Shown one piece after another: positions 1 to 64,000 of a stretch of DNA of 64,000 nucleotides. Numbering within the stretch: the stretch's first letter is position 1; each line of letters begins with the position of its first letter. A model generated the notes under the pieces. That model was not told the origin of the DNA. It was given only the letters and a program-made list of their open reading frames with translations, and ran no database searches. The stretch spans positions 62,001-126,000 of the forward strand of contig NZ_CP041403.1 of NCBI RefSeq assembly GCF_014844135.1, read 5' to 3'. Origin of the DNA: Arcobacter sp. FWKO B. GTDB taxonomy: Bacteria; Campylobacterota; Campylobacteria; Campylobacterales; Arcobacteraceae. A program made the position numbers and the translations under genes.

Positions 1-126
1 GGACAAATACATGATATTGTTGAGGATACATTATGGAGTGAATATGAAAAACTCCCGATTTTGTCAGCTCAAGTGGTAGAAGCAGTAAAGCAAGCCAATG
101 CCTTTAAAGAGGAAAATGGACTCTAA
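1..126 (+). CDS. C-terminal end of an unidentified protein (partial)
   Basis: The first frame is open from the window edge to a TAA at 124-126, giving the last 41 residues of a protein whose start lies outside. The piece is hydrophilic, predicted helical, rich in Glu/Lys/Gln and ends in EENGL. I do not recognise the family. It is followed after 16 nt by a small cysteine-containing gene on the same strand, so the two may be co-transcribed. Confidence 0.55.
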   Translation, partial: GQIHDIVEDTLWSEYEKLPILSAQVVEAVKQANAFKEENGL

Positions 127-142
127 TTTGTAAAGGTTATAA

Positions 143-379
143 ATGGAAATAGAACATATTCAAACACTAGGGAGTACAATCCTTTGTGATTGTTCAGAAA
201 CATCCATAAAAGATGCTATTGAAATACTTCAGCACACAGATCTTCCTTACCCAAAAGCAAAAAAACTAGTCACCAAGTGCTCTCGCACTTGTTGTGATAA
301 ATCATTAAGGTTACTATTCAATATGGTTGAATTTGGTAAATTTGACTTAGTTGAAGTTGTATCACTAATCAAGAAGTAA
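143..379 (+). CDS. small cysteine-rich protein of unknown function
   Basis: 78 aa, with an AAAGG ribosome site 6-10 nt before the ATG. It has a CDC motif near residue 15-17 and a CSRTCC cluster near residue 46-51, separated by 28 residues. This roughly resembles the CxC ... CxxC spacing of BFD-type [2Fe-2S] domains, but the second pair is spaced wrongly, so that assignment is only a suggestion. No signal peptide or membrane segment. Its short distance to the upstream open frame suggests one transcript; it is separated from the pilus cluster by 181 nt of AT-rich non-coding DNA. Confidence 0.6.
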   Translation: MEIEHIQTLGSTILCDCSETSIKDAIEILQHTDLPYPKAKKLVTKCSRTCCDKSLRLLFNMVEFGKFDLVEVVSLIKK

Positions 380-511
380 TATTATAAAAAATCAATCCTT
401 AATAAAATAATATTTTCCCATATAAGTAAATCTTATCAATATAACTTATAGTATTATAATAATCTTTAAAATTTTAATATGATTTTAAGCAATCTTAAAT
501 TAGAATTCATT

Positions 512-540
512 TTGATATATTATTTGTGAAATATAATACT
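512..540 (+). promoter_or_regulatory. probable sigma-70 promoter of the pilus-like cluster
   Basis: A perfect TATAAT lies at 532-537, 24 nt before the first start codon, in a very AT-rich stretch. A TTGATA at 512-517 is only 14 nt upstream, too close for a standard -35. Campylobacterota promoters often lack a conserved -35, so the -10 alone is the support. Confidence 0.4.
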
Positions 541-560
541 AATATAAGGTTGGGTGATTT

Positions 561-1088
561 ATGGCATATTTTCTAGCATCGATTATCTCAATAGTAGCAG
601 CATTTATGATATTGTTTACTAGATATGAAGCTGATGATAGCCAAATAAAAGCAGATTTAGAGCATATGAAAGTTATGTTTAGTATGGTTGATGGATTTGT
701 TAATACTTATATTAATTCTGGTGAAAATATGCAAGATATCAATTTTGAAATTTTGGAAGATAGAGGGATATTATTAAGCAATGCTACAGTAGTGGGTGCT
801 GGTAATAGTGCAGTTATGACATTGCCAAATAGTAATGTTACTTGGCAACTTATTCCAAATAAAAACGACGCAACCTCATATAAAATACTTGTTGATATTA
901 CAAGGAGTAGTTCTTTGATGTCAAAATCTGTCTTCTCAGAAAGTTTTATTGGTAGAGAGTATTGTCAAAAAGCCTTATTTGGCTCCTTTGAAACAAATAC
1001 AAATTCCTACAATGGTACAGACGACTTTGTTAATAGTGGAGGTGGAACAAATAGTGATGGGCTTTTTGTTTGTGTAGTGTTTAAATAA
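561..1088 (+). CDS. pilin-like protein with N-terminal membrane helix (1)
   Basis: 175 aa. Residues about 3-20 form a single hydrophobic helix at the extreme N-terminus, followed at once by a charged helix and a C-terminal beta-type region with two cysteines (YCQKA and VCVVF) that could form the D-region disulfide of a type IV pilin. The typical class III leader (short basic leader, Gly, then Glu at +5) is absent, so it is not a conventional prepilin. First gene of a cluster holding a secretin, platform protein and ATPase, which supports a pilin or pseudopilin role. Function is inferred from architecture and context only. Confidence 0.5.
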   Translation: MAYFLASIISIVAAFMILFTRYEADDSQIKADLEHMKVMFSMVDGFVNTYINSGENMQDINFEILEDRGILLSNATVVGAGNSAVMTLPNSNVTWQLIPNKNDATSYKILVDITRSSSLMSKSVFSESFIGREYCQKALFGSFETNTNSYNGTDDFVNSGGGTNSDGLFVCVVFK

Positions 1089-1158
1089 CTGGTGCGACTA
1101 AAGTCGTTTTTATTTAGGGTGGTGGTAGGTAAAACAAAAATTAAACAAGGAGATAGAT

Positions 1159-1794
1159 ATGCCTCAATTGATAGCTATGATTATAGTAATTGTAGGAGCA
1201 TTAATATATATGTTCCAAACATTTGGTGGTACTGGAGATAAGATAGAAGGTATTGCACAAAAAACGAGTGTAATTACTGAGATAAACAATATTAAAACTG
1301 GTGTTAAAATGGCAGCAAGAACTGGACATGTTGTTGTAAAGAGTGTAGAAAATCAAGATGGTATGCAAGAATTGGGAAAATTACAGTATTTTGCACAACA
1401 AATTAATGACCAACTGAAAGATTCAACTGATAAAAATGCTTATTATGCTATATCATTTGGTAATGGTACTACAGCAGAACCAAATAAAACTATGATAGTT
1501 AGACTTGTACACAATAGAAAAGATTTTATTCCTGGACTTTTTGTGGATTTATCACAAGGTTCATTAGCAACAAATGCTGGGTTTTTGGAAGCACAACTTG
1601 CAAATGATTTAGCAGCAATAGCTAGGGTTGATAGACATGCCACAACAGCTGCTGCTGCAGATGGACAATGGGGAACAACAACTGAAGTAGATAAACGAAT
1701 TCCAAAAGCTACTGATGCTGGAACAAATACAGATACGGACGGTAAGTTTATAATATATTTTACAGATTTTGGTTCAAATGAAGTTGTAAAATAA
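1159..1794 (+). CDS. pilin-like protein with N-terminal membrane helix (2), candidate major subunit
   Basis: 211 aa with a good AAGGAG site. The N-terminus is a 17-residue hydrophobic run beginning directly after MPQ, then a Gly/Thr turn and a long amphipathic helix; the rest is Thr/Ala/Gly/Asp-rich, as in many pilins. No Gly/Glu cleavage motif is seen. It is flanked by a weak hairpin (1095-1106) before it and a good terminator-like hairpin after it, so it may be made at a different level from its neighbours, as expected for a major subunit. It has no cysteine, unlike the preceding pilin-like gene. Confidence 0.5.
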   Translation: MPQLIAMIIVIVGALIYMFQTFGGTGDKIEGIAQKTSVITEINNIKTGVKMAARTGHVVVKSVENQDGMQELGKLQYFAQQINDQLKDSTDKNAYYAISFGNGTTAEPNKTMIVRLVHNRKDFIPGLFVDLSQGSLATNAGFLEAQLANDLAAIARVDRHATTAAAADGQWGTTTEVDKRIPKATDAGTNTDTDGKFIIYFTDFGSNEVVK

Positions 1795-1808
1795 CTTTTA
1801 TTTTTCAT

Positions 1809-1847
1809 AAAGACACTCACTAGGTGTGGGGTGTCTTTATATTTTTT
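1809..1847 (+). terminator. hairpin terminator or attenuator after pilin-like gene 2
   Basis: AAAGACAC (1809-1816) pairs with GTGTCTTT (1831-1838) around a 14-nt loop and is followed by an A/T-rich TATATTTTTT run. It probably ends or attenuates transcription between the two pilin-like genes and the machinery genes. Confidence 0.6.
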
Positions 1848-1945
1848 ACACCTTTGTATAATAAAATAAAAAATTAAAGTAAATATCATTAGTCTTTATT
1901 TAAATGATATTTATTGTAGTTTTTATTAAAATATGGGAGTGTAGT

Positions 1946-2674
1946 TTGTTTGGAAATGTTTGGTTGAGTACTGCTTTTATTGTTAGTGCTATGTTTTTAG
2001 CTGGTGTTAGCTATAAAGCATACAATGATATCCAAACTGCTAGAGATATCCAGCAAAGCTACCACATAATATCTGAAATAAAAGAATTACTAGCAAAACA
2101 ATACAACAAACCAATCCAAGATATAACTAGAGATGAAATCATAGCATTTTTGCCAAGTGGTGGTAGCTGGGAAAAAATATTGTTATTAGATAGAGACCCT
2201 AGTGGTAAACTTGCAAATGATGCACTAGTGGATGAAGATGGAAAGTTTGTTCTTAGTGAAGAGGATAAAATAAGACTATTTGCTCTTCGAGCCAAACTCA
2301 AAAATTTTGATACAACACAAGAGATAAAAGATAACGCAAACAAAACTATTACTTTTGATGTGGCTACAGATAAAATTAATATTCATTACAAAGACAATAT
2401 TATACAAACACAGCTTATGAAAGCTATCGAAATACTTGATATTCACAAGGATGATGGTGGTTTTTCTACGACCTTTGACAAGGTGATAGAAGATTACACC
2501 CCATATGATGCCATATATCAAGATTTAAGGCTTGATGGGGAGAGTGATGAAATATATGAAAATGCAAAAAAACAAAGACAAAAAGAGTATTTCAAAGGAC
2601 AGCTTATCAGTACTTTAGAAAAGAAATTAAATTCAAAAGATATTCTTCTTTATGATAAGCTAAAGGGTTTATAA
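1946..2674 (+). CDS. pilin-like protein with N-terminal membrane helix (3)
   Basis: Start chosen as TTG at 1946: GGGAG at 1935-1939 sits 6 nt before it, whereas the upstream ATG at 1904 has no ribosome site and would add a basic stretch. The 242-aa product starts with a hydrophobic helix (about residues 6-22), then a long charged coiled-coil-like region (IQTARDIQQSYHIISEIKEL). This resembles a minor pilin or pseudopilin stem, again without a G/E leader. Its TAA overlaps the ATG of the next gene (TAATG), so translation is probably coupled. Confidence 0.5.
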   Translation: MFGNVWLSTAFIVSAMFLAGVSYKAYNDIQTARDIQQSYHIISEIKELLAKQYNKPIQDITRDEIIAFLPSGGSWEKILLLDRDPSGKLANDALVDEDGKFVLSEEDKIRLFALRAKLKNFDTTQEIKDNANKTITFDVATDKINIHYKDNIIQTQLMKAIEILDIHKDDGGFSTTFDKVIEDYTPYDAIYQDLRLDGESDEIYENAKKQRQKEYFKGQLISTLEKKLNSKDILLYDKLKGL

Positions 2675-3381
2675 TGAGAGTATTTTTATTGTTAATGTTT
2701 ATTTTATCAACGATATCATATGCTAGCAATAGTGATGAGTTTAAAACTCATCAGACATTAATACAAAAAGTAAAACAAGCCATCGAAGATGAAGAAGCTA
2801 TAGCAAGAGCATATGAAAAATACCTTTTGGAAGAATTTGCAATTACTTCTGATATATCTGACTTACTTACATCATCATATCTTGGCAGTAGCTTTGTAGA
2901 TTTGGATTTAAGTTTTTTTAACACCTTTGTACTATTTCAAAGAGGTGTAAACTACAGATTAAAAAATCATATTAAAGAAAACCTTAGTATTAAAGCACTA
3001 TATGAAAGCGACACTTTTAGAAAAAAAACATTTTATTACAATAATGCAGTATATTTTACTTTAGAGGATGATTTTGCAAAAAATCTTTTTACTTTGATTA
3101 CAAAACAATCATCTAAACTTTTGGAATGTGGCGAAGTTCCAAAAAGAAAGTATTGCCAAAAAGATAACCATATCTATATCTATGATGATGACGCTCAAAC
3201 TGATTTATTAATATATTATCACAAAGACAACTTTAAAATAGGTCCAATAATGATAACCAATAATGCACTTTTGTATGATACAAAAGAGGAGTTTAAATTT
3301 ATCCCAACAGGGGCAGCATTGTATGATATTAATGGAGTTATATATGTAAAGACTCCTGAGTCTATCCAGAGGTTGAAATAA
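2674..3381 (+). CDS. exported protein with shared pilus-cluster N-domain (A)
   Basis: 235 aa with a Sec signal peptide (residues 1-17, ending SYA-S). Residues about 25-85 match a domain also found in the next two genes and in the gene at 12414: a helix with EEAIARAYEKYLLEEF, then a YLGSSF turn. This helix followed by a Tyr/Gly turn recalls the upper part of a pilin helix and first loop. Two cysteines (LECGE, KYCQK) lie close together in the C-terminal half. Overlaps both neighbours by one base. Role unknown; probably periplasmic or surface, possibly a minor subunit. Confidence 0.55.
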   Translation: MRVFLLLMFILSTISYASNSDEFKTHQTLIQKVKQAIEDEEAIARAYEKYLLEEFAITSDISDLLTSSYLGSSFVDLDLSFFNTFVLFQRGVNYRLKNHIKENLSIKALYESDTFRKKTFYYNNAVYFTLEDDFAKNLFTLITKQSSKLLECGEVPKRKYCQKDNHIYIYDDDAQTDLLIYYHKDNFKIGPIMITNNALLYDTKEEFKFIPTGAALYDINGVIYVKTPESIQRLK

Positions 3382-4088
3382 TGAGTAAGTTTTTTGTTGT
3401 TCTATGTATATTGTATATATCATTACCCGCAAATGATAAGTTAGTAGTGACTCAACAAAATGTATTGTACATACAAAATATGATAAAAATTGAAGAAAAT
3501 ATTGCAAAAGCTTTTGAAAAGTTTATATTAAATGAGTTTAAAATTCCAACTTTTAATGAGCTTTTAACAGATGAATATCTCGGTAAGAATTTTTCTGTTT
3601 CAAATAGATTTGGAGAAGAGATATCCTTTAATACAGCTAGTGAGCTAAAAATTAAATATGCAATAAAAACCAATGTAGAACAATATATAAAAGATTTGTA
3701 CAATAGAGATTTATATAGATTTAATACAAGTGTATATGAGGGTAATAGTTTTGCAAATTCATATGTCAAAATAATTTTTGAGTCAAAAGAAGCACAAACA
3801 ATATATAAGATATTGTTAAACGGTGACACGATACAAAAAACTTGTAATGCAACACTGAAAAATACTTATTGCAATCATAATCAAGAATCTATCAGATGGT
3901 ATACAAATGATTCTTATTGGATTGAGTATGATAAAAAAGAGTTTGAAAATTCACATGTGACTATATCTGATAAATCACTAAGAGATAGTACGAGATTAAC
4001 TACTCTTACAACAGGTGTATATATTTATGTAAGAGATGATATCTTACAATTTATCAAAACTCACAATTCTCTTGCAGTAGTGGAGTAA
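3381..4088 (+). CDS. exported protein with shared pilus-cluster N-domain (B)
   Basis: 235 aa, the same length as the preceding gene and clearly a paralogue: signal peptide at residues 1-17, then KIEENIAKAFEKFILNEFKIP and EYLGKNFSVSNRFG. A second shared part has the pattern DLYRFNT near residue 115, matching FRINT and NRVNT in the two giant paralogues. A pair of cysteines (KTCNAT, TYCNH) sits in the same place as in paralogue A. Start ATG overlaps the upstream stop. Likely acts with the other three family members in the same assembly. Confidence 0.55.
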   Translation: MSKFFVVLCILYISLPANDKLVVTQQNVLYIQNMIKIEENIAKAFEKFILNEFKIPTFNELLTDEYLGKNFSVSNRFGEEISFNTASELKIKYAIKTNVEQYIKDLYNRDLYRFNTSVYEGNSFANSYVKIIFESKEAQTIYKILLNGDTIQKTCNATLKNTYCNHNQESIRWYTNDSYWIEYDKKEFENSHVTISDKSLRDSTRLTTLTTGVYIYVRDDILQFIKTHNSLAVVE

Positions 4089-4091
4089 AAA

Positions 4092-6779
4092 ATGAGAGTA
4101 TTTATAACACTTTTATTATGTCTAAGTTTTTCATTTTCATCAAGTGAAAATGTTGCACTAATGAATGATGTAAAAAGTGTCATACAAAAAGAGGAATTTA
4201 TTGCACTTGCTATTAATAATTATATCAAACAAACTGCAAGAATTCCAAAAAAAAGTGATAATACATTAGATTGGGATAAACTTCTAATTGATGGCTATTT
4301 AGGTAAGAATTTTAATAAATACAATCCACTTACAAAAAAGGATATTAGTGTAAAGTTTGATAGTTCTAATAACTGTTATATTCAAGGAGTTATTACATCA
4401 CTTTCTGAGTATAAGCAAGATTACGGATATATGTATCATTTTTATATAAACAAGATTTTCAGAATAAATACTCTTTCACCTCAAAATACGACCAAAGAAG
4501 AGCTTTTAAAAGGTTCGCTTGTAGTTTATCAAGATATTCAAAAACAAATAGTTTCTTTGATAAACCAAGGTGAATATGTAAGACTCAATACACAAAAATG
4601 TCCAACTGGTAATCATTACTATGAGCTAAAAAACAACAAACTCACTTTCAAGCGTTGTATGGGTGATTATTCATTGGAAGTTTATCAAACACCACCTATA
4701 TATCTTGAAGATTGGAATGATTTACAGTTTGTCAAAGCAAAAGTTGGAGATATTGCATATGCAAAGAAAAATGGTCAGTGGTTTGCATATTTTTTCCAAG
4801 GTGATTTGGAAAATGAAAATAAAGCTTCTTGGAGACCAGTAGATGCTGGTAGTGTTCTTACAAGCCAAGACCCTAGTATGAGTATAGAAGATAGAGTTAT
4901 TGCATATATACCTGATACTAAAGATTTAGTTTTAAGAAAATATGGTGGTTGCATGCTTGCAAATGGTGATATATTTTGCTGGGGTAACAATAGCTATAAA
5001 AAAGCTGGTGTACACTCATCGGGGCAAATAGATACTTCTTTATCACCTGATTATGTCAATACTCCTGTAATGTTAAAAGTTCAGATTGATAACACAGAAC
5101 AAAATACAAAAAGATGGTATAACAATCCTTATCGTATCAAATTTGAAAAAATGTCAATGAATAATACAAATGTTTGTGGAATATCACCAATATTTGATTA
5201 TTTTCAAAGTGGTGTATATAAAAAATTCGGTGGCGATTTGTATTGCAATGGCTCTTTACATAGTGATTATTTTGATGATTTGGGTAATATTGGTGCAACA
5301 ACAACTTCAATTTTAAAAAAACATAAATTTTTTGCAACAGGTAAAGAAAATGAGCTAAATGATTCATCAGAAATTTACCTAAAAGATGTGGTAATGGTTG
5401 ATGGCACTATTGCTGTACTTTCTGATGCAGGTATTATTTATACAATAGGCTCAAATGAAAAAGGGGCATTAGGCATAAATAGTATAGATGAAAGTTTTAG
5501 TACCAATACACCTATGAGTATAAATCAAACTAATCAAAGATTTAAAAAAGTATTTGCATTAAGGGATATAAAAGGTTTTGGTGCTATTGATGAGTTTAGT
5601 TACCTTTGGATATGGGGACAAAGAACTGGCAATAATATTATATACCAGCCAGAGCAAGTAAGTTTTGTTAGATTTGATGCAGAGCGTGTATTTGTCAATA
5701 GTAAAGATTTTGTATTGCAAGGATTGGATAAAAAGTTCTATAGAACATATGATAAGTCATCGCTTAAGGCACTAGCTTTTATTCCAAATAGTGCAATAAG
5801 TGTCTCCATATACGATAGAGGAATTAGTGAGTATTATTTATATGTAAGTGAAGATATGCAAGTTTTTGGTACAGAGGGTCTGATAACTTGCAAACAATCA
5901 AACCAAACAAATTGTATTAGTGCTGATAAAAATTTGTTCGATAAAGCATTTAATGTATTGAATAATAAAACAAATACTATTAACAATAAAGATTATGCAA
6001 ATTTTTCAAATGTATCTATATTTGAATCGTCCATGTTGCTATCATCTTCAGCTCATTCATTTGGACCAGATGGCATATACCTTGAAGATTTTAATACAAG
6101 AAATTTTAGTGGTTGGAGTAGAACAGGAACTGGTGGCTATGATTATCTTGGAAGATTTAATAGAAACAATATTTCACCAAATGGTTCAGAACAAGTAAGC
6201 AAAACATTTGATTTTGGGTTGGCAAATGCCAACAAAAATATAACAATAGAGTTTGATTGGTATGTGTATTCAATAGCATTACCAAACACTCCAGTCAATG
6301 CCTATATCAATGGAACTTTAGTAATAAGTGATAGTTTTTACACATTAATTGGTGGTGAGGTGCAAGTAGGTTATAGCTATGATACAAAGCTAGATGCTCA
6401 AGGTAGAGTAAAAATAGGTTTTGGGGCAAATAATTTAGGGATCACGACTTTGAATTATTTTGGAGTAGATAATATCAAGATTACAAGAACACAAAGTGCT
6501 GATGTAGTTACTGACAGTAAACTATATGTATGTGCAATGACTGGTTTTGGAAGTGGTTCCCAGATGTATTGCTGGGGAAGTGTTGCAAGGGCATTACCAA
6601 TATTGAGTACATCAGTTTATGATGTAAACAAAATATCTAGTATAAATAAACTTTTTATCACACAAAACAATGACTTAAGTGACTCGATGTCTTATGATGA
6701 ATTTAATGATAATGGAACATTGTTTTTAAAGTATCCATTATATATAGGGGGATTTGACTATGAATTTTATTTTAAATAA
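4092..6779 (+). CDS. large exported RCC1-like propeller protein with jelly-roll insert
   Basis: 895 aa. Signal peptide (1-17), then the shared N-domain (KEEFIALAINNYIK ... GYLGKNF ... NPLTKKDI; FRINT). From about residue 280 come RCC1/alpha-tubulin-suppressor-like repeats: GGCMLANGDIFCWGNNSYK, VLSDAGIIYTIGSNEKGALG, EFSYLWIWGQ. About residues 655-805 form a lectin/LamG-like beta-sandwich (LEDFNTRNFSGW, ITIEFDWYVYS, INGTLVI, FGVDNIKI), followed by a last propeller blade (MYCWGS). The C-terminus is FLKYPLYIGGFDYEFYFK, shared with the gene at 12414. Probably a tip adhesin or secreted substrate of the pilus-like machine; the ligand is unknown. Confidence 0.6.
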   Translation: MRVFITLLLCLSFSFSSSENVALMNDVKSVIQKEEFIALAINNYIKQTARIPKKSDNTLDWDKLLIDGYLGKNFNKYNPLTKKDISVKFDSSNNCYIQGVITSLSEYKQDYGYMYHFYINKIFRINTLSPQNTTKEELLKGSLVVYQDIQKQIVSLINQGEYVRLNTQKCPTGNHYYELKNNKLTFKRCMGDYSLEVYQTPPIYLEDWNDLQFVKAKVGDIAYAKKNGQWFAYFFQGDLENENKASWRPVDAGSVLTSQDPSMSIEDRVIAYIPDTKDLVLRKYGGCMLANGDIFCWGNNSYKKAGVHSSGQIDTSLSPDYVNTPVMLKVQIDNTEQNTKRWYNNPYRIKFEKMSMNNTNVCGISPIFDYFQSGVYKKFGGDLYCNGSLHSDYFDDLGNIGATTTSILKKHKFFATGKENELNDSSEIYLKDVVMVDGTIAVLSDAGIIYTIGSNEKGALGINSIDESFSTNTPMSINQTNQRFKKVFALRDIKGFGAIDEFSYLWIWGQRTGNNIIYQPEQVSFVRFDAERVFVNSKDFVLQGLDKKFYRTYDKSSLKALAFIPNSAISVSIYDRGISEYYLYVSEDMQVFGTEGLITCKQSNQTNCISADKNLFDKAFNVLNNKTNTINNKDYANFSNVSIFESSMLLSSSAHSFGPDGIYLEDFNTRNFSGWSRTGTGGYDYLGRFNRNNISPNGSEQVSKTFDFGLANANKNITIEFDWYVYSIALPNTPVNAYINGTLVISDSFYTLIGGEVQVGYSYDTKLDAQGRVKIGFGANNLGITTLNYFGVDNIKITRTQSADVVTDSKLYVCAMTGFGSGSQMYCWGSVARALPILSTSVYDVNKISSINKLFITQNNDLSDSMSYDEFNDNGTLFLKYPLYIGGFDYEFYFK

Positions 6780-6788
6780 GGGAAAAAA

Positions 6789-8498
6789 ATGGTAAGGAAA
6801 ATATATCTTTTTGCATGTGCCGTTATTGTATTAAGTGGTTGTGGGGCGACGAGTTATCATGATGTAATGATAGAAAATGCCAAAAAAACTATCAATCAAG
6901 AAAGTTATACAAATATTAAAGATGCATATACGGAATCTTTGGTTACAGAAGTTTCAACCAAGCAAGAGTTTATAAGTATAATTGATGATAAGTCTTTGGG
7001 CGATGTATTAAAAGAACTAGAAAGAATTGATGATAATTATTACTTTTTAAGAAGTAGTGATATCCTGATACCAAGAAGTAGGATAAAACTTTATACAATG
7101 GATGATATAAACAACTATTTAAGAGCTACATTGGATAAAGAATTAATTGTAGAAAAATCAGGTAAATTAAGCATTGTAAGAATTGTAAATTCAAGTGAAG
7201 TTAAAAAACAATCAATTGAGCATATGCCTTTTAGACTACAAGGTGAAATTGCTGTAGAAGAGCTGATTAAACTTATTACTGCTCAAACAGGATATGGTGT
7301 ATTTATTGGGCAATATATGGAAGATATAAATAGATTTAAAAGCAGTATTATTACAATAAATTCAACATATTTAATAGATGCCCTAAATGCTCTAGGGCAT
7401 ACAAAAAATGTTTATGTGGATATTGATTATGATAAAGAAGTTATAGCTATAAATAGATATAAAGATACAGTAATAGAGCTAAATATCCCACTACTAAATC
7501 TAAAAACATCAAGTGAAACATCTACAAAAGAGACTTCAGGTGAAAGTAAGGTAGAAAATCTTTCTCAAATAGTCCTATTTGATGAGATTGATAAAATGGT
7601 TAAAAATATAATCTCTAATGATAAAGTTTCTACATATCACATAGATAAATCAAGTGGTTTGATATTCTTAAAAACCACAAAAAGTGTAGAAAATGCTGTA
7701 AGAACACTTGCAAAAGCTTACGAGATGAGTTTTGCTAGAGAAGCTACTATAGATTTTGAAAGGATAGAGATAGTTTTAAATAAAAATAGAGAATATGGTA
7801 TTAGCTCTATTGCAAAAAGTCAAGCTGCTACAACAACTACTACCATAGAATCAACTTTAACATCTTATGATAAAGAATCAACTCTATCTTCAGCTGTAAA
7901 TCTAGGTACTGCTGGAAGTATTACAAGTGGTGGAAATCTTGCATTTTCTGACCAATCTATTTCAAGACTTATTTCTATAGCAGCAAAAGCAAATAATGAA
8001 ATAGGAAAGATTTTAAACTATAGTAAAAATACAATAGTCTTAAAAAACAATATCCCAACGGTTCAATCAACAAGTCAAAACACAGACTATATAGAAAAAA
8101 TAGAAACAACCGTAGTTGATACAGCAGTATCAACTGAAGCAACAGTAAATACAATAAAAGATGGTACATCAATCACTGCTATGGCAAAAATTTCAAGAGA
8201 TAAAATATTTTTAAATATTACACCAAATATAAAAAAACTTATAAGAATAGGTGAAGCAAAAGTAGGGGACTCTATTATACAACTACCGCAGTACAATGAT
8301 CAAAGTTACAATATTTCAAGAGAAGTTAGGGTAGGAGAAACTGCAATAGTGGGTTCTATTATCGTGCATGATGATGCAAAAGAGTATCAAGGAATATTGC
8401 CTTTAGAAGGGTTTGCAATAGGTGGAACTGATTCTAAGTCTTATGTTAGACGAGAAATTGTATATGTTGTAACACTTAGAAATATAAAAGGGTTTTAA
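6789..8498 (+). CDS. secretin lipoprotein (PilN/GspD-like outer-membrane channel)
   Basis: 569 aa. A lipobox LSGCG at residues 16-20 marks a lipoprotein, as in type IVb PilN secretins. The first half holds short alpha/beta modules (N-domains, e.g. ISIIDDKSLGDVLKEL). The C-terminal half has secretin features: Thr/Ser-rich gate region, NNIPTVQSTSQ with a VETT-like strand, DGTSITAMAKISRDKIFLNITPNIKKL and the final VREIVYVVTLRN strand. It would form the outer-membrane pore for the cluster. Located 10 nt after the propeller gene and 3 nt before the GspF-like gene, so one operon. Confidence 0.75.
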   Translation: MVRKIYLFACAVIVLSGCGATSYHDVMIENAKKTINQESYTNIKDAYTESLVTEVSTKQEFISIIDDKSLGDVLKELERIDDNYYFLRSSDILIPRSRIKLYTMDDINNYLRATLDKELIVEKSGKLSIVRIVNSSEVKKQSIEHMPFRLQGEIAVEELIKLITAQTGYGVFIGQYMEDINRFKSSIITINSTYLIDALNALGHTKNVYVDIDYDKEVIAINRYKDTVIELNIPLLNLKTSSETSTKETSGESKVENLSQIVLFDEIDKMVKNIISNDKVSTYHIDKSSGLIFLKTTKSVENAVRTLAKAYEMSFAREATIDFERIEIVLNKNREYGISSIAKSQAATTTTTIESTLTSYDKESTLSSAVNLGTAGSITSGGNLAFSDQSISRLISIAAKANNEIGKILNYSKNTIVLKNNIPTVQSTSQNTDYIEKIETTVVDTAVSTEATVNTIKDGTSITAMAKISRDKIFLNITPNIKKLIRIGEAKVGDSIIQLPQYNDQSYNISREVRVGETAIVGSIIVHDDAKEYQGILPLEGFAIGGTDSKSYVRREIVYVVTLRNIKGF

Positions 8499-8500
8499 TT

Positions 8501-9517
8501 ATGAGTATGTTTGCTGATCCGTATGAGCAGTTTTTGTTGGATTATCTTGTAACAAAACTTGAAAATGGATCAAATACAAGAAAAGCGTTACTTTTGTATA
8601 AAGAACAAATTACAAAAGAAACTAAGTTTAAAAAAAGGCTTGAAGCAGCTATAAAAGATATGGAGATAGGAAAACACAAACTTGAGGCAATCTTACATAA
8701 ACATGGTTTTTTAAGTGCATTTCAATATAGTTTGGTAGTCAATAGTACCAATACAATAGATGGATTAAGGCTTGTATTATCTTTTCAAAAGGCTAGTTCA
8801 AATCTATTGCCTAAGATGATAAATCCTATTTATGTCCCTATGTCTATTATTATATTTACTTTTTATGGTTTGATTGTTTACCTTGGTTTGTTAGATGCTG
8901 AAGTTGCGCAACTTAAAAAAATAAATCCTGATGTTGTGCAGTTCTTGGGAATCCCTGGATATTTTACATATGAAGTTGCATACTCTGGACTTTTTATATC
9001 TATATTTATCACTGCATTTATGTTCTTTGGGTATTTGTATTCAGAAAAATATAAACCAGCTTGGCTTTATAAGGTATTTGAAACTCAGGCTTTTGCTGAT
9101 GGTAGATTTATGTTTAGGATACTTCATGGTATGCTAAGTGCTGGTATATCATTTCATAAAACATCTTTGATTTTATCAAAAGACTATTTTAAAGTAGGAT
9201 TAAGACCTTTTTTCGCTGAACTTGCTGAGTTGATACACAAAAATAAAAAACTTTTTCTTGCTTTTGAGAAGTATCATTTTCCAACGATAATAACAGCTGA
9301 TATTAAGCTATCAGAGTTAAGTCAAGTAAGCTATCCTGCTGTGACAAAGGCAATTTATGAAACATGCGATACTATGTATGAAAAAAACATCAACTATATG
9401 GTAATGCAGTGGCGATTTATGTTTTGGTTGATTGCAATGCTTGTAACTGTTGTAATTGGTTCAGACATTATCAATTTAGTTATTAGTACATTTACTTTTA
9501 AAACATTATACCAATAA
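8501..9517 (+). CDS. GspF/PilC-like inner-membrane platform protein
   Basis: 338 aa. Three membrane segments are visible (about residues 106-127, 163-183 and 303-328), with two cytoplasmic domains arranged as in T2SSF proteins: one before the first helix and a second (FMFRILHGMLSAGISFHKT) before the last. This is the rotating platform that contacts the ATPase in type II secretion and type IV pili. The repeat signatures are weak, as in type IVb PilR. Lies between the secretin and the ATPase genes. Confidence 0.7.
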   Translation: MSMFADPYEQFLLDYLVTKLENGSNTRKALLLYKEQITKETKFKKRLEAAIKDMEIGKHKLEAILHKHGFLSAFQYSLVVNSTNTIDGLRLVLSFQKASSNLLPKMINPIYVPMSIIIFTFYGLIVYLGLLDAEVAQLKKINPDVVQFLGIPGYFTYEVAYSGLFISIFITAFMFFGYLYSEKYKPAWLYKVFETQAFADGRFMFRILHGMLSAGISFHKTSLILSKDYFKVGLRPFFAELAELIHKNKKLFLAFEKYHFPTIITADIKLSELSQVSYPAVTKAIYETCDTMYEKNINYMVMQWRFMFWLIAMLVTVVIGSDIINLVISTFTFKTLYQ

Positions 9518-9529
9518 AAAAGATGCAGT

Positions 9530-11185
9530 ATGATAAGAAAAATATTTAATAGAAACTACAATTCAGTTTTTTTTGATATCAATAAGTTAAAGAATATCAA
9601 TTTTAAAGATATGGCTGAACAACAAAAAAAACAAATAATAAAACTATTTTCTAAGGATGAAAATAGTGATATAAGTTTGAGTTTTTTGATAGAAGAAGCG
9701 ATAAAAGAAAAATACAATCTAAAAGGTGGATATGGCGATCTTTTATCAAATGAAGAACAATATGCAGATTTTGTTAGAAGTCTTGGTTATGAGTATTATG
9801 CTACATATACCGAGCTATCAAAACATTATCAAGATACATCATCTCAACTTGATGAGAAAAAACTTGAATTTTGTGCTTCTATGTATATTATCACTCTAGA
9901 AGATAAAAAAACAAAAAACAAAGTACTTGGTATCAGGGATGTTGTAAATCTTGATTTTGAGATATTAAGTAAGTTCTATTTTACAAAAGTTGTTGTGCTT
10001 GGTGAGGGGATTTTATCATCGGTATTTGGTGAAGATAGAGAGATTGTTTTTGGGTCACATAATGACTTGGAAAATGATGAGGAGATAAATAAGTATTTTG
10101 ATAAGATGATGGGACAAGCCATTTTGCTAAGAGCTTCTGATATACATATCCAAAAAACAAGTAGATCAGCAACTTTATGGTTTAGAATAGATGGTATAAA
10201 AGTTGAAATGGGAACGATGCCAATAGCTCTTGCAAAAACTTTAAAAAGAAGACTTGTGACGATGGCTGATCAGGAAGATTCTGATTATGAAAGTATTAAT
10301 GGTATGATAAACTATGAATATGGTAAAAAAACTATCAAATTCAGACTTGGTCTAATCAATTCAAAAATGAATTTTTCTTTGGTTATGAGAATGATAGGTG
10401 GACGAGGTGTTGTGTCACATAATCTTAGAGGTCTAAATTATCCAGAAGAAACAGTAAATATTTTGGATAATCTAACCAAATATGCAAATGGTATGATATT
10501 GATTACTGGGCAAGTTGGTTCAGGTAAAACTCATCTTATGTATGCACTTTTACAAAAACTTGCAAAACAAAAACAATATGTAGTTACTATTGAAGACCCA
10601 GTTGAGTATGTGGATGAGTCATTTTTTCAAATAGATTTATCAGAATTTGCAAGTGCAAGTGAAGAGTTTAAATATGGTTATCCTGAAGCTGTAGTTGATA
10701 TATTAAGACAAGATTCTAATATAATATTAATTGGTGAGACAAGAGAGCCAGCAACAGCTTCTCAGCTTATCAATGCATCAAACCTAGGGCAACTTGTATT
10801 TTCAACGATGCATACCAACTCTGCACCTGCAACAGTTTCTAGGATGACAAGTTCTCTTGGGATCAATGAAGGGGATATTGTCGATAATCTAAGAGGAATA
10901 GTATCTCAAAGATTAGTAAGAAAACTATGTGAACACTGTAAAGTTCCTGATGGAGAGGGTGGATATAAAAAAGTAGGTTGTGGTGAATGTAGTAATACAG
11001 GATTTAAAGATAGGGTACCAATTGCTGAAGTAGTGAGATTTAAAATAGGATATGGTGGAGATTTTAGTAATCCAGCAGAATATATGACTGTAGAAAAAGC
11101 TTCAATGGCTCAATATCACGCAGGGCTTATTACAAGAGAAGATGCACTAGCAATTGTTAGAGGGGAAGAAGTATGGTACGATTAG
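9530..11185 (+). CDS. GspE/PilB-like secretion ATPase
   Basis: 551 aa. Walker A GQVGSGKTH near residue 326, Asp box EDPVEY near 354, Walker B region IILIGETREP near 399, His box TMHTNSAPATVSRM near 426. A four-cysteine zinc site follows (CEHC near 467 and CGEC near 484), typical of assembly-type PilB/GspE/PilQ ATPases. The Walker B/Arg region reads GETREPATA where the family usually has GEIRDxETA, a divergent spelling. The first 180 residues are not a recognisable GspE N-domain. It powers the platform protein encoded just upstream. Confidence 0.82.
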   Translation: MIRKIFNRNYNSVFFDINKLKNINFKDMAEQQKKQIIKLFSKDENSDISLSFLIEEAIKEKYNLKGGYGDLLSNEEQYADFVRSLGYEYYATYTELSKHYQDTSSQLDEKKLEFCASMYIITLEDKKTKNKVLGIRDVVNLDFEILSKFYFTKVVVLGEGILSSVFGEDREIVFGSHNDLENDEEINKYFDKMMGQAILLRASDIHIQKTSRSATLWFRIDGIKVEMGTMPIALAKTLKRRLVTMADQEDSDYESINGMINYEYGKKTIKFRLGLINSKMNFSLVMRMIGGRGVVSHNLRGLNYPEETVNILDNLTKYANGMILITGQVGSGKTHLMYALLQKLAKQKQYVVTIEDPVEYVDESFFQIDLSEFASASEEFKYGYPEAVVDILRQDSNIILIGETREPATASQLINASNLGQLVFSTMHTNSAPATVSRMTSSLGINEGDIVDNLRGIVSQRLVRKLCEHCKVPDGEGGYKKVGCGECSNTGFKDRVPIAEVVRFKIGYGGDFSNPAEYMTVEKASMAQYHAGLITREDALAIVRGEEVWYD

Positions 11186-11928
11186 TAATTACCGATTTTG
11201 GTTCAAGGGAAGCTAGTGAGACATTTTATAGAAATGATGAGTTTGATACATTTGAATATCTTATAACCTATAGTGCATTTAAAAAACATAGTGTTTATTT
11301 ATCAAAGTACTATATAAATAACAGTGTATATTCTTTAAATTTATTATCAAAATATTATCTTGAAAAAAACGAGTTCTTGATATATATAAATGAAGAAGAG
11401 TATATCATCCTATTTAACCACAAAACGGTATATAGTGCTAAAATCAATCAACACTTTATAACTGATGACATAATCAAATCAGTTCTTATTACAAAACATA
11501 TCATTTTATTATCTGGAGCAATGGGACTTAAAAAAGTGTACTATGTGATAGATGGAAAATATAAGTATGCTATTGAAAATATTTTAAAATATAATACTTT
11601 AGATGACAATAAAGATGTTGTTTTAAAACCTCTTGGAAAGATTAAAAATCTTGTAAAGCCATTAAACGAGCTAAATAGGACAAAACTTCACTATTTGAAG
11701 TTGGGATATGTAATATCTTTGGTTGTAATATTGGGATGGTTTGGGCTTTTTGGACTCAATATGGCAAGTGATGCACTTACAAACGACGAATATTTAGCTA
11801 AGCTTAAATCTGAAGTAGATTTTGAAAACCAAGTATTGCAAAGACAGCAAAATATTTTAAATATAGAAAAGAAAAAACTAGATGAATTAATAGGGTGCAT
11901 TAGTAATAATAATGAGGTACAAAGATGA
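11173..11928 (+). CDS. bitopic assembly protein (GspL/PilM-N-like role)
   Basis: 251 aa, overlapping the ATPase gene by 13 nt. A cytoplasmic alpha/beta domain of about 175 residues is followed by one membrane helix (about residues 178-198) and a short periplasmic coiled coil. The layout matches GspL or a PilM-PilN fusion, the partners that anchor the ATPase to the membrane, but sequence motifs are too weak to name it. It overlaps the next gene by 4 nt (ATGA). Confidence 0.45.
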   Translation: MVRLVITDFGSREASETFYRNDEFDTFEYLITYSAFKKHSVYLSKYYINNSVYSLNLLSKYYLEKNEFLIYINEEEYIILFNHKTVYSAKINQHFITDDIIKSVLITKHIILLSGAMGLKKVYYVIDGKYKYAIENILKYNTLDDNKDVVLKPLGKIKNLVKPLNELNRTKLHYLKLGYVISLVVILGWFGLFGLNMASDALTNDEYLAKLKSEVDFENQVLQRQQNILNIEKKKLDELIGCISNNNEVQR

Positions 11929-12410
11929 TTGGCATAAGTAATAAACAAATAGCAACTATTACAAAATATGCAGTTATGATAGCAGCTTTTTATATTGTAA
12001 GTTTTATATTTGTACAAGGGTTTAAATATATTAAGTATATGAAAGAAGAAAATAGTTTAAAAAGTGAATTAAACTTAAAACTGCAAGAGTCCCAAAATAT
12101 AAAAATGGAAATTCAAATTATACAAGACAAGCTAGCTAATGTACAAAACAGCTATATTTCACAAGAAGAATTAGAAGAAAGAGTAATAGCAATATTTGAA
12201 AGAATGTCTGTATTTGATTTTCATTTGAGATATATTGGTGCTACAAAGCTTTGTATAGATAGATATGTTTTAATGGTTCAGCTTAGTGCAAGAAGTGAAG
12301 AAGGACTTAAGGCTGCTGAAGGAATCTTATCATATTTGGGTCAAACTCAAAAAAGTCAAGATAGTGATGTGATATATTATATTGACTATATATCTTCTAT
12401 GCGGGAGTAA
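11925..12410 (+). CDS. bitopic assembly protein (GspM/PilO-like role)
   Basis: 161 aa. One N-terminal membrane helix (about residues 13-31), then a coiled coil (ENSLKSELNLKLQESQNIKM) and a small C-terminal alpha/beta domain with the strand VLMVQLSARS and helix EEGLKAAEGILSYL. This is the plan of GspM/PilO. It probably pairs with the preceding bitopic protein across the inner membrane. Identification is by topology and position only. Confidence 0.45.
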   Translation: MIGISNKQIATITKYAVMIAAFYIVSFIFVQGFKYIKYMKEENSLKSELNLKLQESQNIKMEIQIIQDKLANVQNSYISQEELEERVIAIFERMSVFDFHLRYIGATKLCIDRYVLMVQLSARSEEGLKAAEGILSYLGQTQKSQDSDVIYYIDYISSMRE

Positions 12411-12413
12411 ATT

Positions 12414-14582
12414 ATGCTATATAAAAAGATATGTGTTTTAATATGTTTTACTTTTAGTTTGTTTGCAAGTGATTTATATGTAGATAATATTGAGCTTGCA
12501 AAAGCAAAAAAACTTGTTCAAAAAGAGGAACAAATAGCACTTGCTTATAAAAAATATATTTTAAAATATGGTGCAAAACCAACTATTGATAATCTAATAT
12601 CTAATGGCTTTTTGCCTCAAGGTTTTAGTAAAATTAATCCTTTTGGCAAAGAAATGAAGATTTCTACTACCACACATACAATTGAAGATGGTCTTCCAGT
12701 TTCACTTAGAATGAAAGCTCATATATATGATTATTATTATGCCAATATAAATAGAGTTAATACTAAAGCTCCAATAAGCATAAAAAATAATTATACACAA
12801 ATGGTACTATCTACAAAAGAAGAATATATCATAAGTATGAAAAATGAAAATAAGCTTACAAGTGTAAAGTCTGAAGCTAGAAATAAATACTATTTAGATG
12901 ATAAAGGTGTTTTAAATTGGTATGACAATGATGGCAAATATGTGTACTCATATGATAAAAATTTATTAATAGATGATATGTTTGATACTAGTGGAAATAT
13001 AAAAACAGCTATATATAATCTTTTGGAAACAAATAAAGCTTTATATGCTGGACAAATAATATATAATCTAAAAGATAATGTGGCACAAAAACACCTTAAT
13101 ATTGGTGGAGAAGGTAAAAAAATAGTTAAAATTGGTGGTTCTCAAAAAGATATTGGTAAAACTATTATACAATTTACCAGAAGAGCTGGAGGTATGATTG
13201 TTAATGGAGATATCTATACTTGGGGAAATAATGCAAATAAAATAACAGGTATAGAAAAAAATACATATACAGGCTCTGGGGGAAGTAATAGATATCCTGT
13301 AATTAACTCTTTAGTAAGGGCTAAGGTAAAAACATATGACAATGCAATAGATAGTAGAAATTATTTTTCATCACCATTGCGTCCTAAGTTTGTAGATTTT
13401 TTTGCTACAGTATATCATGGAACTTGTGGTGTAGCTACAGATGGTGCAATATATTGTGGCGGAAGTACAGGTGCTGAGACAACAAATTTATTTACAAATA
13501 TCAATAAAGATGGAAGTAGTGCAGAGATGCTATATAAAAGCTCTTTTTTTGATGGAAGTACAGGTAAAAAAGCTACAAAAATAATGGCAAATAATCAAAT
13601 ATGGTTAATTTTAGCAAATACAAGTATAGAACCAATTGATGGCAGTTATAAAAATGGTCAAATATGGAGATGGGGAAGAGATTTTGCTGGTTTTTCAGGA
13701 GATAGTAAAAACACTACTTATAAATATGATAATACTGGTAATCCAACAGAGTTGATAGTTACTTCTGGTGGTACGAAGGTATTATTTAAAGACTTAACAT
13801 ATCTTTTGACTATAGGATATAGAAAAATGGGAGCTTTATCCAATGAAGGAGATGTTTGGATATGGGGGCTTGATGATTATTATACACAAAACTGCACTCA
13901 AACAATAGGTGGGAAGAGTGTTAATTTATGTATACCATATAAGGTGTCTTCTAATATTGCATTTAGTAGTTTAAAAGGTGGATTGCAAGGCTTTGTTGCA
14001 AAAGGTGTAGATGGAAACTTTTATAAAATATCACAAAAATGGGGTGAACTTCCAAAAGTAGAATCTTTGACAGATGCAATCAGAAATAGTGGTGATGATA
14101 ATGAAATATTAGCCGTTGATTTATCTAGTAAACTAAGTGGCACAAGTTTGATTGAAAATGCTGGTATAGTATGGGTAAATTCAAAGAATGAATTAAGAGG
14201 TGATTATTTTACTGCTTCAAATGTAAATGATACATTGTTTAAAAAGGCTATTGAAACTATCAAATGGAAAAATATAAAAGTTATAGAAGATGATAACGGG
14301 ATGTGCGGTATAGATATATATAATCAGATGTATTGTTGGGGAATTGTATCATATACGAGATCAGGAACTAGTACAACAGATTATATAGGTAATACATTTA
14401 TGTTACCTGTATTTAATACAAATTTATATGATTTAGACAAAGATTTTTTGGTGGCTGAGGGTGGCAGAAATGGTCATTTGACACCTATAAGCTCTGGTGA
14501 TTGGACTACTGGTGGTGGGACATTTTTTCTAAAATATCCTACTTATATAGGTGGTTTTAATTATGAATTTATATTTAAATAA
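12414..14582 (+). CDS. large exported RCC1-like propeller protein
   Basis: 722 aa. Signal peptide (1-18, ending LFAS), the shared N-domain (VQKEEQIALAYKKYILKYG, SNGFLPQGFSKINPFG, INRVNT), then RCC1-like blades: MIVNGDIYTWGNNANKI, GVATDGAIYCGGST, NGQIWRWGRDF, LSNEGDVWIWGLDD, IDIYNQMYCWGIV. The C-terminus FLKYPTYIGGFNYEFIFK is almost identical to that of the propeller at 4092. It lacks the jelly-roll insert of that paralogue. Probably a second tip or effector module for the same machine. Confidence 0.6.
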   Translation: MLYKKICVLICFTFSLFASDLYVDNIELAKAKKLVQKEEQIALAYKKYILKYGAKPTIDNLISNGFLPQGFSKINPFGKEMKISTTTHTIEDGLPVSLRMKAHIYDYYYANINRVNTKAPISIKNNYTQMVLSTKEEYIISMKNENKLTSVKSEARNKYYLDDKGVLNWYDNDGKYVYSYDKNLLIDDMFDTSGNIKTAIYNLLETNKALYAGQIIYNLKDNVAQKHLNIGGEGKKIVKIGGSQKDIGKTIIQFTRRAGGMIVNGDIYTWGNNANKITGIEKNTYTGSGGSNRYPVINSLVRAKVKTYDNAIDSRNYFSSPLRPKFVDFFATVYHGTCGVATDGAIYCGGSTGAETTNLFTNINKDGSSAEMLYKSSFFDGSTGKKATKIMANNQIWLILANTSIEPIDGSYKNGQIWRWGRDFAGFSGDSKNTTYKYDNTGNPTELIVTSGGTKVLFKDLTYLLTIGYRKMGALSNEGDVWIWGLDDYYTQNCTQTIGGKSVNLCIPYKVSSNIAFSSLKGGLQGFVAKGVDGNFYKISQKWGELPKVESLTDAIRNSGDDNEILAVDLSSKLSGTSLIENAGIVWVNSKNELRGDYFTASNVNDTLFKKAIETIKWKNIKVIEDDNGMCGIDIYNQMYCWGIVSYTRSGTSTTDYIGNTFMLPVFNTNLYDLDKDFLVAEGGRNGHLTPISSGDWTTGGGTFFLKYPTYIGGFNYEFIFK

Positions 14583-14607
14583 TAATATTAAAAAAAGGAA
14601 AAGAAAT

Positions 14608-15606
14608 ATGAAAAAATTAAGTTTTGTTGTTGGTTTGCTGGTAGCTGTTAATATATATGCCCAAGATAAATTGGATATCTTAGATAAACAGTCTCAAGAG
14701 TTTTTCAAGGCAATTACTGGATTAGAAAAAGATTATCTTGAAGCACAAATGAAAAACATTTCTATTAGTGGTAGAAGTCAAGGTAGTATGCCATCTGCAC
14801 CTACAAGATCAAATCAAGATGTATATGTTCCACAGGGATATTCAGAAGGTGGAGTTGTTCTTAGTCAAGAAGAATATATCAGAAATACATTTAATAATGA
14901 AAATGAATTAGCAAGAATCAAAACTGATTTTGCAAGAATTACAACTTTTAAGGACTTAAAAATAAAAAGTATGTACTCTTTTAATGGTCAAGATTATGCA
15001 GTATTGTATCTTGATGATGGCTCATCTGCACAAAAGATAAATGATGAAAATACTTTTCTTATAGAAGGTAGATATAAAAAAGGAGATATGATTTTGGGTC
15101 ATAAGGTAGTATCTCTTAATACAAGAACAAAAAAGATAGAGTTGTATAAAGAACTAGATTCTGAGTATGGGTACTATATTTATCTATCTAACTATGGAGT
15201 TGGTGTGAGTGATTTGAAAAAAAATGAAAAACCAAAACAAACAGTAGCTTCAAATAATACTCAAAATACAAAAAATCAACAACCTAAAACTTCAGAGCCT
15301 AGTGCTATCCAAAAAGTTTTTGATGAAGCAGATATAAAAACAACATCTACACAACAATCAAACTGCTTATATAAAGTAAATGTAAAAAGTTTAAATGTAA
15401 GAAATCAAACATCGCCAAATGCAACAATATTAAGAATATTAAGACAAAATGATAAATTCAGTATAAGTAAGACACAAGGAGACTGGGTACTGATTGATAC
15501 AATCCATAAGCATATATCAGGTGATATTATGGATGTAAAAGATCAAAACAACTGGGTAAATATTGTAAATAATAATGCTGATTTAGAAGATGATTGCAAG
15601 GAGTAA
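14608..15606 (+). CDS. periplasmic SH3-domain protein
   Basis: 332 aa. Start chosen at ATG 14608, with AAGGAA 7 nt upstream and an immediate signal peptide (MKKLSFVVGLLVAVNIYA); an earlier ATG at 14551 lies inside the previous gene. The middle holds a small beta domain (SFNGQDYAVLYLDDGS) like those in PilP/T4P alignment proteins. After a Gln/Asn/Lys-rich linker a bacterial SH3 domain follows (VKSLNVRNQTSPNATILRIL, GDWVLI, about residues 255-300). It may bind peptidoglycan or bridge the platform and secretin. C-terminal end overlaps the next frame. Confidence 0.5.
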   Translation: MKKLSFVVGLLVAVNIYAQDKLDILDKQSQEFFKAITGLEKDYLEAQMKNISISGRSQGSMPSAPTRSNQDVYVPQGYSEGGVVLSQEEYIRNTFNNENELARIKTDFARITTFKDLKIKSMYSFNGQDYAVLYLDDGSSAQKINDENTFLIEGRYKKGDMILGHKVVSLNTRTKKIELYKELDSEYGYYIYLSNYGVGVSDLKKNEKPKQTVASNNTQNTKNQQPKTSEPSAIQKVFDEADIKTTSTQQSNCLYKVNVKSLNVRNQTSPNATILRILRQNDKFSISKTQGDWVLIDTIHKHISGDIMDVKDQNNWVNIVNNNADLEDDCKE

Positions 15607-15610
15607 TGAC

Positions 15611-16633
15611 TTGAGTTTTGAACAATATAAAATAAAAATTGATGCATCATTTGACAATATCAAAAGTGAGTTTGATGGAATAGAGTATTCTTTTACACAG
15701 CTTTTTGATATCCAGAGTGTTTTTTCAAGTGATGATAGAGGTAAGATAAAATTAAGTAAAACAACATTTAATACAACTCATACTGATATACAAAATAAGA
15801 TTCTAATGATAAACAAAGAGTTGCAACGGTGCCTAGATATCGTACAGAATTATTTTGAAAAAACTCTACAAAATAATAAAATTAATAAAAGTGTTAATAT
15901 AATTGATGGTACAACTGAAAATAAAAAAGTACTATCAATGCTGATACAAGAAAAAAATGGTAAATCTATATCAAAAGAGTTAAATAATATTTTGATATTA
16001 AAAGATAAAATAGTAAATTTACAATTTTTAATCAGCTTATTTGATACTTCATTTTCATATGCACAAATTAGTAAAATGACATTAGAGGAGCTTATCAATA
16101 GTGTATTTATTTTTGAATTTATAGATACATGCTCAATTCTGTACAAAAACTTTAATGAGTTTAAATTTTATATTGAAAATTTTTATAGTGATTTTAGAAC
16201 CAATGACTATATTGAAGATATTGAAATTTTACTTGAGTTACATAAAAGAAATTTGGAACTTTATTCATATCAAGATATTAAATATAAAATAATCTTGGAG
16301 TACAACATAAATATTGGTGATGTAAAACTAAAGTTATTAAATAAATATTTTTTGCAACAAGCTATATCATTATTGATAGAACAATCTTGTCTTGACCTTA
16401 TAAAAAAAGAGTTAAAAAAAGGTAAGTTTCATAAGCTGATAGAAATAAATATTTTAAAAGTTAAAAAAAATATTAGAATCATCATCAAGAACAATGGATT
16501 TGACACAAAAGAACTAATTGGCAACGAGTATATTAATCTTATACTGTGTGATAATATCGCTAACAATATAGATATTATTCTTGAGGCTGATACTATTGAA
16601 AATGAAGGTATGAACTATATTTTAAAACTCTAA
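15611..16633 (+). CDS. protein of unknown function with degenerate histidine-kinase-like ATPase end
   Basis: 340 aa. TTG at 15611 is preferred: AAGGAG at 15598-15603 is 7 nt upstream, while the upstream in-frame ATG at 15590 precedes the site. No membrane segment. The C-terminal 95 residues resemble a GHKL ATPase fold in outline (YFLQQAISLLIEQS as an N-box-like helix; IRIIIKNNGFD as a DxG-like strand), but catalytic Asn and Gly residues are lost, so it is not expected to be active. Last gene of the pilus-like cluster, followed by a strong terminator; perhaps regulatory. Confidence 0.4.
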   Translation: MSFEQYKIKIDASFDNIKSEFDGIEYSFTQLFDIQSVFSSDDRGKIKLSKTTFNTTHTDIQNKILMINKELQRCLDIVQNYFEKTLQNNKINKSVNIIDGTTENKKVLSMLIQEKNGKSISKELNNILILKDKIVNLQFLISLFDTSFSYAQISKMTLEELINSVFIFEFIDTCSILYKNFNEFKFYIENFYSDFRTNDYIEDIEILLELHKRNLELYSYQDIKYKIILEYNINIGDVKLKLLNKYFLQQAISLLIEQSCLDLIKKELKKGKFHKLIEINILKVKKNIRIIIKNNGFDTKELIGNEYINLILCDNIANNIDIILEADTIENEGMNYILKL

Positions 16634-16656
16634 TATATTAAAAATATTTAATATAA

Positions 16657-16691
16657 AAAGATGTCACAGTATCTGTGGCATCTTTTTTTTA
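16657..16691 (+). terminator. rho-independent terminator of the pilus-like cluster
   Basis: GATGTCACAG (16660-16669) pairs with CTGTGGCATC (16673-16682) with one G-T pair and a 3-nt loop, followed by eight T. It separates the pilus-like cluster from the nif promoter 16 nt further on. Confidence 0.9.
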
Positions 16692-16706
16692 TGCCAATTT
16701 TTTCTA

Positions 16707-16722
16707 TGGAACACCATTTGCA
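16707..16722 (+). promoter_or_regulatory. sigma-54 promoter of nifH
   Basis: TGGAACACCATTTGCA: GG and GC are separated by exactly 10 nt, matching the -24/-12 consensus TGGCAC-N5-TTGCA at nearly all conserved bases. It lies 39 nt before the nifH start. Confidence 0.9.
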
Positions 16723-16727
16723 ATAAC

Positions 16728-17675
<948 letters not shown>

Positions 17676-17793
17676 TTAGTTTATAGTTGATAGTTTATAG
17701 TTGATAGTTTGTAGAGAAGAAAAATATAAAATTCAAAAAACTTAGTTACTAAGTACCTCATTGACTTAGTAGCTTTAAAACAAGGAGAAAAAG
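17676..17793 (+). repeat. nifH-orf121 spacer with tandem repeats and AGT-rich leader
   Basis: Three imperfect copies of TTTATAGTTGATAG follow the nifH stop directly (17680-17715). The second half (17741-17780) reads ACTTAGTTACTAAGTACCTC and TTGACTTAGTAGCTTT before an AAGGAG site, a pattern shared with the leaders of nifD and the ferredoxin at 52490. No gene seen. Confidence 0.6.
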
Positions 17794-18159
17794 ATGTTTG
17801 TATGTGGATACCACTTTCCTGCTAGTATGGGAAATGATGTAAGTTTTGATAAAGTTGTTGAAAAAGTAACAGAAGGTGCTGGTGATTTATCAGGAATCAG
17901 CGGTGTTGTTGTGACAGGTGAGACTCCAAAAGGTGAAATCGTTGAGAGCTTTACTGTAGCACCAGGAACATTTATGTTTACTGCACTTGTAGATTATTAC
18001 AAAAAATCAGATGTACCAGAAAAAGATGGTTTCAAAATGATTTATTATACAAATAAATACCAAATTAGTGAAGTATCAAAAACTATAGATGGTGATGTAA
18101 CAAAACCATTCTGTAGAAAATTTGATGATATGAATCTATACAGAATCAAAGTAGCGTAA
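17794..18159 (+). CDS. unknown 121-aa protein between nifH and nifD
   Basis: 121 aa, strong AAGGAG site, well-used frame. Short beta-rich sequence (SGISGVVVTGETPKGEIVESF; MIYYTNKYQISEV) with no signal peptide, no membrane segment and two cysteines (CGYHF at the start, FCRKF near residue 109). It is not a P-II/NifI protein, AnfG/VnfG or any nif accessory protein I can name. Its position inside the nifHDK operon, with its own leader like that of nifD, implies a role in nitrogenase maturation, protection or regulation. Confidence 0.75.
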   Translation: MFVCGYHFPASMGNDVSFDKVVEKVTEGAGDLSGISGVVVTGETPKGEIVESFTVAPGTFMFTALVDYYKKSDVPEKDGFKMIYYTNKYQISEVSKTIDGDVTKPFCRKFDDMNLYRIKVA

Positions 18160-18177
18160 AAATTAAATATTTGTGAT

Positions 18178-18262
18178 ACTTTTTGACAATTTCTTCGTTG
18201 AGATTTTCGTCATTTACTACAGTAAATTTCCTCAATCTCGCCTTGAACTTGTCTAAAAATTA
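18178..18262 (+). repeat. palindromic intergenic repeat with TTTACTACAGTAAA core (copy 1)
   Basis: The core CGTCATTTACTACAGTAAA (18208-18226) is identical to one at 36811-36829. Outer arms GAGATT/AATCTC and TTGACAA/TTGTCTAA let it fold into a long hairpin. No gene seen; it lies between the 121-aa gene and nifD. Confidence 0.65.
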
Positions 18263-18296
18263 TCTACAAAATTGAATTTTAGCTTAAATAGCGGTG

Positions 18297-18372
18297 AGAA
18301 ACTAGAAAACTGAGAACTTGAGTATTTTACTCAGTCACTCAGTCACTCAGAAGCTCAGTAACTTTTAAAAGG
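18297..18372 (+). repeat. AGT-rich stuttering leader before nifD
   Basis: ACTAGAAAACTGAGAACTTG and then repeated CAGTCACT units (ACTCAGTCACTCAGTCACTC) lead into AAGCTCAGTAACTTTTAAAAGGAG, the nifD ribosome site. CTCAGTAACTTT directly before the ribosome site recurs before the ferredoxin at 52490. Confidence 0.6.
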
Positions 18373-18381
18373 AGTAAACAG

Positions 18382-19845
18382 ATGAATCCAAATTTAGAAA
18401 GCTTACAAAAAGAGGTAATACAAGAGGTTCTTGATAGTTACCCAGAGAAATTGAAAAAAAACAGAGCAAAACACTTAGGTGTAGATAGCCCTGAAACAGG
18501 TAAAGGTGCTTGTAGCACTACAAGAAGTAACAAACAAACAGTACCAGGCGTAATGAGCCAAAGAGGTTGTGCATATGCAGGATCTAAAGGTGTTGTTTGG
18601 GGTCCAATTAAAGATATGATTCATATTAGCCACGGACCAATAGGTTGTGGACAATATTCAAGAGCTGGAAGAAGAAACTATTATATAGGTACAACAGGTG
18701 TAGATACATTTGTTACTATGAACTTTTCGACAGATTTTAGTGAAAAAGATATTGTTTTTGGTGGAGATAAAAAACTAAAAACTGCTTTAGAAGAGATTGA
18801 TACACTATTTCCATTACACAATGGTATAAGTATCCAAAGTGAATGTCCAATTGGGCTTATCGGTGATGATATTCAAGCAGTTGCTAAAAAACACAACCAA
18901 GAAACTGGTGAGCCAGTAATTCCTGTATCGTGTGAAGGTTTCCGTGGGGTTTCTCAATCACTTGGTCACCACTTAGCAAATGATGTTATTAGAGATTATG
19001 TATTTAGTGACAATTCATACAAAAAAGATTTTGAATCAACTCCTTATGATGTAGCAATCATAGGTGATTATAATATCGGTGGAGATGCTTGGAGTTCAAG
19101 AATTTTACTAGAAGAAATGGGTCTTAGAGTAATAGCTCAATGGTCTGGTGATGCTAGTTATAAAGAGATGGCAATAGCTCCAAAAGCAAAATTAAATTTA
19201 TTACATTGCTATAGATCAATGAACTACATAGCAAGACATATGGAACAAGAATACAATATTCCATGGATTGAATATAACTTCTTTGGACCAAGTAAAACAA
19301 CTGAAAGTTTAAGAAAAATTGCAGCTCAATTTGATGAGACTATTCAAGCAAAATGTGAAGAGGTAATAGCAAAATATCAACCAATGGTAGATGCAGTTAT
19401 CGCAAAATATAGACCAAGACTTGAGGGTAAAAAAGTAATGTTATATGTTGGAGGTCTTAGACCAAGACATGTTATCGGTGCTTATGAAGACCTAGGTATG
19501 GAAATAATCGGAACAGGATATGAGTTTGCTCACGGTGATGATTATCAAAGAACAAAAGAAGATTTAGAAAGAAGTACACTTATTTATGATGATGTAAATG
19601 AATATGAACTTGAAGCTTTTGTTAAAAAATTACAACCTGATCTTGTGGCTAGTGGTGTAAAAGAGAAATATGTATTCCAAAAAATGGGCTTACCATTTAG
19701 ACAAATGCACTCTTGGGATTATAGTGGTCCTTATCATGGATATGATGCTTTTGCAATTTTCGCAAAAGATATGGATTTGGCTTTAACTTCTCCTGTATGG
19801 GCTCATAGTAAAGCTCCATGGGAAAAAACAGCAGAGGCGGTGTAA
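18382..19845 (+). CDS. nifD: nitrogenase molybdenum-iron protein alpha chain NifD
   Basis: 487 aa. P-cluster cysteines in [19 protein letters not shown] and [11 protein letters not shown]; the substrate-channel His in [10 protein letters not shown]; FeMo-cofactor ligands Cys in NLLHCYRSM and His in [15 protein letters not shown]. Together these mark a molybdenum nitrogenase, not VnfD/AnfD. Forms an alpha2-beta2 tetramer with NifK, whose gene starts 2 nt later, and reduces N2 using electrons from NifH. Ribosome site AAAAGGAG. Confidence 0.98.
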
Positions 19846-19846
19846 T

Positions 19847-21394
19847 ATGCAAAATGTAGAACAAATAGTAAACGGACAAAAACTGTTCCAAAAACCTGAA
19901 TATCAAGAAGTTTTGGCTAACAAAAAACAATTTGAAAGCTCTGAAGGTGCTGTAAACCCAGAAAAAGTTGCTGAGACTGCAGAGTGGATGAAAAGCTGGG
20001 ATTATAGAGAAAAAAATCTAGCTCGTGAAGCTATCACAGTAAATCCTGCGAAAGCTTGTCAGCCATTAGGTGCTGTTATGGCTGCACTTGGTTTTGAAAA
20101 CACTATGCCTTATGTTCATGGAAGTCATGGTTGTGTGGCTTACTTTAGAAGTTATTTTACAAGACACTTCAAAGAACCAACTCCTTGTGTATCTGATAGT
20201 ATGAGTGAAAGTGCTGCGGTTTTCGGTGGACTTTCTAATATGAAAGAGGGATTATTAAACTGTAAAGTTATGTATAAACCTGATATGATAGCAGTATCTA
20301 CTACATGTATGGCAGAGGTTATCGGTGATGACTTACATGCATTTACAATAGGAGCTAGAACTGAAGCAAACGGTGAACTAGATGATACACTTATCCCATC
20401 AGCTCATACACCATCATTTGTTGGTAGCCATATAACTGGTTATGATAATATGATGAGAAGTATTTTGGAGCAAACTGTACCAGCTGATACTGAAAAAGTG
20501 GTAGATGCTGAGAGAATCAACATCATCCCAGGATTTGAGCCTTATATCGGAAGTTTAAGAGAAGTGAAAAAAATAGCTTCAATGTTTGGTGATAAAATAG
20601 TAATGATAGGCGACCACGCAGACCAATGGGATACACCAGCTGGTGAATACCAAATGTTTAGTGGTGGAACTAGCCTTGAAGATCTTAAAACTTCAAGAAA
20701 TGCAGTTTCAACTATCAGTTTACAAAAATATTCAACAATAAACACAGGTAAATTGCTAAAAAATATCTGGAAACAAAAATATCTTACACTTAACCCAATA
20801 GGTTTGAGCGGTACAGATGCGTTTGTAATGGCTTTAAGTGAATTAACTGGAAAAGAAGTTCCAACTGAACTGAAAATCCAAAGAGGAAGATTAGTAGATG
20901 CAATGCAAGATAGCTATCCGTATATGCACGGTAAAAAATTCGCTATCTGGGGAGATCCTGATTTCTTACTAGGTGTGGTTTCATTCTTAGTTGAAATGGG
21001 TGCAGAGCCTACACATGTACTTTGCCACAATGCTCCAAAAAAAGGTTGGGAAGATGATATGAAAGCAATCCTTGCTAAATCTCCAGCTGCTGCATCTTGC
21101 CAAATCTGGGCAGGAAAAGACCTTTGGGCATTAAGAAGTATATTATTTACTGAACCAGTTGATTTTATGATTGGTAATGTTTACGGTAAGGAACTATACA
21201 GAGATACTGGAATACCTCTTATTAGAATAGGTTTCCCGATATTTGATAGACACCATTTACATAGATACTCTATCAGTGGATATGAGGGTGCATTGAATCT
21301 TCTAACATGGATTACAAATGCAGTTCTTGATCAACTTGATGAAGAGACTAAACATATAGCTCAAACTGACTACTTCTTTGATTGTGTTAGATAG
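19847..21394 (+). CDS. nifK: nitrogenase molybdenum-iron protein beta chain NifK
   Basis: 515 aa. P-cluster ligands in KACQPLGA, GSHGCVAYFRSYF and STTCMAEVIGDD. The N-terminal extension typical of Mo-type NifK is present (DYREKNLAREAITVNP). The ATG is one base after the nifD stop, so the two are translationally coupled. Last gene of this nif operon, followed by a strong bidirectional terminator. Confidence 0.98.
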   Translation: MQNVEQIVNGQKLFQKPEYQEVLANKKQFESSEGAVNPEKVAETAEWMKSWDYREKNLAREAITVNPAKACQPLGAVMAALGFENTMPYVHGSHGCVAYFRSYFTRHFKEPTPCVSDSMSESAAVFGGLSNMKEGLLNCKVMYKPDMIAVSTTCMAEVIGDDLHAFTIGARTEANGELDDTLIPSAHTPSFVGSHITGYDNMMRSILEQTVPADTEKVVDAERINIIPGFEPYIGSLREVKKIASMFGDKIVMIGDHADQWDTPAGEYQMFSGGTSLEDLKTSRNAVSTISLQKYSTINTGKLLKNIWKQKYLTLNPIGLSGTDAFVMALSELTGKEVPTELKIQRGRLVDAMQDSYPYMHGKKFAIWGDPDFLLGVVSFLVEMGAEPTHVLCHNAPKKGWEDDMKAILAKSPAAASCQIWAGKDLWALRSILFTEPVDFMIGNVYGKELYRDTGIPLIRIGFPIFDRHHLHRYSISGYEGALNLLTWITNAVLDQLDEETKHIAQTDYFFDCVR

Positions 21395-21417
21395 TATTTA
21401 ATACATTCGCTTCTTAT

Positions 21418-21448
21418 GGGAAAAGGCTTTTTGGCCTTTTCCTAATTT
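21418..21448 (+). terminator. bidirectional terminator after nifK
   Basis: GGAAAAGGC (21419-21427) pairs with GCCTTTTCC (21434-21442) around a 6-nt loop. T-rich DNA follows on the plus side and A-rich DNA precedes it, so it can serve nifK and the convergent gene. Confidence 0.85.
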
Positions 21449-22722
21449 TATTTTCTTGTATCTTTTCTTACTGCTGTTACAAATTGGTAGTACAAATAAC
21501 CCAAAGATACCTTATTTAAAGTCATAGTTATATAGGAATTATTAAAGGCTTCTATGTTTGATAAGATATTGATGTATTTAAAAATATTATTCCATCCATT
21601 AGAGCTAAAATTTATCATAGTATTACCTAAAAAATAATTAGTGCAAAGACTTACCATAAATATCCAAACTAAAGGTATAGCATAGCTAGTTGAATGTTTA
21701 GAGCTTATGCTGTGTATTTTAAAAACCAAATATTCAGAAAAATTTTGCCACTTGTTTTTTTCAAGCTCTTTTTTTCTTTGCTCAAGTTCTAAAGCATGAT
21801 ATTTATTTGCTTCAATTTTATTATTTAATTTTTCAAATTGGTTTTTAATGATTCGATATGTTTCTTGTGAAGTTGTCGTTTTGTCTAAAATATCCATACC
21901 ATAAAAATTTATCTCTTTTTGAACATTTGTATATTCTAAATCCAAACCTTTATGTAGTTTTGAACTTTTAAAGTGATTGTATCCCTCAAATGTTACATAT
22001 TTAAAAATCAATTTCTTAAAGAATTCTGTATCTCCAAAAAGTGCTAAACCTTTAAAATTTATTGATTTAAAATAAATATCATTTGTATCCATTCCTTTAA
22101 TAAATTTTGATTTATAAAAATCTGCATTTTTTTCAAAATCAACATCTTTTATAAGAACTTCATCAACTACACAATTATGTAATTTAAAATTTTGCTCGAA
22201 ATTTGCTTTTCTGATTTCTAATTTATTAATTTTTGTTTGATTTGTATTGTTGTCATCTTGTTTATTGATATAAAATTTTGTTTTTATATCTCCTTCAATA
22301 TAACAATAATCAATAAAACCACCTTGTAAGTCAAAATAAAATATATTATTACTATTATTAAAAATTCTATTGATAGATAATTTTGTTATTTTACAATTAA
22401 TAAATTCAATAGCACAAGGAAAAGAAACCACAGATAGCTCATCAAAACTACAATTTTCTATAATTACTTTTTTAGCTTTGGATTTAATATTGTTATTATC
22501 AAAACCAATTAAAGAATCTTTTGTAATATCTCTAGTATTAAGTTCATCTATTCTATTTACAGGTTTAATTTTAATCTTATCTTCAAAAATAATTGCTTTT
22601 TCAAAATTTAAGTTAATATATTTTTTTGCTATAAATTCATCATTATTAGATATTTTTAAAATATTTAAACCTGTTGAGTTTATGCCAATGTTTCTAATTA
22701 GTGTTTTATTTTCATTAATCAT
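21448..22722 (-). CDS. pentapeptide-like membrane protein
   Basis: 424 aa. The N-terminal two thirds are built of short beta-strand repeats (IIENCSFDEL, IEFINCKITKL, LHNCVVDEVLIKDVDFEKNADF, INFKGLALFGDTEF), a pentapeptide-like right-handed coil. A coiled-coil stretch (NKIEANKYHALELEQRKKELE) and two membrane helices near the C-terminus follow. Similar proteins in Campylobacterota resemble ion-channel-associated pentapeptide proteins; the function is not known. Its ATG overlaps a possible 33-aa upstream frame, and it converges on nifK. Confidence 0.6.
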   Translation of the reverse strand: MINENKTLIRNIGINSTGLNILKISNNDEFIAKKYINLNFEKAIIFEDKIKIKPVNRIDELNTRDITKDSLIGFDNNNIKSKAKKVIIENCSFDELSVVSFPCAIEFINCKITKLSINRIFNNSNNIFYFDLQGGFIDYCYIEGDIKTKFYINKQDDNNTNQTKINKLEIRKANFEQNFKLHNCVVDEVLIKDVDFEKNADFYKSKFIKGMDTNDIYFKSINFKGLALFGDTEFFKKLIFKYVTFEGYNHFKSSKLHKGLDLEYTNVQKEINFYGMDILDKTTTSQETYRIIKNQFEKLNNKIEANKYHALELEQRKKELEKNKWQNFSEYLVFKIHSISSKHSTSYAIPLVWIFMVSLCTNYFLGNTMINFSSNGWNNIFKYINILSNIEAFNNSYITMTLNKVSLGYLYYQFVTAVRKDTRK

Positions 22723-22816
22723 CTAAATACTCCTCAGACAATCCAAATAAAAACTTGATTCTCTCTTTGTCATTGTTATATTCTTGTACTCTAGCAGTTG
22801 TCCAATTTAATGCCAT
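22715..22816 (-). CDS. possible 33-aa coupled peptide
   Basis: ATG at 22816 to TAA at 22715, overlapping the start of the pentapeptide-like gene (ATGATTAATG). The peptide begins MALNWTTARV and ends SEEYLDD. Overlap suggests translational coupling or a remnant of an older longer gene; no ribosome site of quality is visible. Low confidence. Confidence 0.25.
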   Translation of the reverse strand: MALNWTTARVQEYNNDKERIKFLFGLSEEYLDD

Positions 22817-22933
22817 TTTTTGCCTTATCAATGATAGTTTGTAAATTCGATATTATTTTAAATTCAAACAGATTATAACCAAATAATGATAATAAAATAA
22901 TAATCAAGTATGCTGTTTGATTTTTGTTGGATA

Positions 22934-23677
22934 TTATTTAAAATCTTTATATTCAATCTTAAGTGATTTTACATCAAATCTATTATCGTATCCAAGTAAT
23001 ATTTTTAAATCTTCCAAAGCGTTTGTTACTTTTGATAAAGTCATTTTGTGTTTTGAATATTTTGGATTTGTTCTTATACTTTCCCCAATTCTTCGATGAT
23101 GACAAATATCATTTCTAGCATTTCTTATGATTGAGAATAAAGATTTAATTTCTTTTTTATTATTATATTTTATTTTATGGTCTTTTGTTAAGATTTTGTG
23201 TTTTTTTATGTATTTTTCAAAAATATTGCCATATCTTGAACCGTTAAAAAAAATCAATTCAAGAGTCCCAAATGATATTGCATTTAGGGCTTTAGAAGGT
23301 TTGTCAAGTTTTTGAATTTCATATTTTGAAAAGTCACTAATGTCAGATATAATTGCATCTTTATGCCATTGATTCCCATATCCTTTTATCATTTTATGAT
23401 TTATAAAAGTTCGTAAAAATGCTTCAAATTGGCTAATTTGTATATAAAGAGCATAGTATCTATGAGTGATTTGAAGTACTTGATTAATATATTGATTTGT
23501 AGAATAAAATCCATTTAATGGATTTATTTGTTTGTTGTGTAATAGTGCTTTTACTGCATCTTCTAATATAAATTTTTCTTTTTGAGTAACTAATTTTAAA
23601 CATAATTTAGTCTGTCCAAATGTTTGTGGTTGTATATTATTAGCTAGTATAATTTGTCTAAAATGTTTATGGTTCAT
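22934..23677 (-). CDS. Abi-like HEPN-domain protein
   Basis: 247 aa, all helical, no membrane segment. RNARNDICHHRR near residue 190 supplies the R-x4-H motif of HEPN ribonucleases, and the layout (early helices, YALYIQISQFEAFLRTFI, then the RX4H helix) is that of Abi_2/AbiF-type abortive-infection proteins. Family-level function is phage defence by RNA cleavage; the specific target is unknown. Stand-alone, next to a HigBA pair, in an accessory stretch between nif blocks. Confidence 0.6.
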   Translation of the reverse strand: MNHKHFRQIILANNIQPQTFGQTKLCLKLVTQKEKFILEDAVKALLHNKQINPLNGFYSTNQYINQVLQITHRYYALYIQISQFEAFLRTFINHKMIKGYGNQWHKDAIISDISDFSKYEIQKLDKPSKALNAISFGTLELIFFNGSRYGNIFEKYIKKHKILTKDHKIKYNNKKEIKSLFSIIRNARNDICHHRRIGESIRTNPKYSKHKMTLSKVTNALEDLKILLGYDNRFDVKSLKIEYKDFK

Positions 23678-23799
23678 TTAAGTTTCCCTGTGTTATAATT
23701 TCATAACTCCTCAAAGGGTGCCAAATCGCTCAAGATATTTGGCTGTATCAGTTTTGAGCTGAAACTCTTTGAGATTATTTTCATTCTTACTCAAGTTCA

Positions 23800-24099
23800 T
23801 TAAGTAATAGATATATTTAACTTCTTCCCCAATACCTTCGTAGCTAGTTCTAGTGTGTTTAAAGTTAGAGAAGTATTATCAGGATTGAGTAATCTATTTA
23901 CTACGGCTCTGCTTGTATTCATCATTTCAGCCATTTTTGTTTTTGTAATTTTTTGTGCTTTCATTTCAAGTTCTAGTTGGTATGCAATGACCCTTTTTAT
24001 TGCTATGTCTTTGGCTTCTTCGTAGATGTCTTCTTCTCTTAAAAATTCATCAAAATCACTACCTATGTGTTTATTTTGCATTACATTCTCCAATGTCAA
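23800..24099 (-). CDS. higA: HigA-type antitoxin, helix-turn-helix
   Basis: 99 aa. A Cro/C1-type HTH occupies the C-terminal half (MKAQKITKTKMAEMMNTSRA, VNRLLNPDNTSLTLNTLELA). It overlaps the upstream toxin gene by 29 nt, and the toxin-first order is that of higBA. It would neutralise the toxin and repress the pair's promoter. Confidence 0.75.
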   Translation of the reverse strand: MTLENVMQNKHIGSDFDEFLREEDIYEEAKDIAIKRVIAYQLELEMKAQKITKTKMAEMMNTSRAVVNRLLNPDNTSLTLNTLELATKVLGKKLNISIT

Positions 24100-24436
24100 T
24101 ATTTTTTCTTCTTACTATCGCTATATTTTTGTCTTTTTCTGGCAATTTTTGTTCTTTTTTGATAAAGCCATGTAATAAAATCATACAATCTTTGTAAATT
24201 GTGAAAATTACTCTTGCAATTTTATCAGAGTTAAGATGACTTCTTACTTCCCATAGTTGATTTTTTGTATCAATCTTTTTCACTAACGGCATACCAATAG
24301 GAAACCCAAATTCTACTGTTTGAATATCTGTACCTATAATTTTTCTTTCATCTTTTTCTAAAGAATAAAGCCACTCTTTTACAGGTTCATTGCCTGAATC
24401 AGTTTTATAAAACTTTACAGCAATTATCTTACTCAT
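24071..24436 (-). CDS. higB: HigB/RelE-family toxin (phage Gp49-like)
   Basis: 121 aa. Family features: VKEWLYSLEKDERKIIGTDI helix, FPIGMPLVKKI, LWEVRSHLNSDKIARVIFTI and LLHGFIKKEQKLPEKD. These proteins are ribosome-dependent mRNA interferases. The gene precedes and overlaps its antitoxin gene. Confidence 0.8.
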   Translation of the reverse strand: MSKIIAVKFYKTDSGNEPVKEWLYSLEKDERKIIGTDIQTVEFGFPIGMPLVKKIDTKNQLWEVRSHLNSDKIARVIFTIYKDCMILLHGFIKKEQKLPEKDKNIAIVRRKNIDIGECNAK

Positions 24437-24635
24437 ATAAGTTCCTTATAATTTTGTATTGTATCAAAAAAGATACATTAAGTCAATTAAATGTAAATTA
24501 AAATATCGATTTGATATGTTAAATGTATATTATCATTATTCTATAATAACTTTAAAAAATATTACATATTGCAATATTTTTAAGTGTTAATCTATTTTTA
24601 TGTTAAAGTTTTACAATTTCATATAAGGACTTGTA

Positions 24636-25499
24636 ATGAATACTTTAATCATAAATGAAAATAGTATTAAAGATAAAATATATAATATTAGAAATCTTCA
24701 AGTTATGCTTGATAGAGATTTGGCTGAGCTTTATGGTGTTGAAACAAAACATATAAATCAAGCAGTTCGTAATAATCAAGATAAATTTATGGATGACTTT
24801 TATTTTGAATTGACGAATAATGAGTTTGAAGATTTGCGGTCAAATTTTTTGACCACAAATTTCTCTAAAACAAGAACAAATCCAAAAGTTTTTACAGAGC
24901 AAGGAATTTATATGTTAGCAACTATTTTGAAAAGTAAAGTTGCCTCACAAGTTACTGTTTATATCATAAAAACTTTTGCAAATATGAGAAAACTAATTTA
25001 TCAAAATATTTCTATGTTTGAACGATTTGAAAGAATAGAAAATAGATTAACCATTCATGATATGAATTTTGATAAACTTTTTGAAGCTTTGGAAGATAAA
25101 ACTTCAAAACCAAGTCAAGGTATCTTTTATGATGGGCAAATCTATGATGCCTATTCCTTTGCTAACGATTTACTAAAATCTGCTAAAAATGAAATCATTT
25201 TGATAGATAATTATATAGATGACACGGTTTTAACAATCTTTTCTAAAATACCAAATATAAAAGTAACAATATACACAAATACTATCCCAAAGCAACTCAA
25301 ACTTGACTTTGAGAAGTATCAAAAACAATATCAAAATGTAGAACTAAAAATATTTAAAAACTCCCATGATAGATTTATAATATTAGATAAAAAGGAAGTT
25401 TATCATCTTGGAGCAAGTCTGAAAGACCTTGGCAAAAAATGGTTCGCATTTTCAAAGATGAATTTCGTTGTAAATGAGTTGATTGAAAAGACAAGTTAA
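24636..25499 (+). CDS. ORF6N DNA-binding protein with PLD-like C-terminal part
   Basis: 287 aa. Residues about 10-95 are a classic ORF6N domain (IRNLQVMLDRDLAELYGVET, FYFELTNNEF, FTEQGIYMLATIL). The C-terminal part (IILIDNYIDDTVLTIFSK, NSHDRFIILD, YHLGASLKDLGKKWF) resembles phospholipase-D-like folds of the same family. Common in phage and mobile regions; target unknown. Preceded by 200 nt of very AT-rich non-coding DNA. Confidence 0.8.
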   Translation: MNTLIINENSIKDKIYNIRNLQVMLDRDLAELYGVETKHINQAVRNNQDKFMDDFYFELTNNEFEDLRSNFLTTNFSKTRTNPKVFTEQGIYMLATILKSKVASQVTVYIIKTFANMRKLIYQNISMFERFERIENRLTIHDMNFDKLFEALEDKTSKPSQGIFYDGQIYDAYSFANDLLKSAKNEIILIDNYIDDTVLTIFSKIPNIKVTIYTNTIPKQLKLDFEKYQKQYQNVELKIFKNSHDRFIILDKKEVYHLGASLKDLGKKWFAFSKMNFVVNELIEKTS

Positions 25500-25559
25500 A
25501 TAATAAAAAGATAGAGTTTATATGATATTGTGTATAATATATCAAAAATAAGGTAGTGT

Positions 25560-26312
25560 ATGGATATAGGCTTTATTCTCAAAAAATTTATAGGTGGCTT
25601 ATTTATGCCTATGAGTATAGTTTTTGTACTTGGTATAATAGGGCTGTTGTTCTTGTTTTTCAAATCATACAATAGAGCAAAGCTATTTTTGACACTCTCT
25701 TTTTTGACTCTTTTTGTTTTTAGTTATAATCCTATTTCAAATGCACTTATTAGTAATTTGGAGTATGCAAATAAGTCACTTTTAGAAGTTCCAAAAGATA
25801 TAAAATATATAGCAGTTCTTGGAAGTGGGCATACAAGTAATGATAATCTAAGCATTATATCACAAATGGATGAGTCATCTTTGGCAAGGGTGAGTGAGGG
25901 TGTGTCGCTATATCATAAAACAAATGGTGCAAAACTAATATTTTCAGGATATAGTGGAAATGATAATGTGCCACATGCTTTTATGCAAAAAGATTTAGCA
26001 CTTGAGCTAGGTGTAAAAGAAGAAGATATTATCACATTTGCAAATCCAAAAGATACTTATGAAGAAGCAGTTGCTATCAAAGAGCTACTTGGAAATGAAC
26101 CTTTTGTTTTGGTTACAAGTGCTTTTCATATGAGTAGAGCAATAGACACTTTCCATCTTGTGGGTCTATCTCCGATACCTGCTCCAACTGGGCATAAATC
26201 TTCAAATGTGGATTATCTCAAAAGACCTAGCAGTCATGAAATGCAAAAAAGCGAGATGGCTATATGGGAGTATTTGGGGTTGTTGTTTAATAAACTAAAA
26301 CAACTTATCTAA
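25560..26312 (+). CDS. YdcF/ElyC-type DUF218 membrane protein
   Basis: 250 aa. Two N-terminal membrane helices (about 8-32 and 38-56), then a DUF218 domain: [72 protein letters not shown]. Members such as ElyC and SanA act in envelope or lipid-carrier processes. Converges on the next gene with an 18-nt overlap. Confidence 0.8.
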
Positions 26313-28160
26313 CTGCCCAAAACATCCACTTTGACCACAAATGTCATATTTTTCAGACTCATTTTCATATAGATACACAAATGGCTTATCAAGTAAATCT
26401 ATCTTATCAATGATATTTCTTAGATTTTCTTGGTTTGATTTGATGATGTAGTCATCTTTTAAGATTCTCAAAACACCCAAAGAAATACTAGCAAAACTTG
26501 TAGGTTCTTTGGCTATAAATGATGAATAAAACTCTATTGTTTTGTGTGCGATTTGGAGATATTTTGGGTTTTTTATGCTCCCTAATGTAAGAAGATTTTG
26601 AAGCATTATACCCACAGGACTTGGATATGAGCCATCAAAGAAATCACACTCTGTCATAAACTCATCCACACTAAAAAACCATCTTCCATTTGCATCAAAT
26701 TTCTCTATGGCAATATCTACCAACTTCAAAGCTAAATCAAAATATTTGGTATCAAGTGTAGTTTTGTAAGCTTCTAGCAAACAATCAGCCAAATAAGCAT
26801 AATCTTCCAAAAATCCTTCTATTATAGGTGGATTACTAGAATTTATTAGCTTGGAGTGGTAGAGTTTGTTTCCTATCCACATCATATCGATGAGTGAATC
26901 AACTGATTGGATGGCAAGACTAAGATATGATGATTTGGTTCTTGATAGTATAAAAAGTGATTTTATCATCATCGCATTCCACGCTGTTATGACTTTTTTG
27001 TCGATGAAAGGGTAGGGTTTGTCAACTCTTAAATCTTGAAGTTTTTGTATGATTTTATTGTCAATTTTTGCCAACTCTTCATTTCTGATGATATTTTTAC
27101 CTTCAAAATTGCCATTTTTTGAAACACCAAGAAGCTTGAGTGTGGCATCATCAAAATGGCTTGAAAGTTCTTCATATTCATAGGCAAAATATGCCCCTTC
27201 TTCTTTGTGACCATTTTTGTCCATACTATCAGCATCACTTGCACTATAAAAAAGCCCATTTTGTGACATCCGAGAGAGCATAAAATCACTACACTTAGTA
27301 GCAATATCCAAAAAGTAAACATCCCCTGAAATAAAATAGCCGTTTAGATAGCTCTCAATCAAAAGTCCATTATCATAAGTCATCTTTTCAAAATGAGGCA
27401 CTAGCCAGATTTCATCTACGCTGTATCTACAAAATCCACTATCAACTATGTCATAAAGCCCACCTTTGCTCATATTTTGAAGTGTATGAAGTGCGATTTG
27501 CTTTAATTCTTCATCTTTGGTGATGGTGTATAGTTTGATGGCTAAGTTGATAGATGATGTGTGTGGGAATTTGGGAGCATGGAAGAATCCACCATAAAAC
27601 TTATCATGGCTTTTTTCTAAATTTGAGCTACAAATCTCTACGAAACTATCATCAAAGACTATAGTGCCATTTGGTTTGTGAAGCATTTTTGCTAGTGAGT
27701 TGATTTGGGTTGCTTTTGTGGTTAGTTCTTCAAGGTTGTTTTGATACTCTTTGGCAAAATAATCTATAATTTGTACAAAATTTGACGGTGGGATATAAGT
27801 AGCACTATAAAAAGGCTTTAGTTCACTTGTCATAAATATAGAAAGTGGCCATCCTCCGCCTCTGCCATTTAGCATTGTAAATAAGTTTTGGTAGTATTTG
27901 TCTATATCTGGGCGTTCTTCTTTGTCTAGCTTGATACATACAAACGATTCATTTACAAGCTTTGCTATCGTCTCATCTTCAAAAACTTCTTCTTCCATCA
28001 CATGACACCAGTGACATGAGCTGTATCCTATAGATAAAAATATAGGTTTATTCTCTTTTTTTGCTTTGCTAAAAGCCTCATCACCCCAAGGATACCAATC
28101 AAAAGGGTTGTTTTTGTGTTGTTGAAGATATGGTGAGTCTTCAAGTGCCAATCTATTCAT
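26295..28160 (-). CDS. thioredoxin-domain protein of the YyaL/SPATA20 (DUF255) family
   Basis: 621 aa. Start set at 28160, where GAGGAG lies 6 nt upstream; an in-frame ATG nine codons earlier has no ribosome site. The N-terminal thioredoxin-like domain has [18 protein letters not shown] with a CHWC active site; the rest is an alpha/alpha toroid like N-acylglucosamine epimerases ([16 protein letters not shown]). Widely conserved, substrate unknown. Confidence 0.9.
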
Positions 28161-28241
28161 GCTATACTCCTCTTGGTGCGGTATCATAATTGCATAATAT
28201 CAAATAAACCCAAAATTTTAGTTAAACCTTAAGGTAATTAT

Positions 28242-29468
28242 ATGAAACCGATATTAGTTAAAAAAGATTTGTATTTTGTAGGTGTATTTGACCCTGATAT
28301 TAGGACATTTGATATTATTATGAAGACTGCAAATGGGAGTAGTTACAACGCTTATTTACTCAAAACTGATGATGGGGTGGTGATATTTGATGGAGTCAAA
28401 GAGGAGTTTGGTGATGAGTATTTTGCCAAAATAGAGTCTCTTTGTAGCTATGATGAAATCAAATACATAATAGTTCACCACCTAGAACCAGACCACAGTG
28501 GTACATTGCCAGAGCTTACAAAAAGGGCTAAAAATGCCAAGCTTATGATGTCACCACAAGCAAATATGATGATAAAAGCAGTAGTTCACGCATCTGAAAT
28601 CTATTTTGAGACAGTTTGGAGCGGAAAATCTATCCAAATAGGTGGCAAAACTATCAAATTTTTAAGCACTCCTTACCTTCACTGGCCAGAAACCATAAGT
28701 AGTGTTTTGGTGGAAGATAAAGTGCTTTTTAGCGGTGATGTTTTCGGAAGTCATTATTATGATAAGAAGATTTTTGATGATGTGGTAGGGGATTTTGACT
28801 ATGCTTTTAAGTATTATTACGACCATATTATGAGACCTTTTAAAAGGCATGTTTTGAACGCTTTGAAGCTATATGCAGATGAAAATATAGAGCTAATAGC
28901 ACCGCTTCACGGACCAATAATCAGACAAAACCCTCTCAAATACATCAACCTTTACAAATCATGGAGTGAACAAAAAGGGATATTTGGCGGTAAAGGTGAC
29001 AAAAAAACCATATCTATTTTTTATCTCACAAGCTACAAAAACACAAAAGATATGGCTGAAAGTATAGAACTAGGATGCGAAAGTGAGCCAAATGTGGTAG
29101 TAAATGTATATGATTTGGCATCATTAGAAGAAAACAATGTACTAAATCTACTAGAAGAGAGTGACGGAATACTAATAGGCACACCCACAATCAACGGCGA
29201 TGCACCAAAACCAGCATGGGATGCTTTGAGCTGTATGATGTTGCTTGAAAAAACAGGCAAAACAGGAGGGGCATTTGGCAGCTACGGATGGAGCGGTGAA
29301 GCACCAAATATGATAAACGACAGAATGAAAGCCTTGAAATTCCGTGTACCCCTAGAGCCTTTGAAAATCAAACTAATCCCAACACAAGATGAGCTAGATA
29401 AGGCTTATGAGTTCGGTAAAGAGTTTGCCCAGATTGTCAATGGTAAGATGGTTGAGATGGATATGTAG
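28242..29468 (+). CDS. A-type flavodiiron protein (FprA-like O2/NO reductase)
   Basis: 408 aa. Metallo-beta-lactamase diiron domain with HHLEPDHSG and LFSGDVFGSHY, His in LIAPLHGPI, followed from about residue 255 by a flavodoxin domain (IFYLTSYKNTKDMAESI, LIGTPTINGD, GSYGWSGEA). Reduces O2 to water or NO to N2O in the cytoplasm using reduced FMN. In a diazotroph it may protect nitrogenase, but no nif promoter is seen before it. Confidence 0.92.
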   Translation: MKPILVKKDLYFVGVFDPDIRTFDIIMKTANGSSYNAYLLKTDDGVVIFDGVKEEFGDEYFAKIESLCSYDEIKYIIVHHLEPDHSGTLPELTKRAKNAKLMMSPQANMMIKAVVHASEIYFETVWSGKSIQIGGKTIKFLSTPYLHWPETISSVLVEDKVLFSGDVFGSHYYDKKIFDDVVGDFDYAFKYYYDHIMRPFKRHVLNALKLYADENIELIAPLHGPIIRQNPLKYINLYKSWSEQKGIFGGKGDKKTISIFYLTSYKNTKDMAESIELGCESEPNVVVNVYDLASLEENNVLNLLEESDGILIGTPTINGDAPKPAWDALSCMMLLEKTGKTGGAFGSYGWSGEAPNMINDRMKALKFRVPLEPLKIKLIPTQDELDKAYEFGKEFAQIVNGKMVEMDM

Positions 29469-29576
29469 TGATGAAATCTTAAAGTTTTTGACTGAAAATA
29501 AGTATTATTTGGTAAATACTATCTCAATTACCAATAAATTAAAGAATTGACTTTTATCTATATCTTTGGAAAAAAG

Positions 29577-29604
29577 GGAAAAAATGGGGCTGTCCCCATT
29601 TTCC
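29577..29604. repeat. palindrome with GGGGCTGTCCCC core
   Basis: AAAATGGGG (29581-29589) and CCCCATTTT (29594-29602) pair around CTGT. A related GGGACAGTCCC site is at 32008-32018. The pair brackets the HEPN/tRNA-fragment/TIR island. It could also act as a terminator for the flavodiiron gene. Confidence 0.6.
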
Positions 29605-29665
29605 TTGAATAATCGCAAGTATGCCCTTGTTTTTCTTCCAAGGTTTTGTTATCTTTAATTGAAGT

Positions 29666-30250
29666 TTATTGTAAGCTATTACAGTCTACACAAAATATTT
29701 TTTTTGGTTTTTTTGATAATCGTATTCTTTTTGAATTCATATCCCATGAATTTGATCTCGTTACATAATCCGTTAAATCAGTAATATTTTTATTGTAATT
29801 TTGAGAAAATCCTTTATTTGGGGATTGTACTAAGTCTCGAATTATTTTACCTAAAGTAGTATGTACTTCAAACTCTATCATAATATCAACGACATTTAAA
29901 GCTCTAAGTCTTTGATTAAAATCAATAGTTCTTTCTTCAGTATCCTCTATCGCATTTACCCATTGACCATGAGCAATTTTATTTCTCATTTGACTTTGTT
30001 TAAATATATATCTATCTAAATAATAATTTAACTCTGTTTGCTTTTCATCTCTTTCTAGAGTGGAAACACTTACTTTATTTATACTTACTTTTATGAGTCT
30101 TTTCCATCCAGCGGTAATTCCTCCTGACTTTTTAACTTTTAATATTTCATCTATTTCAGTTTGTGAAAAAGAGTCAGGTGTATATATTATTTGACTAAAT
30201 TGAGCTTCTGACCATGCACTATATGTAAGTGAGAGTAGCTTGGTTTGCAT
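29666..30250 (-). CDS. HEPN-domain protein, possibly truncated at the start
   Basis: 194 aa from the first ATG. RNKIAHGQW near residue 97 is the R-x4-H HEPN ribonuclease motif, and the C-terminus has a CVDC pair. The protein resembles RiboL-PSP-HEPN proteins linked to RNA-repair or defence loci. The frame stays open a further 46 codons upstream to 30388 without any ATG, GTG or TTG, and no ribosome site precedes the ATG at 30250. The natural start may therefore have been lost when the adjacent tRNA-fragment junction formed. Confidence 0.55.
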   Translation of the reverse strand: MQTKLLSLTYSAWSEAQFSQIIYTPDSFSQTEIDEILKVKKSGGITAGWKRLIKVSINKVSVSTLERDEKQTELNYYLDRYIFKQSQMRNKIAHGQWVNAIEDTEERTIDFNQRLRALNVVDIMIEFEVHTTLGKIIRDLVQSPNKGFSQNYNKNITDLTDYVTRSNSWDMNSKRIRLSKKPKKIFCVDCNSLQ

Positions 30251-30383
30251 ATTTAATTGTAGTTCATTTGAGCTTTTTATAGAATTATTAATATCTTTAT
30301 TTAATTGATTTATTACTTTCCTAAGATATTGAACATTTTCACTATATAAATTAAATATGTAAATTCCTTTTTGCTTAACTGGA

Positions 30384-30482
30384 GAGGTCTACTAGTGGGG
30401 GGATGGGAATCGAACCCATTCTACTCCGAAGAATATTTTTCCATGACTACCCCATAAAGATTAGTTTCCCTATATAGACCTC
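30384..30482 (-). other. tRNA-like remnant (class II tRNA 3' part) inside an 8-bp inverted repeat
   Basis: On the minus strand 30435-30396 reads as a variable arm (TATTC-TTCG-GAGTA), a T arm (ATGGG-TTCGATT-CCCAT, with the invariant GTTCGATTC) and an acceptor 3' strand CCCCCCA. No matching 5' acceptor, D arm or anticodon arm is present upstream, so it looks like the 3' part of a tRNA and not a whole gene. GAGGTCTA (30384-30391) and TAGACCTC (30475-30482) flank it as an inverted repeat. Integrative elements often leave such tRNA 3' ends as attachment sites. Confidence 0.5.
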
Positions 30483-30531
30483 AGTGGATATTATAACATA
30501 TTTTATATTTAAGATAATGTTTGAGTTGAGA

Positions 30532-30559
30532 AATAGTTTTGCCCACAGGGTAAACTATT
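30532..30559 (-). repeat. hairpin repeat after the TIR gene
   Basis: AATAGTTT...CCC ACA GGG..AAACTATT folds into a near-perfect hairpin just after the TIR gene stop. A sister copy lies at 31323-31356 after the next gene upstream. Probably terminators copied with their genes. Confidence 0.6.
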
Positions 30560-30568
30560 GTATATATA

Positions 30569-31291
30569 TTAGTTAGCTACTAATTCTTCGATTCTCTCAG
30601 CCAATTTATCCCATAATACTTCTTGCTCATGTTCAGTCATACTTAAAATAGGTGCATTTGGACTATTAAGTGCTTGAAATTGTGATAAAGTTTTTTCTCG
30701 TTCAAATCTTGATTTTTTCAGAATAATAGGTAAAATTTGTGTTCCATTGGAACTTGCTTTTTCTAATAAAGGTGCTAACTCATTTTCAATGATAAAATCT
30801 GAGGCAAGAAAATCTGCACTAATAATTAATATTGCAATTGCTGAACGATTCAATGCTTTTAATATTTCTTCTTCCCATTTATCGCCTACCTTAATTCTTG
30901 TATCATCCCATAATTCAACAAGTCCTTGTCTTTCAAGAGGTTTTAAATGAACATTCAATCGTTTTAAGTATTTGGAATCTTCATGAGAATAACTTATAAA
31001 TATTGTTTTACTACTATTTATGTTCTTTTGTTTATTAACTATTAATTTGTCTTTTTTTAAACCTATTCCCATTTTTTTAACTGAATCAAGAGCTTTTTGA
31101 TACTCATTAAAATCTATATCTTTTACTACAGATAAATTTTTATAAATTTCATTATCCGTTCTCCCTGCATCCTCTAATTTTTTAAGAATTGCTTTTACCT
31201 CTATTTTTCTTACGGAATCAACTTTTTTTTGGAAGTCATCTAAATCTAAATTTGATATTTTATCTAAGCTTTCTTCAAAATTATCTGCCAT
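30569..31291 (-). CDS. TIR-domain protein
   Basis: 240 aa. The N-terminal 90 residues are a charged helical region with two similar segments (NLDLDDFQKKVDSVRKI and DIDFNEYQKALDSVKKM). From about residue 91 a TIR domain follows: TIFISYSHEDSKYLKRL, ELWDDTRIKVGDKWEEEI, AIAILIISADFLASDFI, LPIILK. Bacterial TIR proteins act as NAD+-degrading or signalling effectors in antiphage defence; here no partner sensor (Thoeris, CBASS) is visible. Neighbours are a HEPN gene and a membrane-anchored protein. Confidence 0.85.
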   Translation of the reverse strand: MADNFEESLDKISNLDLDDFQKKVDSVRKIEVKAILKKLEDAGRTDNEIYKNLSVVKDIDFNEYQKALDSVKKMGIGLKKDKLIVNKQKNINSSKTIFISYSHEDSKYLKRLNVHLKPLERQGLVELWDDTRIKVGDKWEEEILKALNRSAIAILIISADFLASDFIIENELAPLLEKASSNGTQILPIILKKSRFEREKTLSQFQALNSPNAPILSMTEHEQEVLWDKLAERIEELVAN

Positions 31292-31322
31292 TTATTTCCT
31301 TTATATATAACGGTTGTATTTA

Positions 31323-31356
31323 GAAATAGTTTTACCCGCAAGGGTAAACTATTTCT
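31323..31356 (-). repeat. hairpin repeat after the 153-aa membrane gene
   Basis: GAAATAGTTTTACCC and GGGTAAACTATTTC pair around GCAA. Stem and position match the hairpin at 30532-30559. It lies between the 153-aa gene stop and the TIR gene start. Confidence 0.6.
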
Positions 31357-31382
31357 CTCCAAGTATTTGTTGTACTTTAATT

Positions 31383-31844
31383 TTAGTTATTTTCTTTGAG
31401 AACTCTTCTTAAATCTTGAAGAGACTCACCTAGGCTTTTATTAATTGTAGTTTTTATTTTAAATTTAGAAGCATCAATTTCAAGTGTACCACCTGATAAA
31501 ATAACTGCTAAAGTCAATGCAATCATAGATCCACCAAAAATAATTTTTAGTGGAGAATGTTTTTCAATTTCAAAAATGAGTAAATCATTATTGGTATATA
31601 GCTTTTTTGAATAGTAATAATAATCATCATTAGTAAAATTAAAACTTTTCTTTATATTATTTTCATTATTGATAAATCGTTTTAAATCTCTAATACTATA
31701 GTCTTCTATAAGTTTTAAATAATACATATTAAAATAGAATATGAAGCCTTGTAAATCATTAGCTTTAATTGCTGTTTGCTCTTTGGCAAAAATTAATTCT
31801 AATTTTTTTTCTTCTGGTATTTCTTCTCGTGCCATTTCCAACAT
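31383..31844 (-). CDS. small membrane protein of unknown function
   Basis: 153 aa. N-terminal helical region (IPEEKKLELIFAKEQTAIKA), a Tyr-rich segment (DDYYYYSKKLYTNND), one membrane helix about residues 105-121 and a charged tail (INKSLGESLQDLRRVLKENN). I do not recognise it. Its own hairpin and its position just upstream of the TIR gene suggest it belongs to the same accessory unit, perhaps as a membrane-disrupting or sensor part. Confidence 0.55.
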   Translation of the reverse strand: MLEMAREEIPEEKKLELIFAKEQTAIKANDLQGFIFYFNMYYLKLIEDYSIRDLKRFINNENNIKKSFNFTNDDYYYYSKKLYTNNDLLIFEIEKHSPLKIIFGGSMIALTLAVILSGGTLEIDASKFKIKTTINKSLGESLQDLRRVLKENN

Positions 31845-32278
31845 TTTAAACCTTTATTTTATTTATATCAATATGTGAGTACAACTATTTATTGAACATA
31901 CATTATATATAAAACACCATAAAAAATCAATAAATAACATACATAAAAAATGTCATATATCAAAACAACGACAAACACCGTAAATAAGGTATTCTTGAAG
32001 AAAAATTGGGACAGTCCCCTTTTCCCCTTTTCCCAAACATCTTAATTCATTATTTAAGTCTCTGGCTAGTAGTCTGTATATTTAATATGTCTTTACAATA
32101 AAGAAAAAATATGATATAACTTTCTTTGTAAAAAAGAAAGAGTAATGGCTATTACGATATAACCTTAAAACTCCAAGTTCGTCACTCTGCTCCTGAATCT
32201 AATATTATAGATATTTTAGATTCCGTGTCAAGCACGGAATGACAGTTTTTAGAAGTATTCTTTATTTGATTTCTAATT
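31845..32278. other. 434-nt gene-free region with repeat elements
   Basis: No convincing gene. It holds GGGACAGTCCC (32008-32018) with a following run TTTTCCCCTTTTCCC; a partial CGTCACTCTG element at 32180-32189; and a complete palindrome ATTCCGTG-TCAAG-CACGGAAT (32220-32240). The last two belong to a family seen again at 44013-44040. Confidence 0.6.
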
Positions 32279-32467
32279 TTAAGATAGTTTAATATCCTTT
32301 AAGATAACAGTCAACTCATTATTCAATCCATTGATTTTGGATATAACTTCGCTTCTTGTTTTTTCATCAAGGCTAAATCTTGAGTCGATGAATTCGTATA
32401 TTTTGAAAGTATCTGTGAAAATTGTACCCATAAGGTCTTGTTTGATTTTTTCTTCTATTTTTCCCAT
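32279..32467 (-). CDS. small helical protein of unknown function
   Basis: 62 aa, charged and helical (MGKIEEKIKQDLMGTIFTD, NNELTVILKDIKLS). No motif, signal or membrane segment. It is divergent from the ArsC-like nif gene; a weak AAAAAAGG precedes the ATG. May be a real short gene, but the evidence is only an intact frame with good codon use. Confidence 0.45.
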   Translation of the reverse strand: MGKIEEKIKQDLMGTIFTDTFKIYEFIDSRFSLDEKTRSEVISKINGLNNELTVILKDIKLS

Positions 32468-32518
32468 GATATTGCCTTTTTTAGTATTGCTCTATACTTA
32501 TGCATAATCTATACCAAT

Positions 32519-32534
32519 AGGTACACTTCTTGCA
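32519..32534 (+). promoter_or_regulatory. sigma-54 promoter of the ArsC-like nif gene
   Basis: AGGTACACTTCTTGCA: GG and GC are 10 nt apart and GGTACA-N4-TTGCA fits the consensus closely. It lies 27 nt before the start at 32561. Confidence 0.8.
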
Positions 32535-32560
32535 TAATAAACTTCAACCAAAGGAGTAAG

Positions 32561-32980
32561 ATGCAATTTACTAACTACAATATAACTTTTTATGAAAAAC
32601 CAGGATGTGCAGGTAACAAAAAGCAAAAAGAGATGTTAGGACTCAATGGTATCTCGTTTCATATCAAAAGTATCATTGATACACATTGGACTTCTGATAC
32701 TCTCACGCCATTTTTTGATGGGCTTGATAAAAGTGAGATTATCAATCAATTCGCCCCTCAAATCAAAAACAATGAAATAAATATAAATGATTATTCAAAA
32801 GAAGAGCTTGTAGATATAATGTGTCAAAATCCTATCCTTATCAAACGCCCATTGTTGCAAATAGGGAATCATTATATTTGTGGTTTTGATATTCCAAAAA
32901 TCAATGCACTTCTTGGGATAGAAATCTGTGAGCATATATCTTTGTCCACATGCCAAAAAAGTGATAAATGCACAGTTTAA
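32561..32980 (+). CDS. nitrogenase-associated ArsC/Spx-family protein
   Basis: 139 aa from ATG 32561, which has AAGGAG directly upstream; the open frame further upstream lacks a start with a ribosome site. ITFYEKPGCAGNKKQKEML has the single Cys at the ArsC active-site position, without a partner Cys in CxxC; PILIKRPLLQIGNHYICGF is the C-terminal ArsC motif. Such proteins occur in nif clusters of many diazotrophs with an undefined redox role. Its own sigma-54 site supports co-expression with nitrogenase although it stands apart from the other nif genes. The C-terminal tail carries two more Cys (STCQKSDKCTV). Confidence 0.85.
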   Translation: MQFTNYNITFYEKPGCAGNKKQKEMLGLNGISFHIKSIIDTHWTSDTLTPFFDGLDKSEIINQFAPQIKNNEININDYSKEELVDIMCQNPILIKRPLLQIGNHYICGFDIPKINALLGIEICEHISLSTCQKSDKCTV

Positions 32981-33093
32981 ATTTTAAGGCTTTATATGAT
33001 AGTATGGCTTATTATGAGTAGTAAGGGCAAATAGGGCTTTACGATAAAGCCAATATATGACAACATATCTCATAAGAGAGGTGGGTTACTTAC

Positions 33094-33732
33094 TTGATAT
33101 TAGATAATATAAAATGGCATAACATACTTCTATATCTCCTAATTATTATCTTTGTTGCTGTTTGGATTTGGTCAGGCATCGCACCTTATGATAGGGGAGA
33201 TTGGATACTTGAAAATCTTTTAGTTTTCATTGTTGTTATTCTTATGCTTGGGATTATCAAAAAATTTAGATTTTCTACAATATCTTATATCATGATAGTT
33301 GCATTTCTTATTATCCATTCTATAGGCTCTCACTATACTTATGCTTTGGTTCCTTATGAAGTATGGCTTGATGAGTGTTGTGGTTGGAGTCTCAATGAAT
33401 TTATGGGTTGGGAGCGAAATCATTTTGATAGGCTTGTGCATTTTTTATTTGGTTTGCTTTGTACTTATCCAATGGTAGAAATTTTTGCAAGAGCTTTGCC
33501 TCAACTTACTAAACAATGGTGTTGGTTCTTTGCTGTACAAAGCATTACAGCTATGTCTGTTTTATATGAGCTTGTTGAGTGGGGTGTGGCAATTGTTTTT
33601 GGTGGTGAGCTTGGTATGCACTATCTTGGCATCCAAGGCGATATCTGGGATGCACATAGTGATATGCTCTTGGCTATCATAGGGGCTTTTTTGGCTTGGT
33701 TTATAGCCTATATAATAGAAAAAATCAAGTGA
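33094..33732 (+). CDS. DUF2238 (YjdF-like) inner-membrane protein
   Basis: 212 aa, starting at TTG 33094 behind a GAGAGGTGGG region. Five to six membrane helices. Family features: WIWSGIAPYDRGDWILEN, HSIGSHYTYALVPY, HFDRLVHFLFGLL, ELVEWGVAI, IQGDIWDAHSDMLLA. The conserved acidic and His residues suggest a membrane-bound metal or transport site; the function of the family is unknown. Confidence 0.85.
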   Translation: MILDNIKWHNILLYLLIIIFVAVWIWSGIAPYDRGDWILENLLVFIVVILMLGIIKKFRFSTISYIMIVAFLIIHSIGSHYTYALVPYEVWLDECCGWSLNEFMGWERNHFDRLVHFLFGLLCTYPMVEIFARALPQLTKQWCWFFAVQSITAMSVLYELVEWGVAIVFGGELGMHYLGIQGDIWDAHSDMLLAIIGAFLAWFIAYIIEKIK

Positions 33733-33766
33733 AGATGTTGTTATAGATTTACCAATCAGCTACACT

Positions 33767-36271
33767 TTATAACTTAGAAATCTTTTCTATATTCAAAATA
33801 GTCAATAACTGCTCTTCTTTTATATCTTTTGGTGGTATGACTATACTTTGTGATAGCATACCTGCACCTATTAAGTGGTCATCAAGTTTTGATATTTTGC
33901 TTTTTGGTACAGATATAATCTCTCCTAGTTTATCTGCTAGTATCCCTATAGTATGGTCGTATGAAGAGTTTTTGTATCTTATGATAATAATATCTTTGGT
34001 ATCTTTCATAAACATACTATTTTTGATAAAATGTGTAATATCAAGGACACTTACAATATTTTCTTTGTATAAAATAGTCCCTTTAAAATGATGATTTGAA
34101 TCCATAGTGATAGGAGTTTGCAATGAGTCTATGTCAATAGATTCTACCACATCTTTGGTATCTACGCCTATCCATTTATTGCCTATATAAAATGTAGCTA
34201 TATCTATATAATCAGACTCACCGTCATTATAATTATAATGTTGATTGTTCGTGTTGAAAGATTGTAATATGCTTTGCCCACTATTGCCACCATATATAAA
34301 AACAAAAGATAATATATCGTTTTGATAGCTATCGTCTTTGCTTTTATATTCACGATATCCATTAGAACAGCAACACCCTACAATATAGTACACATCACCG
34401 ATTTTTACTATTTTTGACATTGATTGGTTATTTTTGAGTTCAAAAAAGTCATTATCGATATTTAGCTTTGAACCTATCTTAAAAGCACTATTTGTGGATG
34501 ATATAATTTTTTGATTTTTCTTTTCTACAAACATAGCAAACATTTGTGAGTCTTGAATGTCTTTTGGTAGTGAGTCTTTTAGCATTGCTTGAAATTGTGT
34601 AGTAGAATCAAAAACAATAGCAATACCACCCACGACTGTATCATTTTCATCGTGAAGAATTGAAGCGTTGTAGATATAAGAGTAAGAGTTATCATACAGA
34701 TAACTTTGTTCAAAATCACTTACACAGTATTTGGATGTTTCTTTGATTGATAAAGTCTTATCCGCCCACTCTTGTGATAATTTTGTTCCTACGAGTGAAT
34801 TGTCTTTGTTGGATACAGCTAGTATAGTTTTGTTTTTATCATAAACTAATATGTTTGAATATACAGTATAAAGTGAGTTGATGTATTCCAAAATATCTGT
34901 TAAATCTTCTATGTTTTCATTGTAAGTGAGTGCTTTTTTTAGTCTTGGATTCAATGCCCACCATCTACAGTCATTGGCTCTTTCATAAAGGTTTCTATCC
35001 ATTATATAAATACTAAGAGTTGCCAAAAATCCCACATCATCAAGCAATGCTTCTATGATAGTAAAGTTTAGATTTTGGATAGATTGTTCAAATAAAATTT
35101 TTGTTTTTTCGCCTGTAAATCTTATCTCTTTTAGGATTGATCTAGCAAATGATGATGCTTGATTGTTTGTATTTGTAGAAGATAAGTTGATATTTCCATT
35201 CCATACTGTTCTATTTAATTCTTCTTGTATTTTATCGGCTTTATCAGATATGGCAAGTAGCTTTTTTTCAAATAAATACTCATTTTGCATTATGATTGAT
35301 AGTATATCTTTATTAATTTGTATTTCTTTTGAAGAACTTTTAAAAGCACTATCAAGTGGAATCATAATATGCCCAAGCCATCCTAATCCATAAAATCCCT
35401 CATAGCCGTTTGTTTTACAAGTTTTTGCTATATAATCCCTTCCTGCAAAAGATATAATTTTAAATTCACTGTTTGTATCGGTATTAAAATAAACTCCGTT
35501 TGGGATATGGTATGAATCACTTGATGCTATCACCTTGCCATCTATATCAAGGAGCATAATAACAGCCTTTGAATTTGGCTTTGATAGATTCCTAAAAATC
35601 ATCTCCATTTCATTTTCAAACTTGAAACTAAGTGCTAAATATCCCAAAATTGATTTATCTTCATCTTCTACTTTATAGCTATAAACAAGGGAGTTTTGTT
35701 TGTTTGGGATAAAGTCGTGATATTTGAAAGTTTCTATAAAGTTATCTTTTGTTGTTTTGCACATACTTACTATTTCATCATTGCTGTATTCACAGGTATC
35801 TTGACTAAGTCTACAAACTATTTTGCCCTCTTTATCAAATAAAATAATATCATCATAAACAGAGTATTTCGCCGTATATTCTTTAAATCGAAGTTTGAGT
35901 AGTTGGTATGCATTTATATCATAACTATTATTTTTTAAAAAGCTAATAATCTCACCATCTGTTGATAAAAAGCCTATATCGGCAGTTCTTTCAAATAAAT
36001 TTCTTATAACAATATCAACTGTAACTTGAGCGATAGAAGTCATTTCATTGACTGTTTTTTTGATGGTTTTAGATGATAGTTGTGCTATAAGTTCTTTTGT
36101 TAGTTCATTGAAGCTATTTTGAGTTCTACTCATATCAGTTGTAGTATTGCCTAGTTGTCCAAGAAGTGTAAGTTGAGACCATGTTTTGTTCAGTTCTTCT
36201 AAATCAGACCTAAACTTATTGATATATTTCATATTTTCAATAAGTTCTGTTGTATCAACTCCATTGGGCAT
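33767..36271 (-). CDS. large soluble double-sensor protein with CheW domain
   Basis: 834 aa. Start set at 36271, where AAGGAG lies 6 nt upstream; the ATG eight codons earlier has none. Two tandem sensor halves each begin with a related helix (VIRNLFERTADIGFLSTDG and IMDRNLYERANDCRWWALN) followed by a Cache/PAS-like domain (YDDIILFDKEGKIVCRLSQD and YSNILVYDKNKTILAVSNKD). The last 150 residues are CheW-like (ATFYIGNKWIGVDTKDVVES, GTILYKENIVSVLDI). No membrane helix. It would link a signal to CheA-type arrays; the ligand is unknown. No other chemotaxis gene is nearby. Confidence 0.75.
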   Translation of the reverse strand: MPNGVDTTELIENMKYINKFRSDLEELNKTWSQLTLLGQLGNTTTDMSRTQNSFNELTKELIAQLSSKTIKKTVNEMTSIAQVTVDIVIRNLFERTADIGFLSTDGEIISFLKNNSYDINAYQLLKLRFKEYTAKYSVYDDIILFDKEGKIVCRLSQDTCEYSNDEIVSMCKTTKDNFIETFKYHDFIPNKQNSLVYSYKVEDEDKSILGYLALSFKFENEMEMIFRNLSKPNSKAVIMLLDIDGKVIASSDSYHIPNGVYFNTDTNSEFKIISFAGRDYIAKTCKTNGYEGFYGLGWLGHIMIPLDSAFKSSSKEIQINKDILSIIMQNEYLFEKKLLAISDKADKIQEELNRTVWNGNINLSSTNTNNQASSFARSILKEIRFTGEKTKILFEQSIQNLNFTIIEALLDDVGFLATLSIYIMDRNLYERANDCRWWALNPRLKKALTYNENIEDLTDILEYINSLYTVYSNILVYDKNKTILAVSNKDNSLVGTKLSQEWADKTLSIKETSKYCVSDFEQSYLYDNSYSYIYNASILHDENDTVVGGIAIVFDSTTQFQAMLKDSLPKDIQDSQMFAMFVEKKNQKIISSTNSAFKIGSKLNIDNDFFELKNNQSMSKIVKIGDVYYIVGCCCSNGYREYKSKDDSYQNDILSFVFIYGGNSGQSILQSFNTNNQHYNYNDGESDYIDIATFYIGNKWIGVDTKDVVESIDIDSLQTPITMDSNHHFKGTILYKENIVSVLDITHFIKNSMFMKDTKDIIIIRYKNSSYDHTIGILADKLGEIISVPKSKISKLDDHLIGAGMLSQSIVIPPKDIKEEQLLTILNIEKISKL

Positions 36272-36362
36272 GGCATACTCCTTTTTAATAAGCAATATGC
36301 AAATTTCATACCGTTGAATAAATATTAAATGAATAATATCGAGTTTACCTCGATATTATTCA

Positions 36363-36746
36363 TTATACAGCTACATTAGCCCCTGATTTTCTCAAATCCA
36401 TAGAAATATCCTCTTTGAAAGGCATCTCTTTTTGATCAGGAGTCATAAGAACATCTTTTTTCTTATTGATTCTGATTTTGTATTTGTTGCTTTCGTGACC
36501 ATCAAGATAGTAGCTATTGAACTCTACAGTATAAGGCATATCCCATACAATAGCACCTTCAGTTGGACAGGCTTCTGCACATCTTGGTACATCCGCATGA
36601 CCTACACACTCTACACAACTTTCAGGTTTTACATAATAAAAATCTTCTTCAGTTGGGTTTGTATCGTTATCTACAATAGCCTCAACAGGACATTCACTTA
36701 GACACGCATCACAGCTGATGCACTCGTCAGTAATTCTTACAGCCAT
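36363..36746 (-). CDS. nif-associated 2[4Fe-4S] ferredoxin
   Basis: 127 aa. Two clusters: CISCDACLSECP near residue 9, and CVECVGHADVPRCAEACP near residue 41, with the long insertion between the second and third Cys of the second cluster typical of FdxN/VnfG-associated ferredoxins. A 60-residue C-terminal extension matches the ferredoxin at 52490 (EGAIVWDMPYTVEF). Likely electron carrier to nitrogenase or NifB. Last gene of the minus-strand nif block, behind a palindromic repeat. Confidence 0.9.
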   Translation of the reverse strand: MAVRITDECISCDACLSECPVEAIVDNDTNPTEEDFYYVKPESCVECVGHADVPRCAEACPTEGAIVWDMPYTVEFNSYYLDGHESNKYKIRINKKKDVLMTPDQKEMPFKEDISMDLRKSGANVAV

Positions 36747-36771
36747 ATTAAATCCTTTTGGTGCGATAATT

Positions 36772-36895
36772 CTTTTTGTAAATTTCTGCGTTGAAAATAC
36801 AAAAAATCGTCGTCATTTACTACAGTAAACTCCTAGATTTGTCAAATTTTTGCCTTGTCCTTTATCAAAAATTCTTATCATCTTATCTGGTTTGC
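36772..36895. repeat. palindromic intergenic repeat with TTTACTACAGTAAA core (copy 2)
   Basis: Core CGTCATTTACTACAGTAAA at 36811-36829 is identical to that at 18208. Flanks (CTGCGTTGAAAAT before, TTTTTGCCTTGTC after) also match copy 1 in outline. Fills the gap between clpX and the ferredoxin gene. Confidence 0.6.
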
Positions 36896-36938
36896 TTTTG
36901 TTAAAATTAAATATAATACAAAAACATCTATGCAATTC

Positions 36939-38171
36939 CTATACCACAGCAGTAGCTATTTTCATCTCTTTGTCATCATTTTGCTCTTCTTTTTCATCAA
37001 ATACAAGCAACGCATCACCAATCCCCTCTACGAACTCTTTTGTTATAGTGCATTTAGTGAGGTTGTCAAGGCTTGGTAATTCGTAGCTAAGTGGAAGCAT
37101 AATTTGCTCTACTATTCCTCTAAGACCTCTTGCTCCTACACCCCTATCAAGTGCCATTTGAGCTATGAGTTCTATTGCCTCATCTGCAAATACAAGCTCA
37201 CATCCATCAAGCTCAAAAAGTGCCATATATTGACTAAGTAGTGCATTTTTTGGCTCTTTTAGTATCCTTACCAAGTCTTCCAAAGTCAGCTCTTCAAGCT
37301 TTGCAATTACAGGAATCCTACCAATGAACTCAGGAATAAGTCCGTAGTTTATCAAATCTTTTGGGGTGATTGGCTTTTGTTTTTTTTCTTCATCATTGCT
37401 CAAAAAGCCCATTTTGTATGATTTTTCTTCTTTTTTCTCTAATCCCACAAAAGCCCCACCACAGATAAAAAGAACTTGGCTTGTATTGAAAAGTATATTA
37501 TCACTTGTAGCTGATTTTTTCCCTTTTTGAGGCACATATACATCTGCACCTTCTAGGATTTTGAGTAGTGCTTGCTGTACTCCCTCACCACTTACATCTC
37601 TGCCACTACTTGCACTTCCTGCCATTTTGGCTATTTTGTCTATCTCATCTATATAAACTATCCCTTTTTGGGCTTTTTCGATGTCAAAATCACTAGCACT
37701 AAGGAGTCTTGATAGTATAGATTCCACATCTTCACCCACATATCCAGCCTCAGTGAGACTAGTCGCATCAGCTATTGCAAAAGGGACATTTATGATTTTT
37801 GCCAAAGATTTTGCTAGAAGAGTTTTTCCACTTCCGCTTGGTCCAATAAGCATTATATTGCTTTTTTCAAGCTCTACACCTCTAAAAGATGGCTTGTCTA
37901 TTCTTTTGTAGTGGTTGTATATAGCCACGCTTATAGCTTTTTTGGCTTCATCTTGACCTATTACATATCCATCTAGGTACTCTTTGATTTGTTTTGGTAC
38001 CGATAGCCCAAGAGAAAATTCTTCTTTTTGCTTTTTGATACTTTGTTTTTCTAGTACACCATGGCACATACTTACGCATCTATCGCAAATACTCACTTCA
38101 TCTACACTAAAAAGTTTATTTACGGAGTCTATAGAACTCCCACAAAAATCACATTTTCTATCACTACTCAT
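36939..38171 (-). CDS. clpX: ClpX, ATP-dependent unfoldase, in a nif operon
   Basis: 410 aa. Zinc-binding N-domain (CDFCGSS ... CDRCVSMC), Walker A GPSGSGKT, Walker B IVYIDEIDKI, sensor and C-terminal RGARGLRGIVEQ. Feeds substrates to ClpP. The ATG overlaps the stop of the SIR2-like gene, so it is transcribed with nif genes. If the main clpX is elsewhere, this is a dedicated copy that could turn over NifA or nitrogenase parts. Confidence 0.95.
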   Translation of the reverse strand: MSSDRKCDFCGSSIDSVNKLFSVDEVSICDRCVSMCHGVLEKQSIKKQKEEFSLGLSVPKQIKEYLDGYVIGQDEAKKAISVAIYNHYKRIDKPSFRGVELEKSNIMLIGPSGSGKTLLAKSLAKIINVPFAIADATSLTEAGYVGEDVESILSRLLSASDFDIEKAQKGIVYIDEIDKIAKMAGSASSGRDVSGEGVQQALLKILEGADVYVPQKGKKSATSDNILFNTSQVLFICGGAFVGLEKKEEKSYKMGFLSNDEEKKQKPITPKDLINYGLIPEFIGRIPVIAKLEELTLEDLVRILKEPKNALLSQYMALFELDGCELVFADEAIELIAQMALDRGVGARGLRGIVEQIMLPLSYELPSLDNLTKCTITKEFVEGIGDALLVFDEKEEQNDDKEMKIATAVV

Positions 38172-38962
38172 AGCAAACTCTCTTCCAAGAGGGAGAGTTT
38201 TTGATTTGCAAAGAATTTCCCCTCTTTTTTTGAAATCTCTTCTTTTGGATATATCACAAACCCACCGTTGCCATCTAAGATAATCTCACTAGCAACCATT
38301 CTAAAAGTATCTTTACTAAAATCTACTCCCACAAAAAGGTATTCTTTATCTTTTCTATAGTTTTTCAAATAAGGAGGTATTCCAAATCCACCCATAGCCT
38401 CAGTTAGCCAATCCACAAAATCAGCGTCACTTACTATTAGAGTCTTTTTAGGAGTTAGTGAACCCATAGGCTTCAACAAAATCGGTTTACTATCATCAAG
38501 ATTATCTTTGTGACTTAGTTTATATTCAGCTCCATCATATTCATACACCTCAAACCTATCATCATAACCCATAGTTCTACTAATCCCTAGTATCAAAAAG
38601 TGTGGAGTACCCTCGTATGCTTTTTGCAAACTATTATCTATATTTGTGTCTATTATATATTTTGGTTTGATTTGAGATACTAAGTCATATATTTTTGGAG
38701 TAGGGTAAGGAGTAGCGTAAATATTCTCAACCAAATTTTCAAGATAAGGTCGCCCTTTTTTTTGCTCAAGATTCATACAAGCACGACTATACTCATACAT
38801 AAGCCTTTGAGGCATCGGCTTGCCATCATTGATACTTAGTATAAAGCTATCACTATCATAAGGAAGAGGTTTATTATCTGCATTTAAAAGCCCGTTAAAT
38901 ACACCAATACCTATAAAAAGTACCAATTCACCTGATTTGATTTTTTCTTTGATAGTTTGCAT
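38168..38962 (-). CDS. SIR2-like domain protein in a nif operon
   Basis: 264 aa. The start LVLFIGIGVFNGLL resembles the NAD-binding GAGxS loop of SIR2-like proteins with the usual Ala/Ser altered, and KPKYIIDTNIDNSLQKA matches the TTNYD-type motif (here DTNID). PILLKPMGSL corresponds to the KLHG-type strand, and YLFVGVDFSKDTFRMV to the YxFVGYSxxD motif. Function in nitrogen fixation is unknown; NAD hydrolysis or ADP-ribosyl chemistry acting on NifH is a possibility only. Coupled to clpX. Confidence 0.6.
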   Translation of the reverse strand: MQTIKEKIKSGELVLFIGIGVFNGLLNADNKPLPYDSDSFILSINDGKPMPQRLMYEYSRACMNLEQKKGRPYLENLVENIYATPYPTPKIYDLVSQIKPKYIIDTNIDNSLQKAYEGTPHFLILGISRTMGYDDRFEVYEYDGAEYKLSHKDNLDDSKPILLKPMGSLTPKKTLIVSDADFVDWLTEAMGGFGIPPYLKNYRKDKEYLFVGVDFSKDTFRMVASEIILDGNGGFVIYPKEEISKKEGKFFANQKLSLLEESLL

Positions 38963-38986
38963 TGTATAGCCTTTTAATAAGACTAT

Positions 38987-39002
38987 ACAAAAACTATTCC
39001 TT
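38987..39002 (-). promoter_or_regulatory. possible sigma-54-like site before the SIR2-like gene
   Basis: On the minus strand AGGAATAGTTTTTGTA has GG and GT 10 nt apart. It closely resembles the good site at 43293 (GGGAATAGTTCTTGCA), but the -12 GC is GT, which normally weakens the promoter. Confidence 0.35.
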
Positions 39003-39017
39003 TTGGATAATTATTAG

Positions 39018-39359
39018 TTATTTATCAATAATTTCAACATAAAAACTTTTTTTGTCATCAGTTAAAACTACAGTATAGGTCAAATTTTGTGTTTGTAAAT
39101 TTTCTAGATATTTATTATTGGCACCAAAAGCTTCAGAAAGTTCCATTTTGGCTTGTACTTTACAAGTATACATACCTGTTTTTGAGTTTTTATCTAGAGT
39201 TCTTATTGTAGATGGATCTATGGTAAATTTGACAAATCCTCTATCTAAGATTTCTTCAAGTAGTTGAACGGTTTCTGCATCAGAACATTTTGGAGTAGAA
39301 TCGCACCCACTAAATAAAAGAACAGAAGAAGCAAGAAGTGATGTAAATAATAATTTCAT
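39018..39359 (-). CDS. small lipoprotein
   Basis: 113 aa. Signal sequence with lipobox LFSGC at residues 15-19; the mature part is a small alpha/beta domain (TGMYTCKVQAKMELSEAF, LTYTVVLTDDKKSFYVEI) like many periplasmic DUF4810/YcfL-type lipoproteins. It lies between nif operon genes on the same strand, with gaps of about 55 nt each side. No nif link is known to me. Confidence 0.65.
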   Translation of the reverse strand: MKLLFTSLLASSVLLFSGCDSTPKCSDAETVQLLEEILDRGFVKFTIDPSTIRTLDKNSKTGMYTCKVQAKMELSEAFGANNKYLENLQTQNLTYTVVLTDDKKSFYVEIIDK

Positions 39360-39422
39360 AATAAACCTTATGTGATAAATTTAAAAATGATTTTATCGAT
39401 ATTATTATTAATTATTACTTAA

Positions 39423-39938
39423 TTAGTGACACCCTTGACCATTATATGTGCTAAAAGCACGGTTTAGCTCAATAGATAATTTCTCAAAATCAAGCTCATC
39501 TTGAAGGTTATCCATAGTTTGCTCATAATAAATTGCCCCATCTTTGCCTATTATAAATATAGCCTTGCATAGTTCATTTTCAAGTGTACTAGAAGTTATT
39601 AATGTGCCATACATCGTACCAAATTCTTTGTATTTATCATACATTAATTGTAGTTTTTTTGTTTTTACATCTGTTTTTAATTCATTTGCCAAAACCAAAT
39701 AACAATCAATATCTACTACAATATTTGACAAAAAATTATCAAGTTTTTGTATTTGTATATCTGTATTTTCAATATTTGGCAAAGATACTATAAGGACAAC
39801 TGTTTTTGATGCTTGAAATCCACCTATAGTAGTAGTCTCTCCACCGTTTGAGCAAACTTTCACTTTTTCGCTTTTGTACCCAATTTCTATTATTTCATCG
39901 ATAAGCTCTAGTGCTTCATCTTTATATTTTACTCTCAT
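39423..39938 (-). CDS. peroxiredoxin-like protein lacking the peroxidatic cysteine
   Basis: 171 aa. The TVVLIVSLPNIENTDIQIQ segment aligns by eye with the Tpx strand-loop PSLDTPVCxxQ, with Cys replaced (ENTDIQIQKLDNF). Later parts fit the redoxin fold (ELCKAIFIIGKDGAIYYEQ). Other Cys are present, including a C-terminal GQGCH. Starts 2 nt after the nifA stop, so it is co-translated with the regulator. A catalytically changed redoxin could act as a redox or oxygen sensor for NifA; that is inference. Confidence 0.6.
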   Translation of the reverse strand: MRVKYKDEALELIDEIIEIGYKSEKVKVCSNGGETTTIGGFQASKTVVLIVSLPNIENTDIQIQKLDNFLSNIVVDIDCYLVLANELKTDVKTKKLQLMYDKYKEFGTMYGTLITSSTLENELCKAIFIIGKDGAIYYEQTMDNLQDELDFEKLSIELNRAFSTYNGQGCH

Positions 39939-39939
39939 T

Positions 39940-41298
39940 TTATCCTCTTTTTAATGCAGGTAGCAGTAGTGACATTTCATCATCAGTGATGCCCTCTGGT
40001 GTACCCATCAGAACTATCCGCTCTATTGTGTTTTGAAGTTCTCTTATATTCCCAGGCCAAGGATAAGCACTCAAAGCCTCCATAGCTTGAGGAGTGATGA
40101 TGACCTCTCTTTTGTGGTTTTTGATAGCAGTTTCTAGGAAAAAGTTCACTAAAAGTTTGATATCATCACCTCTTGCACGAAGAGGTGGAAGATTTATAGG
40201 GATTACATTGAGTCTATAGTACAAATCTTCACGGAATTTTCCCTCTTCTACCATCTGTTCTAGGTTTCTATTAGTTGCAGCTACAAGTCTTACATTTACT
40301 TTGATAGTTTTGCTTCCACCCACTCGCTCAAACTCTCGCTCTTGCAAGACACGAAGGAGTTTTACTTGTAGGTTGAGGCTAATATCACCTATTTCATCAA
40401 GAAAAAGTGTTCCTTTATCTGCTAGCTCAAACCTACCTTTTCTCATCTCTTTAGCATCTGTAAAAGCACCTTTTTCATGCCCAAAAAGTTCACTTTCAAG
40501 GAGCGTTTCAGTAATAGCTGCACAGTTTATTTTGACAAAAGGCTCATTTGCCCTTTGGCTTCTTTTGTGTATAGCAGCAGCTATTAGCTCTTTTCCTGTA
40601 CCAGTTTCTCCTCTTACTAAAACAGTTACATTTGTAGATGCTATTTTTTCTATTACTTTATAAACATCTTGCATTTTAGGGCTTTCACCTACTATATCAC
40701 CGAAGTTATGCACTTTTGCATCCCACTCCATTTTGTAGTAGAGTTTGAGGTCTTTTAGCTTTTCTCTTTCGCTTTCTATCATTTTGTATGAGTGAATAGC
40801 TTGAGCAAAAAGTGAGCTTACAATAGTAAGAATACTTACCGTATCATCAAATCCTATTTGAGTGCTTTTGACTAGACTCACTCCCAAAACTCCTATTACT
40901 TTATCGTTTATAAGCATAGGTACAGCGATATATGATACGGTATTTGTGTCTTTGTTGCCACTTTTGTTTAGAAATATCAAATCTGTATGAACATTTTCGA
41001 CAATAACTGGTTCTTTGTTTTTTGCAGCTAGTCCAGTTGCCCCTTCACCTATTTTGTACTTTGCTAGATTTTCTTGAAGTTTATTGAAATCAATAGAGCT
41101 AAAAACTTCCAAAGTTTTATCTTCTAAAGTATAGATTACACATTTGTGTAAACTTAGTCTAGTTTTTAGTACTTTTAGTGCTTTTTGTAGAGAATTTTCC
41201 AAATCAATATTGTTTGATACTAAAAGTGCTATTTCGTATAATGTTGCTAATTCTTCTTTGATAAGACATTCATTTTCACAAGTTGATATTAAATCCAA
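39940..41298 (-). CDS. nifA: NifA, sigma-54 activator without DNA-binding domain
   Basis: 452 aa. GAF domain (about 20-165: LENSLQKALKVLKTRLSLHK, VIGVLGVSLVKS), then AAA+ domain: Walker A GETGTGKE near 230, Walker B GTLFLDEIGD, arginine fingers FREDLYYRLNV. The sigma-54 contact loop reads GAFTDA instead of GAFTGA. The protein stops just after the AAA+ lid (LLLPALKRG): the inter-domain cysteine linker and Fis-type HTH of classical NifA are absent, and no frameshifted HTH follows because the next gene begins 2 nt later. It may activate from solution like FlgR or CtcC. Confidence 0.9.
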   Translation of the reverse strand: MDLISTCENECLIKEELATLYEIALLVSNNIDLENSLQKALKVLKTRLSLHKCVIYTLEDKTLEVFSSIDFNKLQENLAKYKIGEGATGLAAKNKEPVIVENVHTDLIFLNKSGNKDTNTVSYIAVPMLINDKVIGVLGVSLVKSTQIGFDDTVSILTIVSSLFAQAIHSYKMIESEREKLKDLKLYYKMEWDAKVHNFGDIVGESPKMQDVYKVIEKIASTNVTVLVRGETGTGKELIAAAIHKRSQRANEPFVKINCAAITETLLESELFGHEKGAFTDAKEMRKGRFELADKGTLFLDEIGDISLNLQVKLLRVLQEREFERVGGSKTIKVNVRLVAATNRNLEQMVEEGKFREDLYYRLNVIPINLPPLRARGDDIKLLVNFFLETAIKNHKREVIITPQAMEALSAYPWPGNIRELQNTIERIVLMGTPEGITDDEMSLLLPALKRG

Positions 41299-41376
41299 AC
41301 TATGTCCTTTATTGTAATTTTATAGTAAAATCTTACTATTTTTTGGACATTTTTTATACTTTTTGCTGTATATTTT

Positions 41377-41745
41377 TTATACAGCTTTTGCAAGTATTGC
41401 TTTTAGCCAAAGCGGTGGATTGGTATTTATTAGGTTTTGTAGTATCTCTAAGAATTTCTCTATAGGTTCATTTTCATTTACGCTTTTGAGTGGATAAATA
41501 TTTGCACTTTTTACCATAGTAGATGCTTTTGGACCTATTTGAGCTACACATACAATATTTGCTTTTTGGATGGATTCTATTTTGTAGGTTAGTTTGTCTA
41601 TTTCATCTTGAAGCTCTTTGGAGCTATCAAGTATCTCTACAAACTCAAATTTACCATCTTTAAGCTCATATAAGTAAAACTCCTTACACCATCCAAAATG
41701 TTCGTTGATATGTACTCCATCTGTACTTGCAAATGCTATTTTCAT
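41377..41745 (-). CDS. NifX-family FeMo-cofactor binding protein (1)
   Basis: 122 aa. Begins MKIAFASTDGVHINEHFGWC, the typical start of NifX/NafY/NifB-C domains that bind NifB-co or FeMo-co, followed by IVCVAQIGPKASTMV and NPPLWLKAIL. Overlaps the TPR-Nfu fusion gene by 4 nt. One of three separate NifX-type proteins in the window besides the NifB C-terminal domain. Confidence 0.85.
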   Translation of the reverse strand: MKIAFASTDGVHINEHFGWCKEFYLYELKDGKFEFVEILDSSKELQDEIDKLTYKIESIQKANIVCVAQIGPKASTMVKSANIYPLKSVNENEPIEKFLEILQNLINTNPPLWLKAILAKAV

Positions 41746-42365
41746 AGTGTAAAAACCTCTATGTTTTTGTCTATTACTTCATAAAGTGTATTTATAATCA
41801 TCTGATATGTTCCAGTAGCTGCCAAAGAACATCCCGAACAATTCCCTGTATAAATAAACTTCAACTCAATTACATCTTTATCCGTAAACTCAATTAGCTC
41901 TATACCACCACCATCTTTTGTAAGAATTGGTCTTATGAAACGATTTAGTGCATCTTCTATTACAAAAAGTTTACCATCATAATCTTTTGCTCTAAAGTTT
42001 TGGTTTATGGTATCAGATTTGCTTTCAAGTCTAGCCCCACCAAGAAGTGTAGAAGCCATAGGATTGCCATTTTCTTTTGCTTGATACATAAAGAAAAATG
42101 CCTCTTTGAGTTTTTCTTTATCGCTTTTGTCAGCCAAAAGTGTCAAAGCATATCTAAAAGAAGCATTCCCATGCCCCAAAAGCCCAGCTTGTTTGAAATA
42201 CTCAAGTGATTTTTCCATATCCAAAAGTTTTGGATTTTGGTATATCAGCCCAAGATTATACAATCCCACAGCATTTGAGCGGTTTTCTTCACTCTCCCAA
42301 ATCCCAAGAGCCGTTTGTAAATCCCCATTTTTAAATGCCAATAAAGCTTCTTTATGACTACTCAT
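41742..42365 (-). CDS. TPR/Sel1-repeat protein fused to a NifU C-terminal (Nfu) domain
   Basis: 207 aa. Residues 1-115 are Sel1/TPR helices (ALGIWESEENRSNAVGLYNL, GHGNASFRYALTLLADKSD); residues about 135-207 are an Nfu domain (RFIRPILTKDGGGIELIEF, IYTGNCSGCSLAATGT) with the CxxC that holds a [4Fe-4S] cluster for delivery. It may replace or assist NifU during NifH or NifB maturation, with the repeats choosing the partner. Preceded by the double-hairpin element. Confidence 0.85.
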   Translation of the reverse strand: MSSHKEALLAFKNGDLQTALGIWESEENRSNAVGLYNLGLIYQNPKLLDMEKSLEYFKQAGLLGHGNASFRYALTLLADKSDKEKLKEAFFFMYQAKENGNPMASTLLGGARLESKSDTINQNFRAKDYDGKLFVIEDALNRFIRPILTKDGGGIELIEFTDKDVIELKFIYTGNCSGCSLAATGTYQMIINTLYEVIDKNIEVFTL

Positions 42366-42377
42366 TTTTTATCCTTT

Positions 42378-42470
42378 GGAACCCCGACTTGTGTCCTCAC
42401 TGCGTTGCGAGATTTCGCTTCGCTACATGTCGGGCTTGTCTTTTTAAATACCGACTAAAGTCGGCGTTCC
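42378..42470 (-). repeat. double-hairpin 5' element before the TPR-Nfu gene (copy 1)
   Basis: Read on the minus strand, GGAACGCCGACTTTAGTCGG is followed by TATTTAAAAAGACAAGCCCGA, a 40-nt loop region and TCGGGGTTCC. It contains hairpin CCGACTTTAGTCGG and a second hairpin CCCGA/TCGGG, and the ends GGAAC/GTTCC pair. It ends exactly 12 nt before the ATG at 42365. A shorter copy sits 12 nt before nifB. Confidence 0.75.
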
Positions 42471-42524
42471 TTTTTAATCTATATTTTAGTTGTAATTTGT
42501 ATTTTTTAACTCAAAACTTAACAC

Positions 42525-42857
42525 TTAAAACTTAACACTCACAATCTCGCACCCAAAACAATTGGTCTGATCATAACAGCTCTTACAAGCAGGTGCGACC
42601 TCACCAATAGTATCAAACAAAAACTTCTTCCATCTTATATCAGAGGGTTTTATATCAGCTAGAGGTTTGAAATGTATATTCATAAGCCTATTCATTTCAG
42701 CACGGCTTGGAAGTCCCAAATCTTCATATAAATGGTTTGGCATAATAGATTTTTTTGCTATTTCTCTAGCAAATATGACAGCTTCATCGCTATCAGTAAA
42801 ACTCATCAATAACGCTTCGATTTGAGAGCTGAGTTGACTATAGTTATTTGCACTCAT
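42525..42857 (-). CDS. nifQ: NifQ, molybdenum delivery protein
   Basis: 110 aa, short for the family (usually about 170-200 aa). The C-terminus has the NifQ signature: RWKKFLFDTIGE, then CKSCYDQTNCFGCE, cysteines for the Fe-S/Mo-Fe-S cluster that donates molybdenum to NifEN. Middle region LPSRAEMNRLMNIHFKPLAD also fits NifQ. In operon with NifX-like genes. Confidence 0.85.
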   Translation of the reverse strand: MSANNYSQLSSQIEALLMSFTDSDEAVIFAREIAKKSIMPNHLYEDLGLPSRAEMNRLMNIHFKPLADIKPSDIRWKKFLFDTIGEVAPACKSCYDQTNCFGCEIVSVKF

Positions 42858-42866
42858 CTTATGACC

Positions 42867-43256
42867 TTATTTTTTACATCCACATTGACAGTTGTTTGAA
42901 CTTTCACCAGAAACTAGAAGTTCCACATAGTTTGTCTCATCAAGCATAGTGAGTGAGCTATTTTTAAATCCTTGAAATATCTCTTCAAGAGTCAATTTTT
43001 CTTGAAAACAGGTATAAACACTCACTAAAGCTTCATCGCAGCCTTTGTAAACACCTTCACCCATATGATAAAATACAGTTGAATTAGCACCACTTTTTTT
43101 CAAAAAAGCACCTATCTTTGGACCTTTTGAAATCTCTTCATTTTCTATCACCTTAAAAGCACCACTTTCCTCATCAAGTAAGGCAAAAAACGGAGCATTT
43201 CCATAAAGTTTAGATACTGTAGTACAGCTTTGTGAGTCTAATGGTATTGCTATCAT
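42867..43256 (-). CDS. NifX-family FeMo-cofactor binding protein (2) with cysteine tail
   Basis: 129 aa. IAIPLDSQSCTTVSKLYGNA and TVFYHMGEGVYKGCDEALV match the NifX/NafY/NifB-C fold. The C-terminus ends NNCQCGCKK, a three-Cys tail likely to bind metal. First gene of the minus-strand nif block, about 37 nt downstream of a sigma-54 site; separated from nifQ by 9 nt. Confidence 0.75.
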   Translation of the reverse strand: MIAIPLDSQSCTTVSKLYGNAPFFALLDEESGAFKVIENEEISKGPKIGAFLKKSGANSTVFYHMGEGVYKGCDEALVSVYTCFQEKLTLEEIFQGFKNSSLTMLDETNYVELLVSGESSNNCQCGCKK

Positions 43257-43292
43257 ATGAAATCCTTTTTGTGTCGATTTATAGAATTCAAT

Positions 43293-43308
43293 GCAAGAAC
43301 TATTCCCT
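43293..43308 (-). promoter_or_regulatory. sigma-54 promoter of the nifX2-nifQ-nifA block
   Basis: On the minus strand GGGAATAGTTCTTGCA has GG and GC 10 nt apart and TTGCA intact. It lies 37 nt before the start at 43256. It would place nifA under sigma-54 control, i.e. self-activated. Confidence 0.75.
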
Positions 43309-43349
43309 TTGGTACGATATATGTATAAGTACTAAAAAGGGTCAAATCT

Positions 43350-43973
43350 ATGAAAAGCAAATATTTAAGCAGAGCAGGGTATCTAAAGTCAGTTTTGAAG
43401 TTGAGTCACTTTGATACTTTGAAATTTGCAAAACAAGCTATGCTTTGGTGGGATGATTATTATAGTTGGAAAGATTTTCCGCCACTTTGTCTAATAAAAA
43501 ACAAAAAAGTAGTATGTTATATTTTTTATAGTATCTCCAAAAACAAAGACTACCTAACCATCCACAACCTCCTAACCCCAAAAAATTCCAGAAACAAAGG
43601 CTATGCAAAAGAACTTTTGAGAGTTTTATTTGATGAATATTTATTAGACAACCACATCAAAAGGGTAAAAATGCTCTGTGTCTCTAGTTCTTTGAAATTT
43701 TATATGAATCTTGGCGTAGATTTTTGGGGAGTGAATAAACTAGGGCAATATTACACAAACTTTCCCATGCCAAAAAACATAAAAGACATCCCAAATATGA
43801 TGAACCACAACCAACTAAACAGCCTCAATCAAAGTGAATTAGTATCAATATACGACAAACTCAAAAACAACGATTTAGACTTCAACGACAAAGAAAAAGA
43901 GATATACCAAAACAATAAACTAATGATGAAAGATAGATATAGGTTTGATGAGCTTAAAGAAATGGTTGAGTGA
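43350..43973 (+). CDS. GNAT-like acetyltransferase
   Basis: 207 aa. KNKKVVCYIFYSISKNKDYL, NLLTPKNSRNKGYAKELLRV (acetyl-CoA loop RNKGYA) and VKMLCVSSSLKFYMNLGVDF match a GNAT fold. The C-terminal 60 residues are a charged helical extension. Substrate unknown. Divergent from the nif block. Confidence 0.6.
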   Translation: MKSKYLSRAGYLKSVLKLSHFDTLKFAKQAMLWWDDYYSWKDFPPLCLIKNKKVVCYIFYSISKNKDYLTIHNLLTPKNSRNKGYAKELLRVLFDEYLLDNHIKRVKMLCVSSSLKFYMNLGVDFWGVNKLGQYYTNFPMPKNIKDIPNMMNHNQLNSLNQSELVSIYDKLKNNDLDFNDKEKEIYQNNKLMMKDRYRFDELKEMVE

Positions 43974-44012
43974 TAAAATATGACAGACTCAATATTAAGA
44001 TGACAGAAGTAC

Positions 44013-44040
44013 CGTCACTCTGAACTTGATTCAGAGTCTC
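44013..44040. repeat. intergenic palindrome of the CGTCACTCTGAACTTGATTC type
   Basis: CTCTGAA and TTCAGAG pair around CTTGA within CGTCACTCTGAACTTGATTC and AGAGTCTC. Related to sites at 32180-32189 and 32216-32243. Elements of this pattern are found between genes in many unrelated bacteria. Confidence 0.6.
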
Positions 44041-44177
44041 TTTTATGAATTAATCAGAAAACCCAATTATTATCATTTGTATATCGGTATTAAACATACA
44101 TAAAAATTATAGCAAACGACAAGCATTATAAAACCGTAAAAGACATGGATTTGGAGATATTTAGACCTTAACTACTA

Positions 44178-44642
44178 CTATTTCTTACTAAATTTCATAG
44201 TTAAGTCTTTATAGTTTTTTAGTGTTCCTTCAAGTTCTTTCAAAAATATTTCGGGTGCATATACAAGTAAATCTTGAATTGTGTGAAATTTATCTCTATT
44301 AATCTCTTGGTTTTTATCTGATTCTCTACATAAATTTGATTTAATATATTCTTTTTCCTCGCTAGAGATAGTATTTATGATATGTTTTAAATATATTTTT
44401 CTTGTTCTTGCACTATCATCAAAAAACAACTGCTCAGGCACTCCAAGAACTTCTGCAATATATGGTATTAGTTCTATTTTTATACCTATCGTACCATTCA
44501 AATAAGCATAAATAGATTTTTCAGAAGGAATTTCTTGTGTACTATTTAACTTAGGTTCTAATGCTCTTATCCTATTGGCAAACTCTTTTTTTGAAAGTTT
44601 TTTTTCTTGCAATAATAGATTTATTTTTTCAAATAGTTCCAT
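44178..44642 (-). CDS. helix-turn-helix transcription regulator
   Basis: 154 aa. N-terminal XRE-type HTH (LLLQEKKLSKKEFANRIRA, EKSIYAYLNGTIGIKIELIP, YIAEVLGVPEQLFFDDS). The C-terminal half is helical with no known motif. Divergent from the surface-polymer cluster and separated from it by about 120 nt, so it may control that cluster. Confidence 0.7.
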   Translation of the reverse strand: MELFEKINLLLQEKKLSKKEFANRIRALEPKLNSTQEIPSEKSIYAYLNGTIGIKIELIPYIAEVLGVPEQLFFDDSARTRKIYLKHIINTISSEEKEYIKSNLCRESDKNQEINRDKFHTIQDLLVYAPEIFLKELEGTLKNYKDLTMKFSKK

Positions 44643-44760
44643 AATATTCCTTTTTTATAGAATTTTATATATTTATGAACTATAAAAACTAGATTATTCT
44701 ATGATTAAAGTCTATTAAAGCTAGAATAATCTATAATTTTAGGAAAAAAGGTATTTCTTT

Positions 44761-44859
44761 ATGAATAAAAAAACAAAAATCTATCTTATAGCTTCTTTAT
44801 TGACATTGCTTATGCTAATAAGTTTTATATATTTTAGTGCTACTAGTATTTTAGCTTAG
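44761..44859 (+). CDS. 32-aa single-helix membrane peptide
   Basis: ATG at 44761 to TAG at 44859, with AAAAAGG about 10 nt upstream. MNKKTK followed by a 20-residue hydrophobic helix and a short tail ending SILA. Lies 8 nt before the LicD-like gene and is probably co-transcribed. Small, so confidence is moderate. Confidence 0.45.
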   Translation: MNKKTKIYLIASLLTLLMLISFIYFSATSILA

Positions 44860-44867
44860 GTAATTTT

Positions 44868-46109
44868 ATGTTGATTAAAAAAAGTTATAAACTAATAGAA
44901 TTTGGAAATAAAGAACACAATATTATTTTATTGTATCTGATAGGTTTTTTTGCTTTTGCTATGACATTTATAAGTAGCTTTAGCAAAAACTGTGCAAAGT
45001 TGTCGTTTGATCAGATAATGCAAAAAAATGTTAAATCTTCACTTAGAAGAGTAGCATGGTTTGTTAGAAGAAGTTGGCTAAGAGTCAATTTAATAGATGA
45101 TGGTAATTTTGACTTTACGGAAGATTTAAATACTCAAGAAGTTTATGTTGTAGAAACATTTTTACTTAGTAGAGAAAATAAAATATGTAAACATATATAT
45201 CTTGCTGAAAATCTTTTTTTATTGTCATATAAGCTTCATGATTATTCTAAAAAAAACAATCTTAAGACATTAAGACTTTTAGTGCATGAGTTTGAACAGT
45301 TATCAAATACATTACTAGAATATATTTTGAATAACTACAATAATATTGACAATAAGCTAGATTATACAAAAATCAATCAAATTAAAAATGAAGAAAATCT
45401 TGATTTTGTTAAACAAGCAAAAAATATATTAAGCGTTTTTGCAAAATATATATCAAAAGACATTTATCCTTGGTATATTATTTCAGGTACTTTTTTGGGA
45501 CTTCATAGAGAAAATGGATTTTTGAAACATGATATCGATATAGATATAGGTATTAATTACGAAGACATAAAAGATATAAACCAATTTCTTAAAGATTTAA
45601 AAAAATTACCTAACATTAGTGTCAAAAATATCATACATATGCCTAAAATAAACATCAAATCCGATGAAATTACTTATGATGATAGGCTTGGAATTATCAA
45701 ACTTGTAGATATTACAGGAATACAAATAGATGTATTCATTCATTATAAAGAAGGTGACAAAATAATCCATGGAAGTAAAATACATCAGTGGGAAAATAGT
45801 AGCTTTAGTTTGAAAACTGATATGTTAGAAGGTGTGGAAGTATATTGCCCAGATAATCCAGAGATATATTTAAATGAAAATTACGGTGATTGGAAAACTC
45901 CTATAAAAGAATTTAGCTGTAGTACAGGTACACCAAATTTAACAGTAGCACAAAACTTTTTTTCAATTGCATTTTTTTTAAGAAGATTAGTAGATATCAC
46001 AAATGGAAAAGAAACAAAGACAAGTTTTATCCAAGTGTTAAATATGTTAAAAGAACAAAAAGTTATTGTTGATAATAAAATCAATATTCCTTTCATGGAG
46101 GTCAAGTGA
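44868..46109 (+). CDS. LicD-family nucleotidyl/phosphotransferase
   Basis: 413 aa. The LicD core is at about residues 195-300: YIISGTFLGLHRENGFLKHD followed by IDIDIGINYED, the Asp-x-Asp metal site, and later IQIDVFIHYKEGD. The first 190 residues include a short hydrophobic stretch (about 24-42) and an unassigned helical region. LicD/FKRP enzymes transfer phosphocholine or polyol-phosphate groups onto surface glycans. Context with CDP-glycerol and CDP-ribitol type genes favours polyol-phosphate transfer. Confidence 0.8.
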   Translation: MLIKKSYKLIEFGNKEHNIILLYLIGFFAFAMTFISSFSKNCAKLSFDQIMQKNVKSSLRRVAWFVRRSWLRVNLIDDGNFDFTEDLNTQEVYVVETFLLSRENKICKHIYLAENLFLLSYKLHDYSKKNNLKTLRLLVHEFEQLSNTLLEYILNNYNNIDNKLDYTKINQIKNEENLDFVKQAKNILSVFAKYISKDIYPWYIISGTFLGLHRENGFLKHDIDIDIGINYEDIKDINQFLKDLKKLPNISVKNIIHMPKINIKSDEITYDDRLGIIKLVDITGIQIDVFIHYKEGDKIIHGSKIHQWENSSFSLKTDMLEGVEVYCPDNPEIYLNENYGDWKTPIKEFSCSTGTPNLTVAQNFFSIAFFLRRLVDITNGKETKTSFIQVLNMLKEQKVIVDNKINIPFMEVK

Positions 46110-46846
46110 GATTGTATAAGTTTTGGATGAAAGATATATTTTTACATACAAATAAAATTTTTTATAAAAACAAAATGATGTTTTTAATAAGTTTTATAAC
46201 TAGTTTAGTATCTATATCATCAGTAGTATCCTTTTTTATACCCATAAAAATAATTTTGATACTTGAAAGCCCATCTATGCTAAATCTTTTTATATCAGAA
46301 AATTTATCTATTAATTTATTGTTTTCTGGATTGATTTTGATATTTTGTATATCTGTTTATATAAGTATTTTTGGCAAGTTATATCTTAATAAAATTTCTT
46401 TACATCTCAGACAACAACTTTGGGAGACACACAAAATCAAAGAAGATATTTCTTTGAAAAAAGCCACTTTTGATAGAACTTTGAAAAAAACTTTAGCGAT
46501 TTATGCAGATATTATTACATTAAGTTTGATTTTATTTTTAGTTTCATGGCTTGATTATATGGTAGCAATCTTTATTTTTTCTTGTTTTGTGGCATTTTTA
46601 TTTTATACACAAAAAACAGCTCAAGATATGGATAAAACATACGAGTATCAAACACTTTTACAGACTCTTAGTAATGCATGCTTTTATATGACATTTATTT
46701 TGATTTTGACTTTATATTTTAGTGGCATTAAAATAGTTTTGATAAGTACATTGCTGGCATTTATGTTATCAAGAGTTTATTTTAGAAGCCTACAACAATT
46801 TTCTATCAATTCAATATCACTATATAAGGAGTTTAATAAAAAATGA
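46106..46846 (+). CDS. polytopic membrane protein resembling an ABC transporter membrane domain
   Basis: 246 aa, GTG start at 46106 with GGAGG 4 nt upstream and overlapping the previous stop. Five to six membrane helices; KLYLNKISLHLRQQLWET between helices 2 and 3 resembles the coupling region of exporter-type ABC half-transporters, but there is no ATPase domain. Possibly helps export the polymer or anchors synthesis; not recognised with certainty. Confidence 0.5.
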   Translation: MRLYKFWMKDIFLHTNKIFYKNKMMFLISFITSLVSISSVVSFFIPIKIILILESPSMLNLFISENLSINLLFSGLILIFCISVYISIFGKLYLNKISLHLRQQLWETHKIKEDISLKKATFDRTLKKTLAIYADIITLSLILFLVSWLDYMVAIFIFSCFVAFLFYTQKTAQDMDKTYEYQTLLQTLSNACFYMTFILILTLYFSGIKIVLISTLLAFMLSRVYFRSLQQFSINSISLYKEFNKK

Positions 46847-47244
46847 AAACAGTCATTACTTATGGTACTTTTGATATGTTTCATATAGGGCATCTAAATT
46901 TGCTAAAAAGAGCAAAAAAGCTAGGAGACAAGCTAATAGTAGCAGTTTCAACAGATGAGTTTAATAGCTTGAAAAATAAAAAGTCTGTAATTTGCTATGA
47001 ACAAAGAGCAAAAATAGTTTCTCATATAGATTGTGTGGATAAGGTAATAGCTGAAAATTCTTGGGAACAAAAAATACAAGATATTCAAAAATACAATATT
47101 GATATTTTTGCTATAGGTGATGACTGGTTAGGGAAATTTGACTTTTTAAAAGAGTTTTGCGAGGTAGTGTATTTAGAAAGAACTAAGAATGTATCTACAT
47201 CAAATTTAAAAAATAAAATAGGACAAATAAATGAGCTATTATAG
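46843..47244 (+). CDS. glycerol-3-phosphate cytidylyltransferase (TagD-like)
   Basis: 133 aa. TYGTFDMFHIGHLNLLKRAK is the cytidylyltransferase HxGH site; DKLIVAVSTDEFNSLK and the ERTKNVSTSNLKNKI motif (RTxxxSTS) complete the family signature. Makes CDP-glycerol from CTP and glycerol-3-phosphate. Overlaps both neighbours by a few bases. Confidence 0.9.
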   Translation: MKTVITYGTFDMFHIGHLNLLKRAKKLGDKLIVAVSTDEFNSLKNKKSVICYEQRAKIVSHIDCVDKVIAENSWEQKIQDIQKYNIDIFAIGDDWLGKFDFLKEFCEVVYLERTKNVSTSNLKNKIGQINELL

Positions 47245-47926
47245 TTTAATATTACTATCTGGTGGAATTGGAAGTAGAATGAATTCTACTATTCCTAAAC
47301 AATTAATTGAACTTAAAGGCAACTCAATAATTCTGTATTCTCTAATGGCGGTTAAAGCAAATGTACTAATAAAAGAAATTATTATTAATTATCCAAAAGG
47401 TATGAAATCACAGATAAAAGCATTGGTTAAAATCAGTGGAATAGATAAAAAAATTGTATATGTAGAAGCTGGTTTAACTAGGCAAGAATCAGTATATAAT
47501 ATGCTAAAAAAAGCTACTTATTCAAATGTCATTATTCATGAGTCAGCAAGACCTTTGGTTGATGCAGAAACTTTTTATAATCTCATATCCTCAGAATACG
47601 AAAATTGTGGATATATGATAGAGATACCTTTCACAGTACTTGAAGTAGATACTCAAACTAAACAGGTAGTTGGTTCATTTAATAGGGACAAACTTAGGAA
47701 TGTATTATTGCCACAAAAATTTAATACAAAGAAACTATTAGAAGCTCATGAATTAGCGATACAAGCAAATCTTAATTATACTGAAGATGCGTCATTATTA
47801 ATAGAAAATAGTACTATAAAATTTCATTTTCTTGAAGGTTCAAATAACAATATTAAAATCACATATCCTTCTGATTTAGTGTTTGCTGAAGCATTTTTGG
47901 ATATAAAAAATAGTGTTGAGGAATAG
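47231..47926 (+). CDS. IspD/TarI-like cytidylyltransferase
   Basis: 231 aa. N-terminal LLSGGIGSRMNSTIPKQLIE is the nucleotide-binding loop (GGxGxRM...PKQ). VYVEAGLTRQESVYNML and IIHESARPLVDAETF fit IspD/TarI. Next to a short-chain dehydrogenase, it looks like the first half of a Bcs1/TarIJ-type CDP-ribitol synthesis system, not MEP-pathway IspD. Substrate (ribitol-5-phosphate) is inferred from context. Confidence 0.8.
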   Translation: MSYYSLILLSGGIGSRMNSTIPKQLIELKGNSIILYSLMAVKANVLIKEIIINYPKGMKSQIKALVKISGIDKKIVYVEAGLTRQESVYNMLKKATYSNVIIHESARPLVDAETFYNLISSEYENCGYMIEIPFTVLEVDTQTKQVVGSFNRDKLRNVLLPQKFNTKKLLEAHELAIQANLNYTEDASLLIENSTIKFHFLEGSNNNIKITYPSDLVFAEAFLDIKNSVEE

Positions 47927-47928
47927 GT

Positions 47929-48627
47929 ATGAATCAAAAAATAATAGTAGTTACTGGTGCTTCTCAAGGTATAGGGTTAGCGATTGTAAAACGATTTTTA
48001 AAAGATAACCAAAACAATAAAATTATCATGGTAGGACGAGAAAGTGATTCTTTTAAGAATATTTTAAAAACGCTAAAAAGTGAATACAAAAATGAGATAA
48101 TTGAAATATTTGCAGATTTTTCAAAAATAAATGATATAAAAAGATTGGTTAAACAAATAATTTTATGTACAAATCAAATAGATGTTCTTGTAAATAATGC
48201 TGGATATACAAAACCAGAATCATTTTTAAATGCTTGCGTGAATGATTTTAGACACACAATGGAGATTAATCTGATATCACCATTTGTGCTTATACAAGAT
48301 TTAATGAAATCTGGCATTCATCCAAAAAAAATAATTAACATTGCTTCGACATCTGGTATAGGTGCACGACCAGGTTGGTTGACTTATGCTGCTTCAAAAG
48401 CAGCTATGATCAGTATGAGTGATACATTAAGGGAAGAGTTAAAAGTATTTGGTACAGATGTAATATGTATCTCACCAGGAAGATGTGCAACCAATTTACG
48501 AAAAATATTAGCACCAGATGAAGACCCTAGCACGATTATGCAGCCTGAAAATGTCGCTAATATAGTACTTTATCTTTCATCAGAAGATGGTAAATATTTA
48601 ACCAGTCATAATTTAATTGTTAGATAA
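47929..48627 (+). CDS. short-chain dehydrogenase, likely ribulose-5-phosphate reductase type
   Basis: 232 aa. VVTGASQGIGLAIVKRF binds NAD(P), NNAGYTKPESF follows, INIASTSGIG and YAASK (about residue 150) give the Ser-Tyr-Lys active site. Starts 2 nt after the IspD-like gene. In Haemophilus Bcs1 an IspD domain and an SDR domain are fused and make CDP-ribitol; here they are separate adjacent genes. Assignment to this step is inference. Confidence 0.75.
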   Translation: MNQKIIVVTGASQGIGLAIVKRFLKDNQNNKIIMVGRESDSFKNILKTLKSEYKNEIIEIFADFSKINDIKRLVKQIILCTNQIDVLVNNAGYTKPESFLNACVNDFRHTMEINLISPFVLIQDLMKSGIHPKKIINIASTSGIGARPGWLTYAASKAAMISMSDTLREELKVFGTDVICISPGRCATNLRKILAPDEDPSTIMQPENVANIVLYLSSEDGKYLTSHNLIVR

Positions 48628-48643
48628 AAAATAGGAGATAATT

Positions 48644-50023
48644 TTGAAAAAAACAATATATAACATAATAAATGAAATTAATAATAGAGTTTGTTGTTTC
48701 ACATATAGAATAAAACTCTACAATGTAGAAGGATTTAAAACTCAATGTAGTAATTTAAAAAAGAACTTTTTTAAATTACTTATTTTTATGTTAATTTTAG
48801 CCTTTCTTGAGTATTTTAGTTTTGAAACACCTTTCCTCTTTCTTCTAAGCGTATTGTTGTTTGTTTATATGTCTTACAAAATTTTATATATAAAATATAG
48901 AAGACCAAAAAAACAAATAGAATATAATAATCTAGTAAAAGATTATTTGGAAAATTATCAACCACAAATTGTTTTTTATTTATCTGCTACTACAATAAGC
49001 TATTTCCATATTCTTACTTGGTATAAATTTGTTAAACAAACAAATATCAATTTTATCATTATAACTAGAGAAAACAACTATATAAAAAAACTTTTAGAGT
49101 ATATAAAAGATACTCCTATAGTCTATGCCAGAACTATAAAAGATATAGATTTTTTCTTACCAAGTAGTGTAAAAATAGCTTTGTATGCAAATAATGGTGC
49201 TAAAAATACTCATTTAGTAAGATTTAACAATATTACTCATATTCAGCTATTACATGGAGATTCTGAAAAAACTACAAGTTTTAATCCGATATCAAAGATG
49301 TATGATAAACTATTTGTTGCTGGACAAAGAGCTATCGATAGGTATTGTGAAAATAATGTTATTATACCAAAAGATAATTTTGTAATTATAGGAAGACCAC
49401 AAGTTTCAGATATTGAAGTTGTAAAAACAAAAGAAAATATAGGGAAAAAAGATGTTATTACTGTTTTATTGGCACCTACTTGGCAAGGTCATTATGAAGA
49501 TTCAAACTATTCTTCAGTTATGAAAATTGGTACTATTATAGAGTATCTTTTAAGTAGAAAAGAGAAAATAAAAATTATTTTTAGACCACACCCATATATC
49601 AATATGGAACTGGAAGAAAACAAAGAGTACTTTATAAATATAAAAAAAGCTTTGAAGCAAAATAGTAAAGAACATATCTTTGATAGTAAAAACAGTATAT
49701 TTGATGATTTTAATCAATCAGACTTTATAGTTACAGATGTTTCTAGTGTACCTATTGATTATTTATATTCTCAAAAACCAATAGTTCATTTAGATGTCAA
49801 TAATTTATCATATGAGCTAAACAGCAATATAGTCTATAAAGAATATTCAAAATGTATTTACTTAATCATAGATGATTTTTCAAATGCTGATAGCATAATA
49901 GATGATGTGTTATATAATGATAATCTATTTGAAGCTCGAAAAAAAGTTAAAAAATATTATCATGGAGAATTTGATATACCATTACAAGATGTTTTTACAA
50001 GGGAATTAAAAAAGCTTTTATAA
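48644..50023 (+). CDS. CDP-glycerol/CDP-ribitol polyol-phosphate transferase (TagB/F-like)
   Basis: 459 aa. Two membrane helices near the N-terminus (about 42-60 and 62-80). The catalytic part has LLHGDSEKTTSFNPISKMYD, LLAPTWQGHYEDSNYSS, IIFRPHPYINMELEEN and DVSSVPIDYLYSQKPIVHL, the TagB/TagF motifs. Polymerises or primes glycerol- or ribitol-phosphate. Completes a teichoic-acid-like pathway in what is otherwise a Gram-negative genome. Confidence 0.85.
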   Translation: MKKTIYNIINEINNRVCCFTYRIKLYNVEGFKTQCSNLKKNFFKLLIFMLILAFLEYFSFETPFLFLLSVLLFVYMSYKILYIKYRRPKKQIEYNNLVKDYLENYQPQIVFYLSATTISYFHILTWYKFVKQTNINFIIITRENNYIKKLLEYIKDTPIVYARTIKDIDFFLPSSVKIALYANNGAKNTHLVRFNNITHIQLLHGDSEKTTSFNPISKMYDKLFVAGQRAIDRYCENNVIIPKDNFVIIGRPQVSDIEVVKTKENIGKKDVITVLLAPTWQGHYEDSNYSSVMKIGTIIEYLLSRKEKIKIIFRPHPYINMELEENKEYFINIKKALKQNSKEHIFDSKNSIFDDFNQSDFIVTDVSSVPIDYLYSQKPIVHLDVNNLSYELNSNIVYKEYSKCIYLIIDDFSNADSIIDDVLYNDNLFEARKKVKKYYHGEFDIPLQDVFTRELKKLL

Positions 50024-50173
50024 GGAGGAATGTTCTTTTTCAATTGTAGAAATTAGTTTTCTAGAATAATTAAATTATATCAATATATATTGATACTAAA
50101 ATATTGTCTTAATGTGTTAAACTTTCAAATTAATATAGTTATCATAAGTTACAACAAGTGGAGAATAACAAAC

Positions 50174-50533
50174 ATGAAAACACTAACAGTTGGCATAATG
50201 TCAAAAGAACAATATAAACAAAGAACTATAGATATTGCAAAAGGTATATACAAACCAAAAGCCAATGAACCAAAAGTTTGGTTTGAATCAATCAAATCTC
50301 TAGCTCAAGTACTTAGTAACGAAAACCAGCACCTTTTGAGGGTAATATTGGAAAATAACCCAAAATCACTTAAAGAGCTAGAAGTTCTTACGGGAAGAGC
50401 AAAGTCCAATTTATCAAGAACACTAAAAACACTTTCAAGATATGGAATAGTAGAACTACACAAAGAAAACAATTCTTTAGTCCCTACAGTAAAAGCAGTT
50501 GATTTTAAAGTTGAGTTTGGAGTTGCTGCGTAA
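50174..50533 (+). CDS. MarR/ArsR-like winged-helix DNA-binding protein (HVO_A0114-type)
   Basis: 119 aa from ATG 50174; an open frame upstream to 50090 lacks a ribosome site. VLSNENQHLLRVILENNPKS, LKELEVLTGRAKSNLSRTLK and LSRYGIVELHKE form a winged helix. Members often serve as antitoxins or regulators of a linked toxin; no toxin gene is seen next to it. Confidence 0.7.
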   Translation: MKTLTVGIMSKEQYKQRTIDIAKGIYKPKANEPKVWFESIKSLAQVLSNENQHLLRVILENNPKSLKELEVLTGRAKSNLSRTLKTLSRYGIVELHKENNSLVPTVKAVDFKVEFGVAA

Positions 50534-50575
50534 ACATTATGAATAATCACCTTATAAAACTATAAACTCGTTTTC

Positions 50576-51250
50576 TCACAAACACCACTCTATCTTCCCT
50601 ATCCCACAACTTCCCAAAAACTCATTTGTCCTAGAAAAAGGCTTAGAACCGAAAAATCCACGATACGATGAAAGCGGAGAAGGATGGGGTGATGTGATGA
50701 TGTGGTGTTTGGATATATCTATAAGTTTTGATTTGGCTATGGCTGGGCTTCCCCATAGTATAAAGACTATGTTTTCCCTTTTTTCGCTTATTTTTTTGAT
50801 GACACTGCCTGTAAATATTTCCCATCCTTTTTTTGCGTGAGAGTGTGCTCGGGCTTCTCTTACACTTAGTACCGTGTTGATGAGAAATACACCTTGTTTT
50901 GCCCATGATGAGAGATTGCCACTTTTTGGTGTGGAGCATCCTATATCTGAATGTAGCTCTTGGAAAATATTACGCAAAGATGGAGGAAAAGTCACCCCGT
51001 CAAGTACCGAAAAAGCCAGTCCATGAGCTTGATTTGCCCCATGGTATGGGTCTTGTCCTATTATCACTACTTTTACATCATCAAAGGGTGTATAAGAAAA
51101 GGCATTGAATATATCTGAACTTTTTGGATATATGGTATAGTTTTGTCTCTCTTCAATCAAAAAATTTTGAAGCTCTACAAAATACTTTTTTTCAAACTCA
51201 TCACTCAAAACTTCTTTCCATGATGGTTCTATTTGTGGATTTACGGTCAT
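50576..51250 (-). CDS. ung: uracil-DNA glycosylase
   Basis: 224 aa. VVIIGQDPYHGANQAHGLAF is the catalytic water-activating loop, VFLINTVLSVREARAHSH and FILWGSPAIAKS follow, and HHIITSPHPSPLSSYRGFFG is the DNA-binding loop. Removes uracil from DNA; family 1 (Ung). Housekeeping gene. Confidence 0.97.
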   Translation of the reverse strand: MTVNPQIEPSWKEVLSDEFEKKYFVELQNFLIEERQNYTIYPKSSDIFNAFSYTPFDDVKVVIIGQDPYHGANQAHGLAFSVLDGVTFPPSLRNIFQELHSDIGCSTPKSGNLSSWAKQGVFLINTVLSVREARAHSHAKKGWEIFTGSVIKKISEKRENIVFILWGSPAIAKSKLIDISKHHIITSPHPSPLSSYRGFFGSKPFSRTNEFLGSCGIGKIEWCL

Positions 51251-51258
51251 TTTTAGCC

Positions 51259-51600
51259 TTAATTATTGAAGTTTAGACAAAGAGATTGGATAACTAAATC
51301 ATACTCAAGCCTTGATAATACTCCTATTTTTTCTTTGATTCTAGTTTTTGATAGGCTTCTTATTTGATTTATCAAGATGTCTGAATCTTCTTTGAGGTTA
51401 TCTCTTTTTGGGATTCTTACCCTATATGGCAGCATATCATCTATCAGGTCTGTTGAAAGTGGCATCAATACTACAGTATCCAAAATCGTGTTTTCATCAT
51501 TGCCTGATATTATGACAGCTGGTCTGATTTTACCTACTTCGTCGCCTTTTTTTGGATATAAATTTACGACTACTATATCACCCCTATTTAATTCCATCAT
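51259..51600 (-). CDS. mazF: MazF/PemK-family mRNA interferase toxin
   Basis: 113 aa. LNRGDIVVVNLYPKKGDEVG and RPAVIISGN are the MazF core, with LVLMPLSTD and DILINQIRSLSKTRI following. Cleaves mRNA at specific sequences. Overlaps its antitoxin by 17 nt; starts either at 51600 or one codon later. Confidence 0.88.
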   Translation of the reverse strand: MMELNRGDIVVVNLYPKKGDEVGKIRPAVIISGNDENTILDTVVLMPLSTDLIDDMLPYRVRIPKRDNLKEDSDILINQIRSLSKTRIKEKIGVLSRLEYDLVIQSLCLNFNN

Positions 51601-51832
51601 CTACCCCAAGCTCTGCAAACTCTAAATCTTGGTGCATTTTTAGTTTGTGTAGTTTTGCTAGTTTTTCATCTTTGTCTATTTGTTCTATTATTGGTTTGAT
51701 ATAACCTTCATATTTTGATGATATAAAGTAGCCAAGTGTCGTATGAGCTCTTTTATCTACTATTTCAGCAATATCCATCATTTTAATCAAAGACGGTTTG
51801 TTTTGTATATCTGTTACTCCATAAGTAAGCAT
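51584..51832 (-). CDS. antitoxin partner of MazF
   Basis: 82 aa. Acidic C-terminus (LEFAELGVDDGIK) fits toxin binding; the N-terminal half (NKPSLIKMMDIAEIVDKRAH) resembles the strand-helix part of Phd-like antitoxins. Lies upstream of and overlaps mazF. Confidence 0.7.
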   Translation of the reverse strand: MLTYGVTDIQNKPSLIKMMDIAEIVDKRAHTTLGYFISSKYEGYIKPIIEQIDKDEKLAKLHKLKMHQDLEFAELGVDDGIK

Positions 51833-51904
51833 TTTATATCCTATAGTTTTAATCTATTAGAATTATATCTAATAAAATAAAAAAATACAACCTATATCTC
51901 ATCA

Positions 51905-51920
51905 AGGAATATTTTTTGCA
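51905..51920 (+). promoter_or_regulatory. sigma-54 promoter of the redoxin-fdx-nifB-nifE operon
   Basis: AGGAATATTTTTTGCA has GG and GC 10 nt apart and a TTTGCA -12 region. It lies 32 nt before the redoxin-like gene; the -24 has AGG in place of TGG. Confidence 0.65.
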
Positions 51921-51952
51921 TTAAAGAAAATAGTTTAGAAAAAGGATTTTGG

Positions 51953-52414
51953 ATGCTAATAGCAAAAAAAGATGCCCCAGCTGCGAAGGTTTATTTTGAA
52001 AGTGGCGAAAAAGTCGTAGGGATGATAGCTGTCAATGTACAACTTTTGATTTATGTGGATTCTATTGATAGCATAAAAGATAGTTTATGCGAGTGTGAAA
52101 ATGCTTTCAAACACGAAAGTAAGCTTAGTTGTGTAGTAGTGTGCAATGATGAATTAAATGCTATTGAAAGTTTTGCAACTCAAAACAATCTCACAAAACT
52201 AGAGATTTATAAAGACTCACAAAAGCAATTTCAAATAAGATTTAAAATCACCGATGAAAACATAGGAGTTTTTCTAGTGGATAAAGAAGGGATTTTGGAG
52301 TATGTGTATTATGGTGATAGTGCATCTTTGGATACAAAAAATATAATCCAAAATGCAGTAGAACTAGCAAACAGAAAACAAAAAGGTCATACCCACGAAA
52401 ATTGGATGATGTAG
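51953..52414 (+). CDS. nif-associated redoxin-like protein
   Basis: 153 aa. LLIYVDSIDSIKDSLCECEN and FLVDKEGILEYVYYG fit a thioredoxin/peroxiredoxin fold (AhpC/Tpx). The two Cys in SLCECE are not in the usual peroxidatic setting. The C-terminus ends with two His and two Met (GHTHENWMM). First gene behind a sigma-54 site, so part of the nif regulon. A related proteinlies just after nifA; redoxins next to nifB are known in other diazotrophs, function unclear. Confidence 0.65.
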   Translation: MLIAKKDAPAAKVYFESGEKVVGMIAVNVQLLIYVDSIDSIKDSLCECENAFKHESKLSCVVVCNDELNAIESFATQNNLTKLEIYKDSQKQFQIRFKITDENIGVFLVDKEGILEYVYYGDSASLDTKNIIQNAVELANRKQKGHTHENWMM

Positions 52415-52426
52415 TTTTTTTATATA

Positions 52427-52486
52427 GTAGAGGGTAGTTAAAACTCAGTACCTAAGTGCTCAGTACCTCAGTAACTTTAAGGAGAA
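52427..52486 (+). repeat. AGT-rich stuttering leader before the ferredoxin gene
   Basis: AACTCAGTACCTAAGTGCTC followed by AGTACCTCAGTAACTTTAAG ends in the AAGGAG ribosome site. CTCAGTAACTTT plus the ribosome site matches the nifD leader. Confidence 0.6.
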
Positions 52487-52489
52487 AAG

Positions 52490-52867
52490 ATGTCAGTAAG
52501 AATAACAGATTTATGTATCAACTGTGATGCATGTGTAGATGAGTGTCCTGCAAGTGCGATAGTAAGTGCTAGTGATTCGCCTCTTGTTGATGGTGAATAT
52601 ACTTATGTCAAACCAGAAAAATGTATAGAGTGCGTGGACTGTACTGTACCAAAATGTGCAGATGCCTGTCCTACTGAAGGGGCTATCGTATGGGATATGC
52701 CTTATACGGCTGAATATGATGAATACTATGTATCCAAAAACGATGGTGAAACATATACAATAAGAGAGCATCCAAAAAAAGGACTTTTATCACCATTAGC
52801 TCAACCACGCCCATTTAGGGAGTCAATAGGCGAACACATGAGACATGGTGACACACCAGTAGTGTAA
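52490..52867 (+). CDS. nif-associated 2[4Fe-4S] ferredoxin
   Basis: 125 aa. CINCDACVDECP and CIECVDCTVPKCADACP carry the cluster ligands; the C-terminal extension begins EGAIVWDMPYTAEYDEYY. A close paralogue of the ferredoxin at 36363. Directly upstream of nifB, it probably supplies electrons for the radical SAM reaction or nitrogenase. Confidence 0.92.
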   Translation: MSVRITDLCINCDACVDECPASAIVSASDSPLVDGEYTYVKPEKCIECVDCTVPKCADACPTEGAIVWDMPYTAEYDEYYVSKNDGETYTIREHPKKGLLSPLAQPRPFRESIGEHMRHGDTPVV

Positions 52868-52897
52868 GGAACACTATATGCAAAAGTTTGATTATTA

Positions 52898-52954
52898 GGA
52901 ACGCCGACTTTAGTCGGTATTTAAAAGGACAAGCCCGATTAAAATCGGGGTTCC
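52898..52954 (+). repeat. double-hairpin 5' element before nifB (copy 2)
   Basis: GGAACGCCGACTTTAGTCGG then TATTTAAAAGGACAAGCCCG and ATTAAAATCGGGGTTCC. Same two hairpins and same ends as the element at 42470-42378, but with a short second loop. It ends exactly 12 nt before the nifB ATG, leaving only the AAAGGAG ribosome site between. Confidence 0.75.
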
Positions 52955-52966
52955 AAAGGAGAAGAA

Positions 52967-54418
52967 ATGAGTTGTTCATGTACACCTGGGTTTGACCCAA
53001 ACGAAATAAAACAAGATGTTCTAAATAAGATTAACAACCACCCGTGTTATAGCCAAGAGGCTCATCAGCACTATGCAAGGATACATGTTCCTGTAGCTCC
53101 TGCATGTAATATCCAATGTAATTATTGTAATAGAAAATACGACTGCTCAAACGAGTCAAGACCAGGTGTGACAAGCGGTAGGCTCAAACCTATGGAGGCT
53201 TTGAAAAAAGTTCTTTTTGTAGGTGGTGATATCAAACAGCTTTCTGTGGTAGGAATAGCAGGACCTGGGGATGCTCTTGCAAATCCTGCAAAAACTTTTG
53301 AAACATTTGCTTTGATGCAAGAATATGCACCTGATTTGAAACTATGTCTTTCCACAAACGGGCTAAGACTGCCTGAATATATAGAAGAGATCAAAAAATA
53401 CAATGTTGACCATGTGACAGTCACTATAAATACAGTAGATGAGACAGGTGAAATAGGTTCACTTATATATCCTTGGGTACACTGGGAACACAAGAAAATA
53501 AGAGGGGCTGAGGGTGCGAAACTTCTCCTTAGCAAACAACTTGAAGGGATAAAACTTCTGGTAGAAAATGGTATTTTGGTCAAAGCAAACTCAGTTTTAA
53601 TCCCTGGTGTAAATGACCAAGACTTGCCAAATGTAGCAAAAAAACTAAAAGAGATGAATGTATTTTTACACAATATCATGCCACTTATTTCTGCTCCTGA
53701 ATTTGGTACGAAGTTTGGACTAGATGGTGTGCCTAGTGCTACAGATGAGCAAGTAATGGCTGCTCAAGATGCTTGTGGTATGGATATGACTTTGATGAGA
53801 CATTGTCGCCAATGTCGTGCGGATGCTGTGGGTCTAATCGGAGAGGATAGGGGAGATGAGTTTACAAAAGAGGTATTTATGGATTATGACCTCCCAAAAC
53901 TTCAAGAGATTTACGACCTAGATGGTAGAAAAAAAGCGTTTGAGAGGATAGAGCTTTGGAGAGGAGCTTTGAGTGAAGCAAATCAAAAAATCAAAAAAGA
54001 ACAAGCAACCAAATCAGAACTTAGCTCAAACGGCATCACAAAACTAGTAGCAGTTACAAGCAAAGGTGAGGGTGTGATAAATATCCACTTTGGAAGTGCA
54101 AATGAGTTTTTGATATATGAAGCAGGAGATTTGGGGATTAAGTTTGTTATGCACCGCCGTGTAGCATCTGCTTATTGTCAAGGAAGCGAAGGATGTGACG
54201 GAAGCTATCCTATAGAAGAGATAAAAGAGTCTTTAAAAGATTGTGATTTGCTTTTGACGGAAAAAATAGGAAGCTGCCCTATGGGTGAGCTACAAAGCAT
54301 CAACCTAATCTGTGATGAGTCTTATGCTTTGCAACCTATTGAAAAATCTGTTTTTGAAGCAGTTAAGAAGTATTTTTATGAAAATGAACAAACAAACTTA
54401 CAGTCTGTTTGTAATTAA
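52967..54418 (+). CDS. nifB: NifB, radical SAM FeMo-cofactor biosynthesis protein with NifX domain
   Basis: 483 aa. Radical SAM motif CNIQCNYCN near residue 48, VGIAGPGDALANP, and LMRHCRQCRADAVGLIGEDR, the conserved NifB cysteine region. From about residue 360 a NifX-like domain follows (VAVTSKGEGVINIHFGSANE, HRRVASAYCQGSEGCDGSYP). Makes NifB-co, the [8Fe-9S-C] precursor. Full length. Confidence 0.97.
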   Translation: MSCSCTPGFDPNEIKQDVLNKINNHPCYSQEAHQHYARIHVPVAPACNIQCNYCNRKYDCSNESRPGVTSGRLKPMEALKKVLFVGGDIKQLSVVGIAGPGDALANPAKTFETFALMQEYAPDLKLCLSTNGLRLPEYIEEIKKYNVDHVTVTINTVDETGEIGSLIYPWVHWEHKKIRGAEGAKLLLSKQLEGIKLLVENGILVKANSVLIPGVNDQDLPNVAKKLKEMNVFLHNIMPLISAPEFGTKFGLDGVPSATDEQVMAAQDACGMDMTLMRHCRQCRADAVGLIGEDRGDEFTKEVFMDYDLPKLQEIYDLDGRKKAFERIELWRGALSEANQKIKKEQATKSELSSNGITKLVAVTSKGEGVINIHFGSANEFLIYEAGDLGIKFVMHRRVASAYCQGSEGCDGSYPIEEIKESLKDCDLLLTEKIGSCPMGELQSINLICDESYALQPIEKSVFEAVKKYFYENEQTNLQSVCN

Positions 54419-54540
54419 TAATTAACAACGAATAACGAATAACTTATGTATCGCTAAAGCGATGATATTTAATAAAAGTGGCAAAGCCACACCGCAATTA
54501 TTAGTTATTAATTATTCGTTATTCATTAAGCCAAAGGCGT
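54416..54540 (+). repeat. nifB-nifE spacer with nested hairpins
   Basis: AATAACGAATAACT near 54428-54444 is roughly inverted by GTTATTAATTATTCGTTATT near 54506-54526. Inside lie small hairpins ATCGCT-AAA-GCGAT and GTGGC-AAA-GCCAC; GCC-AAA-GGC follows just before the nifE start. No gene or promoter seen. Confidence 0.6.
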
Positions 54541-54543
54541 AAC

Positions 54544-55887
54544 ATGGTTAACAAAAAGCTTATAAACGAACTTTTAAACGAAAGTGCATGTTCATCAAAT
54601 TCTACCAAAAAAACAAGTTGCAACCGCCCAAAACCAGGGGCTAGTAGCGGAGGGTGTGCGTTTGAGGGGGCTCAAATAGCACTTTTTCCATTTGCCGATG
54701 TGGTACATCTTGTCCATGGCCCAGCTACATGTATCGGGGCTAGTTGGGAGACAAGAGCTACAATGACTAGCTATGAGGGTGAGGACAATACCCAGATGGG
54801 ATATTGCACCACTATAAATATGAACGATGTGATATTTGGTGGTCACAAAAAGCTAGAAGAATCCATAAAATTTATCTATGAACACAAAAAACCAAAAGCT
54901 ATTTTCGTATATGAAACATGCGTAACTGCAATGATAGGCGATGATATGGATAGTGTTTGTTCTCATGCCTCACTAGAGCTTGGCATACCTGTGATAGTAG
55001 TACATTCCCCAGGGTTTGTAGGGAGCAAAAATCTAGGCTCAAGACTAGGCGGAGAAGCGGTACTTCATCAGCTAATAGGCACAAGAGAGCCAGAGAGCAT
55101 CCACCCATACGGTATCAATCTAATAGGCGAATACAATGTCACTGGCGATATGTGGCAATACACCCATTTGCTTGAAGAAATAGGGATAAAAATAGTCTCT
55201 ACCCTTGCAGGTGATGGAAGATTAGAAGATATACAAACAGCTCACACCGCCAAACTAAATGTCTTAGTCTGTGCAAAATCCCTTGTGACAATGGCAAGAA
55301 AAATGGAAGAAAAATACAATATTCCTTATGTGTCCGTCTCATTTTACGGAAAAAGAGACACTACAAACGCTATCATGACTATAGTTGAGGCTTTGGGTGA
55401 TGAGAAACTAAAAGCAAAAGCCATAGAGATTACAAAAAGAGAAGAAGCCAAACTAGAAGCCAAATTAGAGCCGTTTCGTGCTATCTTAAAAGACAAAAAA
55501 GCCATCCTCAACACTGGCGGAAATAAATCATGGTCTATAGCTTCGGCGTTGCAAGATATAGGAATAGAAGTAGTAGCTACAAGCATAGCCAAAACCACTC
55601 TTGAAGATATAGAAATAGCAAAACAATATGTTCCTATACTGATGAAAGTCCCAGCCAACGAGCAATCCAAATTAATAGACGAACACAAAGTAGATATTCT
55701 TTTAGCAGGTGGAAGAAGCCTATACACAGCCATCAAGAAAAAAATATCTTTTGTGGATGTAAACCAAGAGAAAAAGGTAAGTTACGGAGCTTATGACGGA
55801 CTTACAAATCTAGCTACCGATGTGGTAAATAGCCTACAAAATAGAGTTTTTAAAGTAGTTGCTACCAAAGCACCGTGGGATGTTTAA
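54544..55887 (+). CDS. nifE: NifE, FeMo-cofactor scaffold subunit
   Basis: 447 aa. Related to NifD: CAFEGAQIALFPFADVVHLV, HGPATCIGASWETR, YETCVTAMIGDDM supply the cluster cysteines. Partners NifN (end of this window) as the NifEN scaffold on which NifB-co matures to FeMo-co. AAAGG lies 7 nt before the ATG. Converges with the HepT gene, overlapping by 4 nt. Confidence 0.96.
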   Translation: MVNKKLINELLNESACSSNSTKKTSCNRPKPGASSGGCAFEGAQIALFPFADVVHLVHGPATCIGASWETRATMTSYEGEDNTQMGYCTTINMNDVIFGGHKKLEESIKFIYEHKKPKAIFVYETCVTAMIGDDMDSVCSHASLELGIPVIVVHSPGFVGSKNLGSRLGGEAVLHQLIGTREPESIHPYGINLIGEYNVTGDMWQYTHLLEEIGIKIVSTLAGDGRLEDIQTAHTAKLNVLVCAKSLVTMARKMEEKYNIPYVSVSFYGKRDTTNAIMTIVEALGDEKLKAKAIEITKREEAKLEAKLEPFRAILKDKKAILNTGGNKSWSIASALQDIGIEVVATSIAKTTLEDIEIAKQYVPILMKVPANEQSKLIDEHKVDILLAGGRSLYTAIKKKISFVDVNQEKKVSYGAYDGLTNLATDVVNSLQNRVFKVVATKAPWDV

Positions 55888-56258
55888 TAACTTAAGTCTT
55901 TTTGTATATCTTTTATTACGGATAATAGCGATTTAAGTTTTGTATCACATACATTATATATTTCTTCGGCATCTATATCAAAGTAGTGGTGAGAGATAAT
56001 ATCTCTCATCCCTTTTGCACCTTTCCAGTCTATTTGTGGGTACATAGGAAGTAATTCTTTATTCGTGATTTTATCTATATTTTTTATACTTTCCCCGATA
56101 GCAATAAGTAACATACAAATACTATCAAGTTTTTCCATACCTTCTGGAGTATCAGTAAAGTCATTTACAGTTTTTATTGGCTCAAATCTTTTTTGAATTG
56201 TTTCTATAGCGTTTGATATTTGTTGTAAAATATCCACTACTAAAGATTTATCATACAT
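55884..56258 (-). CDS. hepT: HepT-type HEPN ribonuclease toxin (DUF86)
   Basis: 124 aa. RDIISHHYFDID gives the R-x4-H-x-Y motif of HepT. These enzymes cleave tRNA or mRNA and are silenced when MntA adds AMP to the Tyr. Overlaps the mntA gene by 8 nt. Confidence 0.88.
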   Translation of the reverse strand: MYDKSLVVDILQQISNAIETIQKRFEPIKTVNDFTDTPEGMEKLDSICMLLIAIGESIKNIDKITNKELLPMYPQIDWKGAKGMRDIISHHYFDIDAEEIYNVCDTKLKSLLSVIKDIQKDLSY

Positions 56259-56541
56259 AAATAGCCTCTTTGTCGATACGATTTTTTAAAAATGGATTCA
56301 TTTTTTCTCTGACTCTTACTATATCTACACTTTTTGAAAACAATTTACTCAAATCATCTTTTAAATGTACAAGCATAAACATATCGGCTACTTTTGTTTT
56401 TAGGCATATATCTATATCACTATCATCTTTTGCTTCTCCCCTTGCCAAAGAGCCAAAAATACCTATTTGTTCTATTTTGTAGTGGTCACCGTTTTTTTCT
56501 TTAAATTCTTTGAGCTTTAATATCGCTTCATCTTTTTGCAT
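56251..56541 (-). CDS. mntA: MntA-type minimal nucleotidyltransferase antitoxin
   Basis: 96 aa. GSLARGEAKDDSDIDIC carries the GSx10DxD nucleotidyltransferase motif, with a later acidic region. It AMPylates the HepT tyrosine. First gene of the pair. Confidence 0.88.
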   Translation of the reverse strand: MQKDEAILKLKEFKEKNGDHYKIEQIGIFGSLARGEAKDDSDIDICLKTKVADMFMLVHLKDDLSKLFSKSVDIVRVREKMNPFLKNRIDKEAIYV

Positions 56542-56766
56542 TGGTTATCCTTTGCTTGTATTGTATCAAAAACTAAGCTTTATATAAATCAATTTTTCTA
56601 TTATATCTATTTTTTACTGTATAAATTATAAGTTTTTTGTATCTAGTATTGATAAATCTACAATATGTACTTTCTGATGAATTTATTGAAATTTATAAAA
56701 ATTCTGATGAGTTACGAAAAAAACAATATGTTGATTTTCTTTTGAGATTTTCATTTAAGGATTAAA

Positions 56767-58166
56767 ATGAAATGTAAAATATGTGATAAAGAAGCAAAAT
56801 ATTATGATTATGATTATGAAAAGGATAGACAAGCTGTAGAGTGTTACTTCATACTAATGCCCTTTGGCACAAAAAAAGATGAAAATGGCAATACGATAGA
56901 TTTTGACAAAATTTACAACGAATTTATAAAACCATCTATCATAGATGCAGGTTTAGAGCCAATAAGAGCTGATGAGGAACAAATAGGTGGGATAATCCAC
57001 AAGGCGATGTATGAAAGGCTTATGCTATGCGAGTATGCCGTGGCTGATTTGAGTCTTTTAAATGCCAATGTTTTTTATGAGCTTGGGGTAAGACATGCTA
57101 TACGACCCTATAGTACCGTTACCCTTTTTGAAAATGGAAGTAGGCTTCCTTTTGATGTTAATTTTTTGCGTTCAATCCCTTATGATAGAGAGCTTTCAAA
57201 TCTTGAAGAGTTAAAAGCTACTTTGACATAAAAACTACAAAATGCACAATCCAAAGATAAAGATACAGATTCTCCGCTTTTTCAGCTTGTAGATGGTATC
57301 AAACCTTCAAATATGGTATCAAACCTTCAAATATTGAGCATATAAAAACAGATATTTTTAGAGAACAAGTACAGTATAACCAACAACTAAAATCAAGATT
57401 AGAAAAATTGAGAAAAGAGAAAGATTTACAGGGGTTAATCTCTTTAGAAAATGAACTCAATTTTCAAAGTGTAGAATTTGGTGTATTGGTGGATTTGTTT
57501 TTGTCTTACAGAGCTATTGAAGCATTTAACAATATGGTTTTGTTGGTTGCAAAGATGCCAAAACCTTTGCAACAATCTGTGATGATACAAGAGCAACTAG
57601 GATTTGCCCTGAATAGACTAGGCAAGAGGGATGAAGCGATAGCAGTTTTGGAATCAGTGATAAAAAACCATGGCAATAGTAGTGAGACATTGTGGATACT
57701 AGGTAGGGTTTATAAAGACAAATACGAAGAAGCTTTGGACTCAAAAGATGATTTTATGGCAAAAGCGTATTTGAAAAAGGCGATAGATACTTATCTCAAA
57801 GGTTTTGAATCAGATTTTAGAGATGCATATCCTGGTATCAATGCGGTGACTTTGATGGAAATAGCAGGAGATAAACGAAAAGATGAAATATTACCTGTGG
57901 TAACTTATGCTTTGAAACAAAAGATGAAACAAAGTGCTGATTATTGGGACTTTGCCACTTTGCTTGAGTTAGTTGTCATTGACGAAGATGAGGCAAAAGC
58001 TAATGATGTGCTATTTGATGTTTTGGATAATATTAGGGAGTCATTTGAACCCAAAACAACTGCTAACAATCTAAGAATGATTTTAGAACATAAAAAGAAC
58101 ACTAAAACTAAAGATTTTACTTGGATTGAGCAAGTTATTGAGAAAATAGAAAAATATATGTTATAA
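56767..58166 (+). pseudogene. broken gene of the TRAFs-binding (DUF4071-like) family
   Basis: The first part (56767-57231) has CYFILMPFGTKKDENGNTID, IRADEEQIGGIIHKAMYERL and NANVFYELGVRHAIRP, typical of bacterial TRAFs-binding/TIR-like proteins. An in-frame TAA at 57229-57231 cuts it, yet the same frame continues sensibly (KLQNAQSKDKDTDSPLFQLV) until a 20-bp tandem duplication at 57293-57332 shifts it. The rest (to 58166) is a TPR-like region (FALNRLGKRDEAIAVLESVI). Two lesions and otherwise intact coding show a recently inactivated gene of about 465 codons. A shorter product from TTG 57408 is possible. Confidence 0.75.
57293..57332 (+). repeat. 20-bp tandem duplication causing a frameshift
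   Basis: ATGGTATCAAACCTTCAAAT occurs twice head to tail (57293-57312, 57313-57332). Removing one copy restores a continuous frame across the junction. Confidence 0.9.
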
Positions 58167-58203
58167 TACATCTAAAAACATATATTGTAATATGGAGTTA
58201 AAT

Positions 58204-58509
58204 ATGGTTGCATATACACAGAATGAAATGGTAGGGGTTACCGAATTGTCAAAATCATTGAGTGGTTTTATAGATAAGGTTGCATCTAATTCTATAGAAA
58301 AACTAGCTGTTATTAGGCATAATAAGCCTGAGGTTGTTATATTGTCTATTGATGAGTATGAAAGAATGAAAGAACTAAATGACTATATAGAAGAATCAGA
58401 GATAGCTGATATTATCAAATCAAGAGTTACACATAGGACAACAAAAGCTGAAATGATAACTCATGATGAAATGAAAATACACCTTAAATCAAGAGGTTGT
58501 AATGTATAA
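58204..58509 (+). CDS. Phd/YefM-type antitoxin
   Basis: 101 aa from ATG 58204, with GGAG 6-7 nt upstream; an in-frame ATG four codons earlier overlaps that site. VGVTELSKSLSGFIDKVASN and PEVVILSIDEYERMKEL are the Phd DNA-binding and dimer parts. Overlaps the toxin gene by 8 nt. Confidence 0.88.
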   Translation: MVAYTQNEMVGVTELSKSLSGFIDKVASNSIEKLAVIRHNKPEVVILSIDEYERMKELNDYIEESEIADIIKSRVTHRTTKAEMITHDEMKIHLKSRGCNV

Positions 58510-58810
58510 ACTGGAGTATTATCCAGAGGTTATGGATGATTTGTCAAATTTGCCTTTGGAGATTTTACAAGAAGTAGGGGACTATTTCAACAAATATGAA
58601 ACAGACCCATATAAATATAGTGCTAAACTTTTCAATCAAAATGGACTAAATCTTGAAGGTTATCGTAAGACTTATTTAGCCAATGCAACTTATAGAATTA
58701 TCATTAAAATAGAAAATAAAGTTGCAAAAATAGTAGAAGTGGTAGCCGTAGGTAAAAGAAACAATAAAATAGTTTATCAAGATGCCTTTGATAGGATTAG
58801 CAGTAGATAA
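58502..58810 (+). CDS. RelE/ParE-family toxin
   Basis: 102 aa. YKLEYYPEVMDDLSNLPLEI, LEGYRKTYLANATYRIIIKI and VAVGKRNNKIVYQDAFDRI fit RelE/ParE. Likely a ribosome-dependent mRNA nuclease. Paired with the Phd-like gene just upstream. Confidence 0.85.
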   Translation: MYKLEYYPEVMDDLSNLPLEILQEVGDYFNKYETDPYKYSAKLFNQNGLNLEGYRKTYLANATYRIIIKIENKVAKIVEVVAVGKRNNKIVYQDAFDRISSR

Positions 58811-58812
58811 AT

Positions 58813-60075
58813 CTACTGCACCTTATAAAACTTTTTACGCTCTTTAGAAGATGGTATATTTTCCAGTTTTCTGTATTTTGTGATACTTCTTCTTACCATT
58901 TCTATATCAAATCTTTGTTTGATTTGGATGAGCATATCATCATCTGTCAAGGGGTTGTCCTGGTCTTCAAACTCTATTAGTTTTTTCATAAAGCTTTTTA
59001 TTTCACTTGATGAGGTATCTTCGTCATTTACTGCATTGGTAAAGAAATCTTTTATTGGATATACACCTCTGCTACACTCTATATATTTGTTGGATACGGC
59101 TCTACTTATGGTGGACTCTGCAAATCCAAGCTCACTAGCTATTTCAGCCATTTTGAGTGGTTTTAGCTCTCCTCCTACGAAAAATGAGAGTTGTTTTTCT
59201 ACTATGCTAAGAACCAGTTTATAAAGAGTTGATTTTCTTAAATTTAGTAAGTTTACTAGATTTTTTGCCTCTTTGATTTTCTCTTTTATCTCTTCATTTT
59301 GACACGCAAAAGGCTCTTTTACTATAATATCTGGATAAAAACTGCTATTTATTCTGATTTTTATATCATCACCTATTTCTACGAAAAAATCAGGAATTAT
59401 TCTCTCTTCATTATCTATATATTCCAGTGCTGGTGGGTTTTTGAAAGTTTTTATGATATCTTTTGCTTTCAAAAACATATGATGAGTTGAGTATTTGTCT
59501 ATTTTTTCTATATTTTCTATTAGTTTTTTTGTAAATTTTAGTAGTTCATTGTCCATATCAAGCTCACTAAGCTGAAACAAAAAAGACTCTTTATAGTCCA
59601 CAGCCCCAACGCCACTAGGTTCTAAGTATGCAAATCTTTGTCTTATGCTTTCTACAAATTCATTTGTGACATTGTTTTTTATAGCAATTGTTTCTATGTT
59701 GCCTTCAAAGTAGCCAAATTCACTTAGATTTTCTATAATATCATGTGCTATTTTTTGTGATTTTGGTGTAGGAAATAGTGGTGCTTCTATCTGATCAAAC
59801 AATCTTTCATAAAACGAATCCACACCTATTGCCATCTCTTCTACAAACTCACCACTTCTATAGTAAGTATCGCTATTTTGCATATAATATGGTGTTGCAT
59901 TTACTGTTTTATAATAGTCTTTTGTTTCAACGGGAGATTTTATCTCTACAAATGGATTGTCGTTTTTGTATCCATTTAGATGAGATTCTAGTTCTGTGAT
60001 AGAGCTTTGTAGTATTGGAAGCCACATTTTGAGGCTAAGTCCAACTTGAAGTTCTTGTTTGTGTGCTAATTTCAT
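58813..60075 (-). CDS. rpoN: RNA polymerase sigma-54 factor RpoN
   Basis: 420 aa. Region I at the start (LQVGLSLKMWLPILQSSITE), core-binding region (LEPSGVGAVDYKESFLFQL), HTH LKMAEIASELGFAESTISRA and the RpoN box VRRSITKYRK close to the C-terminus. Last gene of the minus-strand nif operon, 52 nt after a ferredoxin gene. If the genome has another rpoN for flagella, this is a nif-dedicated copy. Confidence 0.95.
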   Translation of the reverse strand: MKLAHKQELQVGLSLKMWLPILQSSITELESHLNGYKNDNPFVEIKSPVETKDYYKTVNATPYYMQNSDTYYRSGEFVEEMAIGVDSFYERLFDQIEAPLFPTPKSQKIAHDIIENLSEFGYFEGNIETIAIKNNVTNEFVESIRQRFAYLEPSGVGAVDYKESFLFQLSELDMDNELLKFTKKLIENIEKIDKYSTHHMFLKAKDIIKTFKNPPALEYIDNEERIIPDFFVEIGDDIKIRINSSFYPDIIVKEPFACQNEEIKEKIKEAKNLVNLLNLRKSTLYKLVLSIVEKQLSFFVGGELKPLKMAEIASELGFAESTISRAVSNKYIECSRGVYPIKDFFTNAVNDEDTSSSEIKSFMKKLIEFEDQDNPLTDDDMLIQIKQRFDIEMVRRSITKYRKLENIPSSKERKKFYKVQ

Positions 60076-60077
60076 CT

Positions 60078-60118
60078 TAACCCTCCCTTTGAGAATCGAA
60101 GCAAGAGAGAGGGTTGAT
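60078..60118 (-). repeat. hairpin between ferredoxin and rpoN
   Basis: AACCCTC (60080-60086) and GAGGGTT (60109-60115) can pair around a 22-nt loop. No T-run follows on the minus strand, so it is more likely an mRNA processing or stability structure than a terminator. Confidence 0.4.
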
Positions 60119-60126
60119 GAAAAGTT

Positions 60127-60423
60127 TTAGTATCTTATTCTTACAACACCATTAGCTTTTGCTATTTTCATTTGGCAGCTAAGTCTTGAGTTTGGAGTAC
60201 AAGTACCACTACAAATCTCTTTTAGGACTTTCACTTCTTTGTCTGTAAGAGGAGTCAAAAACTCCATACCTTGCTCTATTTCAACCACGCATGTACCACA
60301 TTCACCGTCACGGCAACCAAATGGTAATGCACTTCCACTTGCTTCTACTATATCTTGTATAGTACTTCCTGGCTTCACATTGATAGCTAAGAAGTCATTT
60401 TTTATTTCTACTCTTGTTGTCAT
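60127..60423 (-). CDS. [2Fe-2S] plant-type ferredoxin
   Basis: 98 aa. CRDGECGTC plus a later SRLSCQMKI Cys give the four cluster ligands (Cx4Cx2C...C). In the nif operon between the Shethna-like gene and rpoN; probably an electron carrier for nitrogenase. Confidence 0.9.
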   Translation of the reverse strand: MTTRVEIKNDFLAINVKPGSTIQDIVEASGSALPFGCRDGECGTCVVEIEQGMEFLTPLTDKEVKVLKEICSGTCTPNSRLSCQMKIAKANGVVRIRY

Positions 60424-60496
60424 ATTTCATCCTTTTAATTGTATCAAATCTAATCAATAAATATTCAATCAAACTGTATAAAAAATATACTGTTAG

Positions 60497-60841
60497 TTAC
60501 CCTTTGTAAGGTTTGATTAAAACATCACCTTTTACAAGCATTTGACATGCTAGTCTAACTTTTGGACTGATAGTAAATTGTTGACAATGACTCGCTTCTT
60601 TAGCAGTAATCGCACCAAGTTCTACAAGTTTATCAAGTTCAAAATCCTCCATATAGCTAGTAGGTTCTTTGTTTGATATATGCTCAACCGTTACCAAACA
60701 ACTACCACAACTACCTTCTTGACACTCAAAAGCAATAGGAATCTTCTTTTCTTTTGCAAGTCTAACTATCGGTTCACCAATTTTTGCATCATAAAGACCA
60801 TCAGTTTCTTTATCAAAATGCATAAATATAACTTTTGCCAT
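60497..60841 (-). CDS. Shethna FeSII-like [2Fe-2S] protein
   Basis: 114 aa. IPIAFECQEGSCGSCLVTVE and VRLACQMLV closely resemble, from memory, the Azotobacter FeSII protein (IPFECQDGNCGSCLVKI; YRLACQTIV), which binds oxidised nitrogenase and shields it from O2. The N-terminal part is shorter in the loop region. Located in the nif operon, so conformational protection is plausible; an ordinary ferredoxin is the alternative. Confidence 0.75.
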   Translation of the reverse strand: MAKVIFMHFDKETDGLYDAKIGEPIVRLAKEKKIPIAFECQEGSCGSCLVTVEHISNKEPTSYMEDFELDKLVELGAITAKEASHCQQFTISPKVRLACQMLVKGDVLIKPYKG

Positions 60842-60921
60842 ACATATTCTCCTTTTTTATGATTGAGCTTATAACTTTCCCCGATAATATAAAATACCAA
60901 AAAATACTTTTAGTGTTTTAT

Positions 60922-61245
60922 TTATTGAGATGCTTTATTTGCTCTATAATTTCTAATCCAAGCTAACTCTTCTTGAACTTCATCTTCATAATCTTCAAGT
61001 AAATTTAGTTCAAAATCCCTAGCCCCGACAGCTTCAACTAAATTACCATCACACATAAGATGAATTTCATAAACCTTGATAGTTTGCAAGAAATCACCAA
61101 TTTTTCTAATATAACCAACAGAACCTTTTTTTGCTAATAGTTCACCAATTTTTGCATAAGGGTAAGTGCCATCATTTTTGATATCTACTACCAGTTCTAC
61201 TTTTTGCCCTACGCGGAATTTAGGCATAATATCATCGTGATGCAT
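60922..61245 (-). CDS. nifZ: NifZ, P-cluster maturation protein
   Basis: 107 aa. FRVGQKVELVVDIKNDGTYP, YAKIGELLAKKGSVGYIRKI and GDFLQTIKVYEIHLM are the NifZ signature; EAVGARDFELNLLED follows. Needed for P-cluster formation in the second half of NifDK. Downstream of nifW. Confidence 0.9.
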   Translation of the reverse strand: MHHDDIMPKFRVGQKVELVVDIKNDGTYPYAKIGELLAKKGSVGYIRKIGDFLQTIKVYEIHLMCDGNLVEAVGARDFELNLLEDYEDEVQEELAWIRNYRANKASQ

Positions 61246-61301
61246 TTGTTACTCCTTAATTAAAATTGTTTACTAAAACTTTATTTGATTTTGTTGACCA
61301 A

Positions 61302-61628
61302 TCAACAACCACAGCTATTACCAGGAGTTGGAGTACAACTCATACACCCTTGTAATTTGCCATTGTCATACATTTTCCAAACATCTGCTGCACTTGGTGC
61401 ATATCCATTTTTGAAATCCCCATAAACTCTAAGCAATGAGAATTTCAAAAAGTCAAAGAGTTGGTTTTCATCTTTGAAGTTTTCAAAGCCCTTTTTTATG
61501 AGGTTTCCATATTCTCTTAATATATGGAATCTTTTTACATTTACAAGTTTTGAATCATAATTGACATCAAAAAATTCAAAATACTCTTCAGCATCTTTTA
61601 GCTGATAAAATTCTTTTATTGTTTTCAT
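61302..61628 (-). CDS. nifW: NifW, nitrogenase-stabilising protein, with cysteine tail
   Basis: 108 aa. DAEEYFEFFDVNYDSKLVNV and KRFHILREYGNLI match NifW. The C-terminus ends GCMSCTPTPGNSCGC, four cysteines not part of the NifW core I know, likely a metal or cluster site. NifW interacts with NifDK and helps protect it from O2. Confidence 0.85.
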   Translation of the reverse strand: MKTIKEFYQLKDAEEYFEFFDVNYDSKLVNVKRFHILREYGNLIKKGFENFKDENQLFDFLKFSLLRVYGDFKNGYAPSAADVWKMYDNGKLQGCMSCTPTPGNSCGC

Positions 61629-61647
61629 CTTAAACTCCTATTGTTTA

Positions 61648-62049
61648 TTATGAGCAAGGTGTATCTGTCATATGAAAACAGCTATCATTCATCACATTTT
61701 TTATTTTTTTATCTATTTGTGTAGTAAGAGCATCTTCATCTTTTTCACCAGTTCTAATTCTCTCAACACCACCCACATTTAGCCACCAGATTTTCCCAGC
61801 TCCATGACCCATATCTTGACAATTTGATCTGATACACTCCATTGCTAAATCTCTTGTTTTTGCATTTGAGACTACTATCTCAACTTTTACTTTTGGATAA
61901 AAATCTGCTTTTTGTCCATGCTCACTAAATCCAATATTTCCCATACCATATACATCTACTATAGTGATACCTTCGATGTTGTGTTTTCTCAAATCCTCAA
62001 CCACATTTTCCAAGTTTTCTTTATTGAATACTGATACTACTAAAAACAT
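61648..62049 (-). CDS. P-II-like signalling protein without a T-loop tyrosine
   Basis: 133 aa. The P-II fold is clear: VYGMGNIGFSEHGQKADFYP then KVKVEIVVSNAKTRDLAMEC, and GKIWWLNVGGVERIRTGEKD. The T-loop is short and lacks the uridylylated Tyr51 of GlnB/GlnK. The tail ends DSCFHMTDTPCS with two Cys. In a nif operon it may regulate nitrogenase activity as NifI does, but it is one single protein. AAAAGGAG precedes the ATG. Confidence 0.82.
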   Translation of the reverse strand: MFLVVSVFNKENLENVVEDLRKHNIEGITIVDVYGMGNIGFSEHGQKADFYPKVKVEIVVSNAKTRDLAMECIRSNCQDMGHGAGKIWWLNVGGVERIRTGEKDEDALTTQIDKKIKNVMNDSCFHMTDTPCS

Positions 62050-62059
62050 TTTTGACTCC

Positions 62060-62137
62060 TTTTAGTTAGGTTGTAGGTGTTAGTTTGTAGGTAGTAGAGA
62101 AGAAAAATTCTACCCTCTACCCTCTACCCTCTACCAT
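62060..62137 (-). repeat. stuttering leader and GTAGAGG tandem repeat before the P-II gene
   Basis: On the minus strand three copies of GTAGAGG (62137-62110) follow the nifF stop; then CTACCTACAAACTAACACCT and ACAACCTAACTAAAAGGAG lead to the P-II start. The pattern parallels the nifD and ferredoxin leaders. Confidence 0.6.
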
Positions 62138-62653
62138 CTAAATCTCTTTCCCAAGACTCTCAATCCAACTCTCAACCCTATCACCCGTTTTGTCGCTTTC
62201 ATTATGCTCATCTATAGCAAGACCACAAAATTTACCATCCATTAGAGCTAAAGAGCCTTCAAAATCATACTCACTAGCGTCTACAAACCCAATAGCCTTG
62301 GCACCTTTTGCAGTAAATGATTTGTAAAGCTTTCCTAAAGCACTACAAAAATGCTCCCCGTGCTTCTTGGCATCACCTGCACCAAAAAATGCTACTTTTT
62401 TACCACTGAAATCCATATCACTCTCATCAAGTTCCAAAAGTATATCAACCCAACCATACTGAACATCACCTTGACCCCAAGTAGAACTTCCAAGAAATAA
62501 AATATCATATTGCTCAAACTGTTCTAACTCATCAAAATCTTCTTCAATATTTATTGCATCACTATCATCTATATCAAAAGCTTCTTGCAAAGCATCAGCT
62601 ACTATTTTCGTAGTTCCACCACATGTTCCGTAAAATATACCATATTTAGGCAT
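62138..62653 (-). CDS. nifF: long-chain flavodoxin NifF
   Basis: 171 aa. FMN-binding loop FYGTCGGTTKIV, LGSSTWGQGDVQYGW and FFGAGDAKKHGEHFCSALG are the flavodoxin motifs, with the long-chain insert. In diazotrophs NifF donates electrons to NifH. Overlaps the DUF269 gene by 8 nt, within the nifN-nifX block. Confidence 0.9.
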   Translation of the reverse strand: MPKYGIFYGTCGGTTKIVADALQEAFDIDDSDAINIEEDFDELEQFEQYDILFLGSSTWGQGDVQYGWVDILLELDESDMDFSGKKVAFFGAGDAKKHGEHFCSALGKLYKSFTAKGAKAIGFVDASEYDFEGSLALMDGKFCGLAIDEHNESDKTGDRVESWIESLGKEI

Positions 62654-63089
62654 TGTTCACCTCCTTGAAAGAATTATAAATTTTTATTCCATTTTCCAAA
62701 AACTTCTCACCAGCTATCTCTAAATCTTCTATAGTTCTATACCCAAATCTATGAGCATCTTTGAAGAATTTATCAACTACTACGATTTTGTCAGCTATTA
62801 CTACAACTCTACCAAAACCTTCATGACTCATCTCCATTACTACATTGCACATTACACCAGTTGCGGTTTCGAAAGCAAGAGCAAGGGCTTGGAAAATAAG
62901 TCTTATATCTTTTGTTTGTACATCATCAATATCTGCTATGATTGGGATGCTTTTTAAATCTTCTTTTGTTTTGATATATTTCATAGTAAAAAGTTCATCA
63001 TCACTTTTCATATCCCAAGAACCAAACTGATCCAAAGCTCTAATTTGACCAACTAATGCTTTTTTGAATAACTCTTTTAAATTTTCCAT
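62646..63089 (-). CDS. NifX-associated DUF269 protein
   Basis: 147 aa. FKKALVGQIRALDQFGSWDM and GFGRVVVIADKIVVVDKFFK DAHRFGYRTIEDLE identify the NifX-associated family. Small cytoplasmic protein encoded next to nifX in most diazotrophs; role in FeMo-co traffic is undefined. One base overlaps nifX. Confidence 0.9.
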   Translation of the reverse strand: MENLKELFKKALVGQIRALDQFGSWDMKSDDELFTMKYIKTKEDLKSIPIIADIDDVQTKDIRLIFQALALAFETATGVMCNVVMEMSHEGFGRVVVIADKIVVVDKFFKDAHRFGYRTIEDLEIAGEKFLENGIKIYNSFKEVNNA

Positions 63090-63502
63090 TATAAACCTTT
63101 ACTTTCCACTATTTTTTTGATGAAAGGTGGAGGATTTGAGCCTAGCATAGTTGTGAGTTTGTTCACTTCTTGCTCGATAGATACTATCTCTTTGTATTTG
63201 ATAGGAAATATCTTGTTATTTATCACTTTTGCAGCAGCAATTGGACCAATATCAAGAAAATAAACTATATCAATACCTTTTAAGGCACTTATGATATTGG
63301 CAGTTTTATCTCCATCTTTCCCTTTTTCTTCTTTTGTATTTATGATTCCACTTAATTCATAACCATCTTTAGACACATCATATACCGAAAATTTGTTACA
63401 TGAACCAAAATGTGCATCTATGTTTTCCATGTCATTTGTAGCAAATGCTATTTTGAGACCAATTATATTTTTTGTTCCAGATATTTTGATATTTGTATTC
63501 AT
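63089..63502 (-). CDS. nifX: NifX, FeMo-cofactor/NifB-co carrier
   Basis: 137 aa. LKIAFATNDMENIDAHFGSC is the NifX core, then VYFLDIGPIAAAKVINNK and LTTMLGSNPPPFIKKIVESK. Carries NifB-co or VK-cluster between NifB and NifEN. Overlaps nifN by 4 nt. Upstream of the DUF269 gene, the canonical order. Confidence 0.95.
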   Translation of the reverse strand: MNTNIKISGTKNIIGLKIAFATNDMENIDAHFGSCNKFSVYDVSKDGYELSGIINTKEEKGKDGDKTANIISALKGIDIVYFLDIGPIAAAKVINNKIFPIKYKEIVSIEQEVNKLTTMLGSNPPPFIKKIVESKGL

Positions 63503-64000
63503 TTGTGTTCCTTTGTGTGTTCTTGGTGATGAATTATTGTATTTGCTACTTCAAACAAAAAATAGCAACTACCCTCATACAACAAATCACTTTTAAGACT
63601 ATTTCCAACCTCTTCGTAGTTTGGATATCCTCTTAAAACTAATCCTTTATTATAGTTTCTTGCAATTTGTATTCCGTGGAAATTTGTAATCAAAATTTCA
63701 TACTCATTTTCATATTTTTCCAAATCATAAAAATCCCCAACTATTACATTTGTAGCTTTTATTTCACTATTTATTGGTGATTTTTCAGATACTATTGCGA
63801 CACTTACTCGACCACCAGCTTCACTTAAAAGTTCACAAATGCTATGTACTTCATCATTTTGTCCAACTACAGCAAATTTCGTACTCCCAAGTGCAAAATG
63901 TGTATCAAGAAGTGCATCTTGAAGCCTTTTTCTCCATTTGATTATCTTTGGATGAGGGGTTGAGAGGTTTTTAAACTCCAATATTTCTTTATAAAACCCA
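63499..64000 (-). CDS. nifN: NifN, FeMo-cofactor scaffold subunit (C-terminal part, partial)
   Basis: The frame is open from the window edge (first codon GGG at 63999) to the stop at 63499, giving the last 167 residues. RKRLQDALLDTHFALGSTKF, AVVGQNDEVHSICELLSEAG and RNYNKGLVLRGYPNYEEVG follow the NifK/NifN C-terminal pattern. With NifE it forms the NifEN scaffold. The TTG at 63981 is not the real start. The C-terminal tail HHQEHTKEHK is His-rich. Confidence 0.9.
   Translation of the reverse strand, partial: GFYKEILEFKNLSTPHPKIIKWRKRLQDALLDTHFALGSTKFAVVGQNDEVHSICELLSEAGGRVSVAIVSEKSPINSEIKATNVIVGDFYDLEKYENEYEILITNFHGIQIARNYNKGLVLRGYPNYEEVGNSLKSDLLYEGSCYFLFEVANTIIHHQEHTKEHK

Follow-up and report, generated by a model that had tools for sequence, protein, structure and literature searches.

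PilA and PilB, the two pilin-like proteins encoded at the head of a type IV filament gene cluster in Arcobacter sp. FWKO B, are translated without a class III leader. The cluster (561–16,633, all on one strand) spans about 16 kb, is opened by pilA, pilB, and a third gene, and encodes a complete machine (secretin, platform, and ATPase). As the best explanation, we propose that it probably builds a type IV filament, whose nearest known kinds are MSHA or T4b-like systems with a lipoprotein secretin, and that PilA and PilB are made directly in the mature form, bypassing PilD. The window, which is the whole 64-kb stretch of DNA analyzed here, corresponds to positions 62,001–126,000 of a complete genome of 2.24 Mb.

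Gene content of the cluster

The genes are listed below in window coordinates, with the basis of each assignment in parentheses.

561..1088, +, PilA, leaderless pilin, 175 aa (24-member alignment; AF2; homology to PilB and to the prepilin of sister locus L103)
1159..1794, +, PilB, leaderless pilin, 211 aa (ortholog alignment; AF2; homology to PilA)
1946..2674, +, third protein, one N-terminal transmembrane helix, 242 aa, TTG start (ortholog alignment)
2674..3381, +, S1, Sec-exported protein (N-domain common with 3381, 4092, and 12414 by hhalign)
3381..4088, +, S2, Sec-exported, paralogue of S1 (hhalign)
4092..6779, +, large Sec-exported protein with RCC1-like propeller repeats (RCC1-like, 1.1e-8; RCC1, 3.1e-6)
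6789..8498, +, lipoprotein secretin, MshL-like (TIGR02519, E 2.9e-14, under cut-off; LSGC lipobox)
8501..9517, +, inner-membrane platform protein, T2SSF/PilC-like (T2SSF in 15/15 orthologs, best 8.9e-6; tree)
9530..11185, +, extension ATPase, T2SSE/PilB-like (T2SSE, 7.7e-66; PilB structures in PDB, 1.9e-40)
11173..11928, +, bitopic protein, GspL/PilM-PilN position (position and anatomy only; order conserved)
11925..12410, +, bitopic protein, GspM/PilO position (position and anatomy only; order conserved)
12414..14582, +, second large Sec-exported protein, N-domain paralogue of 4092 (hhalign; propeller-like repeats by eye)
14608..15606, +, exported protein, C-terminal part resembling SH3 by eye (synteny with relatives)
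15590..16633, +, kinase-like ATPase domain protein, domain judged by eye (synteny with relatives)

C135 and C171 of PilA are conserved as a late Cys pair. The secretin scores 52.8 bits against the MshL family, below the curated cut-off of 250.2 by which MSHA would be recognized. The product of 11173..11928 consists of a cytoplasmic domain and one transmembrane segment near residue 180. The four Sec-exported proteins (2674, 3381, 4092, and 12414) have a common N-terminal domain, with pairwise hhalign probabilities of 97.9–99.9. By eye this domain is similar to a truncated pilin, an assignment that was dropped for want of hhalign support. The propeller-bearing Sec-exported proteins are candidates for, and most likely are, tip or surface adhesins. 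The product of 4092..6779 also has a jelly-roll-like stretch beside its RCC1-like repeats.

Directly downstream of the pilus cluster, at 16761–21394, lie nifH-, nifD-, and nifK-like genes as judged by eye. Two small overlapping genes at 23800–24436 on the minus strand resemble, again by eye, a HigB/HigA-type toxin–antitoxin pair.

Distribution of the cluster

The cluster is present in 25 of the 104 genomes of Arcobacteraceae, named relatives carrying it being found in Aliarcobacter, Arcobacter, and Poseidonibacter, and its gene order is kept across relatives. Because of this conservation in the family, leaderless starts arising by chance are excluded. Across the phylum, a PilB profile found 13 of the 397 genomes sampled, all within Arcobacteraceae. 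The same profile gave no match among plasmid records, and spread by plasmid was rejected on this ground. We regard the leaderless cluster as real and conserved, with the filament as a prediction from its genes. The element that appears to be new is that all recognizable pilins of a complete machine are leaderless; a literature search, with most subscription journals outside its coverage, found no description of an Arcobacteraceae system of such kind.

Apparent decay of the locus was observed in two single genomes. The platform gene of G015 is interrupted by about 1.3 kb (L054:7287–9619), and the ATPase of G006 is split across two frames (G006:C1:98929–100498). An Arcobacteraceae-type cluster also occurs in a metagenome record titled Helicobacter pylori PMSS1 (L037 / L058), a label that looks wrong. 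In L058 (15154–16275, minus strand), a second leaderless PilA-type pilin of 373 aa is encoded in divergent orientation and has a C-terminal extension of tandem repeats.

N-termini of PilA and PilB

The products of pilA (561–1088) and pilB (1159–1794) start MAYFLASIISIVAAFMILF and MPQLIAMIIVIVGALIYMF, respectively. For both genes, no start codon lies between the preceding stop and the listed ATG, and an in-frame TGA is found at 555–557, just ahead of pilA. The PilA orthologs start MPYLVSSIIAIV, MAY.., or MGY.., and the PilB orthologs start MPQLIAMIIVVVGAMIYMFQTFGGTGDKI with a nearly invariant N-terminus. All full-length orthologs (22 of pilA and 22 of pilB) share the same starting residue. Ribosome sites of the AAGG/AGGA type, located about 6–12 nt upstream of the ortholog starts, are conserved, unlike the sequence farther upstream. 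In several genomes, the upstream frame is open for 1–4 codons only, without a start codon: the open codons number one (L039 and L054), two (L059), or three (L035, L052, and L058) ahead of pilA, and one (L052) or three (L035 and L057) ahead of pilB. Since the start is conserved and the open upstream codons are too few, none of them being a start, a missed leader is excluded, and both an overlooked upstream start and a frameshifted leader were rejected for PilA and PilB. An earlier, sequence-only reading of the window had claimed that the class III leader is absent and had pointed to upstream starts adding a leader as the way in which this could fail. In several genomes the frames close within 1–4 codons, and the absence is true for PilA and PilB.

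Neither protein has a hydrophilic leader ending in Gly or Ala, nor does either have a Glu at mature position 5, no E being found within the first 20 residues. Glu5 is common but not universal in pilins and is often missing in archaeal pilins (PMC4471445). At residue 2, all PilB have Pro (23/23), and all PilA have Pro, Ala, or Gly (24/24), with Pro in most; for two PilA with a TTG start the second codon was used, and the counts are shared by descent and hence not independent.

Structural models and homology to canonical prepilins

PilA and PilB are homologous over the full length, with their first residues aligned to each other (hhalign probability 96.5, E 7e-10). Their AF2 models (mean pLDDT 87.5 and 85.6, respectively) contain a long helix at residues 2–52 in PilA, broken at 22–26, and at residues 2–54 in PilB. 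In both, a short helix comes next, then strands, another helix, and one last strand, forming an alpha/beta head. As expected of pilins, a hydrophobic N-terminal helix of 20–25 residues leads into a helix of about 53 residues in both models. A helix length of 52–54 residues fits a mature pilin, not a precursor. Foldseek searches of both models against the PDB gave no significant match, the T4b pilin PilS (1q5f) appearing only at E 0.84. PDB sequence-profile searches for the fold also gave nothing significant, and PilA and PilB score below the cut-off of every Pfam and NCBIfam pilin family. Of the pilin fold that the sequence-only reading proposed to look for, both models have the long helix and a head that may be of the pilin type, with no significant PDB match.

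Profile comparison with the prepilins of sister clusters (described below) gave clearer relations. With the PilA profile, the canonical prepilin of L103 (MRKA↓ISMVEVILVIIIGAF) scores E 2.3e-5; with the joint profile of PilA and PilB, it scores E 8.8e-6 and the second prepilin of L124 scores E 5.7e-4, where the lowest E among 108 unrelated control proteins of the same genome was 4.9e-3 (PilA) and 1.1e-2 (joint). The remaining six sister prepilins tested against these profiles do not stand out, and a combined sister profile matches the leaderless pair at E 6e-4, which is suggestive only. The L103 match falls in the pilin body and is therefore not a by-product of the hydrophobic helix. These comparisons argue with moderate strength that PilA and PilB are homologous to canonical prepilins, and describing the two as pilin-like is supported.

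The third gene

The ATG at 1904 is not conserved; the conserved start is the TTG at 1946 behind GGGAG, from which the protein starts MFGNVWLSTAFIVSAMF... The orthologs begin at the codon matching TTG 1946 (MFG/MLG-NIWLSSALIV), and ATG 1904 was rejected as the start on this basis. Among 22 orthologs, residue 3 is G in 16, A in 3, and S in 3, and Asn is usually next after it; the protein lacks both a positive charge and a Glu at +5. The earlier claim that none of the three proteins has a Gly before the helix or a Glu at +5 is correct in both respects for PilA and PilB, and for the third protein in respect of Glu only. In profile comparison with PilA and PilB, its E is 0.27 or worse against both, giving no support for homology. 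The third protein is only loosely pilin-like; this description, originally given to all three products, is upheld by homology, models, and the L103 match for the first two and not for the third. In the leader-bearing sister clusters, a bitopic protein with a helix near its N-terminus (L124:2982–4196 and L125:4079–5077, both minus strand) is possibly the counterpart of the third gene.

Sister clusters with canonical leaders

A platform search found related clusters in other Campylobacterales (L103, L125, L126, and L127) and in the same family (L104 and L124). One or two class III prepilins are encoded in five of the six loci; the remaining locus is a 3.5-kb contig. The leaders in L103, L104, L124, L125, and L126 are MRKA↓ISMVE, MKKG↓ITLIE, MKKG↓FSLVE, MRKG↓MTLIE, and MKKRLRGG↓FTSLE, respectively. 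These five clusters are like the leaderless one in having a related platform, and L103, L104, L124, and L125 are also alike in a lipoprotein-type secretin, an ATPase, and genes at the GspL/GspM positions, with a homologous pilin in at least L103. They differ in that their pilins have canonical leaders, whereas PilA and PilB have none. An ORF scan for class III prepilins found none in 24 leaderless loci (the window cluster and 23 orthologous loci), and the same scan did recover those encoded by the five sister loci and by the T4a region of this genome.

Platform proteins of the leaderless and sister clusters fall together in their tree, apart from the PilC and GspF of the genome (100/99), and each kind lies on its own side (84/65 for the sister side). 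In the ATPase tree, which has very long branches, the leaderless and sister machines do not come together; owing to these branches and the disagreement with the platform tree, this tree was rejected as support for the sister relation. Our preferred reading of the pattern is that the leader was lost in the Arcobacteraceae lineage, while the sister lineages of this machine have kept it. We infer this direction, loss on the leaderless branch being the simplest reading because class III leaders are the general rule across the superfamily (PMC10191384, PMC4471445). One genome, G052, carries both a leaderless cluster (L059) and a leader-bearing sister cluster (L124).

Prepilin peptidases in the genome

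No A24 prepilin peptidase is encoded in the 64-kb window, and a genome search found two A24 genes elsewhere, at 1,120,876 and 1,510,052. The statement that there is no peptidase gene accordingly applies to the locus and the window, but not to the genome. A24 peptidases are found in all 25 cluster carriers and in 101 of the 104 family genomes; peptidase copy number follows no pattern and was discarded as a marker of the locus. Six canonical prepilin-like N-termini, such as MKKG↓FTLIE and MNKQNG↓FTVLEV, are present elsewhere in the genome. From these sequences and the two peptidases, the organism appears to use normal prepilin processing for its other systems. By analogy, a locus that merely lacks a peptidase is ordinary, as MSHA loci also have no peptidase gene and probably borrow one (PMC6668835).

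Comparison with known systems

MSHA is similar to the cluster in its MshL-kind secretin, extension ATPase, and platform, as well as in the absence of a peptidase gene at any MSH locus (PMC6668835). However, MSH pilins have class III leaders and presumably depend on a borrowed peptidase, whereas PilA and PilB have no leader, and no MSHA-specific genes were recognized in the cluster. Type IVb pili (TcpA/PilS-like) share the compact locus, the helix with an alpha/beta head, and, with PilA, the late Cys pair. Their prepilins have a leader, Gly-1, and Glu5, none of which is found in PilA or PilB, and the Foldseek similarity is not significant.

Flp2 (Bd0118) of Bdellovibrio bacteriovorus, the gene for which is required for predation, has a pilin-type sequence right after the initiator Met and no Gly-1 (PMC5430801). 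It differs in belonging to the Flp family and a Tad system, in keeping Glu-Tyr, and in adjoining a canonical Flp1, and TadV is absent from the Bdellovibrio genome. Flp2 is a partial precedent for leaderless pilins. PilX1 and PilX2 of Saccharibacteria TM7x are pilus proteins without a predicted PilD signal, one of them with an RCC1 propeller (PMC12206443). They are minor pilins in a system whose major pilins have leaders, and the propellers of the present cluster are on separate Sec-exported proteins.

Discussion

The main rival to direct synthesis of mature PilA and PilB is that the two are leaderless minor, tip, or initiation subunits, the main pilin being a canonical, PilD-processed one encoded elsewhere in the genome. 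Canonical prepilin-like sequences are indeed present there, and both precedents point the same way: the trimmed Flp2 of Bdellovibrio adjoins canonical Flp1 (PMC5430801), and the Saccharibacteria proteins lacking a PilD signal are PilX1 and PilX2 (PMC12206443). However, none of the 24 leaderless loci contains a class III prepilin, whereas in the sister clusters the prepilins are encoded at the locus itself, and the PilB helix is almost invariant while its body is variable, as expected of a major subunit. We consider this rival unlikely. It is improbable that PilA and PilB are bitopic parts of the assembly platform, PilN/PilO-like or otherwise, instead of filament subunits. Each is a single N-terminal transmembrane protein with no significant fold match, as such parts might be, but the PilN/PilO-type positions are already filled by the genes at 11173 and 11925, PilA matches a true class III prepilin, and the helix starts at the N-terminus and extends to residue 52–54.

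Cleavage could also occur in forms other than the canonical one. PilD acting in trans might cut a very short leader, after MA or MG in some PilA and after MLG in the third protein. A24 peptidases occur in every carrier, gene content being compatible with processing in trans, known peptidases accept some noncanonical signals (PMC4471445), and residue 3 of the third protein is G, A, or S in 22/22. Against this, all PilB and most PilA have Pro at residue 2 while PilD cuts after Gly or Ala, there is neither a positive charge ahead of the helix nor Glu5, and published leaders have 6–26 residues (PMC4471445), so that we rate such cutting as slightly more improbable still than a platform role. An internal cut of the N-terminal helix by another protease, e.g., a rhomboid acting at the conserved GG of PilB (residues 23–24), has in its favor the nearly invariant FGGTGD that directly follows the hydrophobic stretch. 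PilA lacks this motif (it has RYEADDS), and a cut there would take away the assembly helix. Pilins commonly have helix-breaking residues around position 22, which also counts against an internal cut, and we find it very hard to credit. The sequence-only reading had left a choice between insertion without cleavage and a different processing step; insertion without PilD cleavage fits better, and no trace of another processing enzyme was found.

In the direct synthesis of mature pilins that we favor, the N-terminal helix of PilA and PilB would insert in the inner membrane with the N-terminus facing the cytoplasm. The Met would be taken off by deformylase and methionine aminopeptidase, which would thereby fill the role that PilD has elsewhere; because residue 2 is always Pro, Ala, or Gly, the Met is probably removed by methionine aminopeptidase. 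The ATPase and platform would pull the subunits out of the membrane and into a filament passing through the secretin with no prepilin peptidase step, and the filament would assemble without the salt bridge between Glu5 and the amine. A wider reading, which we hold tentatively and with somewhat less than even confidence, is that every cluster-encoded pilin is born mature, the leader and the peptidase step having been lost together in one lineage with the aminopeptidase giving the mature N-terminus. The N-terminus would then usually be proline, which is a secondary amine, as is the first residue of ordinary pilins once N-methylated.

Textbooks define a type IV pilin by its class III leader, and genome searches rely on that leader; a leaderless filament system is therefore invisible to standard annotation. 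If assembly runs without PilD, neither leader removal nor Glu5 would be needed to pull pilins from the membrane, and the cluster would be a natural system to test what processing is for. The genome with both versions of the cluster, G052, would make a comparison within one cell possible.
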